Shown one piece after another: positions 1 to 64,000 of a stretch of 64,000 bases of DNA. Numbering within the stretch: position 1 is the first letter of the stretch; every line of letters starts with the position of its first letter. Position numbers and translations under genes: made by a program. Location: contig OY751492.1 of NCBI GenBank assembly GCA_963565915.1, positions 2,542,001 to 2,606,000 of the forward strand, read 5' to 3'. A model generated the notes under the pieces. The model searched no databases and was not told where the DNA came from. It saw only the letters and a program-made list of their open reading frames with translations. The DNA comes from Entoloma clypeatum (Eukaryota > Basidiomycota > Agaricomycetes > Agaricales > Entolomataceae).

Positions 1-11
1 AGAGCTGTCTT

Positions 12-3000
12 TTATCGTGGGCGAGACGGGTTCTGCCGATGGAAATCACGGATCAAATCTTGAGCGTTCTGAACATTAGCTCGAGGTTCCCATGTGTTTT
101 CTTCTGGACCATATCCTTCCCACTGGACGAGGTACTGGATCTTTCCGCGGAACTTTCGAGAGTCTAGGATTGTAGACACATGGTACTCTTCTCATCCTTC
201 GACAATGATCGGATCAGGGGCTGGTTTCTTTTTCTGGATGGCGTACTTCGGAGTTTCATATGGTGACAACAGGGTCTCGTTGAACACAGGGTGAATCATC
301 TTCCAAGTCTTCGGAAGATCAAGAAGGTACGCGCTAGCTCCCTTCTTCTCTAGGACTTTGAATGGTCCATGTCGGAGTGCATCAAGTTTCTTTGAGGGGC
401 GATCGGTCCTGATGTTAGTCCCTTCCAGCCACACCTTGTCTCCGATGTGGTAGTCCTGAGACGGACTTCGCCGTGTGTCAACTGTCTTCTTCATCTGATC
501 CTGTGCTTGTTTCAGCGCAGCATTGGCATCTTCTCGTGCCTGTTTGAGTTTTTTCAAGAAGTCGTTGGCAGCCGGGTTGGTATCTTCTAACACAAGCTCT
601 CCCTTCCATGGATGTAAACCGTAGTTGAGGTAGAATGGGGTGTGCTTCATCGCCTGATGTTCCTTGTCATTGTACTGGAACTCTGCGATTGCGATCCATT
701 CAGCCCAATCATCCTGTAGATGGTTGACAAAGTTTCGTAAGAACACTTCTGTCTCCTGATGTGATCGCTCGGCCTGTCCATCAGTCTGTGGGTGGTATGC
801 GGTGGACAGGTTCCTCTTGATCCCTAGCATGCGGCAGAGTATCTCCATGAACTTCGCGGCGAACTGCGGTCCCCTATCGCTGATGATCTTCTTTGGGATC
901 CCATGAAGCTTCTATATCTGATCCCGATAGATCTTGGCTAATCCTTCAGCCGATAGTTCCACGGTTGTCGGAATGAGGTGAAGCATCTTCGAATGTCTAT
1001 CCGTGATGACCAGAATTGCGTTTTTTCCATCAGATTCTGGTATCGGTCCCACAACATCGATTCCTATGTCTTCCCATGGGTGACTTGGTGCTGCATGGGG
1101 ATGTAGCGGAGCATGTCGCTTTTGTCGGTTAATCTTGTTGCGTTGACAAGTGTCGCAACCCTTCACATACTTCTTCACATCATGCAGTATGGTAGGCCAC
1201 CAGTAGGTGCGAGTGAGGAGTTCATGTGTCCGGTACTGTCCTGGATGTCCAGCCACTGGTGCATCGTGTGACTTGAACATCAATTCTTGTCGTAATTGTG
1301 GATCTGGCGGGACATAGACTCGTTCTCCTGCATAGGTGATCCCATTCTCCTGTTGATACCAATGAGGATTCTTTTTTAGGCCCTGCGCTACTTCTGTCTC
1401 CATGCGGTTCGAAGCCTTGATGTGTGTGATCCATGGGTTTTCGATGGTTGTGATGTTTCCAATTTTGATGGAATCAGATGTCTCACCCCCTTCAAAGAAT
1501 TGTTCCTCTGTGAACATCTCCATTTGTACCACATCTTCTGATTCCAACCGTTTCAAGAATAGTCCCTCCTTGAGCATCTGGTCACTGTCCTGTGGTTCGA
1601 GTTCCGCTTCATACCAGGGTAAGCGTGACAGGATGTCCGCTTTTGCATTGGTCTTGCCAGGTACATGCCGTAATTCGAAGTCATAGTCTTGTAACTTCAT
1701 TTTCCAGCGTTGCTGTCGTTGATTTAGGTCCTGAGGACGACGGAAATATTCCAGGTTCTTGTGATCGGTCAAGATCTCGAAACGTTCCCTGGCTTCAAGC
1801 AGATAGTGTCTCCAATCTTTCAATGCTTCCACGACTGCCAGGAGTTCCTTGTCGTATATCTCGTAATTCTGTTCGGCCGCGGACATGGTCCGCGACAAGG
1901 ACGTGATGGGGTGCCATTTGTCGTCTTGCTTCTGAGAGAGTACTGCTCCAATTACATAGCCCGATGCATTGGTTTCAACCCTGAACTGTCCCTCTGGTTT
2001 CGGTAATGCCAAGACTGGTGCCGATGTAATTGCCCATATGAGACCTTCAAAAGCTTGCTGCTCTGTTGGTCCCCAAGTAAATGCTGTACCGCCTGTGAGC
2101 GCGGTGAGAGGTTTCACGATGTTTGAGTACCCTTCAATAAATCGTCGATAGAAGTTAGCAAATCCAAGGAACTTCTGAACTTCCTTTTTTGATGTGGGTG
2201 CTCGCCAGTTTCGAATTGTATCCACCTTCTCAGTTTCCATCTCAACACGTCCCTCACCAACCACATATCCCAATATAGGACATTTCGTTACTTCCCATAA
2301 ACACTTCTTCTCCTTTAGGAACAAATCATTGTCCGATAGGATCTGTAGGATTTCTTCAGTGTTTCGCGTGAGTTCTTCTTTGGTTTTACCAATAACCACA
2401 ATGTCATCCATGTAGATCACACAGATACGTCGGCGGATCTGGTCCCGGAATAGACTAGCCATCATTCGAGAGAACGTTCCCGGGGAGTTGCAAAGACCGA
2501 AAAACATGACCAATGGTTCGAACAATCCTCGACTGGTGAGGAAGGCAGCTTTCCATTCATCGCCCTCCTTAATTCGGACGTTGTTATAGCCCCACATGAT
2601 GTCCATTTTATTGAAGTAGACCGCATCTTTCAGTACGTCCAAGAGATCGGATACTCGTGGGAGTGGGAACTTGTCTTTGACCGTGAATTTATTGACCATA
2701 TGGTAATCTTGTACCAATCGTTTGGAGCCATCCTTCTTGTTGATGAAGAAGCAAGGGGAGGCATAAGGGGATTTGGATGGGCAGATCTTTCCTGTTGCTA
2801 GACCCTCATCAATGAATGCGTCCAATTCCTCTTGTTCCTTTTGTGTCATAGGATATGTATTTCCCCCTAGTTCCTTTGGTGCGTCCGGTGTAAGTTCAAT
2901 ACCATGGTCCCATTCCCTCTCCTTTGGGATCTTGTCAAAGTTCTCTTTTTCGAAGAGGTGAGCAAATCGTTCAACATATGAGGGTCGTTTGGTTGTGGGA

Positions 3001-3620
3001 GGTGGTGTGGGAGTGACAGCTTCCAAAATAGGGTCTCCAGGCTTCCATTTCTGATCTGACTTTTTGGGTGCATCTTTGTCGCGCACCTCAACCATGCGAA
3101 CCCGGTGTTTGCGACTATTAAGGTTAATCCTGAAATCCGAGTGTTTGGTTCGACATGTTGTTGGGCACCGGTTAAATGTTACCGCACCGGTTGTCCAATT
3201 GATTGTGGGGTTGTGGTGTACCAACCAGTCATGTCCCAAGAGCATGTCCGTTCTCCCAATGTCCAGTACCATTGCTTCCATGGTTTCCTGATGTGCTCCC
3301 AAATCCAGTTTGACTTCGGCAAGTTGGCTCGCTTTCTGTTGTCGATTTGGCGATCCATCCGCATTTAGAATTGCTATGGGCGGTATTCCTTGCGTAGGGA
3401 GGTTCTGTTCGCGTACTATTTTGGGATGGATGCATGTGCGTTCACATCCGCTGTCAACCTCAGGTCGGATAACCTTTGGTCCTCGTTGTGTCCTGAGCTG
3501 AGCTAACAGCCTGATTTCTCGTCTTTTTGGAGGTTTATCTCCCTTCACAATCTTAGTTGACGCAGCGGCTCGCTTGGCAGGGATGACATAGGTTCTATTG
3601 TCTGCAGTCATACAAGGCAA
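12..3620 (-). pseudogene. Gypsy-1 pol: PR-RT-RNaseH-IN-chromodomain, broken
   Basis: Long minus-strand frame. It starts with an aspartic protease (VDSGCE near 3450). RT follows with YMDD near 2405-2416, then RNase H, then an integrase zinc region (HDAPVAGHPGQ ... CDTCQ near 1160-1270) and an integrase core (DVVGPIP, SDRGPQF). The chromodomain ([17 protein letters not shown]) lies at about 60-150. The frame is stopped by TAG at 912-914 inside integrase and TGA at 192-194 before the chromodomain, with no frameshift. The RNase H motif reads ETNASGY (AAT at 1968-1970) where ETDASG is usual, so a catalytic Asp is lost. Both stops recur in the copy at 31239-33174. Confidence 0.85.
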
Positions 3621-3661
3621 GCAAGTCCGTTTAATAGATAAGGGTCGCGACTTAGCGTCGT

Positions 3662-4864
3662 TTAATCAGATCCTTTGGGAAAATCCTTCTCGTCGGCTTC
3701 TAAGATTGTGGTTTCATCATTCTCAGCATCTTCCTCAGACACCTTCCTAACCCTTCCGGAGTTCTTCTTCGGCTTGCGGCAGTTGCGCGCAATATGGCCT
3801 TCTTGGTCACAGTTGAAACACTTGCGACCATCTTTCTTCTTTGGAGTGCTACAGTCTTTAGCCAGATGACTGAAGCGTTGACAGTTGTAGCAACGGGCTA
3901 CTCCTGCTTTGTCGATCTCCATGGCCTTGCCCTGACCACCATAAGTGGTACCCAATCCGGTGCTCATGTCGCCGCCACCTCAAATGACCAGTGCATGTCC
4001 TTCCATCTGTCGTCCCTTGTTTCGGATCTCCTTTGCGTAATTGGTGTACGTCTTGCCATCACTAGCCACTTGTTCAGAGATTCTGCGGTTGATGTTCTTC
4101 TCTAGGATGTATTTCCCAGTTTCTTCGCCAAGGTTTGACAGTTTCAAGAGTTCTTCGAATTCATCCAGGAATTCATCAACGGTGTGTTTCTCTTGTTTCA
4201 GGACTTCGAGTCTTGCTTTGGCAGCGACCGACTTGTTGGCGATGGAGAATCATGTGGCGATATCATCGGAAAAACCTAGCCAGGTGATGTTCTCGTTGTC
4301 AACAGCAAGAGCGTCTAACTTGTTACTGGCCCAGTGTCTGCCGGACCCTTCCATCATGCGGGATAGTACCGCAAGAATCTTCTGATCGTCTGTGAGGCTC
4401 TTTTGGAACCTGATGTATAGTTTGGTGGCTTTCCACCACTCGTCAAAGGTGTATCTGTCCTTGAACATCCCAGGATCCTTGATGATCTTGGATGTATCCA
4501 TTGTTTGTACAGCCGGGGCTTCTGCCATGTCTAGAGTCTGTGGAGGAGAAGAGGGGTCGGGTTGTTGGGATGAAGATGGGTTTTGGGATACAGGTAAGGA
4601 TTGAAAATGAGTCCCTGTTCTAGGCGTCTGTTCGATATCTGACTGCGCGGAGTCAAAAGTAAATTTGTCAGGGGACTCGTCGGCGGAATCGGTGGCAAAA
4701 CGTTCAGAGTATTTCCTCTGTAAATCTCTAAGGAATCTCTGTTCCTGCGCATCTGTTGGTCACGAGAAGGGGTCAAGTCTCTCGTTTCGTGCCCAACGGT
4801 TGTACTTGGTCTGTTGTTCTTCAGTGGTGAAGTGGGCGTAGATCTGCTGCTTCGAGTAAGACAT
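3662..4864 (-). pseudogene. Gypsy-1 gag, capsid and double zinc knuckle, three stops
   Basis: One reading frame of 401 codons runs from an ATG at 4864 to the stop at 3662. It encodes a hydrophilic N-terminal leader, a capsid-like helical region (motif FDEWWKATKLYIRFQ near 4430), and two CCHC zinc knuckles near 3785-3900, spaced CX2CX4HX4C as in CYNCQRFSHLAKDC. Gag packages the RNA in the cytoplasmic particle. In-frame TGA stops occur in the leader, at 4250-4252, and just before the zinc-knuckle part. The last fits CGA to TGA and the one at 4250 fits TGG to TGA. Pol follows in the -1 frame, overlapping the gag stop region. Confidence 0.8.
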
Positions 4865-5281
4865 GATGATGTGGCTCTGGGACGTCTCGATGTGAGCGTC
4901 CTAATCAATCTTCTGATAACGGTTGTCTGGACACCGATAAACTCTCTGATCTCTGTGATCCGACCTGTCTGAGGTCCTTCTTGAATGCGAAAACTTTCGA
5001 GTTCGTTCTGTCGGGCATTGTAACGCACGATCTGGTGTTGCCGAGCAAGATGGATGCTCTCTGCTATCTCGCCGTGGGGGCGATGCTCATCGTTGTCTAG
5101 TTCTTTGTCAAGCACCTGTTGTAGGATGCGACGGATCTCCGATTCGATGTACTGCTGGATGAGTGTAAAATCGATACTGTCTCGAGGACTTAGCTCCTCC
5201 TGTCACTGGTGAAGTCTTCAAAGAAGCGCGACGTCTTGACTCGTCTGGTAGTTGCTCTCTTCGCTCTGGGCGAACCTAACG

Positions 5282-5411
5282 AGATTTAGCAACTTGTTAT
5301 GCTTAACAAACTGTTCCAAGGTTCGGGCAGAGTATGCAGGAAAGTGGAAAGGCGAAGAGCAAAGTGATTGCTAAATCTAAGGAATCTACTATAGTACAAG
5401 AGGTTTATATA
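5282..5411 (-). promoter_or_regulatory. Gypsy-1 core promoter and self-primer/PBS pair
   Basis: On the minus strand TATATAAA (5411-5404) lies about 27-33 nt upstream of AGATTTAGCAA (5378-5368). That 11-mer is exactly complementary to TTGCTAAATCT (5292-5282), which starts 2 nt after the LTR end. This is the arrangement of Tf1-type self-priming, in which the first 11 nt of the RNA fold back to prime reverse transcription. The transcript start is inferred from TATA spacing. Confidence 0.8.
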
Positions 5412-5696
5412 GGTACTGACTATAGGCGGTAGCGGATGAGTCAGTACTGCGGAAGGCAGTGCGCATGAGTAAGGCGACTGCAGAAGGCTATGTACAGTGG
5501 GTAAGCTGACTGCAGAAAGCGAGTCAGCGCGGGAGCGAAGTATACTAAAGGAGATGACGAAGTAATGTAATGAGTCAGACTGGGAATCGAAGGTTGCAAA
5601 AGTAGACGTTAGACATAGTGAGTTCGTAAGAGGGCGCCGAGTCGGGCCGATAGGTAAAAGATATGACGTGGTCCTCATACCGTAGAGTCCGTAACA
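5295..5696 (-). repeat. 5' LTR of Gypsy-1
   Basis: 402 bp bounded by TGTTA (minus, from 5696) and TAACA (ending at 5295), a perfect 5-bp terminal inversion of the TG...CA type. It contains a TATA box and the self-primer copy. The inner edge is fixed by the adjacent primer-binding site; the outer edge abuts Gypsy-E sequence. Confidence 0.8.
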
Positions 5697-6545
5697 TTCC
5701 TGATCCTTTTGGTCAGATCATTCAGGGGTTTGGCAATGTCTGAGTAGTGTCCGATAAACCTTCAATAGAAGTTCCCAAATCCAAGGAAGGATCTGACTTG
5801 CTTCACAGTTACGGGTTCCGGCCATTTTGCTATCCCCGATAACTTAACGGGGTCCATTGCAATTTTGTTTTCTTTGATAATGAGTCCGAGGTATTCGCAC
5901 TGCCTGACTCCAAATTCGCATTTTTCCAGATTGAGATAGAGGTCATTTTCTATCATCTTTCTGAGTACGCGGAGGGTCCATCTGGTGTCGTCTTCATCAT
6001 TGACTGAGAATATGAAGATGTCATCCAAATAAATGAGCAACCATCCTTCTTCAAGTTCTTCTTTGAAGATTTCATTCATCATTGCCTGGAAGGTGGGTGG
6101 CATGCCTGCCAGTCCAAAGAAGGCAACCAAGGGTTCGTACAACCCTCAATTGGTTTTGAATGCAGCCTTCCATTCATCACCAGGTTTGATCCGTATGTTG
6201 TTGTATCCCCAACGCATGTCCAGTTTAGTAAAGACCTTTGCTCCTTTCAGTTTGTCCAGTAAATCTCCGACCAGGGGTAACGGGTATGCGTTCTTTATCG
6301 TTCCTTCGTTCAATCGCCGATAGTCTTGACATGGTCTGAGTTTTTGCCACAAAGAAAAAGGGTGATGCCATTGGTAATTTTGAGGGTCTGATGTACCCCT
6401 TTCGAAGGTTCTCATCAAGGAATTCGTTCAACTTTGTTTGTTCTTCTGGTGACAAAGGATAAACCTTACAGTCTTTCGGGGTGAAGTCCAGTTTTAAGTC
6501 AATTGCGTGGTCCCATGGTTTGTGTTCTTGGATTCCCCACATTCA
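5697..6545 (-). pseudogene. Gypsy-E RT fragment
   Basis: Minus-strand remnant of another Ty3/gypsy pol covering most of the RT domain: [20 protein letters not shown] near 6220 and [12 protein letters not shown] near 6020. It ends shortly after the thumb motif SFLGFGNFY (about 5770), where Gypsy-1 is inserted. A 1-nt frameshift near 6340 and an in-frame stop at 6143-6145 break the frame. The family differs from Gypsy-1 in sequence. The right edge meets a dispersed repeat at about 6545. Confidence 0.8.
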
Positions 6546-7030
6546 GGGCATCTCCAGTACCTTTATTTTTCAAATTTGATTCATTCATTAGGGAGATATA
6601 ACATTTTTTCTGAAATTTGCACATTTGATTACTTCTATCTTATCTGGACTTTCAAAAACTATTGATACTTCAAAAGGTGAATACATATCAAGGTGAATAC
6701 ATATCCAATATATAGTTCTACCACTTTAAACTATTATTAGACAATGGGGAAGGGGCCACACGTGCCCACACACAATGTATTTTGTGTATTGTTTACTATT
6801 ATTTGGTTCAGAGTGCCGCATCGCTATATCATCAAATCCGTGGCAAAATTTCATGAAATAAATACATATTGAGTGACATAATCCCCTCCTATCTAATTAA
6901 TATAGTAGAAACCCTCACTTGTTTCTGTGTAGACATAATAAGCAGATGTATGATGTTTTGGACAGTTGTTTACATGTATTTGACATGTTTGATGCACACA
7001 TGTGTCCTGCATCATCCAATGTCGAATGGA
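6545..7030 (+). repeat. Dispersed repeat, internal block of the large hAT-like family (copy A)
   Basis: AT-rich block starting near the CATTCAGGGCATCTCC sequence. It is colinear with 19515-19985 and 41705-42190, and partly with 34620-34905. Shared landmarks are TTCATTCATTAG(A/G)GAGATATAACA, TGTTTACTATTATTTGGT and AAATAAATACATA. No coding potential is visible. In copy II (40587-43634) the same block lies inside an element with a hAT-like target duplication, so it is probably a piece of that element. Confidence 0.7.
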
Positions 7031-7169
7031 TGCATCCACGGTTGTGACTTCTTTTAGCATTACTTTGACCTCTTTTGATACATTATCATGAGCATCTTTC
7101 TTTCTAAGGTTGTATATATATTTGTAAGCTTTGATTCATGGGTAGATTGTATTTTTTGGACATGATCAG

Positions 7170-7394
7170 GATTAATCTAAGTTAATAAATTTAACTGGTT
7201 AATTTTGTCAAATAAACTAAAATAACTGGTTTAAACCAGTTTTAACCATACCTCGACTATTTGTGTCGAAATTTGACTGGTTAATAAAAGTTTAGTTAAG
7301 GTTAAGGACATCTAGTGTAGATTCTTAACTCAGTCAAGTCAGGTTAATGAATTTTGAGGTCATTAATTTGACTTAATGTGACTTTGAAGCACTA
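7170..7394. repeat. MITE family 2 fragment (TTAACC-rich)
   Basis: Sequence rich in GGTTAA/TTAACC and AACTGGTTTAAACCAGTT, ending GTGACTTTGAAGCACTA. It resembles the right end of the full-length element at 37321-37959. The left end is missing or too decayed to place. Confidence 0.5.
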
Positions 7395-7890
7395 TTAATA
7401 ACCCTCTGCATAAGGTGGGGGGAGGTACAAGGCAAGGGGATATGATACGACAGGGGGACATGGCAAGCATTGGCAGTACTAGGGCTGTAGTGCATGAAGT
7501 GTGCAGGGTGCGATAAGGGTGCATGGGTCTGCAGCAAGTGCTCCCTGCTCGTAGTGACACACAGGTGTCAGGGCAGGCGTGTCTGGATGCATGCTGTGAC
7601 ATGGCACGGTGGTGAGGGTGGTTGGGACATTACAGGGTGGTTTGGTGGTGTGGAATGGTGAGGGGAGGTGGACAGTGGTTGGGGCGTGCAGGGCGCTGTA
7701 CGGGTGCTACTCATGGTGACATGGCAGCTGTCAGGGGTCCGGCGGACATGGCACAGCAAGGGCAGTTGGGATCAATGAGCAGGTGAGGATGATGATGGGG
7801 GGAGGTCTTACCTGTGGTCGCCGTGGTCGTGATGTGCAATGACGAGAGAGGTGAATGGTTGAAAGAAAAAAGTAAATTGAAACTCACCTG
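7395..7890. repeat. Dispersed non-coding repeat block
   Basis: The G-rich strand here (7500-7660) is an inverted, diverged copy of 21410-21556. The part from 7740 to 7910 is a direct copy of 20222-20375 (shared AGCAAGGGCA, GGGGGGAGGTCTTACC, AAATTGAAACTCACCTGATT). Reading frames here look like chance. No gene was recognised. Confidence 0.55.
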
Positions 7891-7892
7891 AT

Positions 7893-8012
7893 TTGTCAGT
7901 GATGCGTGTCGGTTTCGTGGCAATAGTAAATGAGGACGACATCAACATCATAACCATTCATGACAAGATATGCATTACCATCCCTTTGACTCATGTGTCC
8001 AAGACTATTTCC
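7893..8012 (+). pseudogene. KOW-protein gene fragment
   Basis: A short open segment reads GFVAIVNEDDINIITIHD followed by ITIPLTHVSKTISV. The second half is nearly identical to the minus-strand segment at 18660-18715, which continues into a KOW motif there. It is therefore a scrap of the same gene family, here on the plus strand and cut at 8012 by a small MITE. KOW domains bind RNA or RNA polymerase in Spt5/NusG-type proteins; the role of this family is unknown. Confidence 0.5.
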
Positions 8013-8113
8013 GTTAGGACTGTACAGCCAAAAACCCATTCCTATAGAAGTGAAATATCCCATAGGAGTCCTATTGGAGTCCATTGGACTCCAATAGAAA
8101 ACTGTGGGGGAGT
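8013..8113. repeat. MITE family 3 fragment (TACACTC termini)
   Basis: About 100 bp ending ACTGTGGGGGAGTGTA, with repeated GGAGTCC and ATTGGAGTCC motifs. It matches the right half of the element at 20531-20768. The left half is absent. Confidence 0.6.
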
Positions 8114-8654
8114 GTAAAGAGCTCGAGGGTTACTAGGGGTTGATATCCTAGATTCAGACTGGGGACTGACTGTTTACTACATATATCCAGTATATATACT
8201 GTATCAAGTGTGCACAGATCAAGAGAAATATAAGTAAACAGCGATAAGAGAGAATATAGCTATTGGCTGGCAATAGTGGAGCCTGTCAAAGTGAAACAAG
8301 GGTCAGTCATGAGTCAGAGATAAGAAGGGAATATATGTCTATCTGGGGTAAAGCCAGAGTCAATGTGAGTCAGAGTGTAGATAAAGTGAGCACATGTCAA
8401 CAATGAGATGAATTAGGGTTCAGGATCAACGGAAGAGTGTGAAATGGTGGAAGGATGGCTTCCATATGAATATAGGTCATGTGATAAGTGCTTCATGTGA
8501 GAGCATGTCTTGTACTGCAAGTCTTTGTGCAGCTGCTGCCATCGCCAGATGCGAGGTCAATGGGTGGGATCACGGGAGGGAAATGGTAAGGAAAATGAAA
8601 GTTGTAACAAATAAGGATAATACAATTGAATAAAGTTGAAGAAACTATGAAACA
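8114..8654. other. Intergenic stretch, nothing recognised
   Basis: Mixed sequence with short frames only. A small AT palindrome (CAGTATATATACTG) is near 8190. No coding, LTR or RNA signal could be supported. Confidence 0.4.
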
Positions 8655-8801
8655 GACATTTATAATGACATTGATGAGGCAACTGAACATGTGACTGTGT
8701 AAAAAAGGGAGACACAGGGTTGCCGCTGAATTTTCCCATGGCAAATCCTCCACACAAGAACGAGTTTTCTTAATAAGAAAATTAAGAACTTGTAACTGGA
8801 T
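8655..8801 (-). repeat. Inverted repeat flanking Copia fragment, left arm
   Basis: Read on the minus strand, this begins CTTAATTTTCTTATTAAG and continues through GTGTGGAGGATTTGCC. It matches the plus-strand block at 10893-11035 at roughly 70%. The two arms bracket the Copia fragment in opposite orientation. The family is unknown. Confidence 0.5.
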
Positions 8802-9319
8802 CAAAGGCAACTGTGCTCAAGATTGCCTGGCACTTAGCGCTTCTAACCCAGATACAAAGGTTGACATTCCCTTAATAATCTGACCCATCAAACAAACATA
8901 GAAACTATGGCAGTGGGGCAATATCATCCTCCATGCATTCAAGCAACTTCAAAACATGCCATCTACTCCCACAACAAATATAAACACAGTCAACCAATAT
9001 ATACAAATATGTTGGACAGAGAAAAAGGTCACTGGGCAGATGATCCTATCCCATAGCTGCAAGGCTGCTTCCATTTGTGTTATCTTCTTGAGGTGAGTTG
9101 ATTAGTATAATCATGTTTTATTGCTCATCACAAAAAAAAATTTAAAGGGTAATATCAATCTTCCTGGATCATCCAAGATGCTCAAATCTATACTGGAGAA
9201 GAAGATGACAGGAGACCCCAAATTCTATGCAGATATACAAAGTGTGTCGAATGATTCTAGGCCCAATCTCCCAGAACTTTGCTATCCACTTTTGCTTACA
9301 CCCTTCTGTTCCCCTATTG
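8802..9319. other. Non-coding stretch left of Copia fragment
   Basis: No reading frame of substance and no match to the other repeats of the window were found. It may be decayed 3' Copia sequence, but no RT or RNase H motif could be followed beyond 9336. Confidence 0.3.
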
Positions 9320-10890
9320 TTCTTCTCCTATCATCTCAAATAGACACAGGTTTAAGTTTCTTGTACCAGTGGTGCATGTCCTGTTTGGTCCCATAAATAG
9401 GATGCCAGAGTCGAAGGACGATACTTCCAGGGCGTGTTTTGGCGATAAGTGCAAGATCATCAGGAAGTTGGCGAAAAAGGTCCCAGTATTGAGAAAGAGC
9501 CATAAATAATTTTTTGTGGGCCTTGAGCCAAGAATTGAGGTACATGTTCTTTACATCAGCCTGTTCAACTATCACGACACAAGAGGCAGCAATGAAGAGG
9601 AGGATCTGAAGTGTGGCAGCACAAACGGTTGGTAGTCGACACCGAACTGTTGTCAAAAGCCTTTGGCAACTAGGCAGGCCTTATGGTGGCTAATATTGCC
9701 ATCGGCGTCATGCTTTCATCGTAGTGCCCAGCTTCTTGATCTGGTCAAGTTCAGCCTCCATAGCTTCAACCCATTTATCTTTATCATCACTTTTCATGGC
9801 TTGATTGGCACATGGGTCATCCCCCGTGGCTGCTAGAGCAGTTTCCATGGCCTCTTGGAACCAGTCAGAGTCCGTAAAACCAATCTCTACCCCCTCCCCT
9901 GGCTCTGAGATTCCATCAGTGTCAAGGGCATGGGCTTCAAGCCTGGCAGAGCCAGCAGCTTTCTAGATTTCCTGCAACCATATGTCTCTGCATCGTATTT
10001 GGGGAGACCTTTGAGGAAATTGTGGCAAGGTCAGACATGTGGCAGCAGTGGATCAGAGTCTTTGGGAAGTTCCGATGCATCGTGGGTCAGTTCGACACAA
10101 TCTGGTGTGACAGCTGTAGGTTCAGAAGGAATGGAAGCAGATTCAGACAGAATGGAGGCAAAAGGAGGCACAGCATCAGACGGAGTGGAAGATTCCAAGA
10201 CTCCATCAGCTCAATCGAGATTTGGATCGGGAGCAGAAGCATTTGTGAAACATACATCTCTTTCAATCAAGATCAATTGCTTGCCAGGCCAATAAATCCG
10301 ACACCCCTGAGATTCTAGCTTACCAGCCTTTGATCTCTTCACCCACACAACAGCACCCCATTTGCATGGCACAGACAAGGTTTGGAACCTGTGGCTTTTT
10401 CGATGGGTGTGGAATGTCCAGGCAATGCACAGGTGAGTAATCTGTTCCTGCATCAGACTTGATGCAAAACGGCCTCACACCAGAGGTATTTTGGTAATCC
10501 GCTGGCGACCAAGACCATGCAAGCACCCTCAATAAGCATCCAATTTAGGTGCTCAATACCCTCATTCAATTGAGGAGAGTCATGGGTGGTGAGATGGCGA
10601 ATGGTGCCATTGGTTTCGAGGTGGTTGCTAAATTTGATGCTAAGAAATTCCTCACCGTGGTCCATCCCATAAATTTTGATGGTGGCCTTTCTCTGAACCT
10701 TGACCCATGCCTCATACTTCTTATATGCATCAAAGGCATCTGACTTAGTGTGTAGAAAAGTGACATGAGTTTCACATGACAATTTGTCCTGATTAAGGTA
10801 GCAGTAATGATTCCCGCCCAAGGACTGAATCTGAGCAGGTCCCCAAAGGTCTCCCATGACCTTCTCCCCATACTTCTCATAAGTTGTCAA
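9320..10890 (-). pseudogene. Copia pol fragment: integrase core to RT N-terminus
   Basis: Minus-strand Ty1/Copia remnant. 10890-10453 reads as integrase core (VMGDLWGPAQIQSLGG, HGEEFLS, HLTTHDSPQLNEG, LPKYLWCEAV). 10450-10210 is the linker region (WGAVVWVK, YWPGKQLILIERDV). 9656-9336 is the start of RT (CVVIVEQADVKNMYLNSWL, LRLWHPIYGTKQ). Frames change several times and the later RT and RNase H are missing. No LTR is recognised beside it, and its arms are an unrelated inverted repeat. It is a different Copia from the one at 37960-40340. Confidence 0.8.
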
Positions 10891-10892
10891 GC

Positions 10893-11035
10893 TTACGAGT
10901 CCTTAATTTCTAATTAAGGAAACTCATTCTTGTCTGGAGGATTGTACATGGGAAATTCATCCTGTCACCTGCATCTCCCTTTTCCCCATGGTCACATGTG
11001 TAGTCATGAACATGAAAGTCACGAAACACAACACG
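10893..11035 (+). repeat. Inverted repeat flanking Copia fragment, right arm
   Basis: Counterpart of 8655-8801: CTTAATTTCTAATTAAGG, then TGTCTGGAGGATTGTAC, CATGGGAAATTC and CACATG. The arms start at the AT-rich palindrome on the side facing the Copia fragment. Confidence 0.5.
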
Positions 11036-11192
11036 TGCAATTATGCAATGCAATTTCCCATGGCGGGACACTCACAACAAATGACGCAGGACATGCAAAA
11101 ACAGTGGGGCATGCGAGAAACGGTGGGGCAAGGCATAGGATCTGTGAGCAACCTGCGCAAGAGAACAGTGTGGCACTCACGAGACACAACAC

Positions 11193-11220
11193 GTGCAACT
11201 ATGAAATTTTATAGTTGCAC
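11193..11220. repeat. Perfect 10-bp hairpin
   Basis: GTGCAACTAT and ATAGTTGCAC are separated by an 8-nt loop. It lies about 60 bp before the solo LTR. Function is unknown; it may belong to the CACAACACGTGCAA repeat around it. Confidence 0.5.
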
Positions 11221-11281
11221 ATGCATTGTCTGTTGTTTGCAATGTGTTAATGTCACAGTCAAATAGGCAAGAAGTGGTAAC

Positions 11282-11694
11282 TGTAAGGGCAACCACTTTC
11301 ACTTTTCCTTTCTTTTCTATTCCACCATCTCTGATGTCCTCCGATTGGATCTGCTGCCTCCGACATCTTATCCACCTCTCCGCATCTGATGACTCCGCGC
11401 CCATCTGCTACTCCGCACGTCGGATCACAGGTACTATCATTCATCTTGTTTCCATTCACCCCCCATCCCTACTCCCAATCATTGTTCATTATTCATACGT
11501 CTCGTTTTATCTCTTATTTCATATCTCATTTTACTATTTATCTAACTAGCTTGCAGGAGAATCCTTAGAACTTTCTCTTTGGATCTCCCTTGCAAGGTAT
11601 GTATTGTATTACTTATCAGACTGCTCAATCTAAACTTTGGATCTCCCTTGCAAGTATCTGAGTTTGAGTCTTGGATTGTAAGGTCACCCTTACA
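11282..11694 (+). repeat. Solo LTR of Gypsy-D family
   Basis: 413 bp from TGTAAGGGCAACC to GGTCACCCTTACA, colinear with the Gypsy-D LTRs at 45117-45550 and 50771-51204. Flanks GTAAC and GAAAC differ at one base, consistent with a decayed 5-bp target duplication. No internal sequence is present, so this is what LTR-LTR recombination leaves. Confidence 0.85.
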
Positions 11695-11866
11695 GAAACT
11701 GTGCTCATTCGAGCAAGCATGCGTCAGGTTTGAACACATCAGAAAGAATGCCTTTGCAAAGATAAAAGCAGACTGATTCACACTATGGGGCAACAATGAA
11801 CTAGGATTTATTGAGTGATGTCATGTGTTATTTATGTTTTTTCATCCATATTTACATAGTGCATGT

Positions 11867-13990
11867 TCAAGCATCAATACTGACAATGACATTGATCCCC
11901 TTTTCTGCTTCACTCAATTCTTTATCTAAATAATCATATAATTCTACAAAAGCCGCTGCTGCCCTTATTTTGTTTGTCTCTTTATTGATTAGTTCTAAAA
12001 ATATCATTGCCTTGCTTGCACCTTGGTTAAGTTTCCAAATTATAGCTCCCATCTCCTCTGCTGTTGGCATGTTGACCAATCCAGCTGTGGCAAGGTCTCC
12101 ACATATCAGCAATGCAGTCAATGGCCCGACATTTGTATATTTTTGCTGACCAGCTTTTTCAGCCTTTAGAAATGAGAAGAGTGACATAAATGTGGGTTTT
12201 TTTTTGATAAAATCTGTCCGTCCACTTGTCAGATTCTTCCCTTAATGAGTGGTTGTGTTTTGCTGGTCCATAGGTGTTCTGGTAGACAAAGTAATCCTTT
12301 CTTTGTTTAATCCTTTTCTCTTCCTCATAGAACTTGTTCCATTCTTTGACGCTGTAAAACAGTTGTAAATTGTTGAGTGCAAATTCTGCACCATAGAACA
12401 CTGCACGATATATCAGCACATTCCAAAAGCCTATTCATGTCTTGAGAAATGCTTTGTCTGAGTAGATTATATCAATAGATTTGATGTGTGATGGTCCATC
12501 TGCTCCGCTATCTGACATAAACAATATTGCAAAGCTGATGGTTTTGGATTCTTCAATAGGGTGGCAACATCCCGAATATATATAAGAAAGACATTTTGCT
12601 GTGATGTTGATGCGCCTGTGGGAGGGAGTAGATTTGATGCAGCTGATGTGGCTCATGTCATAGATGCGATAGTCTTTTGCGTAGCAAATACTTTCTGATG
12701 CTGTGAAGTGCTGTGAATTCAGTTGTTGTAGAGTGATTGCATGGCATAAATGAGGTGGTTCTCATGTGTACCATCCTGCCTGATAGCATGTGTTGCAATA
12801 TGGCTGTTAATAGCGGTTTTGATTGAATCATAAGAGGGGTACCAGTGTTCTTCGCAGGATATGAGCCAATGTGGGTCACGATATAGCCTCCATATGCCCT
12901 CGACAAGAAAAATAGATCCAGAAAGATCAAGAGCTAGGATACAATTGACAACCATGTATCGTGCATGGGATATCGGATTTGTAGTCTCCGATGGAAGCGT
13001 TAGCCAGGTAATGATTGTCAACACCATTTTTTCTGCTTCCCGATGGTAGTAATCTGGGTCATATTTGTGATGTGGCTTTGTCACTGTGCAAGATCCATCC
13101 ATGCCTTGAATATAGTCATTAGCATCAAAGGTGTGTTGTGTGTTGCTCTTTGATGTGCTGGAAAACATGATATAATGCGCACATTAACAGAGCTTCTCCA
13201 TCCAGTTTGAGGATGTCATGGCATCACAGGCCACCATGTCATCTTGGACAGTCTGTCTGTATAAGTCATTGGAACGTAGCCCAGCTACCAAACATGATGA
13301 CAGTTCTGCAGATGCAGGTTTTAACCAAAGATAGTTCATCATGATGTGCTATGCCCTGGATATGAACCCATGCAGATTGCAGACCCTGGACGGTAGAAAG
13401 TGAGAGTGGTTGGTGGATAGTTCTATATATGACTTGTTGAATGGATTGCATCATATCAGCTGTTAACACATTGGGTTTTGGTGTTTTAGCAGCCCACATT
13501 GCATGGGTCAAATCTTCAATGATGTCCCAAATGCCTGAGGAGGAAAGATATTGAACAATGTAATCCATTGGATCTACATAAAAACCGACTAACACATCTG
13601 TCAGTACATGATTTGTATATTTTGTTGTTACATACAGTTTGGAGGCACATTATTGTCATCATTATCTTGCATTTCTTCATCTTCTGAGTCAGATAGCTCA
13701 TTAGAGTAATATAACAAATCATCATCTGAGATGCTGCTGATATTGTCGTTCACATCATTGGTATTCTCTACCAACTCAGTTTCAAATGTTTCTTGATCGA
13801 TGTCCAACCTCTTCTGTAGCATTTCCGGAATAGAAAGCCCAGAGAAGTTGCTTTTCATGGTCAGTCCACATTGTTGATCTGTACTTAGTTGAATCAGTAT
13901 ATCTACTGAGGCCATGTCTATATCCTCAATGAATAAACCATCATTTCTATCAGACATTTCTTCAGATGCTTCATAGTCTACAAGCATCGT
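11867..13990 (-). pseudogene. Unrecognised minus-strand gene remnant
   Basis: Successive minus-strand coding segments read like one protein. 13987-13628 is acidic (SISDDDLLYYSNELSDSEDE). 13595-13266, 13168-12719 and 12656-12159 then continue with only small frame changes. 12187-11867 ends with LLICGDLATAGLVNMPTAEE. A TGA at 12435-12437 interrupts otherwise continuous sequence and fits CGA to TGA. A T-tract near 12198 coincides with another frame change, either an intron or decay. No family is recognised. Composition is protein-like and unlike the surrounding repeats. It may be the downstream part of the gene at 14068-17000. Confidence 0.45.
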
Positions 13991-14067
13991 TCAAATTTGT
14001 CAATAAATAGCTTGTTATAATAGCCAGCTTATAGATGTTTCAATCCTTCTTGTCCCAATCTATGTTA

Positions 14068-17000
14068 TCATTGTTGCACTGTTGTTCTGGATATGTTGAA
14101 TATGCATTTCTTTTCTGTAGCAAGATCGAGACCGATGTGTTGTGAATTATCTTGAAGTTTGTTGACTTTTATTATAGCTTTCAATAGTTGTATACACTTC
14201 TTTGGTCTTCTCAAATGGGCTGCTGGCTGCAGCATTTCATTGTCACAATTCAATGGTGTGTTTTCTGAAAATAATGAAGGACCACTTTGTTGAATGCAAC
14301 TTTCATAATAGTATATGTGGGTGCATACCACCTTTTGGCATATTATAAACTCCAATGATCTGCATTGCAGTACACAGTCCAACAACCACACCAGTTGCTG
14401 GAAATCACTCATGGGTACTGGTCCTTTTTCACGCAATGTTTTCAACCCTGCGAACATGTCAATTCATCATCAATATATCATGTATCTATCAAGTTACTTT
14501 TATTGCTCTGGTCTGTGATTTTATTATCGGGTGCATTACATTTTAAAAGTGTATGAATCAGTTTTTTGAGTTATCATATAATACAAATGAAAAAAAAAAC
14601 CAGTTCTTCTGCCCCACATATGAACTTCTTTTCTTTTGGCCTCAATTTCTGGTATATTCTGGCAAGCGACAACTGGTATTAATTTGCCAACCCAAATCAC
14701 ATACTCTGTCCATATTGTAACAGCTTCATTGCATCATTGTACACATTGCTTGTCATACTCTGTCATTGCAGGGTCCTCTGCAGGGGCATCTGTCAAGTGT
14801 GTGTATCCAGTATGTGCAGTTGCCCATGACACACATCTGACATGCTCTGCTTTGCCATCAGGAGGTATACTAATATTCTCCCCAGGTTCTCTCATGCGAG
14901 AGAATGAATTAAAAAATAAGTCAGTGTTGATCCAAGCACCAAGCGCTTGTGGAAGCTGCTGGTTATAATATGTAACCAAGGTGTGGATTATACAAAACAT
15001 AGTTTTCATGAAGTTGACCAATATCCATGAGAGCTGGTCTATCTTTGGCTAGATTTGCCCAATTACAGCTTGGGATTGGATTATATACCTTCCCTGATCA
15101 TACAATGGGGTGTAAATATGAATATCAAATATGTGAGTGTGAAGCATACATGAGAGTCGTCATTTCTGGCATGGCACATGCAAGGCCGCCAGGGATGTCT
15201 AGTGTTTGAGGGTTCAGTCCAGTCTGGTTTTTTGACCAAAAAATTGATGAACTGCAGACTGGCAGTTCATTTTTTTTTCAAAGTCTGAAAAAACTGGACT
15301 GGACTGGTAAAGACTGGTTTAAACCAGTTTAAACTGGTAAAATCCTCAACCATTTATATACCTATCAAAAGCCTGTTTTTTCAATCAAAAACTTGAAAAT
15401 ATATTCGATTTGTTATCAATAACATGTTTCTCAAGCATTTTGGATATAAACTCTTGTAGAAATGATTGAAAACTGTATAAAAGAACATCTTTGCCCATAA
15501 AAGTACAGTTTTTGAATGAATATATGGTCAAAAACTGGAACCAGTTCATATTTTTCAGACCCAAAACTAACCAGTTCAATTTTTTTTTCCAAATTTGGGA
15601 CCTGAACTGGCACTTCCAGTCCAGTCCAGTCCAGTTCAGGTTCATTTTCCAGTTCATAAGACTGAATCCTCAAACACTAACATGAGATGATATGCCCAAT
15701 CATCTACAGATTTGCCTGATGGGTCAATCGGAGGAGTACCTCTATACTTACGGAGACCACTAAATGATATTGCAGAAAGATGTTTGAGTTTGACAAATAG
15801 GCCAAAGCTGAAGAGGTGGAAATTTCCCAGTTGATAATTTGGTGCAAGATGAGAATTTGATATCATGGTTGTCATGCCGGCAGGGTGGTCATGTTTATTA
15901 TAATGGCCTTTGTCACTGCCAAAATTGCCCATGGCCTTCTGAAGACCTTTTTCTGAAAGTTATTATTTATTATTATAATGTTGGCTAATAATATAAAGAA
16001 CAGAGCAACATATGTTGACATTCATTGTATGCAATAGGATGAGCAATATTCAACTGAATGGTAGGATATGCACAATTATCTGAGCATCCTATATGAATTA
16101 TATTTGTGACATCTGCTTGCATCTCCATTGTTGTCTTTATATATGTGATATTGTTAATTAACACAACACAAAAAATATCAGCATGCTTACAAGTGCCATA
16201 TTTCTACATAGGATGTGGTTGTCATTCAGTTCATCTTCTGTCACTTTTGCTGCAGTGACTGGAGATATGAGATTTTTAGAGAACTGGAATGACTGAGCAA
16301 TTATATAACAGTGAGTATTTTTTATACCAGTGACATTGTCATTTCTTTCAAATTGAACGCCCCCTTGCCATGTACCGTCTATCTTGACAGGTTTATCTGG
16401 ACCTCTTTTGTCTTTTGGACCTAGTAAATCATCCTGAATATCATACATCATCTTAATGACATCCAGAGAGACTAGTGTTTCACTGAGAAAGAATGGGGCA
16501 GCATATGTCACTGGACCAAATTTATAAGGAGATGGTTCATCTCACCTGTTAGCAACAAATGCCTGTACAACATTATTATATGGGTTGAGCATGCCATCAA
16601 TTCTCTTTCCATGCAAGTCACCAGCAAAAAGGATGTCATTATTGAATAGTTCAAAGAATACTAAGATATGGTAAGATTATACGGTGAATGAATATATCAT
16701 ATAACCAACTTGCCTAGACTCTGGATATACTCATCAGATCCCATTGGAACGACAATATTTTTCTCAAAATCTAAAGTTCTTTGCATGGCCTCCAGGGATG
16801 TGTTGATAACAAAAACTAAAATGTGTTCAGTTGATTGGGGTTCCCATTTCATGTGATCAATAAAAGGGTGGTCCTTTACCTGGTAAATGTAAGGAAAGGG
16901 TGCATCCCTGGCTTTGTGATATAGGAGAATTCCATCGGGAATGTTGAATTCAGGAGCAGGGATTGTCAACATGCATCCTTCTTCTATCATATTCAAAACT
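14068..17000 (-). pseudogene. Intron-bearing gene remnant interrupted by a hAT MITE
   Basis: Minus-strand coding segments at 16996-16697, about 16660-16185, 16140-16030, 15932-15680, 15199-14600 and 14457-14068. Fungal-type introns fit several joins. After the codons for NMAL, GTAAGC opens an intron of about 56 nt; another begins GTCAAC near 16028; and a TTCGCAG acceptor lies near 14446. The protein includes GPDKPVKIDGTWQGGV, KAMGNFGSDKGHYNKHDHPA and, beyond the MITE, IPGGLACAMPEMTTLMYAS. In-frame stops exist (for example in the IPGGLACAMP segment), and the 480-bp MITE at 15200-15679 lies inside an exon. Function is unknown. The KOW gene remnant upstream may belong to the same locus. Confidence 0.5.
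15200..15679. mobile_element. hAT-type MITE family 1 (480 bp)
   Basis: Ends TAGTGTTTGAGGGTTCAGTC and, on the other side, GACTGAATCCTCAAACACTA. The interior holds ACTGGTTTAAACCAGT palindromes and stacked CCAGT repeats. An 8-bp target duplication is not recognisable here, unlike other copies. It splits an exon of the surrounding gene remnant. It has no coding capacity. Confidence 0.8.
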
Positions 17001-17639
17001 AGTATATGTGTGGTCAGGTTATTATTTTGTGCTCGTACTCATATGCAATGCTATACTTGTTTTTTCTTTCTTTGTTCTACTGGCTGACTATATTATTTAA
17101 GAAAACTGTGGTGCCAACGGCACGACTTATGTTGTTAACCCTTTTTTCTAAGATTAGAAACAAGTTGAACATTTTGAAACTCAGATGAAACTGGTAGTGC
17201 GTGGTGAATGTATAGGGTAGGCTGCTTCTGATCACATGTAACCTTGAAATTTCATACTTTCACATGCAGTGTCAGTCAGGCTGGCCCCTCGCCATATATT
17301 GAGCATCTGTCCAATTGATATCGAGACACATATCTGTATGTTTTATAAACTGTACAGACAACAAATGTATATTGGAAATCAAATCACAAAATATCAAGGT
17401 TTGTTAGCAGTCAATGATAAGATTGTAACACTGGCAGATTTCATACAAAATATTATGTCCCAGCTTCTGAAGTCATGCCTTGCAACTAGCCCGATATCGA
17501 GATATTATAATAAAATGCTAGCCATGCAGAACACAACAATATAGCGGAAAGTAGCACAAATGCAAAATCAAAAGACAGACCAATGAATAATATATGATAT
17601 ATATAATTGAGACAATATTACAGCAAGAGATTCAGTCAT

Positions 17640-18751
17640 GAATTGAATTTTTGGTACCTGACGCCCAGCATTTGGCAGTTTAACATCAGTGTCCTCTGTT
17701 GACAGAAGCTACTTTGTATATTGTTCCAGCCATATCACCCTTGAACGGTACCACAAACTGACCAGCGACTGTGGGGTGAACAATTGAAATATATCATTCA
17801 GGAACTTTCAATGTGGTTGTTCTGTCAAGAATAATCTTGGCATCCATATCTTCTATGCCTGTCCAAATACCTTCCCTGTTTTTATAGTCTCCACTTTTCC
17901 AGCCTGGATCATGTAGAACTGGTGTTGTATTTTGTATCTTGACCTTGAATCATTTGTCCTGAGCCCACATTGCAAGCATCCATGGATTATTGCCTGAATT
18001 TGATGGTAAGTGAATTATTTCAATTGTTTTAAAATAGTCTCACAGCGTTGAGAGCCTGGTGTTTGTGAGGATGGATCCCAGGCTGGACTGACATGGCCAA
18101 CAATTGAAGGTGGGAGCGGGGTTGACACTGTTAATGGCTGACTTGACAATGATATTGTTTGCTGATATTGTTTGCATAGCTGTAGTATGAATTAAATATA
18201 AATTAAGAAGAAATTAATACATACATTGATGTCAAATTTGCCAAGGACACTGGTTCATATCTTTGGTTGGCACCAGGACAATGTTGTTTGCTTGTGTGGA
18301 CCTTATAATACCTGTATACTGCTTGAATGCAGTATGTCCTATCATGTGCACCTGGCAGCTTATAAATCTGGAGTTATGGTCATTATGTTTGGCCAAAAAG
18401 GCGACCTTGTCAGCATGGTGCTGATCATGTATTGCAGGAATATCAACTAGACCAATGTCTGGATAGACAAATTCGACATAATATGACGCTATGATGATCT
18501 GATTAATAAGTAAGTCAGAAGGTGATAAGATTGGAGGGTCGAAGTTATCTCTTGTGCTGATGTGATGTCGCATACCATCAGAACTTCACCTGAGACAGAA
18601 ACTACCCATCCGATGAAATCTTTATGGGGACCAATGTTTACCAATACCTGGTCTCCAACAGAAATGGTCTTGGACACATGAGTCAAAGGGATGGTAATGT
18701 GTATCTTGCCGGGAATGTATTGGCTTTTTGCAAACAGAAGTATGTCCTCCT
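17640..18751 (-). pseudogene. KOW-domain (Spt5-like) gene remnant
   Basis: Minus strand. 18686-18560 reads ISVGDQVLVNIGPHKDFIGW then VVSVSGEVLMVCD, a KOW-type motif (GDxVxVxxGxHKGxxGxVxxV). 18573-18232 continues with a second KOW-like stretch (MIGHTAFKQYTGIIRSTQAN). About 18000-17640 gives PGWKSGDYKNREGIWTGIED and HPTVAGQFVVPFKGDMAGT after frame changes. KOW domains occur in transcription elongation factor Spt5, where they contact RNA polymerase II and RNA. Whether this family acts there is unknown. Its N-terminal side is cut at 18751 by the hAT-like element. Related scraps lie at 7893-8012 and 20780-20917. Confidence 0.55.
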
Positions 18752-20225
18752 TAGTGTTTGAGAGTTCAGTTCAGTTCAGTTTTTTGCCCCAAAAATGGGT
18801 GGACTGAGACTGGACCAGTCTTTCAATCACTCAGAAATACGATAGACTGAGACCGAGGCTGTTGGGCGGTAGAGGGGGCCATTGGGCATGATGGGCAGCC
18901 GTTGGGTGCGCGAAGGGTCTGTTGGGTGCGAAGAGAGGCTGTTGGGTACGAGGGGCAGCCATTGGGCATGCAGAGAGGCCGTTGGGCGGAAGTGAAGCCA
19001 GCTGGAGTGGAGGTGGGGGGATAAAAAGAGTGTGGGAAGATTTTGCTTGAGGTCGGATTTATGGTTTGACTTTTGGCAATTGCCGAGAGTCCTTGGCATG
19101 AATGCCTAGCAATGTGCATCATTGAAAATTGCGCTGTCGATGCCCAATCTGTGGCACTTGAAGTTCTAAAAATAAACCTATGTAGAGATACTTATAAGCT
19201 AATAGTAAGTATTTAAACAATCAGATATATGAGATATGTATGGTAGAAAGTCTGTTCTGCAAAATGATACACAAAACACACTGTAAATCATGATAAACAG
19301 TGCATCATAAGTTTTCTCAAACACAAAAACCAGTATTTTCTTGCTTTCTTCTTTCCACAACCACTTTAAACTACCTGTAATATATATATGCTATTGAATC
19401 ATTGTATGTGAACCTATTGAGACCCTTCAAATCAAATTAAAGGACTTTATAAGGTGAATATGAGCAAAGATAGGTCGAAAATTTCACCAAAGATTTTTAT
19501 TTCAGGATTGGATTCTCCTCATTCAGGGGACCTCCCAGCACCTTCATTTTTCAAATTTGGTTCATTCATTAGAGAGATATAACACTTTTACTGAAATATG
19601 TACATTTGATTATCCTTATCTGATCTGGACTTCTAAAATTTATATAAGGTGTTTCAGAAGGTGAATACATATCTCATGTATAGTTCTATTACCTCAACCT
19701 ATTATTAGACTATGAGGAAGGGGCTGCGCGCGCCTGCGCAATGCATTCTGCACATTGTTTACTATTATTTGGTAGGAGCGCCACATCGCTATATCATAAA
19801 TTCTGTGGTGAAATTTCACAAAATAAATACATAGAAAGTGACATATGATGCTATAGTACTTAATTGATGTCGTGCACAAACTGTGCTCCTGTGTAAGACA
19901 TGTAGGCAGATGTGCGATGGTTTTTGTAAGTGTGTTTACATTTATTTGACACATTTGATGCACATGTGATGCACGTCCAAACAAGGGCAGGTGCAGGCTC
20001 TTTGCCCTTGTTTGCTTTTCTGGGCCAAACCCTTTGCCCAGTTTGCCATCTGACTCTGATGTCCAGCCCTCTCATGTCCAGCCCTCTCATGTCCAACGGC
20101 GTCCAACGGTCTCAACTCACGTCCAACAGCCCTCACTCATGTTCAATGGACCTCTCTCATGCCCAACAGCCCTCTTTCTTGCCCAACGGTCCCAACTTGT
20201 GCCCAACAGCTTCAACCGGTGCACA
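18752..20225 (+). mobile_element. Large non-autonomous hAT-like element, copy I (left part)
   Basis: Starts TAGTGTTTGAGAGTTCAG at 18752, followed by TTTTTTGCC..GGACTGAGACTGG, a 20-bp minisatellite (about 18845-19000), a GGCAATTGCCGAGAG segment near 19073, and the block shared with 6545-7030 (19515-19985). The order matches copy II at 40587-42300. A second minisatellite (20070-20225) follows. The right terminus could not be placed, so the copy is truncated or further rearranged. No transposase is encoded. Confidence 0.6.
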
Positions 20226-20530
20226 GCAAGGGCAATTGGGGTCAATGAGCGGGTGAGAATGACGATGGGGGGAGGTCTTACCTTTTCTTGCCGTGGTCGT
20301 GACGTGCAATGGCGAAAGAGGTGAGTGGTTGAAAGAAAAAGCAAATTGAAACTCACCTGATTTGTCAGTGATGTGTGTCATGATGTGGCAGGGAGTATAT
20401 AGGGTGAGCCCACCCCCTACTCCAAATTCCCCCATGGTCCAGTAGTTTCCCTCATTGCTATATTGTATTCAGTAGGTCTTCAGTTCAATTCTTGTAGATG
20501 GTGTTTTTTTTCTTTTATTTTTTATGCATT
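20226..20530. other. Non-coding repeat block
   Basis: 20226-20375 is a direct copy of 7745-7910. The remainder, to the T-rich run near 20510, has no recognisable content. Confidence 0.45.
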
Positions 20531-20768
20531 TCTACACACTCTGATGGAGTGTGATGGACTCTGCTCTGAAAAGGCAGAAACTGTGGGTCAGTGCTGGACC
20601 CTCAGTCCATCACACTCCACAGAGTCCACTAGATAGGAGTCCGTCAGAGTCCTATGGACTGTATAGCCAAAAGCCCATTCCTATGGGAGTGAAAAATCCC
20701 ATAGGAGTCCTATTGGAGTCCAATGAGTCCAACAGACTCCAATAGGAAACTGTGGGAGAGTGTAAAGA
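20531..20768. mobile_element. MITE family 3 (about 238 bp, TACACTC ends)
   Basis: Left end TACACACTCTGATGG and right end CTGTGGGAGAGTGTA are imperfect terminal inverted repeats. The interior is built from GGAGTCC, ATGGACTC and CATAGGAGTCC repeats that can fold back. Partial relatives are at 8013-8113 and about 63410-63555. Both complete right ends are followed by AAGAGCTC. Confidence 0.6.
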
Positions 20769-20779
20769 GCTCCAGCAGC

Positions 20780-20917
20780 CATGAGAGCAGTGTATGGGGA
20801 GAAATCAGTTGAAAGCCGAAACCAGGTGTTCGTTTTTCACAACAACACATATGTCGACAGATATTTCATGAAGGAATGTATCCCACCTTATACCAAAGCA
20901 AGGCTGACAAAGGAGGA
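20780..20917 (+). pseudogene. Protein-coding scrap, possibly KOW gene
   Basis: 46 codons, AVYGEKSVESRNQVFVFHNN, then TYVDRYFMKECIPPY. Composition is protein-like, unlike the repeats on both sides. From memory such segments occur between KOW motifs in fungal Spt5-like proteins, but I cannot confirm this here. It is ended by a MITE at about 20918. Confidence 0.35.
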
Positions 20918-21119
20918 CTATGTTTCAAGGTTCAGTCCAATAGGACTGGAACCAGACCAGACTGAACCAAAAAATGAATCAAAATAGACCAAGACTGCAG
21001 TCTCGGTCTTGCTAAATTGGGATGGCCCCAGTCTTCGGTCTCGACAAAAAATCTTTTTTTTTGAAGACCGGTAAAAGACCGGTTGAGACCGGTCTAAACC
21101 GGTCTTTTGAGTGCTAATA
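20918..21119. mobile_element. hAT-type MITE family 1, diverged copy
   Basis: Left end TATGTTTCAAGGTTCAGTCC (lacking one G of the consensus); right end reads CGGTCTTTTGAGTGCTA. Internal AGACCGGT and GGTCTAAACCGGTC repeats take the place of the usual ACTGGTTTAAACCAGT. No target duplication is visible. Confidence 0.5.
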
Positions 21120-22500
21120 CAGGGTGTGAGGACGGGCTGTTGCACACGAGTGGGGGCCGTTGGGTGTGAAGGGAGGGCGTTAGGCGTGAGTCAAGGGCAT
21201 TGGGCACCAGTGGGGCTGTTGGGAATGAGAGAGGGCCGTTGGGCTTGAGTGGTGGGCATTGGGTCATGTCACCACTGGTCATGCCTGGTGTTGTCAGCTG
21301 CGATGAGTGAGCCCACCTCCACCTTTGTTACCCATGCACTGACAGACACAACAACTAGCGCCGCAGGCTGCCACGCCGCCTCCTGACCTCGCCCAGCTGC
21401 CCTCATCATGCTACATCACCAAACCACCCCACAACGCCCCAACCACCCTCCCTGCCTTGCCATGACACAGCATGTGCCCAGACCTGCCCACCATGACATC
21501 TGTGTGTCACCACGAGTGGGGAGCACTCACTGCAGACCCATGTGCCCTTATCGCTAGTGTTCGAGGGTTCAGTTCAGTTCGGTTTTTTGCCTCCAAGAGG
21601 GATGGACCGAGACTGAGACTGCTCTTTTGATACCACAAAAACGTAAAAAACTGGACCAGTCCATCGCACCCACAAAGGGTGGACCAAACCAGTCTGCACC
21701 GGTCCGAATCTGTTTTGTATTATATATTGTGTCTAAATATATACATGCTGTATGTAATGTCAGTGGGCATGAGTGGGAGAGTGTTGCACACGAGAAGGGG
21801 CCGTTGAGCTCGAAGAAAGGGTGTTGCATGTAAAGGAATGGCATTGCACATGAGTTGGAGGGTGTTAGACACAAAAGGGGGGGCTGTTGGGCACAGATTG
21901 TGGCAGCTGGGCACAAGAGGCCATAGGGCTTGAAGGAAACACATTGCACATGAAAGGGGGCTGTTGGCGCAAGTTGGAGGGTGTTAGGCAGAAAGGAAGG
22001 GGATGCACAGGAAGGGAGGGCATTGCGTGTGAGTTGGAGGTCGTAAGGCATGAAAGGGTGTCGTTGGGGGCAAGAGAGGGCCGTGGGGCGCGAGACAGTG
22101 CCGTTGGGCATGCCTTGATGCTGTTGGGTATCAGAGAGGGCCGTTGGGCACTAGTAAGGGCAGGACGCCGTTGGGCGTGAGTGGGAGGCCGTTGGGCGCT
22201 AGAGGGAGCTGTTCAAGGGTGTTAGAGGGGGCCGTTGGGCACATTGGGTGCGAGAGCTCACTCATCTGAGGAAACAACACCCAACTCCTTTTGCCTCCAT
22301 GGCCCATCTGACCCACCATCTCTGGACACCGTGCAACAGCCATTGGGTGCTAGTGGGGGCTGTTGGCCACAAAGAATGGACATTGGGAGTGAGTGAGGGC
22401 CGTTAGGCATGAGAGACAGGGCTTGGGAGCAAGTGGGGGCTGTTCAGCGCTAGTGGGGGCTGTTGGGCACAAGGGAGGGGCGTTGGGAGTGAGGGACATC
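21120..22500. repeat. 20-bp minisatellite tracts and truncated hAT-like copy III
   Basis: Units like GGGCCGTTGGGCATGAGTGA repeat with a period close to 20 bp at 21125-21265 and 21765-22500. The copies vary at several positions. Between them, 21410-21556 is the inverted relative of 7508-7660. A hAT-like left terminus (TAGTGTTCGAGGGTTCAG) begins at 21557 but no right terminus follows. Long reading frames here arise from the repeat and are not genes. Confidence 0.65.
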
Positions 22501-22758
22501 ACATGAGCTGCGCCCACTTTCACTTCAGACCTGACCATGGATGAAAGGCAAGAGAACTGCAGGGCACATGAGAACTGCGGGGAATACACAAGAATGGCTG
22601 GATACATGGGAAACGATGTGTGGTGCGTAAGAAAGAGCATAAGAGACATGACAACAACACCAGAAATGGCACAGAACCCATGGGAACAGCAGGAGGTGCA
22701 AGAGAGGCATCAAATATGTGAGAGCGGTGTGACATGCAATAACAATGCTACCTGTGAC
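22501..22758. other. Unassigned flank of Gypsy-A
   Basis: No coding or repeat signal recognised. The five bases before Gypsy-A (GTGAC) do not match those after it (AGACC). Confidence 0.4.
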
Positions 22759-23353
22759 TGTTATATCTGTCTCCAAGTCTCCGATCTACTCCGATCATCC
22801 TCCGACATTCCAGACATCTGTTACCTCCTCATCTCTGCACATTGCCATCATGCATTTCATATTCATATTCATGTTTACTTATGCATCGTCTTTTTCACAT
22901 GGTCCATTGACCGACATCTCTGATGTTCAATACAGTTGCTGGCAACTTACGCCACAACTCCGGACCTACTCCGACCATCTCCGTAAAGTAATCACATTTA
23001 GATATTTAAGCTCGTACTATACCTGTAGTTCCTCAGTTCGAATATCAACCAAGTTCACTCCTCTACTCTCCATTCATGCCAGAGATCCTCGCCGTGGTAC
23101 AATACACTGACAACATCCTCATCTTCTGCTCTTCCTCCATCGTTACCCTTCGATGAGCTCAGTACTGTGTCCGAGTCACAACTGCGACGTCGTCTGACCA
23201 CTTCCACGTCAGTGTGTCCCTCAACACATACGTTGAAGCCACGTCCCTCCCCTTCATTGTTCCTCTGCATTTCTGGAGTTCTGCTCTGGTCTCAGTCCTA
23301 TGTCCGACCTCCAACAGACTCCAATGAAGCTCCGACATTTCACCTACTTAACA
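22759..23353 (+). repeat. 5' LTR of Gypsy-A
   Basis: 595 bp from TGTTATATCTGTCTCC to CACCTACTTAACA. It is colinear with 29545-30257, which carries extra sequence. It contains the TATA box and the self-primer sequence. Confidence 0.85.
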
Positions 23354-23366
23354 GTATATTTGAACT
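23003..23366 (+). promoter_or_regulatory. Gypsy-A TATA box, self-primer and PBS
   Basis: TATTTAA (23003-23009) is 26-32 nt upstream of AGTTCGAATAT (23035-23045). The PBS ATATTTGAACT (23356-23366) starts 2 nt after the LTR and is complementary over 11 nt, with one G-U wobble. In the 3' LTR the same site (29852-29862) is AGTTCAAATAT, a perfect complement. This matches Tf1-type self-priming. Confidence 0.8.
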
Positions 23367-23393
23367 CAAACCGTTTTTGGATTCCTGCTAGTC

Positions 23394-24540
23394 ATGGCAC
23401 TCTGAAACACTAAGACAGCAAAAGCCACAGAAGCTGGCACTTCTAGGCAGCAAGTTCTACAAAATGTTGAACAACATTTAACAGAACTATCCCCTGTAAC
23501 TCCGACCACTCCGACACCTCCGGGTTTTCGGCCCATCACACCTCCGCATAATATTCCGATCCCCACTTCCCCCATAGAATCTGCACCCCCGTCTCCTCAG
23601 AATATTTTTGGCCCACCAGCCCTTGCGGATTTTTGTCTTAATGACCAATGAACTAAAACGCAGCAAAGGTCACAAGCATCACAAAAAGGCTAAGGATCTG
23701 GACACCTTTGATGGTTCCAATCCCCAAAAACTGAACCAGTTCATCCTCCAATGCATATTGTTTTTCCGCGACAATGCCGAGTATGACAATGACTCTGCCA
23801 AAATCACTCTCACCATATCTTTCCTCCGAGGCACAGCTCTCGATTATTTCAAGCATTTCATCATTGAACCGGACCCAGACAACCCCCCAGACTGGTATGA
23901 AGATTGGTCCGCATTCCTCCGCACACTACGCACAGAATTCGGGGTCATTGACCCCATTGCAGATGCTGCTGACTCTCTGGACAATCTCAAAATGCGCAAA
24001 AATCAACACATTCTCAAGTATAATATTGAGTTCACACGCCTTGCTGCCAAAACACACTGGGACAGCTCCACCCTGCATCACTGATACTACTCCGGGTTGG
24101 CGGAGCGGATTAAAGATGTCCTTGGAACTCAAGTAAAGCCAAGCACATTACCAGCACTTAGGAAGCTAGCACAGACTATCAATGCTCGCCACTGGGAACG
24201 TCAGCATGAGAAATCCCGCTCCGACAAGTCCGCATCCAAATCTGACAAATCTGAAGCCAAAACTCCCTCCACAAACTCTGATAAAAGCTCCAAAGCCAGA
24301 CCGCAGACACAGAACCAGGGCAAACAGTCGAAGCCTTCCTCTGCTCCCAAGTCCAACATCTCCGACAAACTCAGAAAACTAACTCCAGAGGAACGCAAAC
24401 GCCGTTTTGACAACAACCTCTGTATGTTTTGTGGCAAAGCTGGACACGTCACGAAAGATTGCCTGAAGTCTTCGTCCTCCGCCTCTAAGGCTAAGGCGCA
24501 CACTGCCCAAGCCAAGATCACAGATGAAACAAAAAATTAG
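23394..24540 (+). pseudogene. Gypsy-A gag with CCHC knuckle, interrupted
   Basis: A proline-rich N-terminus (about 23394-23640) is followed, after a 1-nt frame change near 23640, by a retrotransposon Gag capsid region (TFDGSNPQKLNQFILQCILF near 23705) and a CCHC zinc knuckle, CMFCGKAGHVTKDC (CX2CX4HX4C), at about 24424-24465. The frame ends at TAG 24538-24540. TGA at 24082-24084 splits the frame in both Gypsy-A and Gypsy-B and fits an Arg CGA codon. Gag assembles the particle and binds RNA. Confidence 0.8.
24531..24540 (+). promoter_or_regulatory. -1 ribosomal frameshift heptamer at gag stop
   Basis: A AAA AAT (24531-24537) is in the gag frame as X XXY YYZ and is followed at once by the gag TAG stop. 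Slipping back one base opens the protease frame, which begins KLVGSPQDS. The identical heptamer is kept in Gypsy-B (60306-60312). No pseudoknot was assessed. Confidence 0.7.
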
Positions 24541-25575
24541 TGGGCAGTCCACAGGACTCCATACGGCCTGAGGACTGCGTTGAACCCATCCGTACTACCG
24601 CTCTACTCAACGCTTCCGCTCTTTCCAATCCCAATTCCCTCCGTGTCCAACATACATCTCCACTTATCTCCAATCCTTCTCTGATAGCCGCCCTTGTGGA
24701 CTCCGGCTCTACTCAGTGCTTTATTGACTCCCGTTATGCTTCATCCTATAAACTCCCTTTCACCTCCATACCTCCGATCGAACTTAAATTATTTGACGGA
24801 ACGTCCAACTCCGTCATTACTCAGGCAGTTGATCTCCCTGTATACTTTTCCTCCAGTGAATATATGGCCATTACAGCCTATGTGACTCCGCTCGATTCCT
24901 CCTGTTCTATGGTTCTTGGATACAACTGGCTCACCCGCTACAATCCTATGATTGACTGGGTATTGGGCAGTATTACTTTCCGTCCACAGCTCTTGAAGGA
25001 GTCTCTGACCTTGACATCTTCTGCCAGGTCAGCTCTGCTACCTCCGCAGACCTCTCCCGATACTCCGACCTCCGACTCCAGCACATCCGCTGCAACTCCG
25101 GATGTTGTTCCAAATATTGCATTGATAAATGCAGCCGCATTTGTGTGAGCTTGCAAACTTCCGGGTGCCCAATCTTTCTGAATTCACCTCTCCGACCACA
25201 CGATCTACGCCCAATCCGCTTCCATGTCCAAGGATCCTCTGGACCTCTCCCATATTCCAGAGGAATATCACGATTTTGCCGATGTTTTTAGCAAGACAAA
25301 AGCAGACACCCTCGCTCCGCATCGTCCGTATGACCTCCGCATCGAGTTAGAAGACGGATCGACTCCCCCTATTGGCCCTATGTACTCCATTTCACAATCT
25401 GAACTATCTGCCCTGCAAAACTTCATAGACAAATATTTGGCCATTGGTTTCATTCGCCCCTCTCGCTCTCCGCACGGCACTCCGGTCCTCTTTGTCTGAA
25501 AGAAGGACGGTTCCCTCCACCTGTGCGTCGACTATCGGGGCCTGAACAAAGTTACCAAGAAGGATAGATACCCTC

Positions 25576-25822
25576 TGTTGGATTAGTAATATGCCACAGA
25601 ACTCATATTGGGGTGCATGCCATATTTGCAAGTTGCCTGAATTGGTTAGCTCAGGTTGAGCATTTGTCAGGTTGATACTGCAGTGGTTGTACTATTGTTG
25701 AGTGAGATGGAGTACTATCCAAGTTGAATTCCACAAGACCTGGTGGCTCAGTTGGTTAGAGCACTTGGTATATATCCAGGAGATCCTGGGTTCAAACCCC
25801 AGTCTGGTCACATCTTTTAACA
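25576..25822 (+). mobile_element. 247-bp LTR-like insertion containing a tRNA-like sequence
   Basis: Starts TGTTGGATTAG and ends CATCTTTTAACA (TGTT...AACA). It is flanked by CCCTC on both sides (25571-25575 and 25823-25827). The empty site is visible in Gypsy-B near 53343-53350, where the same codons run on without it. These are LTR-retroelement ends with a 5-bp target duplication. It is too short to code and has no second LTR, so it is a solo LTR or a terminal-repeat element in miniature (TRIM). The tRNA-like part is at 25737-25809. Confidence 0.75.
25737..25809 (+). ncRNA. tRNA-like Pol III promoter sequence
   Basis: 73 nt that can fold as a cloverleaf: a near-complete acceptor stem (GACCTGG with TCTGGTC), a D arm with box A (TGGCTCAGTTGGTTAGAGC), an anticodon stem CTTGG/CCAGG, a CTGGG/CCCAG T stem and a TTCAAAC T loop forming box B. 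The anticodon loop is TATATAT, with A where U33 is nearly invariant, so it is not read as a working tRNA gene. A retroelement-borne Pol III promoter is the better reading. Confidence 0.65.
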
Positions 25823-28504
25823 CCCTCTTCCGCTCATCTCCGACCTCCTTTCCACTGCCGGAAAAGTGTGTGTTTATACCACTCTCAATCTCCGACATGC
25901 ATATCATCTTGTCCGCATTGCCGACGGAGATGAATGGAAAACCGCTTTCCGCACTCGTTACGGATCGTTTGAATGGCTTGTTATGCCTTTTGGACTATCC
26001 AACGCCCCTGCCGCTTTTCAGCGATTTGTGAATGATATCTTTAGTGACCTCCTTGATGTTACAGTGGTGGTCTACCTTGACAACATTCTCATTTACTCCG
26101 ACGACCCCGCCAAGCACCCCAACAATATCAAGGAAGTTCTCCAATGTCTCCGCAAGAACGGACTTTACGTCCGCTCTGACAAGTGCAAATTTTCTGTTGA
26201 CACAGTCGAATATCTTGGTTTCATCCTTTCTCCCTCCGGTCTCTGCATGTCCAAAACCAAGGTGAAGACCATCCAAGAGTGGCCTGAACCTCGAAAAGTG
26301 AAGGATGTACAGTCTTTCCTTGGATTCGCGAATTTCTATCAATGTTTCATTCACAGTTATTTGGACATCATTGTTCTGCTCACCTGACTCACCCAGAAGG
26401 ATACTCCGTTCCGTTTCTCCAACTCCGCACAGAGTGCGTTCAACAAGTTGAAACTCGCTTTTACCAAAGCACTGGTCCTCACTCATTGGATTCCTGATCG
26501 ACCTATTATCATCGAGACGGATGCTTCTGACTATGCACTTGGTGCTATTTTGTCCATCCGGACCTCCAACGAGGAGATACACCCAGTAGTGTTCCACTCC
26601 CGCACCTTCACCGCCCCGGAACTCAACTACGACATGCACAACAAGGAGTTACTTGCTATGAAGCATTCAAGGTATGGCGACATTACCTTGAAGGCTCCGC
26701 TGCTCCGATCGACCTTGTCACGGACCACAAGAACCTGGAGTACTTCGCCACTACAAAGGTTCTCACCCGCTGACAGGCCCGGTGGTCCAAGTTCCTCTCT
26801 CAGTTCAACCTCTTGATTCATTTCCGCCCCGGATGTCTCGGTACCAAGCCGGACTCTTTGACTAGATGATGGGACGTCTATCCCAAAGAGGGGAATAGCG
26901 ACTATGCATCGGTAAATCCAAGCAACTTCTGACTGGTCTTTTCCCAAGAACAGCTGTCTGCATCTCTCCAAGCTACGGAGTTGTTCACCCCCGTTCTCTG
27001 CGCCACAGTCATCATGGACATCGAACAGCTACATTCCGACATCCTCTGTTCACTCCCATCTAACCCAATCTATGCCGACCATCTCAAGGAGCCCAAACCG
27101 CACTGGTCTGTAGACTCCGACGGTTTCCTCCGTCATAGTGGTCGCATTTATGTCCCCGACTCTGATAACCTCCGGCTCCACATCCTCCGCAACAAGCACG
27201 ACCATATTCTCTCTGGACACCCCGGACAGAACAAGACAGTTAGTCTCATTCAACGAGATTATACTTGGCCTGGTGTTCGAGACTTTGTCAAAAAGTACTG
27301 CAAATCCTGCACCACTTGCATGCGCTCTAAACCTCAATGCCACAAGCCCTATGGTATGCTGAAGCAACTCCCAGTTCCGAACCTTCCGTGGAACTCCATA
27401 TCCATGGACTTCATCGGGACACTTCCGACCTCCGGCAGTTTTGACGCAATCCTTGTTATTGTTGACTGAATGACAAAACAAAGCATTTTTGTTCTGACTA
27501 CGATCCACTGCACCTCTGAAGATCTAGCCACCTTGTTCATCCTGCATGTGTTCTCCAAGCACGGAGTACCGGAACATGTCACCTCCGACCGAGGCCCGGA
27601 GTTCGTCTCCCCCTTTTTCCGCTCCCTCAGAAAAGCCCTCAACATGACTCTGCACTTCACCTCTGGCTACCATCCTGAAGGCGACGGTCAAACCAAATGT
27701 ACCAACCAAACCTTGGAACAGTACCTCCGCATTTTCTACAACTATCAAACAGGACAACTGGTCTGAACTACTCCCGCTTGCGGAGTTCGCATACAACAAT
27801 GCTCCGAGTGCTATGACCGGGATCTCGCCCTTCTTCGCCAATAAAGGTTATCATCCAAACCTCTCCATCCATCCGGAGCATGACCTCGCATCCGCCCGTG
27901 CCCGACAATTCATCATAGACCGGATGAGCTTCACCAAGAACTCAAATCTACAATCCTAGAAGCTCAAGGACGTTATCAAGGCCCTGCCGATCTCCGGGGT
28001 GCTCCGCCCCCTCTGCTCAAAGTAGGACAGCAAGCTTTTGTGAAGGCTAAGTTCTTCCGCACTACACGACCCTCCAAAAAGCTGTCTGAAAAGTACCTTG
28101 GCCCCTTTGACATCCTTGCCAGGAATGGTACACACTCTTACACCCTCCGACCTCCAGACACCATATGCGGTGTTCACCCCGTTTTCCACATCTCCATGCT
28201 GGAGCCATCTGTTCCGAACGACATTCCGAACCGGACAGTAACTCCGCCTCCTCCGATCGACGTTGAAGGAGAAGTGGAATATGAAATCGCCGAAATCCTT
28301 GACACCAAACTGGATCGTCGGTGTTCTTGCAAACTGCTCTACCTAGTCCATTGGCTAGGCTATGAAGGAACCGATGAGGAACAGTCCTGGCTACCTGCCA
28401 CGGAACTCGAACACATGATGGACTGAGTCGCGGATTTCCACTCCGCGTATCCAGAGAAACCGGGCCCCATATCACGCCTATAGAACTGCGCAAGACACTC
28501 ATAT

Positions 28505-28536
28505 TGCAAAATAAAAATAAAAATAAAAATAAAAAA
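28505..28536 (+). repeat. (AAAAT)n microsatellite
   Basis: Short AAAAT tandem between pol end and the antisense gene. Confidence 0.8.
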
Positions 28537-28555
28537 CAATTAGAGAGGGGAGGGG

Positions 28556-29518
28556 CTACTGGGTTTTGGCCTTTTTGGCCGGCGGACCGTCATCCTCCGA
28601 CTCTTCCTCCGGTTCTCCCTCCGCCTCCTCTTTCTCCGCTTGCAGTTCTGCAAGCTCCCCATCCGCCAACCCCTCGTCCTTCCCCTCGTCCTTTTCCTCG
28701 TCCTCTTCCTCTCCTTCTTCCTCTTCTCCGTCCTCCGTCTCCGACTCCGGAGCCACTGCCTCCAGAAGGAAATTCTGGTAGGCGAGGTGGTTGTTCATAA
28801 TTTGTAGCTGCCGGAGCAGCGCCCAACCAACCCTCACCGACTGCTCCTCCCTCTCTTCCAGAGCCTCCCGGAGCCCCCGGAGCTCCTCCGCGACCCCTGC
28901 GCCGCAGCAGTTTTTTGCCCCGCTCGGGCCCGCGAACTCCGCAACGGCTTCCTCCGTCCTTCCCCGCTTCCGCTTCACCTGCGTCTCGCCGGCCCTCAGG
29001 CATACCTGTTTGCCATCCTTGCACTGCTGGCATGCAGTGCCTTTTCCCTGCCTAAGGAGATTGTCAGTAAGAAAAGAAAATGGAGAAGTGGGTACTCACA
29101 ACGCCCACTTGCATTCCACCTTCGCCTGCGCACAGGCCTGACACGCCTCCCCCCGGACCTCCGACTCCTCCGCTCTGCTCTCCGCCCTCTGTTTCCCCGC
29201 CTTCTTCGCCCTCTTCTTCTCCACCTCCGCCTCTGCCTTTGCCTCTGCCTCTGCCCTCTTCTTTGCCTCTGCCTCCCTCGCCCTCCTCTCAGCCTCCACC
29301 TTCTTCCTTGCCTCCACCTCCTCCTTCTCCTTGTGTACCTGTGCCAGATGGTGCAGGAGCTCCTCTTCGGAGTCGTTGAGGTTGGCGCTGGAGCACGTGG
29401 GTTGTGTGTTTGAGTCTTGGGGCATGTTGGTGGTAACTGGAAGAAAACCCTTGGGCCGCTCATCTCCGTTAAATAACCGAGACCACATGACCTTGTTTAT
29501 TTTCTCGCAGTCTTCCAT
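28556..29518 (-). CDS. Antisense Zn2Cys6-spaced protein in Gypsy-A, one intron
   Basis: Predicted 304 aa on the strand opposite gag/pol, between pol and the 3' LTR. ATG at 29518; exon 1 29518-29100; intron 29099-29052 (48 nt, GTGAGT donor, CTGAC branch site, CTTAG acceptor); exon 2 29051-28556. The join keeps the frame. Residues about 60-120 form a charged Glu/Lys/Ala coiled coil. Cysteines 126, 129, 136, 147, 150 and 157 give CX2CX6CX10CX2CX6C, the spacing of fungal Zn(II)2Cys6 DNA-binding clusters, with the intron between the two halves. The usual basic residues between Cys2 and Cys3 are scarce (AQAKVE). Then follow a basic KRKRGR, a leucine-rich helix, a long acidic tail and PPAKKAKTQ, an NLS-like end. 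It has no stops, unlike the gag/pol around it. A nuclear regulator or chromatin-linked role is inference. The promoter would lie in or near the 3' LTR. Confidence 0.7.
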
Positions 29519-29531
29519 GAGTGTCAGACCT

Positions 29532-29541
29532 AAGAGGGGAA
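29532..29541 (+). promoter_or_regulatory. Polypurine tract of Gypsy-A
   Basis: AAGAGGGGAA three bases before the 3' LTR; the expected plus-strand primer site. Confidence 0.65.
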
Positions 29542-29544
29542 TAC

Positions 29545-30257
29545 TGTTATATCTGTCTCCAAATCTCCGATCCACTCCGATCTTCCTCCGACATTCCAGA
29601 CATCCGTTACCTCCACATCTCCGCACATTGCCATCGTGCATTTCATATTCATAACTCCATGCCTTTATGCATTTCATATTCATATTCCCGTTTACTTATG
29701 CATCGCCTTTTCCACATGGTCCGTTGGCCGACATCTCCGATGTTCGTTACAGTTGCTGGCAACTTACGCCACAAATCCGGACCTACTCCGACCATCTCCG
29801 TAAAGTAATCTCATTTAGGTATTTAAGCTCGTACCATACCTGTAGTTCCTCAGTTCAAATATCAACAAAGTTCACTCCTCTACTCCCTGTTCATGCCAGA
29901 GATCCTCGCTGTGGTACAATACGCCGACGACATCCTCATCTACTGCTCTTCCTCCATCGTTACCCTTCGACGAGCTCAGTACTGTGTCCGAGTCACAACT
30001 CCAACGTCGTCTGACCATTTCCATGTCAACATGTCTCTCACCGAGATCTTTCCGAGGACCTCTGCACCTCCAACCTCTCCTCCGACCTCCTGAAATTGGG
30101 ACACCTTATCCAACAAACGGCGGCGCAACACATACGTTGAAGCCATGTCCCTCTCCTTCATCGTTCCTCCGCATTTCTGGAGTTCCGCTCCGGTCTCAGT
30201 CCTACATCCGACCTCCGAAGGACTCCGACGAAGCTCCGATGTTTCACCTACTTAACA
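29545..30257 (+). repeat. 3' LTR of Gypsy-A
   Basis: 713 bp from TGTTATATCTGTCTCC to CACCTACTTAACA. It is longer than the 5' LTR because of a duplicated CATTTCATATTCAT segment and about 90 bp extra near 30035-30125. The TATA and primer sites are conserved, with a perfect 11-nt match to the PBS. Confidence 0.85.
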
Positions 30258-31236
30258 AGACCAAAGTGTTGGTGTATGACAGATGGAGCTACATTGTAGC
30301 TATAGAAATATATAACAACTATGTAATTCTAATAAGTTTCCACAGAGATATATACAATTCAATCTGGTAACTCATCTGGACAATTATTTGGGTGACAATC
30401 AGAAATATCAGAATCTGATGCCAGATGGTTCCTATAACATCAAACTCTTGGCAGATGGTTACTATAGTGATGCTATCATAGATAGTGCCTCATTTCAAGC
30501 TATATAACCAGAGCTAATATTCTCAGCATTCCACAATTCATCCTGCGCCCCACCTCCTCTGCTCAGAAGAAAAACATCATTTCTCTAGCCTCCAACCATT
30601 ATTCCATTTGACATATTGCCTCCAAAGTTGGTGTTGGCAAGTCTACAGTGTCTGAGATCCTTCAGAATCTCCTTCCTACTTGACAAATCCCTTCTGCTGG
30701 TCATTCTTCAAAGCTTTCTGCCCATGCTCAGCGCTCTATCGTTACACAAATCATCACTGGAAAGGCTGCTAATACTGTTCAGGCAACAAAACACATCAAC
30801 ACCATCATCTCCAATCCAGTCAGCTCACAGACAGTGAGGAATGTTCTCAAAAAACACTCATTCAAAGGAGATTTGGGACAGGGTAGCAGAGGTGTGGGAC
30901 AAAATAGAGCCAGAGGTATGTCAGAGATTGATAGAAAGTATGCCTAGAAGAGTGGAAGCAGTAATCAAGGCAAAGGGGGCCATACCCAAGTACTAAAATG
31001 ACCGTTTCTGTATTTCTGATACCCACTCAAATAATTGTCCAGATGAGTTACCAGATTGAATTGTATATATCTCTGTGAGAACTTATTGGAATTACATAAT
31101 TGTCAAATATTTCTATAGCCATGATGTAGCTCCATCTGTCATACACCAACACCTTGGTCTTGTGTGCCTTGCCCCTGGAGCTATTGAGCAAACAATCAAA
31201 ATAGCTCAAACATCTGGACAATTATTTGAGTCACTG
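30258..31236 (+). mobile_element. Tc1/mariner element, internally deleted
   Basis: Long inverted arms: 30258-30405 matches the complement of about 31007-31163 at close to 88%. The right end is CACTG followed by TA (31237-31238), and Gypsy-1 copy 2 continues from that TA exactly where copy 1 has TA, so insertion was at a TA dinucleotide. The left arm is truncated at the Gypsy-A LTR. The motif ACTCAAATAATTGTCCAGATG bounds each arm. Coding is limited to the two ends of a transposase. Confidence 0.75.
30540..30996 (+). pseudogene. Tc1 transposase, DDE domain deleted
   Basis: The N-terminal helix-turn-helix part is visible (IASKVGVGKSTVSEILQNLL, with stops, then VSSQTVRNVLKKHSF). It jumps near 30868 straight to the C-terminal tail (EIWDRVAEVWDKIEPEVCQR, PRRVEAVIKAKG). 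The catalytic DDE region is missing, so the element could only move by another copy's transposase. Confidence 0.7.
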
Positions 31237-31238
31237 TA

Positions 31239-33174
31239 TGTGATTGGAGCCATCCTCTCTCAGAAACAGGATGACAAATGGCACCCTATTGTATTCTTGC
31301 CGCGGACTATGTCTGCAGCCAAACAGAACTATGAGATATATGACAAGGAGCTCTTGGCAGTTATGGAAGCATTGAAATATTGGAGACACTATCTGCTTGA
31401 ATCCAAGGAACACTTTGAGATCTTAACTGATCACAAGAACCTGGAGTATTTCTGTTGTCCTCAAGACCTAAATCAATGACAAAGGCGCTGGAACATGAAG
31501 TTACAAGACTCTGACTTTGAATTACACCATGTGCCTGGCAAGACAAATGCAAAAGTGGACATCCTGTCACGCTTACTCTGGTATGAAACGGAACTTGAAC
31601 CACAAGACAGTGACCAAATGCTCAAGGAGGGATTATTCTTGAAACGATTGGAATCAGAAGATGTGGTACAAATGGAGATGTTCACAGAGGAACAATTCTT
31701 TGAAGGGGGTGAAACATCTGATTCCATCAAGATTGGAAACATCACAACCATCAAAAACCTATGGATCACATGTATCAAGGCTTTGAACTGCATGGAGACA
31801 GAAGTAGCCTAGGGTCTGAAGAAGAATCCTCATTGGTATTGACAGGAGGGCGGCATCACCTATGCAGATGAATGAGTCTATGTTCCACCAGACCCATCAG
31901 GAACTGATGTTTGAATCACACAATGCACCAGTGGCTGACATCCAGGACAGTATCGGACGCATGAACTCCTCACTTGTACCTACTGGTGGCCTACCATCCT
32001 GTATGATGTGAAGAAGTACATGAAGGGTTGTGACACCTGTCAATGCAACAAGATCAACAGACAGAAATGACATGCTCTGCTACACCCCCATGCAGCACCA
32101 AGTCCTCCATGGGAAGACATAGGGATTGATGTTGTGGGACCAATACCAGAATCTGATGGAAAGAACACAATTCTGGTCATCACAAATAGACATTTCATCT
32201 CATTCCAACAACTGTGGAATTATCAGCTGAAGGATTAGCCAAGATCTATCGGGATCAGATATAGAAGCTTCATGGGATCCCCAAGAAGATCATCAGTGAC
32301 AGGGGACCATAGTTCACTGTGAAGTTCATGGAGATACTTTGCCGCATGTTAGGATCAAAAGGAATCTGTCCACTGCATACCATCCACAGACTGATGGACA
32401 GGCTGAATGATCACATCAGGAAACAGAAGTGTTCTTACAAATCTTCGTCAACCATCTGCAAGATGATTGGGCTGAATGGATCGCAATTGCCAAATTCCAG
32501 TACAATGACAAAGAACATCAGGCGACAAAGCACACACCATTCTATCTCAACTATGGTTTACATCCTTGGAAGAGAGAACTTGTGTTGGAAGACACCAACC
32601 CAGCTGCCAATGAATTCCTAAAAAGACTCAAACAGGCATGAGAAGAAGCCAATGCAGTGCTGAAACAGGCACAGGATCAGATGGAGAAGACAGTTGACAC
32701 ACAACAGAGTCCATCTTGGAACTACCGCATTGGAGACAAGGTGTGGCTGGAAGGGACTAACATCAGGACCGACCGTCCCTCGAAAAAACTTGAGAGAAGA
32801 CAGGGGCTAGCACATACCTCCTTGATCTTCCAAAGACTTGGAAAATGATTCACCCCGTGTTCAACGAGACCCTGTTGTCACCATACAAAACCCTGAAGTA
32901 TGCCATCCAGAAGAAGAAACCAGCCCCTGATCCAATCATTGTCAAAGGATGAGAAGAGTACCATGTTTCCATGATCCTGGACTCTCAGAAATTCTGCGAA
33001 AAGATCCAGTACCTTGTCCAATGGAAAGGGTATGGCCCAGAAGAAAATACATGGGAACCTTGGACTAATGTCCAGAATGCTTGAGAACTGATCTCGGCAA
33101 AACCCGTCTTGCCCACAATAAAAGCAGCATATCAAGAGCCATCACCACATCAACCAAATCAACCAATCCACTGA
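31239..33174 (+). pseudogene. Gypsy-1 copy 2: RNaseH-IN-chromodomain, CpG-depleted
   Basis: Plus-strand relative of Gypsy-1 from RNase H (YVIGAILSQKQDDKWHP) through integrase to the chromodomain ([17 protein letters not shown] near 33015). Compared with copy 1, most CpG sites are TpG or CpA here, for example TCCGCGGCCGAA becomes TCTGCAGCCAAA near 31312. It shares with copy 1 the TAG in integrase (about 32261) and the TGA before the chromodomain (about 32951), and has many more stops and indels. The 5' part is absent, cut off by the Tc1 element. No 3' LTR was recognised. Confidence 0.85.
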
Positions 33175-33192
33175 GTTCCCCGCTCTAGTCAC

Positions 33193-33756
33193 TTGCCCAA
33201 CATTCCCAATTCGCCATTTTTCTTCTATTTATCAAACATCTTCTCCACTATGTTCAACATCACCACCACTGCTGCCTCCACCCCTGACATCAACCCCATC
33301 ATCACCACTCTCATGAGCGAAGCTCTCTCTATGAGAGATCAAATCCACACACTTGAAATGGCCCTCGCCAACATCCTTCATTGGCAGATGTACTTACGTC
33401 TTCACTCGCTGTCTGATCTTCCCGTCGCCCCCAACTCTGGGGGAAAGCAAATCCTCAAGAACTATGTACACCAACACCCTCGCTGTTGAGAACCGGTGCA
33501 TCTGTCTGGCCATTTGACAAACCTGGCTTGCCAATCAGCAGATCTGACACCAAGCCTGGACATGCGCCAGAGACAAAGAAGCTGCAGAAGCAGAAGCCAA
33601 AGCAGTGTGCATGGCAGACATACTTCAACAAGAAGCCGCCACTGCTGTTACCACAGAATCCCCCCTAGCCAAGCTATACAGAACCAAGGACTTCCATGAC
33701 AATGTTCCAGTCTACAGTGCCAGGATCCTCTGCCCTTCCAAAATACATGCAAAACA
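33193..33756 (+). pseudogene. Unrecognised ORF, left part
   Basis: Protein-like plus-strand frames (TTAASTPDINPIITTLMSEA, later FQSTVPGSSALPKYMQN) run up to the fold-back element. The last frame continues on its far side after removing the element and one 8-bp duplication. It may be an accessory or gag-like protein. I recognise no domain. Confidence 0.4.
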
Positions 33757-35796
33757 CAGGTAGTCAACCTACACTGTATTGTAATTTACGGTCCAGCGAA
33801 GGCATACAGTGTATGGTAAATTATGGAAGCAGCGAATTCGCTACAACACCAGCAAATTTACCACGGCAAACGGCGAAATAATAATGTCACCGGCGAAGAA
33901 GAAATGTCGCCGGCGACAACATCCAACAGATCGGCAAATAATTCACCGGCAAAAGACACCACAGCAAAAAACCGGCGAAGGACCAGCGACAAACCGGCGA
34001 CACAGCGACAGGCCATCAGCGAATTGATGACCCATCAGCGAAAGTGAGCCTTGAGTGCCGGCAACACTGCAAATGAAAAGAATGATGCTAACGACAGAGC
34101 AGCGAATAATTCACCAGCGAGCGACACCACAGCAAAAAACCGGCAAAAGACCAGCCACAAATCGGCGACAGGCCATCGGCGAATGAATGGGCCACCAGCG
34201 AAACCAAGTATTGAGGGCCGGCGACACTGCAAATTAAAAGAATGATGCTAACAACAGATTGGCATATCATTCACCAGCGAAAGATGCTACAGCGAAAAAC
34301 TGGCCAAAGACCAGCGACAAACCAGCGACACAGCGACAGGCCATCGGCGAGTTGATGACCCATCGGCAAAAGCGAGCCTTGAGTGTCGTATAGGGTGTAT
34401 CAGATGTACATCTACTTGATACAAAAAGTTCCAAGAGAATCCATGCCATGTGGAAGACTGGAGATAAGACTTTGTCCAAAATATGTCTCAGAATCCCACG
34501 TGCATAACAATGACAGTGTTGGGAACGAAATCATGTTTTCTACATTTCCCACTTGATGGGCCACAAATATGCTTGTTAACTAATGGATAGATGCCTATGC
34601 ATGAGTCCTATTGCTTCAAACTATTATTAAATTATGAGGAAGGCACCGTGCATGCCTGCGCGATGTCTTTGGTGCATTGTTTACTATTATTTGGTTCAGA
34701 CCATGGGACCTCTATAACTTGGAATCCGTGGCGAAATTTGATAAAATAAATACATACTTGATGATACAACATGCTCCCCTACTCATCTGATATAGTAGCA
34801 AACATTGCTTGTTCCTGTGTAGATATAATGAGGAGATGTGCAATATCTTTCGACATTTGTTTACATGTATTTGACATGTTTGATGGGTGTGTGTTGCACA
34901 TCATCCAACATTCACCGGTTTTTCGCCGGTTTTGTGCCATGGTGTCTGTCACCGGTGAATTATTTGCTGATCTGTCGTTAGCATCGTTCTTTGTATATGG
35001 AGTGTGGCCGACACTCAAGGCTGGCTTTCGCCGATGGGTCATCAATTCGCCGATGGTCTGGTGCTGTGTTGCCGGTCTTTCGCCGATTTTTGGCTGTGGT
35101 GTCTTTCACTGGTGAATTATTCGCTGATCTGTCGTTAGCATTGTTCTTTGTATATGGAGTGTTGCTGACACTCAAGGCTCGCTTTTGCCGATGGGTCATC
35201 AATTCGCCGATGGTCTGTCGCTGTGTCGCTGGTTTGTCGCTGGTCTTTGGCCAGTTTTTCGCTGTAGCATCTTTCGCTGGTGAATGATATGCCAATCTGT
35301 TGTTAGCATCATTCTTTTAATTTGCAGTGTCGCCGGCCCTCAATACTTGGTTTCGCTGGTGGCCCATTCATTCGCTGATGGCCTGTCGCCGATTTGTGGC
35401 CGGTCTTTTGCCAGTTTTTTGCTGTGGTGTCTCTCACTGGTGAATTATTCGCTGCTCTGTCGTTAGCATCGTTCTTTTCATTTGCAGTGTTGCTGGCACT
35501 CAAGGCTCGCTTTTGCCGATGGGTCATCAATTCGCTGATGGCCTGTCGCTGTGTCGCCGGTTTGTCGCTGGTCCTTCACTGGTTTTTTGCCATGGTGTCT
35601 TTTGCCGGTGAATTATTTGCCGATCTGTTGGATGTTGTCGCTGGCGACATTTTTTCTTTGCCGGTGACATTATTATTTCACCGTTCGCCATGGTAAATTT
35701 GCTGGTGCTGTAGCAAATTCGCTGCTTCCATAATTTACCATACACTGTATGTCTTCGCTGGACCATAAATTACAATACAATGTAGGTTGAGTATGT
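33757..35796. mobile_element. Fold-back element with tandem-repeat arms, 8-bp TSD
   Basis: 2,040 bp flanked by GCAAAACA on both sides (33749-33756 and 35797-35804). The ends are inverted copies, CAGGTAGTCAACCTACACTG and CACATACTCAACCTACATTG. The arms (about 33757-34390 and 34913-35796) are long inverted repeats built of units near 160 bp (landmark AATGATGCTAAC at 34080 and 34241; its complement at 34978, 35136, 35303 and 35463). The units are full of CCGGCGAA-like motifs. The centre (34390-34910) carries part of the repeat seen at 6545-7030. It does not code. The 8-bp duplication fits the hAT superfamily. Confidence 0.75.
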
Positions 35797-36430
35797 GCAA
35801 AACAAGCTGCTCAAGATGGAGTACATGGAACTGTGGTACACCACCAGAGAAGGCTACAGAGAGGCCATCATGCCCTCCACCACAGTCACCTCTGACTTCT
35901 ATGGAATTTCTGTGGACAACTCTGATCACTTACAGCTTTGACAAGCATCCTCCACCAAGGCCTTCTGGAATGTCCTCTCAGACACCCAACTCACTTGGGA
36001 CCAAATCTCTTTCTCAAGCAAGATGTATGTACAAATGACGCAGGAATTACTGTAGGATGGCCCCCTTGACACACTGAACGACTGGTCAAATTTTTTTCCC
36101 AGCTCAAATTCAAACAGTCAAACCGCTCATACAACATCAACCCTGCCCTCATCAAATACCAGGCTATCATCCGCAAAGAATGGTTCAACATGATGGGTTT
36201 GGGAATCAGCTTCAATCTTGCAGGTTTCAGTGAACAAGGCCTCACAGTGATTCAATTGTGCCTCACCCTAACAAAACATGAACAAGCCCTTGTGAGTCCT
36301 CCTGTTCCTTTTTCCCCAGACAAAGTGGCAACTTGTTGCCAGCCATTCCAAATGTCCCATGATGGATAAAATATCAGGTCGTCCAACCCATCTCATACTG
36401 TATTGGACAAGGATGACTTCCTCCTCCTTC
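35797..36430 (+). pseudogene. Unrecognised ORF, right part
   Basis: Continues the frame broken by the fold-back element: KLLKMEYMELWYTTREGYRE, FWNVLSDTQLTWDQISFSSK, then YQAIIRKEWFNMMGLGISFN. Stops at about 35940 and 36053 interrupt it. From memory it resembles a family of fungal hypothetical proteins with an L(L)KxEYxELWYFT motif and a later YQARVRREWHD motif, but that needs a search. Function is unknown. Confidence 0.4.
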
Positions 36431-37320
36431 CAGCAGTGGCTTCGTGCTCATGCATGTAACCAATAAACATGTTGGACTAAAAGGCGATCAGAAGATCCAC
36501 AGTGACAATACCCGGTGACTCACATTCTAGCATGGCCACTGGCAATGTAGGATTGACATCCAGTTGCATCTGCCATATCCAGGACAGGTGCAGAGTTGTT
36601 GAACCCTGGATGTTGGGATCCAGAACATCCGGCAAAGCTTGCAGCTGGCCGAGGGCCATTCTGCATCATATACAGCATATGCTTGAGAATGGAAAGAAAT
36701 CTGCTGATTGAGCTTGATGATCATGGCTCGGGCTCGAGTTTTGACACTTTTCTGGGGTGCTACTTGGATGACATGGGAGTAGTGAAAGGATTTGTCAGCA
36801 ATGATGGTGCGAAGTGCATTGAGATGTCATGTGGCCTGCCTTGTTGCTCAGACACCTCTACAATACAGTGAGTTTGATTGTGACCAGACACAGTGGAAGG
36901 CAAGACAAGTGGCCAGTGTTCATGTGGGAGGTGGCCAGCGACAGTATAGCAGCCAGGAACATGGCCATCGTCATTGCTCTTGCCTTCATGCTCATCATCA
37001 TCAAGATCATCAAAGGCTGTCAGATCATCTGATGTTGATGTATCTGGTGCCACTGTTTCCAGCATCCCAACCTGCTGTTGCAATGTATCGAGCACAGTCA
37101 GCTGGGATGTGAGATTATCTTGAAGGTGTTCAATCTGCTTTGCATCTTCAGGCCTAGGGTTCTTTTTCCAATGCCAGAGATGGTCCTCTAACTCAATTCT
37201 GCCCAGCAATCAGAAGGATTACGAGGGAGTGACACATAAAACATGCACTTTTTCTTCTTGATATTGTGGGCCATTCTTATCCATTCTTCCACTGGGGTGT
37301 GCACCTCGCTTGTCACTGGC
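36431..37320. other. Weakly coding stretch, minus frame of 150 aa
   Basis: A minus-strand frame at 37209-36760 (LQDNLTSQLTVLDTLQQQVG, acidic DDLDDDEHEG) looks protein-like and continues upstream towards 37265. I recognise no domain, and stops bound it on both sides. It may be a piece of a DNA transposon or a host gene. Confidence 0.3.
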
Positions 37321-37959
37321 TAGTGTTTCAAAGTCAAGTCACATAACCCGAAATTAACCTTAACTTAACCTAACTTCACCCAGATTAACTTGATCTCATG
37401 GTTAAGGTTAAGACAAGTACAACATGTCAAAAGTTAAAGTTAGGGCCCAAGTCCAATTTGCATTAACTGGTTTTAACCCCAATTTTGTACAGGTTACTGT
37501 AAGTTACTATAAAATGGCTGATATCAAGCCGATATTTTGCCATAAAACAGTGACTTGATAGACTAGAAAGCAAGAACATGTAACACATGTGCCTTTGCAG
37601 CAGTGATAAAACAAATTGTATTGAGTTTCAAAAACTTGATAGCATGCAAGGAAAGTTTTGTATGTCTTTCTGAGACTCTTTAAATATATTTTATGATGTG
37701 CTTCCAGTATTCTGAGGTGTGTTTAGGCATTGACTTGTTAAAATTGGTTAATTATATTAACCAGTTAAACCATTGACCTGAGACTCATTAACTAGTTAAA
37801 ACTAGTTTTAACCTCAACTTAACTTGAGGGTTCACATTTTAATTGGTTAATTTGCATTTTGGTCAAATCAAAGAAATTCTTGAGAACATATTTAACCAGT
37901 TAAAGTTAATTAATGAATTTTACTTCATTAATTTAACTTAACATGACTTAAAAACACTA
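37321..37959. mobile_element. MITE family 2, full length (639 bp)
   Basis: Ends TAGTGTTTCAAAGTCAAGTC and TAACATGACTTAAAAACACTA, imperfect inverted repeats that share the TAGTGTTT terminus with family 1. The interior is dominated by TTAACC/GGTTAA and AACCAGTTAA motifs. No clear target duplication. Relatives at 7170-7394 and 63726-64000. It abuts the Copia fragment. Confidence 0.7.
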
Positions 37960-40340
37960 CCACCAGTGTAATCAGCTGAGCAGAGATGAATCCTCTGATC
38001 CCCCTTCTGCTCCAAATAGAAGCCAGCGTGATGGCACTGATATACCAACTTCAAATCAGGATGACCCTGAGATCCAGAACCAGCCAGCAAATCCTCTGCC
38101 TGCTGATGCCCCTCAACCACGAAGGAATGCTAACCCACCTCAATAGGAAGGCAACATCTACGGGGAGCAACAGCACCCCATGCAACAACAATGTGACATC
38201 AATTGCACATGCTCTTGACATGAAGCTGTGAATTGAGAAAACAGCAGAGTGAGCCTTCCTGGCTTGGCAATGTTCCCTGATCATGACAGGAAGAAGTGGA
38301 ACCTAGTTCCCCCTTAGCCCCGCCTGATGCAGGGCCTAGTGGATCTTCTGTTACTCCTCTCAATGACCCCAAAGTTCTTGATGACAAACCTTTGGAAGAT
38401 ACAGATGTGGAGAGCTTATTATGTGAAATGATGAATGATATGGAGCTAGGTCCAAAAGCTTTTAACTTGTACCCAGAACAATGAGTTCAGAAACAAGGGG
38501 AGACACAAAACAGATTGCTGAGTTGAACATGCTACTTGCATCAGCCGTTTCTCACTCTGAATATAATCTCTCACAATTCTATGATATCTGGGAGTTGAAG
38601 TTTCATGACATTGCCAAAAAACCTCTAGGATGAGTGTTTGGATGCATGCTGTAAGGAACTTGATAGCATCAAGTGGCATGACATTTATAATCTTACATCT
38701 TTACCAACCAGATGGAAGGCCATCAGATTACAATGGGTCTTCAACATAAAGACTGATGGCCATAAAAAGCCTTGGCTTGTTGCACAAGAGTTCTTGCAAA
38801 TCAAGGGAATCAATTTTGATGAGGGATTCTCTTCTGTAGTGCGATTTGAGACAGTATGTCTGTCTCATGCTCGCTACTAGTGTTTGAAGGTCCAGTCTCA
38901 AAGACCTAGGACTGGTGAGAGACCAGACCACCTATGAACTGCACAACAGGTTCATACCAGTTTTATAGGTTTCAACCAGTTTCTACAGCCAAAAAGCCAG
39001 TTTAAACCAGTTTAAACCAGTTCTGGTTCATGTTTTTTGGAGAAACCTATGCATAGATTCAGGTTCTAGGTTCACATTTTTTTGGCCAAAAACCAGACTG
39101 GACTGGACTTTCAAACACTACTTGCTACTGCCGCGCTTGAGAGTTGGGTGATTCTCACACTTGACATACTGTAACTGCTGCTTTCCTTTATGGGAAACTT
39201 CAGGAAGAGTTATACATGATGCAATCCAAAGGCTTCAAAGTAAAAGGCAAAAAACTTCTTGTTTGATGCCTGCATAAGGCAATTTATGGTTTAAAGCAGG
39301 CTGGACTTGCATGGTGGCATGCCATGGAGAAATCCATGAAGAAACTAGGTTTCCAAAGGGTCATTTCTGATGCTGGAATCTTTGTCTTCTATTCCCTGAA
39401 TGGAACCATTGTACTAGCATTAATCTATGTCAATAATGCAATGTTCATGGGACCAGACACTAAGCTTACAACTGTTAAAAGAGCCAAATTCATGGCCATT
39501 TGGAAATCTCGTGATCTTGATGAACCCACTGAATTCTTGAAAATGTGCATCATGTGTACCAAGAATACAATCATGATTGATCAATGTGTCTATTTACAGA
39601 AAATAGTAGAGAGATTCAGCATAACAAATACAACAATCACCAAGACTCCTCTATCTACTAGATACAAGCCAACAGCAAATGCTGGCACTGGCACTGCTGC
39701 ACTTCAATCACAATTTCAGCAGATCATAGGGTCTCTGCTATATTTAATGATGGGTACACAACCCGACATTGCCTTTGCTATGATTACATTATCACAGTTC
39801 TCAGCAAATCCTACCCAGGAACACATTAACAAAGCAAAGTATATAATCCGCTATCTTGTGGGCACTTCTGATTACCAACTGATGTATTCCAGTGATCAAA
39901 ATGTGGGCTTACATGCATACACGGATTCTGACTGGGCATCTGACAAAATTAACCGTCAAAGCTGTACTGGCTTTTTTCTGAAGCTTGCAGATGCTTCTGT
40001 AGGCTGGACTTGTCATCTACAAAAAACCATTGCGCATTCATCTACTGAAGCAGAGTACATGGCAATGTCCGATTGCAGCTGCCAAGTAAAATGGGTAATT
40101 CAACTCTTCCAGGAGATTGGCTTCTTAATGTGGAATGTTCTGATCTATTCTAACAATCATGGCTTGATCTTTATTGGGAACAACCCTATACAGGAACACC
40201 ATACTAAACATATTGCTCTAAGGCACATCCAATCCTGCAGATATGCTAACTAAAAATCTTAGTTGGGAACTCTTTGAAAGATGTTGCCAATATCTAGGCT
40301 TGACATTTTCCTGATCCAATGTATACACATCAAGGGGGAG
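37960..40340 (+). pseudogene. Copia pol: linker, RT, RNase H
   Basis: Plus-strand Ty1/Copia 3' half. It contains a linker (NIYGEQQHPM near 38157), an RT start (WKAIRLQWVFNIKTDG near 38715, FDEGFSSVVRFETV), RT continued after a MITE from 39121 (LATAALESWVILTLDI), and RNase H (YTDSDWASDKINRQSCTGFF near 39920, STEAEYMAMSDC). The RT catalytic motif is YVNN (39425-39436) instead of YVDD, so it is dead. Stops and frameshifts occur before 39324. A purine tract (40329-40340) leads into the 3' LTR. Confidence 0.85.
38878..39120. mobile_element. hAT-type MITE family 1 inside Copia RT (243 bp)
   Basis: TAGTGTTTGAAGGTCCAGTC at the left, GACTGGACTTTCAAACACTA at the right. Flanks CTCGCTAC (38870-38877) and CTTGCTAC (39121-39128) are an 8-bp duplication with one C/T change. 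Removing the element and one flank restores the Copia RT reading. Internal CCAGTTTAAACCAGTTTAAA repeats. Confidence 0.85.
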
Positions 40341-40794
40341 TGTTGAATGAATTCCACTCCTATAAGATATTTCATCTATAGCATCATGTGCTCAATCCCA
40401 TGACATACAAATAATGTACAAATAAGTAGACTAGTAGTATATAAGACTGTTCTTATTCTCTGTGCAATATAATGCTCTTACTGAGTAACCCCCACCTTGC
40501 AAACACCTCACAAAGGTTAGTAGTAAGATTCTTACTCTATCTAGATACATGATCTGTAGCACATAGCATAGAGTACTACTGGACAGTAGTGTTTGAGGGT
40601 TCAGTTCAGTTCAGTTCAGTTTGTTGCCTCCGAGAGGGATGGACCGAGACTGAGACTGGTCTTTCAATACCACAAAAACGTAAAAAATCGGACTGGACCA
40701 TACAGGACCGGTCCATTGCACCCACAGAGGGTGGACCGAACTGGTTTCATATTATATATTGTGTCTAAATATATACACACTGTAAATAATGTCA

Positions 40795-41175
40795 GTGGGC
40801 ATGAGTGGGAGGGCGTTGTGCGCGAGAAGGGGCCGTTGGACTCAAAGAAAGAGTGTTGCACACGAGTTGGAGGTCGTAAGGCACGAAAGGGTGTCGTTGG
40901 GGGCAAGAGAGGGCCGTGGGGTGCAAGAAGGTGCCATTGGGCACACCTTGACGCTGTTGGGCATCAGAGAGGGCCGTTGGGCACTAGTAAGATAGTAAGG
41001 GCAGGACGCCGTTGGGCGCTAGAGGGAGCCGTTCAAGGGCGTTGGGCGTGAGTCGCAGTCGTTGGACATGAGTGGGAGGCAGTTGGGTGTTAGAGGGGGC
41101 CATTGGGCGTTAGTCAACCCCGTTGGGCACTATAGGGGGTTGTTGTGCACGAGGAGCGGGCATTGGGGGGGGGGG
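40795..41175. repeat. 20-bp minisatellite in copy II
   Basis: Units like GGGCCGTTGGGCACTAGTAA with period about 20 bp, degenerate. Ends in a G-run at 41163-41180. Same unit as at 21765-22500 and, inverted, 62525-62870. Confidence 0.7.
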
Positions 41176-42300
41176 GGGGAGAAGTGGCTGGGTGGAGTGA
41201 AGGTGGGGGATAAAAAAAAGTGTGGGAATATTGGGCTGGCTGTCAACTTATGTATGGTTCGACTTTTGGCAATTGCCGAGAGTGCTTGGCATCAATGCCG
41301 AGAAACATGGGTTGTTGAAACTCACGCCTTCAATGCCCAATCCATGGCACTGTAAGTCCTAAAAATAGTTTGTAACTTATGTAGAGATACTTAGAAGCTA
41401 ATAGTAAGCATATAACCAGTTAAATATATGAGCTATGTAGGTAGAATTCTGAAATGATGCATCAAAACAATGGCACACTCTAAATTGTGATCAACAGGGC
41501 ATTATCATGGGTTTTTCTCAAACACAAAAACAATCTTTTCTTCCTCCCTTCCACAACCACTGTAGTCTATATGTACTGTATATATACCATTGTAACATTG
41601 TATGTAAATCTACTCAGACCATTCAAATCAAGCCCAAGGACTTAATAAGATGAATAGAAGCAAAATAGGTCGAAAATTTGACCAAAAAATTTGTTTCAGC
41701 TTTGGGTTCTCCTCATTCAGGGGACCTCACAGCACATCTGTTTTTCAAATTTGGTGCATTCATTATGGAGATATAACACTTTTACTGAAATATGCACATT
41801 TCATCATTTCTATCTTATCTAGAGATCTAAAAATTATACAAGGTGTTTCAGAAGGTGAATACATATATATTGATGAGTTCTATCATGTTAAACTATTATT
41901 AGATCATGAGGAAGGCATCGTGTATGCCTGCATGATGCATTTGCATGTTGTTTACCATTGTTTGGTGTAAAGCATTGCATCGCTATATGCTCAAATCTGT
42001 GGCAAAAATTCATAAAATAAATACATATTTATTGACATATGATACTCTGGTACATAATTGATATAGTCTGTAAGCTTACTTCCTCCTGTGTAGCAGCCAT
42101 ATTAAGGAGAAATGCGATGTTTTTTGAGTTTGTTTGCATATATTTGACACATTTGATGTGCACATATCGCGCATCATCCAACATCAAATTGACGCATCCA
42201 CCCATTGCTCGCTCCGCAATGAGAGGCACACAGATATAACAAAAATAACACAGTAATAATAATACAGATACAACAAAAATAGCACTGTAAACACAGATAC

Positions 42301-43186
42301 ACAGCGGGACCGGACCAATGTACCCCTCGAAAACATTGTAAACAAATAACAATCTAATATAGAATTTATTTGCTGACCAAATTGTGGGAACACAAGTAAA
42401 ATCCATTTTTAATAATTGCTCTGCATGTTTCCACTGAGCAAATGCAAAAGAAAATGCAAAATGTGATTGTGATGTGGCCCCGATATTTCCTTCTCTCAAA
42501 TGGAGATCCTATTCAAAAATCAAACCACTTGTTTATCCTTTATGAGAACTGAGTTTGATCCCAGCTTACATAGCAGAAACATGCTGAACAGATTATTTAT
42601 TTGATCCCTATGTTCTACCCTCGTGCACGAAATTCCCATTGACAAAGAACATTTTAAAAGAAATCATGGTGAAGTCATCATGAGATTGGCAATCACACCA
42701 TTTGTATATTTTTAATCTTCTTCTTTGTTTGAGGAAACATTTTAAAGACTACAAAGGATGTGATGGGTACATTTTAAACATAGCAGCAGTGTGGTTGTCA
42801 ATCACATCATGGACTCAGTGTGATTTCTTTTGAAATGTTCTGTGTCAATGGGAATTTCATGCACGAGGGTAGAACATAGGGATCAAATAAATAATCTGTT
42901 CAGCATGTTTCTGCTATGTAAGCTGGGATCAAACTCAGTTCTCATAAAGGATAAACAAGTGGTTTGATTTTTGAATAGGATCTCCATTTGAGAGAAGGAA
43001 ATATCGGGGCCACATCACAATCACATTTTGCATTTTCTTTTGCATTTGCTCAGTGAAAACATGCAGAGCAATTATTAAAAATGGATTTTACTTGTGTTCC
43101 CACAATTTGGTCAGCAAATAAATTCTATATTAGATTGTTATTTGTTTACAATGTTTTCGAGGGGTACATTGGTCCGGTCCCGCTGT
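42301..43186. mobile_element. Palindromic element with about 360-bp inverted arms
   Basis: 886 bp. Arms 42301-42668 and about 42832-43186 are nearly identical inverted copies starting ACAGCGGGACCGGACCAATG; the spacer is about 165 bp. GATAC flanks both ends (42296-42300, 43187-43191), suggesting a 5-bp target duplication. No coding capacity. The superfamily is undecided. Confidence 0.75.
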
Positions 43187-43703
43187 GATACAAAAAAATA
43201 ACACTGTAATCATATATTTTAGCTATGTTTTCACCATGTTTCACTCAATTCTTAACCTTTGTGACTCTGAGCAAGAGTTTATATACAAGCTAGAAATGTA
43301 TTCCACTCAGTTGTAGCTTCAAAACAAGCCTTAGACCAATGAAATTGGTCTATAAATATCTAGAATATTATGCAGATTACTGAAAAATCTCCAATAATTG
43401 TAGAATATTAGGGGGGGGGGGGTTGGAGGTGTATCCCAAAGGGCAAAAAGACCGGTCTAGACCTGCTTAGACCAGTCTTTTTGCGGTCTAAGTCAAAAAA
43501 AAAATCTAGACTGAACTGCAGTCTAAATCTTCTAAAATGTATAGACCTTAGACCACGGTTCAGTCCAATGTGGTCTATTTTTCAGTTCAGTTCAGTCTGG
43601 TTCAGGTCTATGTAGACTGAACCTTCGAACACTACTGGACAGTGCAACACCCCATCCACTGTGATCACCTCCAGTGTTGATGTGATCACATGCTGTTCCA
43701 ACA

Positions 43704-44104
43704 CCAGGTGTCATGAACACATACCTACAGGAGGGAGGAGGGGTTAGCAGGCAGCAGGACAGGTGTGGGCATGGGGTCAAAGACTTTGCATTGGTTGACA
43801 ATGGTTGACAGGGAGCCAGCATCTCTGGGAGGCACCAGTGCAGTACAGGTTGACAGAGGGTGTACCATGGACCATAGGGGAGACTCGGAGCGGCAGGTGT
43901 TTGTGGAAGGGTGAAGCTAGCTAGGAGCAGCAGTGGCAGCATTTTAGTGTGGTGGTGGTGGTGGTGGTGTGGTAAAAAAAGTGCAATGTTCAAATCAGAA
44001 GACTTGTTCCATAAATTTGATCGGAGTTCAAATGGACTTGGCGTCGCACTACTGACACATGTCATAAATTTGGTTCACAAGCCAAAACCAGGAAAATTCT
44101 GCTC
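43704..44104. other. Spacer between two inverted Copia LTRs
   Basis: 401 bp with a GGT/GTG tract near 43955 and no recognised gene. The two Copia LTRs point towards each other across it. Confidence 0.45.
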
Positions 44105-44409
44105 TGTTAGAACAGCATATGATCACATCAACACTGGAGGTGATCACAGTGGATGTGTCGTCTTGCAGTCCTAGTATACTCTACGCTACGCACTACAGAT
44201 CTTGTATTCTACGATAGAGGGGAAACCTTACTACTAACCTTTGAGAGGTGTTTGCAAGGTGGGGGTTACTCGGTAAGAGTGTTATATTGCACAGAGAATA
44301 AGAACAGTCTTATATACTAGTCTACTTATTTGTACATTATTTGTACATCATGGGATTGAGCACATGATGCTATAGATGAAAGATCTATAGGAGTGGAATT
44401 CGTTCAACA
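44105..44409 (-). repeat. Copia LTR, minus orientation
   Basis: 305 bp, from TGTTGAACGAATTCC (44409) to GCTGTTCTAACA (44105). It is preceded on its own strand by CAATCAGGGGAGCA, a polypurine-like tract, so it is a 3' LTR. The rest of that Copia copy is not seen; 44410-44629 holds nothing recognisable. Confidence 0.8.
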
Positions 44410-44629
44410 TGCTCCCCTGATTGTTGTGCAGATGCAAGTCAGGGAAATCAGTGAATTTCTGGTGGGATCATATCAGACCAGATAGCACCGATTAATTTGG
44501 TTCCCTGCCAGGTTCAGTTTTGACTGGGCCTGAACCCTTATTAAATGTTTGGGTTCGGCCTCGCCACAAACCCAAATCTGAACATTAAGGTTTGGTTTGT
44601 GTTTGAACCTTGTTCAAAATGCCTGCCAA

Positions 44630-45116
44630 CTGGACCATTGCTAGTTTACTGAAAAAAAAAAAAAAAACCCCCCAAGGGGGTGGCAGGATTAAGCTGAGAG
44701 ACCACCGTCACTACCAATTCCTGAGGACGTGCATCAGACGCCAAGACCACGCTCGGGCCAAAAGAATGAAACCGTCCCACCTCAAGGGCGGCACATGGCT
44801 TAAGGATGTGGGTCACTTCCAATCCCTCATGGCTCAAATGGTTCGCGGCCTCACCAGTCATGCCCCAATTGGCCACTATAGACATAGGTTCAATATTGGC
44901 GACAAGGTTGAACAATGTGACTGTGGATCAGGGTCCATCGAGGACTTCGCCCATGTACTCTACAAATGTCTGCACCACCCCACCAGGCCCCCAGACATGC
45001 CCACCTTCTCAAGGAACACTCCCACATGGGACAACTTCGGGAAATTCATTATGGATAACCCAGGGGCCTTTGCCTTCCGGGATCGTCCAACGCCCAACAC
45101 AACCATTGGCGGTAGT
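44630..45116 (+). pseudogene. LINE (Tad-like) C-terminal fragment
   Basis: Plus-strand frame with LRDHRHYQFLRTCIRRQDHA, GHYRHRFNIGDKVEQCDCGS and DFAHVLYKCLHHP. The late Cys/His cluster (CDCGS ... HVLYKC) is the type seen after RT/RNase H in fungal non-LTR retrotransposons. It begins after an A16-C6 run near 44651-44672 and is cut by the Gypsy-D LTR at 45117. Confidence 0.65.
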
Positions 45117-45550
45117 TGTAAGGGCAACCACTTTCACTTTTCACTTTTCCTTCACTTTCTTCCTTTCCTTTCTATTCCACCATCTCCGACGTCCTCCGAT
45201 CGTATCCGCTGTCTCCGACATCTTATCTGCCTCTCTGCATCCGACGACTCCGCCCCCATCCGCTACTCCGCACATCGGATCGCAGGTACTATCATTCATC
45301 TTGTTTCCATTCATCCTTCATTGCTACTCCCGATCATTGCTCATCATTCATGCGTCTCGTTTTATCTCTTATTTCATATCTCATTTTACTATTTATCGCA
45401 GCCAGCTTGCAGGGGAATCTTTAGAACTTTCTCTTCGGATCTCCCTTGCAAGGTATGTGTTGTATTACTTATTAGACTGCTCAATCTAAACTTTGGATCT
45501 CCCTTGCAAGTATCTGAGTTTGAGTCTTGGATCGTAAGGTCGCCCTTACA
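45117..45550 (+). repeat. 5' LTR of Gypsy-D
   Basis: TGTAAGGGC ... GCCCTTACA, 434 bp; 8-bp or longer inverted ends. Confidence 0.9.
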
Positions 45551-45562
45551 GTAGAAAGTTCT
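45390..45562 (+). promoter_or_regulatory. Gypsy-D TATA-like box, self-primer and PBS
   Basis: TATTTATC near 45390 precedes AGAACTTTCT (45423-45432) by about 30 nt. The PBS AGAAAGTTCT (45553-45562) begins 2 nt after the LTR and is its exact 10-nt complement. Same geometry as the other gypsy families here. Confidence 0.7.
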
Positions 45563-45711
45563 CTTTTAATTGGACCGGGTCCGATTGCATCGTTGTCACG
45601 ATTCTGCGCTTCGGAGCAGCTTCATCCGCGTCCGACTCCGATACATCTCACACCCCTTCCAGTTCTTCTAACTACCTCTCCGTAACTGGTGATTCTGCTC
45701 CACGCATAGTA

Positions 45712-46857
45712 ATGGACGACCCCAATCGCCTTGAACAGCTCGAGCACGAGTTCCAGGAACAACATCAAACTCTCGCTGATATCTCGACTCAACTTGACCA
45801 ACTCCTCCTCGCCTTCAATGCAATTCCTGCCCCAGCTCCGCCACCTATCCCCGCACCTGCTATTATACCCGCTCCGCTCGCTCCGGCCAATCCGGGCGTG
45901 CGTCGAGCAAAACCTGCCAATCCGTCGGACTTCGATGGATCGCGCGCAAATGGCTGGACCTTTCTAAATTCCTGTGAATTGTTTATGGGGCTGGCTCCGG
46001 AACAGTTCGCAGACGACCATGCTAAAATTTATTGGGCTTTATCTTTCATGAAGAGTGGACGTGCAGCACGCTTTGCGGATCACATTATCCGACAGGAGCG
46101 GAGGACCGGTGCTCCACCTTATCGGACTTGGGTGGACTTCCGCGCAGTCTTTACAGCGGAGTTCACTCCGAAGAATGAGGAACAGGACGCGAGACTGATC
46201 CTCGAAGGAGAATCCTATTATCAAGGTCAACGGGATGTTGAGACCTATATTGATGAGTTCAAAGACTACATTGACAAAGCGGGCTATCAGGAGGATACCA
46301 ACATCGTACTCAAATTCCGCCATGGTCTCCGTTCCGACATTCAGAACGAGATTGCCACCCTGACCCACGGACGACCTGCGGATGACAACCCCGATGAGTG
46401 GTACTCTGCAGCACAAGTCAATGATGACAATAGGATTGCCAACAAAGCCTTCAAAGCCACTGCTCCGACCCGTACCTCCGCCTTCCGCAATGTTGTCAGA
46501 CCAAGAGTACCTGGCACCTCAGTATTCCCTCACCCCTACATTCCATTCACTCCGCGCACAGCTCCGCTCGCATCCGCATCCGCTCCGCTGACAAGGGACC
46601 CCAATGCAATGGACATTGATACTTCACGCGTCAAAGGCAAGAATGCCAATGCATGCTTCAGATGTAACAAAACGGGTCACTTTAGTCGTGAATGCCCCCT
46701 TCGCTTCGATGTTTGCTTCATGACAACGGAGGAGCAGGACGAGTTTGTTATGGAACAACTCGTGGTCAAGGACGCAGCGGAAGGCAACTCCGTTCCACCC
46801 ACGGAGTCTGCGGAGTCGGAGGGAGGACAGGAGGATTTTCCTCCCCACAGCGAGTGA
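45712..46857 (+). CDS. Gypsy-D gag, apparently intact
   Basis: 381 aa from ATG 45712 with no internal stop. Residues 1-60 are a coiled-coil-like, proline-rich leader. The retrotransposon Gag capsid region (SDFDGSRANGWTFLNSCELF, later YHQ-like SYYQGQRDVETYIDEFKDYI) spans about 65-230. A single CCHC knuckle, CFRCNKTGHFSREC, is near residues 315-330. It forms the particle and binds element RNA. Pol overlaps its end in the -1 frame by at least 165 nt; no classical slippery heptamer was found in the last codons. It is the only gag in the window without a stop. Confidence 0.85.
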   Translation: MDDPNRLEQLEHEFQEQHQTLADISTQLDQLLLAFNAIPAPAPPPIPAPAIIPAPLAPANPGVRRAKPANPSDFDGSRANGWTFLNSCELFMGLAPEQFADDHAKIYWALSFMKSGRAARFADHIIRQERRTGAPPYRTWVDFRAVFTAEFTPKNEEQDARLILEGESYYQGQRDVETYIDEFKDYIDKAGYQEDTNIVLKFRHGLRSDIQNEIATLTHGRPADDNPDEWYSAAQVNDDNRIANKAFKATAPTRTSAFRNVVRPRVPGTSVFPHPYIPFTPRTAPLASASAPLTRDPNAMDIDTSRVKGKNANACFRCNKTGHFSRECPLRFDVCFMTTEEQDEFVMEQLVVKDAAEGNSVPPTESAESEGGQEDFPPHSE

Positions 46858-49800
46858 ACAGTGCGCCCTCGTTGTCTGCTAAAAATCGTTATGCTGCCTT
46901 ATTTATGGAACAATATGATCCTATACCCTCCATCTCTAAGCCTGCAAATGATCCCATAGTCGCACCCAACTCCACAAATCCCATCTGCCTTCGCCTCTCT
47001 AAATGGGAGCGTCGGCTTCCAAAACAATATGTCCTCGCCTCCGCTCACTCCAACAATTCTATTGAACTAGACATAGTTCTTGAAACTACCGACACCAAAG
47101 ACACACTATCACAAAAGGCCTTACTCAACAGCGGGGCAACAGGGTCGTTTATTGAACACACTCTGGTCGAGAAACATCGACTCTCTACTTGAAAACTACA
47201 ATGCACAATTCCGGTATACAACATCGACAGAACTCCAAACGAGGCCGGAGCAATAATGGAGGTGTTGGATGTAGTGCTCCGCTACCGGGATCACTCGGAA
47301 CGGACCCAGCTTGCAGTCACAAGTTTGGGAAAACAAGAAATCGTGTTAGGCTTCACTTGGCTCAAGGAACACAACCCCGAGGTAGATTGGACATCAGGGG
47401 AAGTGAAGATGAGCCGGTGTCCTGCACAATGTCAGACATGCCACCAGGAGGCAGCCCAAGAGCGGAAGGAGCGGAAGTTTGAACAAGTCCGCATCCGAGC
47501 CTGTCGGATGGGTTCCACTCCGACGTCCGGTCTAGAGGAGGAGGCTCCACATGGCCCATGGGTGGAGGATGTCACAGAAGGAGAGGAAGCGGAGGAGTTA
47601 GCGGATAACGATGAGGAAGAGGATGAGTTTGAGGAGGGAGACCGCCTTTTTGTCGGAACAGTACCCGCGGAGGCGGAGTTCATCTGTGCTTCATCCAATA
47701 TCTCGCAACGTCTATCGGAGGCCTTCCTCAGTAACCAAAAACCTAAATCTTTCTGCGACTCTGTACCAGACCACTTGTTTGACTTCGAAGACGTATTCTC
47801 AAAGACCTCTTTTGACACCTTACCGGAAGAGCGGACTTGGGACCATGCCATTGAACTTGTTCTGGACGCCTCTCCGGCGGGGTGTAAGGTATATCCGCTT
47901 GCTCCAAACAAACAGAAGGAACTCGACGCGTTTTTGGAGGAAAACCTTGCAACTGGTCGGATCTGCCCTTCCAAGTCTCCGATGGCATCTCCGGTATTCT
48001 ACATCAAGAAGAAGGATGGCTTGCTTCATCTTGTACAAGACTACCGGTCACTCAATTCCAAAACTATCAAAAACAAGTTTCCACTTCCGCTCATATCTGA
48101 ACTGATCAATAAACTTCAATGTGCTCAATACTTCACCAAGCTCGACATCCGCTGGGGCTACAACAATGTGCGGATAAAACCCAGAGACGAATGGAAGGCT
48201 GCTTTTCGGACCAATTGCGGACTCTATGAACCATTGGTGATGTTCTTCGGCCTCACTAATAGTCCATCCACATTCCAGACTATGATGAACGAGATCTTTC
48301 AGGACCTTATCACTGAAGGTGTAGTCTGTGTTTACCTCGACGACATACTCATCTTCACGGAGACCCTTGCGGAGCATCAAAGAGTCACACGGATTGTACT
48401 GGAACGACTTCGCGAACACAAACTCTATCTAAAACCAGAGAAATGCAAGTTTGAACAAACATGCATTGAATACCTAGGCCTTATTATTGAACAAGGACAC
48501 GTAGAGATGGATCCGGTGAAGGTAGCGGGGGTCGCGGAGTGGCCTGCTCCGACAAACGTCCGAGAAGTACAGTCCTTTCTGGGATTCACTAACTTCTATC
48601 GCCGTTTTATTGAAGGGTTTTCGGACATCGCGCGCCCTCTTTTCGAGCTCACGAAGAAAGGGCACCTCTGGTCTTGGAGGGAGGGAGAAGTGTCCGCATT
48701 TGCGGAGTTGAAGCGGAGGATTACATCCGCTCCGATCCTGGTCTTAGCTGATCATGGAAAGAAGTGGCGGATAGAAGCGGATAGCTCGGACTTTGCAACC
48801 GGAGCAGTACTGTCCCAACCAACAGAGGACGGTAAGTGGCACCCTGTCGCATTCTATTCCAAAAGCCTTAGTCTGGTGGAACGCAACTACGAGATCTATG
48901 ACAAGGAGATGTTGGCAGTGGTCCGCGCATTGGAGGAATGGAGGCACTTCCTTGAAGGAGCGGAGAAGACAGTGGAGATTTGGACGGACCACAAAAATCT
49001 TGAGTACTTCATGACAGCTCAAAAACTAAATCGACGACAGGCTAGATGGCCCTTATACCTCGCTCGTTTCGATTTCAAAATGCACCATCGACCTGGCAAG
49101 TCAATGGGCAAGTCTGACGCTTTGTCCCGACGAGCGGACCACGGAGACAGATCGCGGGACAACGAAAACATCATCCTTCTGCGACCAGAATTGTTTGCAG
49201 TGTGAGCAATGCGGGGGGTAACTGTTCAAGGGTAAGAACGCGACGTCCTCCGCCAGGTCCGACAGGGAATCCGAGAGGGGTTACTGGAAGATAGTGTGGC
49301 GGAGGTTGTCAAATCCCTTCCGTCCGTCGGAGCAGGGTCCATCCGTAGTGCAGAGTGGAGGCAAGCGGAAGGTTTGCTCTACTTCAGGGATCGTATCTAT
49401 GTTCCTAACAATCCCCAACTGCGTCATTGGATCCTCACACAACACCATGACACTCCAGTGGCCGGACATCCTGGACGGTGGAAAACCTTGGAACTGGTGT
49501 CGCGCAATTACTGGTGGCCGCACATGTCCCGTTTAATAGGTCAATATTGCAAGACATGCGACCCTTGCCTCCGCACCAAGGTCTGACGCACTCCGCCCTC
49601 TGGAGAGCTCAATCCGCTACCGGTCCCCACGGAGCGATGGCAAGTAACCAGTGTTGACTTCATTACTGAACTACCAGAAGCCCATGGCTACGATGCTATC
49701 ATGGTCGTAGTGGACTCAGTAGGGAAGCGGGGACACTTCATCCCGATGCACTCCGACATCTCCGCACTTGGGACTGCACGCTCCTATGTTCAAAATGTCT

Positions 49801-50759
49801 GGAAACTCCATGGACTACCGGAGGCCATTGTCTCCGACCGAGGACCACAGTTTGTCGCCAAGTTCATGCGCGAACTATACAGGCTGCTTAACATTAAGGT
49901 TGCTGCCTCAACAGCCTACCATCCGCAGTCGGACGGACAGACGGAGCGGGTCAATCAAGGATTAGAACAATACCTTCGCCTATTCGTCAATGAACGTCAA
50001 GATGATTGGGACGAATGGCTTCTGATGGCTGAATTTGCATACAACAACCATGTTCACGCATCGACACATCAAACTCCATTCTACATTGACACCGGCTGCC
50101 ATCCGCGCATGGGATTTGAACCTCGCGAGAAGCGGACGGAGATCGAGGCGGTAGCGGATTTCAGCCAGCGGATGAAGTCTGCTCTAGAGGAGGCTCGCGC
50201 AGCACTGACAAAGGCAAAAGATGACATGGCACGATACTACAACCAGCATCGGAGCACCACTCCGACATTCCGCCTGGGGGACAAGGTCTTTTTAGACTCA
50301 TCAGACCTCAAAACCACCCGACCCACAAAAAAGCTTGCACATCGATACGTAGGCCCTTTCCCAGTGGTCCGACCTGTCGGAACACATGCCTATGAACTTC
50401 GCCTTCCCCCTTCCATGTCCCGTGTTCACCCAGTATTCCATGTCGTCAAACTTTCACTAGTTCCCGACGACCCTTTCCGACGCCAAGTCCGCTCTCCTCC
50501 GCCTCCGACGGTAGTCGGAGAAGAATTAGAGTACGATGTTGAAAACCTCTTGGACAGCCGACTGCATTGAGGCAAGCTTCAATTCTTGGTCAAATGGAAG
50601 GGATATGGCTATGAAGAGAATTCCTGGGAAGCAGAAGACAATGTGCACGCTCCACGCCTAGTCCGCGACTTCTACCAATGTCATCCGGGAGCTCCGCGGC
50701 GGATCGCCGCCGCAATATTCGACTCGTTTCGCCTGACACGTCGAGACGCCGTGCCTTGA
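46692..50759 (+). pseudogene. Gypsy-D pol: PR-RT-RNaseH-IN-chromodomain, five stops
   Basis: One frame, no frameshift. Protease (LLNSGATGSFIEH at 47124), RT (KLDIRWGYNNVRIK, VYLDDILIFTE near 48330), RNase H ([23 protein letters not shown]), integrase zinc region (HHDTPVAGHPG ... CKTCDPC near 49445-49570), core ([17 protein letters not shown]) and chromodomain (FLVKWKGYGYEENSWEAED near 50585). Stops at 47190, 49203, 49233, 49584 and 50568; four are TGA and the last two clearly replace Arg CGA. The protease reads NSG instead of DSG (AAC 47127-47129), a loss of the catalytic Asp. RT and RNase H catalytic residues are intact. Confidence 0.9.
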
Positions 50760-50770
50760 AGGGGGGGTGA

Positions 50771-51204
50771 TGTAAGGGCAACCACTTTCACTTTTCACTT
50801 TTCCTTCACTTTCTTCCTTTCCTTTCTATTCCACCATCTCCGACGTCCTCCGATCGTATCCGCTGTCTCCGACATCTTATCTGCCTCTCCGCATCCGACG
50901 ACTCCGCCCCCATCCGCTACTCCGCACATCGGATCGCAGGTACTATCATTCATCTTGTTTCCATTCATCCTTCATCACTACTCCCGATCATTGCTCATCA
51001 TTCATGCGTCTCGTTTTATCTCTTATTTCATATCTCATTTTACTATTTATCGCAGCTAGCTTGCAGGGGAATCCTTAGAACTTTCTCTTTGGATCTCCCT
51101 TGCAAGGTATGTGTTGTATTACTTATTAGACTGCTCAATCTAAACTTTGGATCTCCCTTGCAAGTATCTGAGTTTGAGTCTTGGATCGTAAGGTCGCCCT
51201 TACA
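50771..51204 (+). repeat. 3' LTR of Gypsy-D
   Basis: 434 bp, about 98.6% like the 5' LTR by eye; the differences are mostly C/T and G/A. Confidence 0.9.
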
Positions 51205-53379
51205 GCTTCTAGGATTGTAGATTTGAGCTCTTGGTGAAGCTCATCCAGGTCTACGACAAATTGTCGGGCATGGGCGGATGTGAGGTGGCGCTCCGGATGG
51301 ATGGAGAGGTTCAGATGATAACCTTTATTGGCAAAGAAGAGCGAGATCCCGGTCGTAGCACTCAGAGCATTGTTGTATGCGAACTCCACAAGCGGGAGTA
51401 GTTCAGACCAGTTGTCCTGTTTGATAGTTGTAGAAAATGCGGAGGTACTGTTCCAAGGTTTGTGTTGGTACGTTCAGTTTGACCGTCGCCTTCAGGATGA
51501 TAGCCAGAGGTGAAGTGCAGAGTCATGTTGAGGGCTTTTCCGAGGAAGCGGAAAAAGCGGGAGATGAACTCCGGGCCTTGGTCGGAGGTGACATGTTCTG
51601 GTACTCTGTGCTTGGAGAACACATGCAAGATAAACAAGGTGGCTAGATCTTCGGAGGTGCAGTGGATTGTAGTCAGAACAAAAATGCTTTGTTTTGTCAT
51701 TCGGTCAACAATAACAAGGATTGCGTCAAAACCCCCGGAGGTCGGAAGTGTCTCAATGAAGTCCATGGATATGGAGTTCAACGGAAGGTTCGGAACTAGG
51801 AGTTGCTTGAGCATACCATAAGGCTTGTGGCGTTGAAGTTTAGAGTGCATGCAAGTGGTGCAGGATTTGCAGTACTTTTTGACAAAGTCTCGAACACCAG
51901 GCCAAGTATAATCTCGTTGAATGAGACTAACTGTCTTGTTCTGTCCGGGGTGTCCAGAGAGAATATGGTCGTGCTTGTTGCGGAGGATGTGGAGCCGGAG
52001 GTTATCAGAGTCGGGGACATAAATGCGACCACTATGACGGAGGAAACCGTCGGAGTCTACAGACCAGTGCGGTTTGGGCTCCTTGAGATGGTCGGCATAG
52101 ATTGGGTTAGATGGGAGTGAACAGAGGATGTCGGAATGTAGCTGTTCGATGTCCATGATGACTGTGGCGCAGAGAACGGGGGTGAACAACTCCGTAGCTT
52201 GGAGAGATGCAGACAGCTGTTCTTGGGAAAAGACCAGTCAGAAGTTGCTTGGATTTACCGATGCATAGTCGCTATTCCCCTCTTTGGGATAGACGTCCCA
52301 TCATCTAGTCAAAGAGTCCGGCTTGGTACCGAGACATCCGGGGCGGAAATGAATCAAGAGGTTGAACTGAGAGAGGAACTTGGACCACCGGGCCTGTCAG
52401 CGGGTGAGAACCTTTGTAGTGGCGAAGTACTCCAGGTTCTTGTGGTCCGTGACAAGGTCGATCGGAGCAGCGGAGCCTTCAAGGTAATGTCGCCATACCT
52501 TGAATGCTTCATAGCAAGTAACTCCTTGTTGTGCATGTCGTAGTTGAGTTCCGGGGCGGTGAAGGTGCGGGAGTGGAACACTACTGGGTGTATCTCCTCG
52601 TTGGAGGTCTGGATGGACAAAATAGCACCAAGTGCATAGTCAGAGGCATCCGTCTCGATGATAATAGGTCGATCAGGAATCCAATGAGTGAGGACCGGTG
52701 CTTTGGTAAAAGCGAGTTTCAACTCGTTGAACGCACTCCGTGCGGAGTCGGAGAAATGGAACGGAGTATCCTTCTGGGTGAGTCAGGTGAGCAGAACAAT
52801 AATGTCCGAATAACTGTGAATGAAACATTGATAGAAATTCGCAAATCCAAGAAAAGACTGTACATCCTTCACTTTTCGAGGTTCAGGCCACTCTTGGATG
52901 GTCTTCACCTTGGTTTCGGACATGCGGAGACCGGAGGGAGAAAGGATGAAACCCAGATATTCGACTGTGTCAACAGAAAATTTGCACTTGTCGGAGCGGA
53001 CGTAAAGTCCGTTCTTGCGGAGACATTGGAGAACTTCCTTGATATTGTCGGGGTGCTTGGCGGGGTCGTTGGAGTAAATGAGAATGTTGTCAAGGTAGAC
53101 CACCACTGTAACATCAAGGAGGTCACTAAAGATATCATTCACAAATCGCTGAAAAGCGGCAGGGGCATTGGATAGTCCAAAAGGCATAACAAGCCATTCA
53201 AACGATCCGTAACGAGTGCAGAAAGCGGTTTTCCATTCATCTCCGTTGGCAATGTGGACAAGATGATATGCATGCCGGAGATTGAGAGTGGTATAAACAC
53301 GTGCTTTTCCGGCAGTGGAAAGGAGGTCGGAGATGAGCGGAAGAGGGTAGTGATCCTTCTTGGTAACTTTGTTCAGGCC
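51205..53379 (-). pseudogene. Gypsy-B pol, 3' portion (RT to integrase)
   Basis: Minus strand: RT (YLDN at about 53086-53097, [16 protein letters not shown]), RNase H ([13 protein letters not shown]), integrase zinc region and core to about residue NNALSATTGIS, then [14 protein letters not shown], where it is cut by Gypsy-D at 51204. It shares with Gypsy-A the YLDN change and the TGA after IIVLLT (about 52785), but keeps CGA (Arg) where Gypsy-A has TGA after ILVIVD. The chromodomain and 3' LTR are gone. It is interrupted at 53379 by Gypsy-C. Confidence 0.85.
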
Positions 53380-53703
53380 TGTTGAGGCGACGCTAAGTCA
53401 AACAATGTCACGAGCCCAAACTTAGGAACTTAGAATGAGGAACGTGGAAAGATGAGGAAGGGGCTGTATTGCCAAGAGACCCAGCGGGAATCTCAAGAGA
53501 ACAAGCTATCAAATACAAGTGAAAGTACCCTACTTATATATGTAAATATCATGAGGCTGTATTGAGGCAGCCTCATGCTGCGCGACTCCAGATCCTTCGC
53601 ATCCTGCTGTGTGATAATGATAAGATGTCCTCATGTACAACATGATATAGATAAGATAGAGATAAGATAAGTTAAAGTGAAAAGTGAAAATATGATCATA
53701 ACA
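53380..53703 (-). repeat. 3' LTR of Gypsy-C
   Basis: 324 bp, colinear with 59150-59477. On the minus strand it is preceded by the purine tract AGAAAGGGGGTAA (about 53704-53717). Confidence 0.9.
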
Positions 53704-53714
53704 TTACCCCCTTT

Positions 53715-56700
53715 CTAGATCTCGACTTCCAGGCGAGATATGATGTCGTCCGGGGTGTCCGTGAAATTCTCATATGGTTTAAATTTTAATCCTTCAAAGA
53801 TGTTTGCGCGTAAGCGCCAGGGTGCATTCAGGTTTAATTTAAAGAAGTCCTCCACCGCTTCCTTGGCATGTTCCAGGTGATCCTTGGGTTCCCACATGTT
53901 GTGGTCCGGAGTCAGACCTTCCCATTGCACTAGATGTTCCAGGTTTCCTCTCTTCAACCTTGAGTCAATAACTTTAGTGACATCGTACTCCTTTTTGCCA
54001 TTGATAACTATCGGGTTTGGTGCCTGCACCCTTTGTGATCTAAATAGTGGTTCCTTAAATAATCATACCCATGATATATTGATAACCAGGTGGGTTTTCC
54101 ACAACTTCGGCAATTTAAGTTCCACAGCATGTGATGAGATGATTTTGGTTATGGTATAGGGTCCAATCCATCGTTCAGCGAGTTTCTTTAAGGGCCGGTT
54201 CAACTTCAGGTCTTTAGTTGATAACCAAACTTTGTCTCCAACTTTGTAAACTGGTGCATCACCCCGTTTCAGGTTCACATACTGTTCCATCTCTTCTCGT
54301 GCTTTTACTAGCACCACTTCTGCCTCCTCATGAATCTTCTTCATTCGCTTCATGAATTCTTTTGCCAGTTCTGATTTTTCTGCCCTCTGAGGTTCTACGC
54401 CCATCCTAGGGTTAAACCCATAATTTACATAGAACAGCAAAAACTGAGTTGCAGTGTGAATTTTATTATTATATGCGAACTCCGTGGTTACCAACCATTC
54501 GGGCCAATCTGTTTGCTGATGGGAGATAAAGGATCTTAGATATTGTTCCAGCTCCTGGTTGATATGTTTCATCTGTCCATCTGTCTGCGGATGATACACC
54601 GTCGATAATTTAGTTGTGATCCCCAATATTTTATTTAGTTCCTTCATAAATATTGCCGCAAATTGTGGTCCTCGGTCTGACATTAACGATTCCGGCAGTC
54701 CATGAAGTTTCCAGACTTTGTCCCGATATAGTTTAGCTAATCCTTCTGCTGAGACTTCATCATGTGTTTTGATAAAGTGTGATTGCTTAGTGGATCTGCA
54801 AGCCACCACTAATACCATGTTGTACCCCTGAGCTTCTGGGAGTCCTACAATGAAGTCTGCTGTAACATGTTTCCATGGTCCTGCATGTTCCGTGTTTGCT
54901 TTTAATTTACCAGCGAGCGGTTGAGGCACATTTTTTGATCATTGACATTTATCGCAGCCCTCAACATATGCTTTGACCATGTTTGTAATTCCAGGCCACC
55001 AATAATTATGTGTAATCAATTCCAGGGTCTTCCACTGCCCTGGGTGTCCTGCAACTGGGTTGTCGTGGTGTAATTTAATTATTTCCTCCCTGAGTTCCTG
55101 ACTCTTTGGAACGTAAACTTTCCCTCTGTGTAACCAGAGTCTCTGCTCCTCATGCCATTCGTCTGCGTGTAATGTTTTGGTATTGGTTTTCTTTAGTTCT
55201 TCCACTGCTTTTAACACCTACTCGTCAAATTCCTTGGCATCCCTGATGCATTTTAGTAATTTACTTTCTTCCCCATCAATAAGTATGTGTTCCTAGTGTT
55301 TGAAAGTCCAGTCCAGTCCGGTCTTTTGCCCAAAAAATTAAGAACCTAGAACCAAGACTGGTTGAGTGGTTTCTCCAAAACACTAAAACCAGGACTGGAC
55401 TGGTCAAAGACTGGTGAACCAGTCTTTCCTTTCTCAAAAAAGAAAACCAGGACTGGTTCGAACTGGTTCGAACTGGTAATCTTCCAATTCATTAAACCTG
55501 TTTCAAAATATCATTTGTGATATATTTCAAAACATTTTATAGAAGCTTTGATGAACAAATCTATGTGTACCTCTAAGAACTTGTGTGAACCTATGACCAG
55601 ATTACATTTTTGAGTCTCAAATTAAGACTGGTGTTGAACCAGTCTTATTTTTTTCCAAAATTTGAAGAACCTGAGACTGGTCAATCCTCAAAAATCTGAA
55701 ACTTGAGACTGCAGTCCAGTCTTTCACCAGTCTTTACCAGTCTGGTTCTGGTCCAGTTCTAGGTCTTTGAGACTGGACTTCAAAACACTATGTGTCCCCC
55801 GATCCATTGCTCATAAATGGAAGTATTCCGGTTTCAATAATGTTACATCCTCATTGTCATTTTCCACCCCCTTTCTATGGTCGACTCTTCTTGAAAGAGC
55901 GTCCGCCTTCCCCATTGAAGTTCCTGCCTTGTGTATTAATTTAAAGTTGAAACGTGTTAGATACAATGCCCAACGTGCTTGTCTGCAATTAAGCTTTCGA
56001 CCCTGCATGAAGTACTCGAGGTTTTTATAATTGGTCCAGATCTCGACCTCATGTTTGGCTCCTTCAAGGTGGTGTCTCCATGCTTCCAGCACTCGAATTA
56101 TGCCCAGCATTTCTTTATCGTGTACATCGTAATTTTGTTCCACGTCATTTAATCCTTTAGATAAAAAGGCACATGGCCTCCATTTCTCGTCCTCACATTC
56201 CATAGATAGAATCGCTCCCATGGCGAAGTCCGATGCATCTGATTCTACTCTTAATTTCCGATCCAGATCGGGAGATACCAATATGGGTGCTTCCGTAAAT
56301 AATTTCTTTAGCACGTCAAATGCTTCCTCCTCTTTGTACTCCATTTCCATACCATGTCCTTCCTTGTTAACTTATGTAATGGTCCGGCCACTTTAGAGAA
56401 GTCCTTGACAAATCTCCAATAGAAAATTGGCGAGTCCAAGGAATGATTGTACTTTCTTAACCTTAGTCAGTGTCGGCCATTGTTTGATGGTGTCTACTTT
56501 CGAAGGGTCCATCCAAATTCTGTCGGTTCAAAGGCTCCATCAGGGGTCGTAAATGCCGCTTTCCACTCATCTCCCTCCTTGATGCGCACATTGTTGTAGC
56601 CCCATCTGAGATCCATCTTGGTGAACCTTTTCTTCCCTTTTAACTTATCAATCAACTCCGGAATCAATGGGAGTGGATAATTATTGCGAACGGTCCAGCT

Positions 56701-57840
56701 GTTAATATGTCGGTAATCCTGTACCATTTGTTTCCTTCCATCTTTTTTGGGTATAAAGAATACTGGCAAAGTTTGTGGTGACTTGGTATGTCGAATATAT
56801 CCTTTGCATAATTGATCGTCCACAAATTCAGATACTTCTTTCCTTTCATCTGGTGACAGGGGGTAGACTTTGGCCTTCTTTGGTACAAAATCCGGCTTTA
56901 AGTCTATAGTGTGATCCCATGGTTTCCTGACTGGTAACCTTTCCGACGCTTTCTTTTCGAAGACTGATAGATACTTGTGATATTTCTGGGGAACTACCTG
57001 TTCCGCCAGCGTTTCGTCTGAGGTTTCCCCTTTAGCTGCCCTGAGCATGTGAATTATCTCTTCCTCCACTTCTTCTTCATTTCCTTCTACTACTTCTTCA
57101 ATTCTTCCACCCCATCTGGTTCTTGCTGTTTTATTTGCATGCCACATTCTTCTGGACATCTTGATAGTTTAATTTCCGCTTTTTCCCAATCGATCTCTGG
57201 ATTATGGTGTTTCAGCCAAGTGTGTCCAACAATAATTTTAGCTTTTCTTAGGTTGCATGCTTCAAACACTGCTATTTCCACATGTCCTTTATACCGCATG
57301 ACCATGACTGCCTCATGCGTGATCGAACCTCCTTGGTTAAGTGTGCCATCAATGTTGTAGACCCGGATGGGGAAGGGTAGTTCCCTTAATTTAATATTGT
57401 TTCTTTTGGTGAAGTCCAGATCAATGAACATCCCTGTCGCCCCCAAGTCCAATAATGCATCAACATCAAAGGTGCATTTGTCCTGCAATGTTTCCAGCAT
57501 GATTTTTATCATAAGCTCTTTTTCCAAAGAAGCGGATCGAATAAAAGATGGTTCCCCCATAGAGTCCGTTTGCCTAGTTAAATTATCTGATTTTTCACAA
57601 CAGGGAATTAAGCATTCGTTTGTAAGGGCCAAACCAAGCCTCGTTTCCGAGGACTCCCCAATGATATAATTTACAAGCATATCTAAGTCCAAATCATCTG
57701 TGCTATTTTTTTGAATTTGTACCTTTTTGGGTTTGTCCAATAGTATTTTATTGTATGTAACTGCTGCATCTGTAAATTTCTGAAACCATGATTTTACAGT
57801 GTCTTTATGTATATAAGAGTCTATAGGCAATTGTTCATAA
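53715..57840 (-). pseudogene. Gypsy-C pol, RT active site deleted
   Basis: Protease at 57830-57090 with LLDLGATG where DSGATG is expected (Ser to Leu). The RT N-terminal part runs 57159 to about 56530 (KMDLRWGYNNVRIKEGDEWK). After GAFEP the sequence jumps to [13 protein letters not shown], so the region holding YxDD, about 100 residues, is missing. RNase H is at 56350-55811 (ESDASDFAMGAIL; TNYKNLEYF where TDHKNLEYF is usual). Integrase zinc region 55217-54939 (HHDNPVAGHPGQ, CDKCQ), core 54929-54063 (SDRGPQFAA), chromodomain 54029-53715 (EHLVQWEGLTPDHNMWEP). Several frameshifts and stops. It cannot reverse transcribe by itself. Confidence 0.85.
55294..55790. mobile_element. hAT-type MITE family 1 in Gypsy-C (497 bp)
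   Basis: TAGTGTTTGAAAGTCCAGTC at the left and CTGGACTTCAAAACACTA at the right. Flanks TGTGTTCC (55286-55293) and TGTGTCCC (55791-55798) form an 8-bp duplication with one change. Interior rich in GACTGGT and GGTTCGAACTGG. Confidence 0.85.
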
Positions 57841-57849
57841 TGATTTGTC

Positions 57850-58850
57850 AGAGCCAGTGGGGGAATTACTGGTTGACATTCACAAAACCCTGCTGCCCTG
57901 CAGCTTGTCCATTGGGATTCAGCGCAGGCGCGCTATTCACACCCATTTGTCCATTCATGGCTTGACGTGCTTGATGCCTTGCCATTATCTGTCTCAGAAT
58001 TTCTTCCTCCTAGTGCTCATCAATTTGTTTGATCATTGCTGCTTGTACCCTGCGCTGCGGCTGCCTGCAATCTCGAGCAAAATGCCCCTGCCCTCCACAG
58101 TTATAGCAATTACCAGGGGCTCGTCGCTGGTTCCTGTCGACATTCATCGTGTTTGGCTCATGTCATTGTTGCTGCTGACCATTTTGTTGGGGACAGTACC
58201 CCCCATTCTGTTGTTGCCCAAAGGGCCTTCCAAAATTATTCTGGCCTTGCGGCTGCAGTGCTTGCTGATTCTGAGGGTGATTTCCCCATTGGTTCCCTTG
58301 TCTTTGAGATCCCTGCCTCATTCCTTGCCTCATGGCGTAATTCTCTTCAGCCCTTCTGATGGCTGAGATTTCTTCAACAGTTTCGTGCATGGTGTCCTGC
58401 CACCTTCCTTGCTGAAACAATTGTTGTACAATTGAGTCCCAGGCATTTCTCTCTAATAAGGAAATCCCATGATGATCCTCAATTTTCCCTTTGATTACCA
58501 GTGTTCCAAACTGTGTGATCCAGTCGTCTGTTTTCATCTGGTTCTGTTTGAACCCCTCAATCTTTGCTCTGGCCCATTCCACTTCAGTGGTAGGGCGAAA
58601 CCTCATGGTAATTTCATAGACCAAGTTTCGATACATTGGCCAATCATTCAATTCCATGCATTGGGTGAGTTGTGTCTCCCCATACGTTCCCACAATCGGT
58701 CCATCTAATTGGGACCAGATGGCGATACAGATTTCATCATCCCCACATAACAAATCTCGATTTACTCGGATCCACATGAGCATGGAACACCTGTTGGAAA
58801 CTAGACGTATATGGTCTTCTCTTCCAAACCGTCACATGCGCCAGCAACTT
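57850..58850 (-). pseudogene. Gypsy-C gag with CCHC knuckle
   Basis: Minus-strand frame. A capsid-like region (58783 down to about 58350; WITQFGTLVIKGKI, LFQQGRWQDTMHETVEEI) is followed by a Gln/Asn-rich stretch (58330-58165) and one zinc knuckle, CYNCGGQGHFARDC, near 58085-58125. TGA at 58163-58165 lies between them and another stop is near 58013. The likely start lies upstream of 58783, in the same frame to about 58840. Confidence 0.75.
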
Positions 58851-59137
58851 TCCCAAAGGTTAGATGTGTCGGCCTTTGGTCACCTCGACACAGGACGGGC
58901 TCAACGTTTCCCTATGTGTCTCGAACGGCAACGCTAGTTATAGTGGGTGCACCGAGTGTTTCTCTTCTTATCCCTGAAGTCTGGGAGATCCCCCTTAACG
59001 CTAGGGTCTGCATATAGATGTGTACTTTTGATGAAAAAGCACAAAACGGCGAGGTTGAAATGGATGGGTTTCAAAAAGCGAAGGTGCTTGACAGAAACTT
59101 GGAAAGGATTGTCGATGTTTGGGCAGGTGGTGATGAG

Positions 59138-59310
59138 AGCTTGTTCTTCTGTTGAGGTGATGCTAAGTCAAACGACATCGCGAGCCCAAACTTAGCAACT
59201 TAGAATGAGGAACATGGAAAGATGAGGAAGGGGCTGTATTGCCAAGAGACCCAGCAGGAATCTCAAGAGAACAAGCTATTGAATACAAGTGAAAGTACCC
59301 TACTTATATA
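59138..59310 (-). promoter_or_regulatory. Gypsy-C TATA box, self-primer and PBS
   Basis: Minus strand TATATAA (59310-59304), then AGCTTGTTCT (59277-59268) about 30 nt on. The PBS AGAACAAGCT (59147-59138) begins 2 nt after the LTR and is its exact 10-nt complement. Confidence 0.75.
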
Positions 59311-59477
59311 TGTAAATACCATGAGGCTGCATTGAGGCAGCCTCATGCTGTGTGACTCCAGATCCTTCACATCCTGCTGCATGATAATGATAAGATGTCC
59401 TCATGTACGACACGATGTAGATAAGATAAGATTGAGATAAGATAAGTTAAAGTGAAAGTGAAAATACAATGATAACA
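59150..59477 (-). repeat. 5' LTR of Gypsy-C
   Basis: 328 bp, TGTTATCATTG ... CCTCAACA on the minus strand. Contains an AGGCTGC/GCAGCCT inverted pair near 59322-59345. Confidence 0.9.
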
Positions 59478-59482
59478 AGGCC

Positions 59483-60312
59483 CTGATAGTCGACGCACAG
59501 GCGGAGGGAACCATCATCCTTCTTTGAGCGAGGGTGTCTGCTTTTCTCTTGCTAAAAACATTGGCAAAATCATGATATTTCTCTGGGATATGGGAGAGGT
59601 CCGGAGGTTCCTCAGACATGGAAGCGGATTGGATGGAGATCGTGTGGTCGGAGAGGTGAATTCGGAAAGATTGGGCACCCGGAAGTTTGCAAGCTCACAC
59701 AAATGCGGCTGCATTTATCAATGCAATATTTGGAACAACATCCGGAGTTGCAGCGGATGTGCTGGAGTCGGAGGTCGGAGTATCGGGAGAGGTCTGCGGA
59801 GGTAGCAGAGCTGACCTGGCAGAAGATGTCAAGGTCAGAGACTCCTTCAAGAGCTGTGGACGGAAAGTAATACTGCCCAATACCCAGTCAATCATAGGAT
59901 TGTAGCGGGTGAGCCAGTTGTATCCAAGAACCATAGAACAGGAGGAATCGAGCGGAGTCACATAGGCTGTAATGGCCATATATTCACTGGAGGAAAAGTA
60001 TACAGGGAGATCAACTGCCTGAGTAATGACGGAGTTGGACGTTCCGTCAAATAATTTAAGTTCGATCGGAGGTATGGAGGTGAAAGGGAGTTTATAGGAT
60101 GAAGCATAACGGGAGTCAATAAAGCACTGAGTAGAGCCGGAGTCCACAAGGGCGGCTATCAGAGAAGGATTGGAGATAAGTGGAGATGTATGTTGGACAC
60201 GGAGGGAATTGGGATTGGAAAGAGCGGAAGCGTTGAGTAGAGCGGTAGTACGGATGGGTTCAACGCAGTCCTCAGGCCGTATGGAGTCCTGTGGACTGCC
60301 CACTAATTTTTT
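59483..60312 (-). pseudogene. Gypsy-B pol, 5' portion (protease to RT start)
   Basis: Minus-strand frame beginning at the frameshift heptamer (60312-60306). Protease [13 protein letters not shown] near 60140, then a linker with TGA shared with Gypsy-A (FV-stop-ACKLPG, about 59695). The second linker stop of Gypsy-A is a CGA here. About 190 bp are deleted between KADTLA and the KKDG region (near 59522). Gypsy-C interrupts at 59482. Confidence 0.85.
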
Positions 60313-61400
60313 GTTTCATCTGTGATCTTGGCTTGGGCAGTGTGCGCCTTAGCCTTAGAGGCGGAGGACGAAGACTTCAGGCAATCTTTCGTGACGTGTC
60401 CAGCTTTGCCACAAAACATACAGAGGTTGTTGTCAAAACGGCGTTTGCGTTCCTCTGGAGTTAGTTTTCTGAGTTTGTCGGAGATGTTGGACTTGGGAGC
60501 AGAGGAAGGCTTCGACTGTTTGCCCTGGTTCTGTGTCTGCGGTCTGGCTTTGGAGCTTTTATCGGAGTTTGCAGAGAGAGTTTTGGCTTCAGATTTGTCA
60601 GATTTGGATGCGGACTTGTCGGAGCGGGATTTCTCATGCTGACGTTCCCAGTGGCGAGCATTGATAGTCTGTGCTAGCTCCCTAAGTGCTGGTAATGTGC
60701 TTGGCTTTACTTGAGTTCCAAGGACATCTTTAATCCGCTCCGCCAACCCGGAGTAGTATCAGTGATGCAGGGTGGAGCTGTCCCAGTGTGTTTTGGCAGC
60801 AAGGCGTGTGAACTCAATATTATACTTGAGAATGTGTTGATTTTTGCGCATTTTGAGATTGTCCAGAGAGTCAGCAGCATCTGCAATGGGGTCAATGACC
60901 CCGAATTCTGTGCGTAGTGTGCGGAGGAATGCGGACCAATCTTCATACCAGTCTGGGGGGTTGTCCGGGTCCGGTTCAATGATGAAATGCTTGAAATAAT
61001 CGAGAGCTGTGCCTCAGAGGAAAGAGATGGTGAGAGTGATTTTGGCAGAGTCATTGTCATACTCGGCATTGTCGCGGAAAAACAATGTGCATTGGAGGAT
61101 GAACTGGTTCAGTTTTTGGGGATCGGAACCATCAAAGGTGTCCGGATCCTTAGCCTTTTTGTGATGCTTGTGACCTTTGCTGCGTTTTAGTTCATTGGTC
61201 ATTAAGACAAAAATCCGCAAGGGCTGGTGGGCCAAAAATATTCTGAGGAGATGGGGGTGCAGATTCTATGGGGGAAGTGGGGATCGGAATATTATGCGGA
61301 GGTGTGATGGGCCGAAAACCCAGAGGTGTCGGAGTGGTCGGAGTTACAGGGGATAGTTCTGTTAAATGTTGTTCAACATTTTGTAGAACTTGCTGCCTAG
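60303..61400 (-). pseudogene. Gypsy-B gag
   Basis: Close relative of the Gypsy-A gag with the same CCHC knuckle (CMFCGKAGHVTKDC) and the same TGA after LHH (about 60760). An extra TGA at 61014-61016 replaces the Arg of FLRGTA. It ends at the TAG (60303-60305) directly after the A AAA AAT heptamer. Confidence 0.85.
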
Positions 61401-61424
61401 AAGTGCCAGCTTCTTTGGCTTTTT

Positions 61425-61761
61425 AGAGGAGTGAACTTGGTTGATATTCGAACTGAGGAACTACAGGTATGGTACGAGCTTAAATATCTAAATGTGATTA
61501 CTTTACGGAGATGGTCGGAGTAGGTCCGGAGTTGTGGTGTAAGTTGCCAGTGACTGTATCGAATGTTGGAGATGTCGATCAATGGACCATGCAGAAAAGG
61601 TGATGCATAAGTAAATGGGAATATGGATATGAAATGCATAAAGGCATGGAGTTATGAATATGAAATGCAAGATGGCAATGTGCGGAGATGCGGAGGTAAC
61701 GGATGTCCGGAATATTGGAGGAGGATCAGAGTGAATTGGAGACTCAGAGACAGATATAACA
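61425..61761 (-). repeat. Gypsy-B 5' LTR, truncated
   Basis: Starts TGTTATATCTGTC on the minus strand (61761) and matches the first about 305 bp of the Gypsy-A LTR, through the self-primer (AGTTCGAATAT near 61450). It then jumps to the gag leader: the rest of U5 and the PBS are deleted. Confidence 0.8.
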
Positions 61762-61881
61762 CAAGGACTGGTTGTGATTGAAAATCTTAAAACTTGAGAC
61801 CACAGTCCAGTCTCAAACTGGTTTGTTCAGGTCCGGTTTTGGTATGGTCTTAGGTTCTTGAGACTGGACTTAAAAACACTA
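61762..61881. mobile_element. hAT-type MITE family 1, right half
   Basis: Ends GAGACTGGACTTAAAAACACTA. The left half is missing because Gypsy-B begins at 61761, so Gypsy-B was probably inserted into this MITE. Confidence 0.7.
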
Positions 61882-62020
61882 TATGTTGTTGGCTGGGATA
61901 CCTGCAGTGGATAGGATGAGACGTTGAGGGTTGCAGACATTGGTGGTAAAGTCTGGCTCAATGTCGAGTGCTGACCATGGGTACGGTGTGGAAAAGAGTG
62001 TGGGTATGGTGGGACAAATT

Positions 62021-62281
62021 TCGTGTTTGAAAGTCCAGTCCAGTCCGGTTTTTGACCCTAAAAAAAGTGGACCTAGAACCTGAACCTATGCATAGGTTCA
62101 GTCCAGTTTGTGACCAGTTCATTGGTTTAAACCTATAAAACCAGGCAAAAATCTATGAAACTGGACTGAACCAGGCCAAAGTTCAACTATTCTGAAGGAG
62201 AAAAGACTGGACCAGTGGCAAAGACCAGTCCAGCTCAGGTCTCACTCAAACCCAATTCAAGGACTGGACTTCAAAACACTA
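62021..62281. mobile_element. hAT-type MITE family 1, 261 bp, perfect 8-bp TSD
   Basis: TCGTGTTTGAAAGTCCAGTC at the left (TAG has become TCG) and GACTGGACTTCAAAACACTA at the right. GACAAATT flanks both ends exactly (62013-62020, 62282-62289). Confidence 0.9.
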
Positions 62282-62524
62282 GACAAATTAAAAAAAGGAA
62301 AGAAATGAGAAGTAAATGAAAGAGGTGAAAGATGAGCTTATAAGCTACATTTGATAGGAATGTGGAGACAGTCAGAAAGAAAAGGTGATGACTGCCTTCA
62401 CATGATGTGGCAAAGACACAAGGCAAGTGCACTCGTACCTCACTCGCTTGATCATCACAATGCATCAGGTGTTTTGGTCAACTGCCCAGTTTTATATATA
62501 AATCTGGCTGCACAGGCTGCCTCG

Positions 62525-62870
62525 TGTCCAATGGCCACCTCTCATGTTCAATGGTCTCCCTTTGTGTCCAATGGCAGCCACTCATGCCCAATGGCCATCT
62601 CTTGTCCCCACTTGCCCAACAGTTGCCACACATGCCAAATGGCATCCCCCATTGCCCAACAGCATCCCCTTTTGTTCTACGGCTGTCTCTCATGCCCAAT
62701 GACCTCCCTTCGTGCTCAATGGCTGCCACTCATGACCAAGAGCTGTCTCTTGCCCAACAGCCACCACTTATGCCCAACAACCTCCATGCTTGCTAAACAG
62801 TGTCCCCTCTTGCCCAACTGCTGTCTCTTGTGCCCAGCAGCCTTCGTCATGTCCAATGACATCCATGGCA
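62525..62870. repeat. 20-bp minisatellite, inverted orientation
   Basis: Units such as TGCCCAACAGCCACCACTTA and CTCATGCCCAATGGCCATCT, the complement of the GGCCGTTGGGC unit elsewhere. Reading frames across it are repeat artefacts. Confidence 0.7.
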
Positions 62871-63402
62871 CCCCTTTTGTGTCATACCCCTGTCATGTAC
62901 CCCCAACACCATTGCTGAAATGGGTGCCACCCAGCAATGTGTTCCTGTTGCCCCTCCCCCAAGGCTCACCTCATACTACACCCTCCACCTTATGTGGGGG
63001 GTCATTTTTTGTTATTGATATAATTTTTGTATATATAAATGAATACATTATGCAGCAATCCCTCATCCCACCAAAAAAGTTATATCAAAAGATAAGTTAT
63101 TTAGTTTGTACTGTTGCAGAAATTCAAGTACAATTAAAATGATTGAAAACAAGTCAAAAATCAGTTGAATGAGTGAATAAGAATAATGTTACAATTATTG
63201 TCAAGGGAGGACAATACAGTGTGAACTTCGGAATGTTGCCTAGCTTTCTTCAATGCCGCTGGTTTCAGGGTTCTGATGTTGTCAGCATTGACAACAGTGA
63301 TCAAGAGAAGAGGGAAAGAGAGGCCTCAATAGGCAGTTGCAATAGAGAAAGGAGGGCCCTTGTTAAGGCAGTCAAGTTCAGAGAGCAGTAGCACTGAGGG
63401 TT
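62871..63402. other. Unassigned stretch with a 72-codon frame
   Basis: Mostly AT-rich non-coding. A plus frame at 63173-63391 (VKGGQYSVNFGMLPSFLQCR) is weakly protein-like. I recognise no domain and cannot call it a gene. Confidence 0.3.
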
Positions 63403-63555
63403 AGTCTACTTTACACTTCCCCAGTCTCTTTGAGTGAAATCCAACCTAATCCAATGGAGTCTGACAGAATCCATTCAAACTCCATTTTAAGTTTTGATTG
63501 ATTCTCATAGGACTTGATCAGACTCTGATGCAGTGGAACAAGGTTTGATTCCAAT
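63403..63555. repeat. MITE family 3, diverged copy
   Basis: Begins TTTACACTTCCCCAGTCTC and continues with AATCCAATGGAGTCTGACAG-like repeats, related to 20531-20768. The right end is not clear. Confidence 0.45.
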
Positions 63556-63725
63556 GCTTCAATGATATTCAACTAATTTTATACAATTTAATTTTATAAT
63601 AGAGACTAAACAAAAAGATAACCCCTTGTCAAGGCAAAGGGGGGCATGGCAAGAGTTGAGGGACAGGGGGGGGACCATAAGGTGGGGGGGATGTGATAGA
63701 TACAAAATACAAAATAATCAATAAC

Positions 63726-64000
63726 TAGTGTTTTGAAGTCACATTACTTAACTGCAAGCCAACGCCAACCCAACACAACTAAACTCACACTAACTTAATC
63801 CTATGGTTAAGGTTAACAACTTTGGTGTACCATTAACCTAAGTTCAACCTCTGAGAAATATTTTCATTAACCTCTCCTAACCAGTTTTAACCAGTTTTAA
63901 CCAGTTAATTGTGGCAGAAACTAGTTGCAATTTACATACAAATTAATGATACAATATATACATATATCAATAAAAGACAGATTCATTGGGTGCGAGAAGG
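63726..64000. mobile_element. MITE family 2, left part, cut by window end
   Basis: TAGTGTTTTGAAGTCACATT followed by TTAACC, GGTTAAGGTTAAC and CCAGTTTTAACCAGTTTTAA repeats, colinear with the start of 37321-37959. Confidence 0.65.

What the first reader, a model, noticed from the sequence alone, without database searches (positions are those of the whole stretch)
28556..29518. Intact, spliced Zn2Cys6-spaced gene on the antisense strand of a dead gypsy element
Seen: 304 codons in two exons joined by a 48-nt intron with GTGAGT donor, CTGAC branch site and TTAG acceptor. The splice joins the halves of CX2CX6CX10CX2CX6C. Coiled-coil, acidic and NLS-like segments flank it. Known: this cysteine spacing is that of fungal Zn(II)2Cys6 regulators. 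Inference: Gypsy-A carries an accessory antisense gene, perhaps a regulator of the element or of host chromatin, transcribed from the 3' LTR side. It stays open while gag and pol hold many CpG-derived stops, and an intron on this strand would be spliced only from antisense RNA. I know of no well-characterised fungal equivalent.
Basis: partly seen in the sequence, partly recalled or inferred. Interest (0 to 1): 0.92.

Follow-up and report, generated by a model that had tools for sequence, protein, structure and literature searches.

The report
Spliced antisense gene in fungal retrotransposons
A group of jumping genes in this probably fungal genome carries a real, spliced gene written backwards at one end, perhaps for a nuclear DNA-binding protein that regulates the element; such backwards genes are known from some retroviruses and plant elements but hardly studied in fungi.

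Summary
The 304-codon, two-exon antisense frame runs from 29518 to 28556 with a 48-nt intron. In 64 aligned copies the donor is intact in 63, the acceptor in 64, and 383 of 384 cluster cysteines are kept. dN/dS is 0.27-0.29 in the spliced frame, 0.93-1.30 in shifted frames; gag and pol give 0.34 and 0.40. Of 115 listed pol copies of this family, 109 carry the gene. Of 35 sister pol copies (70-76% identical), 33 carry a gene with no listed sequence match but the same plan: helix, CX2CX6C, phase-2 intron, CX2CX6C, basic, acidic, nuclear-signal-like tail.

Corrections: the open frame of this dead copy is weak evidence (no CGA codons, so no CpG route to stops). Pfam does not accept the domain as Zn2Cys6; its halves may be in swapped order. 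A fungal antisense accessory gene (Boty brtn) is already in print.

Best reading: a nuclear regulator of the element, expressed from the 3' LTR and working like HBZ; TCCGA arrays in the LTRs could be its target. Expression, DNA binding and function are untested.

The parts
29100..29518 (-). Exon 1 of the antisense gene: N-terminus, Ala/Glu/Lys/Arg-rich probable helix, first CX2CX6C
   Evidence: frame kept across copies
29052..29099 (-). 48-nt phase-2 intron, GTGAGT donor, CTGAC branch-like site, CCTTAG acceptor
   Evidence: donor 63/64, acceptor 64/64
28556..29051 (-). Exon 2: second CX2CX6C, basic stretch, Leu-rich helix, acidic region, PPAKKAKTQ tail, stop
29000..29143 (-). Cysteine cluster codons 126-157, split by the intron
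   Evidence: 383/384 cysteines kept in 64 copies
29423..29425 (-). Alternative start codon (MPQDSNTQ), kept in 64/64 copies
29532..29544 (+). Polypurine tract AAGAGGGGAATAC next to the 3' LTR
   Evidence: sequence; same motif in L044, similar in L086-L088
29545..30257 (+). 3' LTR (end approximate); presumed source of antisense transcription; 12 TCCGA, 0 TCGGA
22759..23353 (+). 5' LTR (approximate; shortened), 86-89% identical to the 3' LTR
23578..24540 (+). gag remnant (Ty3_capsid / DUF4939 matches in its first piece), frame broken
24540..28426 (+). pol remnant: protease, RT, integrase H2C2, SH3_Tf2-1, chromodomain-like end; 6 in-frame stops in the 882 codons compared
29566..29591 (+). TCCGA direct repeats at the start of the 3' LTR
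30207..30239 (+). TCCGA direct repeats near the end of the 3' LTR

Best explanation
A clade of chromodomain-type Ty3/gypsy elements in this genome carries, between pol and the polypurine tract, a convergent antisense gene of about 270-320 codons in two exons. SHOWN by sequence: position, strand, conserved splice sites, selection on the spliced frame, persistence across sister lineages. INFERRED: an antisense RNA starts in the 3' LTR, is spliced by the host (the intron survives because only sense RNA is reverse transcribed) and gives a nuclear protein. Its helix would dimerise, its six-cysteine binuclear zinc cluster would bind CGG-type sites, and its acidic tail would recruit host factors. Most likely target: the element's own LTRs, which hold direct repeats of TCCGA (TCGGA on the gene's strand). 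The protein would then tune LTR transcription or mark LTR chromatin, a feedback regulator working like HBZ of HTLV-1.
For: Copies: at least 40 DNA matches, 166 exon-2-centred protein matches. Splice sites kept in 63-64 of 64; intron present in 14 of the 15 loci L029-L043 (L029 is in both sets). dN/dS 0.27-0.29 in the spliced frame, 0.93-1.30 in shifted frames; lowest of six frames on 250 sampled pairs (0.31 against 0.60-1.24); pN/pS of pol 0.40, gag 0.34. Non-CpG differences private to one copy fall on codon positions 37/40/34, those shared by four or more 12/18/39; Fisher p = 1.2e-4, true frame only: selection acted in the replicating lineage, decay after insertion is neutral. 109/115 listed pol copies have the gene 257-494 nt downstream; 33/35 sister pol copies have the sister gene. 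Lineages share the plan, 303-317 aa, phase-2 intron between the CX2CX6C halves. Zinc halves match Zn_clus better when swapped: 21.5, 20.6, 17.3, 17.8 bits against 15.6, 13.1, 9.0, 9.4 native, and at most 15.9 in 10 cysteine-fixed shuffles. TCCGA triples at 2-7 nt spacing: 3-7 in each LTR of L044, L086, L087 against 0-1 in the internal stretches of the same loci and 0.00 in shuffled LTRs; 3407 in the genome against 8 for the control.
Against: No transcript, protein or binding data. All four native domains tested stay below Pfam's cut-off; of four swapped constructs one passes it, by 0.5 bit. PDB matches are all insignificant, and native L086 also aligns to GAL4 in native order. Single TCCGA motifs are enriched inside the elements too (gag-pol of L044 48 against 9.8 in shuffles, L086 internal 20 against 4.5), and weakly in an LTR without the gene (4 in 444 nt against 0.7); codon use or a host factor may explain part of it. 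15 of 25 copies of the second subgroup have lost the N-terminal frame from the ATG at 29518. Some diverged loci have lost part of the cluster (L034, L035, L041). No homologue elsewhere was found, though the protein collection may hold few fungi.
Confidence: 0.5

Rival explanations
1. A functional nuclear accessory protein, but not an LTR-binding regulator: it helps the preintegration complex enter the nucleus or choose heterochromatic sites, or chaperones nucleic acid; the TCCGA arrays are read by a host factor.
For: Coding selection fits any protein function. NLS-like tails in all lineages read. The element has a chromodomain-like integrase end. TCCGA enrichment also in an LTR without the gene and inside the elements. 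Nuclear localisation of plant Grande GENE23 is reported in PMC7264820.
Against: Antisense placement separates its expression from gag-pol, unusual for a particle component; CGG-type arrays beside a zinc-cluster-like gene in each lineage read fit direct binding.
Confidence: 0.34
2. A captured host zinc-cluster gene, passively carried without use to the element.
For: The host genome has 18 ordinary Zn_clus matches.
Against: Selection as strong as on gag and pol; gene kept while its sequence diverged beyond detection between lineages; by eye none of the 18 host matches coincides with a listed locus of the gene family.
Confidence: 0.05
3. No protein: a fortuitous mirror frame in a GC-rich, purine-rich region, or a non-coding antisense RNA.
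For: Low complexity and scarcity of CGA codons keep several frames open here.
Against: Codon-position signal only in the spliced frame; intron lengths vary out of phase while exon 1 keeps phase in 59/64; cysteines kept across lineages.
Confidence: 0.03
4. Antisense RNA itself is the active product (dsRNA silencing trigger or self-limitation), the protein being secondary.
For: PMC7264820 raises this for plant elements.
Against: Does not explain protein-level selection or conserved splice sites.
Confidence: 0.07

Closest known systems
brtn, antisense gene of Boty-like elements, Botrytis cinerea (Ascomycota)
   Same: Additional antisense gene in a fungal element; a Boty-like gag-pol is described with RT, IN and CHROMO domains (title of Zhao 2011 and passages)
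   Different: Zhao 2011 itself not seen; whether brtn is spliced or has a zinc cluster could not be checked
Plant antisense aORFs: Grande gene23, RIRE2, Retand TRP28
   Different: No TRP28 match here; here a split six-cysteine cluster with an intron
HBZ / APH proteins of HTLVs
   Same: Spliced antisense transcripts from the 3' LTR; HBZ, a nuclear protein, lowers LTR expression (PMC10186651 passages)
   Different: HBZ is bZIP; no bZIP match here; no sequence relation known; transposon, not virus
Fungal Zn2Cys6 transcription factors (Pfam Zn_clus PF00172)
   Same: CX2CX6CX(8-11)CX2CX6C; where partial matches occur, the second half resembles the profile's first half or the first half its second
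   Different: Below Pfam cut-off; halves perhaps in swapped order; cluster in mid-protein; no other regulator domain found
'Additional ORF of unknown function' in Tcn1-like chromodomain gypsies
   Same: Extra ORF in chromodomain gypsy elements (figure legend of PMC2864245, passage)
   Different: Orientation and sequence not seen; 'antisense' does not occur in that text

Membership tests
Antisense accessory ORF of LTR retrotransposons (aORF-3R) | Lies between pol and 3' LTR, antisense to gag-pol | tested here: met
   window anatomy; 109/115 and 33/35 listed pol copies
Antisense accessory ORF of LTR retrotransposons (aORF-3R) | Kept in most copies with conservation like gag/pol | tested here: met
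   dN/dS 0.27-0.29; pN/pS pol 0.40, gag 0.34
Antisense accessory ORF of LTR retrotransposons (aORF-3R) | Transcribed antisense, own promoter | not testable with these tools
   no RNA data
Canonical fungal Zn2Cys6 (PF00172) | CX2CX6CX5-12CX2CX6-8C spacing (spacing recalled) | tested here: met
   L086, L087 and L088 too
Canonical fungal Zn2Cys6 (PF00172) | Profile score over curated cut-off in native order | tested here: not met
   9.0-15.6 bits against 21 where reported; not listed for the full-length window and L086 proteins
Canonical fungal Zn2Cys6 (PF00172) | Binds zinc and CGG-type DNA | not testable with these tools
   needs protein
Circularly permuted zinc cluster (hypothesis) | Swapped halves score as a whole domain | tested here: inconclusive
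   gain of 5.9-8.4 bits in four constructs, one over cut-off; 10 shuffles at most 15.9; PDB matches insignificant
Retand TRP28 (PF04195) | TRP28 profile match | tested here: not met
   absent from Pfam scans
HBZ | bZIP domain | tested here: not met
   no bZIP in Pfam scans
Boty brtn | Sequence homology to BRTN | not tested
   no brtn sequence at hand
Ty3/gypsy chromovirus | RT, integrase, chromodomain in gypsy pol | tested here: met
   RVT_1, Integrase_H2C2, SH3_Tf2-1 over cut-off; Chromo 22.1 bits, under its cut-off of 25.1

The most novel reading that the evidence does not exclude
These gypsy elements encode a new class of retroelement regulator: a spliced antisense protein with a circularly permuted binuclear zinc cluster (second half first, intron between the halves) that has co-evolved with TCGGA arrays in the element's own LTRs as a self-encoded transcription switch, an HBZ-like circuit that arose independently in fungal transposons and spread through the genome with them.
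Probability: 0.22. Interest if true: 0.88.

Novelty: new variant of a known kind. Interest (0 to 1): 0.72.

Why it matters
Antisense accessory genes of LTR elements have been noted in plants and in Boty, and the review seen here says their function is not known (PMC7264820). Here is one with a DNA-binding-like domain, an intron that fixes its strand, a candidate target array in the LTR, 142 pol-linked copies and several hundred exon matches, recent insertions among them: a tractable system to ask whether transposons carry their own transcription factors. It also shows how a retroelement can hold an intron indefinitely by placing it antisense to its genomic RNA. If the swapped cluster is real, it is a new arrangement of a very common fungal DNA-binding domain (commonness recalled).

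Tried and rejected
Intron as a CpG-decay artefact (GCGAGT to GTGAGT): my first suspicion when other copies showed long minus-strand frames; rejected because 21 of 21 copies have GTGAGT and 17 introns are 49 nt.

Mirror-strand artefact: rejected by the six-frame test.

The first frame check of the 64 copies used the wrong codon phase (frame part void); redone. The first pol control kept only 2 copies through a filter error; redone with 21 (20 in the statistics). My notebook entry '0/21 unspliced open' is wrong: L020 is open.

Protein collection: three searches without hits; the first scored only the 7998 candidates sharing most words, probably coiled-coil proteins.

TCCGA as proof of self-targeting: weakened because single motifs are enriched inside the elements too and weakly in an LTR without the gene; only the arrays are mostly LTR-bound.

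Literature: (listings) showed no spliced antisense zinc-cluster gene in basidiomycete gypsies; the word 'antisense' does not occur in PMC3248453, PMC3411680 or PMC2864245. The library lacks most subscription journals. Species not identified; one hydrophobin match, none in 14 control genomes, fits a fungus.

Full report
What is in the window. The finding lies in a decayed Ty3/gypsy element with LTRs at about 22759-23353 and 29545-30257 (86-89% identical). Between them are broken gag and pol pieces with capsid, protease, RT, integrase H2C2, SH3 and chromodomain-like matches. The polypurine tract AAGAGGGGAATAC (29532-29544) sits just upstream of its ATG, so the gene fills nearly all the space between pol and the 3' LTR, convergent with pol.

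Is it a gene. The genome (60 Mb, 20 contigs) holds at least 40 DNA matches (40 of 152 candidates scored) and 166 protein matches to a query centred on exon 2. I fetched 20 regions of about 8 kb and mostly shorter ones. In 21 copies donor and acceptor are intact in 21; the intron is 49 nt in 17, 46 in 3, 48 only in the window, so in most copies an unspliced frame cannot be read; the spliced frame is open in 13. In 64 copies (39 close to the window, 25 of a second, partly younger subgroup; the 14 loci L030-L043 of the 78 aligned were left out) donor GTGAGT 63, acceptor 64. The spliced frame is open in 44, and in 4 more as far as my own cut; unspliced in 3; cysteines 383 of 384. Of the loci L029-L043, 14 of 15 have the intron (44-52 nt); in L039 exon 1 is replaced by other DNA, L041 has lost the first cysteine triplet, and L034 and L035 have each lost a cysteine. 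No copy was seen in which the intron had been cleanly removed, as expected if only the sense RNA is reverse transcribed.

Selection. Pairwise NG86 dN/dS over 47 non-redundant of the 64 copies is 0.27-0.29 in the spliced frame and 0.93-1.30 in the shifted frames. Of six frames the gene's is lowest (0.31; others 0.60-1.24; 250 sampled pairs). Pol gives pN/pS 0.40 (20 copies) and gag 0.34 (14 copies), all from the 21 above. An internal control separates history from decay: differences found in one copy only (mostly after insertion) spread over codon positions 37/40/34, differences shared by four or more copies (inherited from the replicating lineage) 12/18/39; syn/nonsyn Fisher p = 1.2e-4 for non-CpG sites; CpG sites (p = 0.36) and the other frames (p 0.07-0.74) show no such excess. 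L087 against L088, a sister pair, gives 0.31.

A correction. In-frame stops are 41 in 15239 pol codons (21 copies), 5 in 5312 gag codons (14 copies), 2 in 5679 codons of this gene (21 copies, from codon 32). But the window's frame has 0 CGA codons (0 in 32, 1 in 28, 2 in 4 of the 64 copies) against 18 of 886 in pol of L017 and 3 of 399 in gag of L012, and 5 of the window's 6 pol stops stand where L017 has CGA. CpG decay cannot easily stop this gene, so openness of one dead copy says little; the comparison of copies says it.

Distribution. Of 150 listed pol C-terminal matches (150 of 2019 candidates scored), 115 are at least 83% identical and 35 are 70-76%. 109 of the 115 have the gene antisense 257-494 nt downstream; none of the 35 has one of the 150 listed matches to it. 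Reading three of those sisters showed the same thing in sequence unrecognisable by that search: MSA..., a charged helix, CX2CX6C, a phase-2 GTAAGT intron of 49-50 nt, CX2CX6C, basic, Leu-rich, acidic, and a tail SNKKQRTK, SNKKQRR or SNKKQRK like the window's PPAKKAKTQ; 303, 316 and 317 aa. With exon 2 of L086 and L087 as queries (152 and 153 matches, fragments included; nine L086-type matches are 100% identical) 33 of the 35 have one. So 142 of 150 listed pol copies carry an antisense cysteine-cluster gene. Two other gypsy elements in the window have too little room for one (about 190 and 360 nt between the last listed pol frame and the LTR; elements 45108-51205 and 53379-59477), so it looks like a trait of this clade. 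L044 is young (LTRs 99.4% identical, CATTC target duplication by eye), and several loci have an open 1246-codon pol frame: intact copies exist.

The domain. Pfam does not list Zn_clus for the full window or L086 protein. Short native domains match it only in pieces, and in reversed order: L086's first triplet to profile 19-35, L029's first to 19-31, L087's and the window's second triplet to 2-15 and 1-13. With the halves swapped the match runs from profile position 1-2 to 30-34 of 39 and rises to 21.5 (over the cut-off of 21), 20.6, 17.3 and 17.8 bits from 15.6, 13.1, 9.0 and 9.4 (L087, L086, window, L029); 10 cysteine-fixed shuffles reach at most 15.9, 8 of them without any Zn_clus match; GAL4 falls from 49.4 to 41.9, in two pieces, when swapped. 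Against: PDB matches are insignificant, and native L086 also aligns to GAL4 in native order (12.6 bits, against 14.1 to LEU3 when swapped). I regard a permuted zinc cluster as suggested, not shown.

A possible target. LTRs of L044 hold 15-16 TCCGA in 726 nt, the first 484 nt of L086's LTR 21 and the first 540 nt of L087's 13 (ends of these two not fixed), against 1.6-2.3 in dinucleotide shuffles (for 726 nt); the reverse TCGGA 0-2. Within clusters units are mostly 7-13 nt apart. The single motif is not special to LTRs: L044's gag-pol holds 48 (shuffles 9.8, half or more in one codon phase), L086's internal stretch 20 (4.5), L087's 8 (3.0). What is mostly LTR-bound are arrays: triples at 2-7 nt spacing number 3 and 4 in the two L044 LTRs, 7 in L086's and 3 in L087's, against 0, 0, 1 and 0 in the internal stretches. 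LTRs of the lineages align only in part. The triple pattern occurs 3407 times in the genome against 8 for the backward control, and 65 of the first 100 listed have another 5.0-8.5 kb away, as LTR pairs would. An LTR without the gene has 4 single motifs in 444 nt (shuffles 0.7), another none. CGG half-sites are the usual target of Zn2Cys6 proteins (recalled).

How it probably works. Shown: an antisense coding gene with conserved splice sites, under selection, kept by a gypsy clade. Inferred: 3'-LTR transcription (the ATG is about 27 nt from the LTR), splicing, nuclear protein, dimerisation, binding to LTR arrays, feedback on element transcription. The nearest working model is HBZ of HTLV-1, an antisense product with a spliced form that lowers LTR activity (PMC10186651, passages); plant aORFs (PMC7264820, parts 1 and 2 of 3; PMC11963269, passages) and Boty brtn (title and mentions only) are the nearest kin in anatomy; a figure legend in PMC2864245 mentions an additional ORF of unknown function in Tcn1-like chromodomain gypsies (passage). 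It is a member of the antisense-accessory-ORF kind, works perhaps like HBZ, and is not a canonical Zn2Cys6 protein by Pfam's test.

Limits. One genome of unknown species; no RNA; start codon uncertain between 29518 and 29425; copy lists are lower bounds. On checking I found that I had misread the shuffle figure for gag-pol (a count, not a rate): the single motif is enriched there too. I therefore lowered the best explanation from 0.55 to 0.50 and the novel case from 0.25 to 0.22, and raised the first rival from 0.30 to 0.34.

Noticed in passing
window 51204-61761, minus strand: A second, truncated copy of the same gypsy family (96.7-98.6% to the first over pol/gag pieces) without the antisense-gene end; it is split by another gypsy element with LTRs at 53379-53703 and 59149-59477.
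   Followed up: partly
window 45108-51205: Another gypsy element, LTRs 98% identical, open gag (381 aa) and pol pieces (649, 289 aa), no room for an antisense gene; its LTR has a weaker TCCGA enrichment.
   Followed up: partly
window 25577-25821: A 245-nt insertion in pol, ending in a tRNA-Ile(TAT)-like sequence (25737-25811) whose letters are in none of the 20 other fetched copies (several of those are truncated); 41 matches genome-wide, many 98-99% identical: looks like a young tRNA-derived SINE.
   Followed up: partly
genome G000: Triple TCCGA direct repeats occur 3407 times against 8 for a reversed control; repeats of the TCCGATGCTGC type suggest further LTR families with them.
   Followed up: partly
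L044 and L045: L044, the youngest copy read in full, has its pol in two frames, and L045 is a truncated or nested element, but exon 2 of the antisense gene is open in both: possibly non-autonomous copies mobilised in trans (spliced frames).
   Followed up: no
window 33761-35793: A 627-nt inverted repeat, 96% complementary, with internal repeats of about 160 nt.
   Followed up: no
L025 and L028 (contig C8, about 17 kb apart): Two nearly identical copies in opposite orientation, probably an inverted segmental duplication.
   Followed up: no
L088 downstream flank: By eye, the DNA beyond the antisense gene's LTR start resembles the LTR of the window element at 45108-45551.
   Followed up: no
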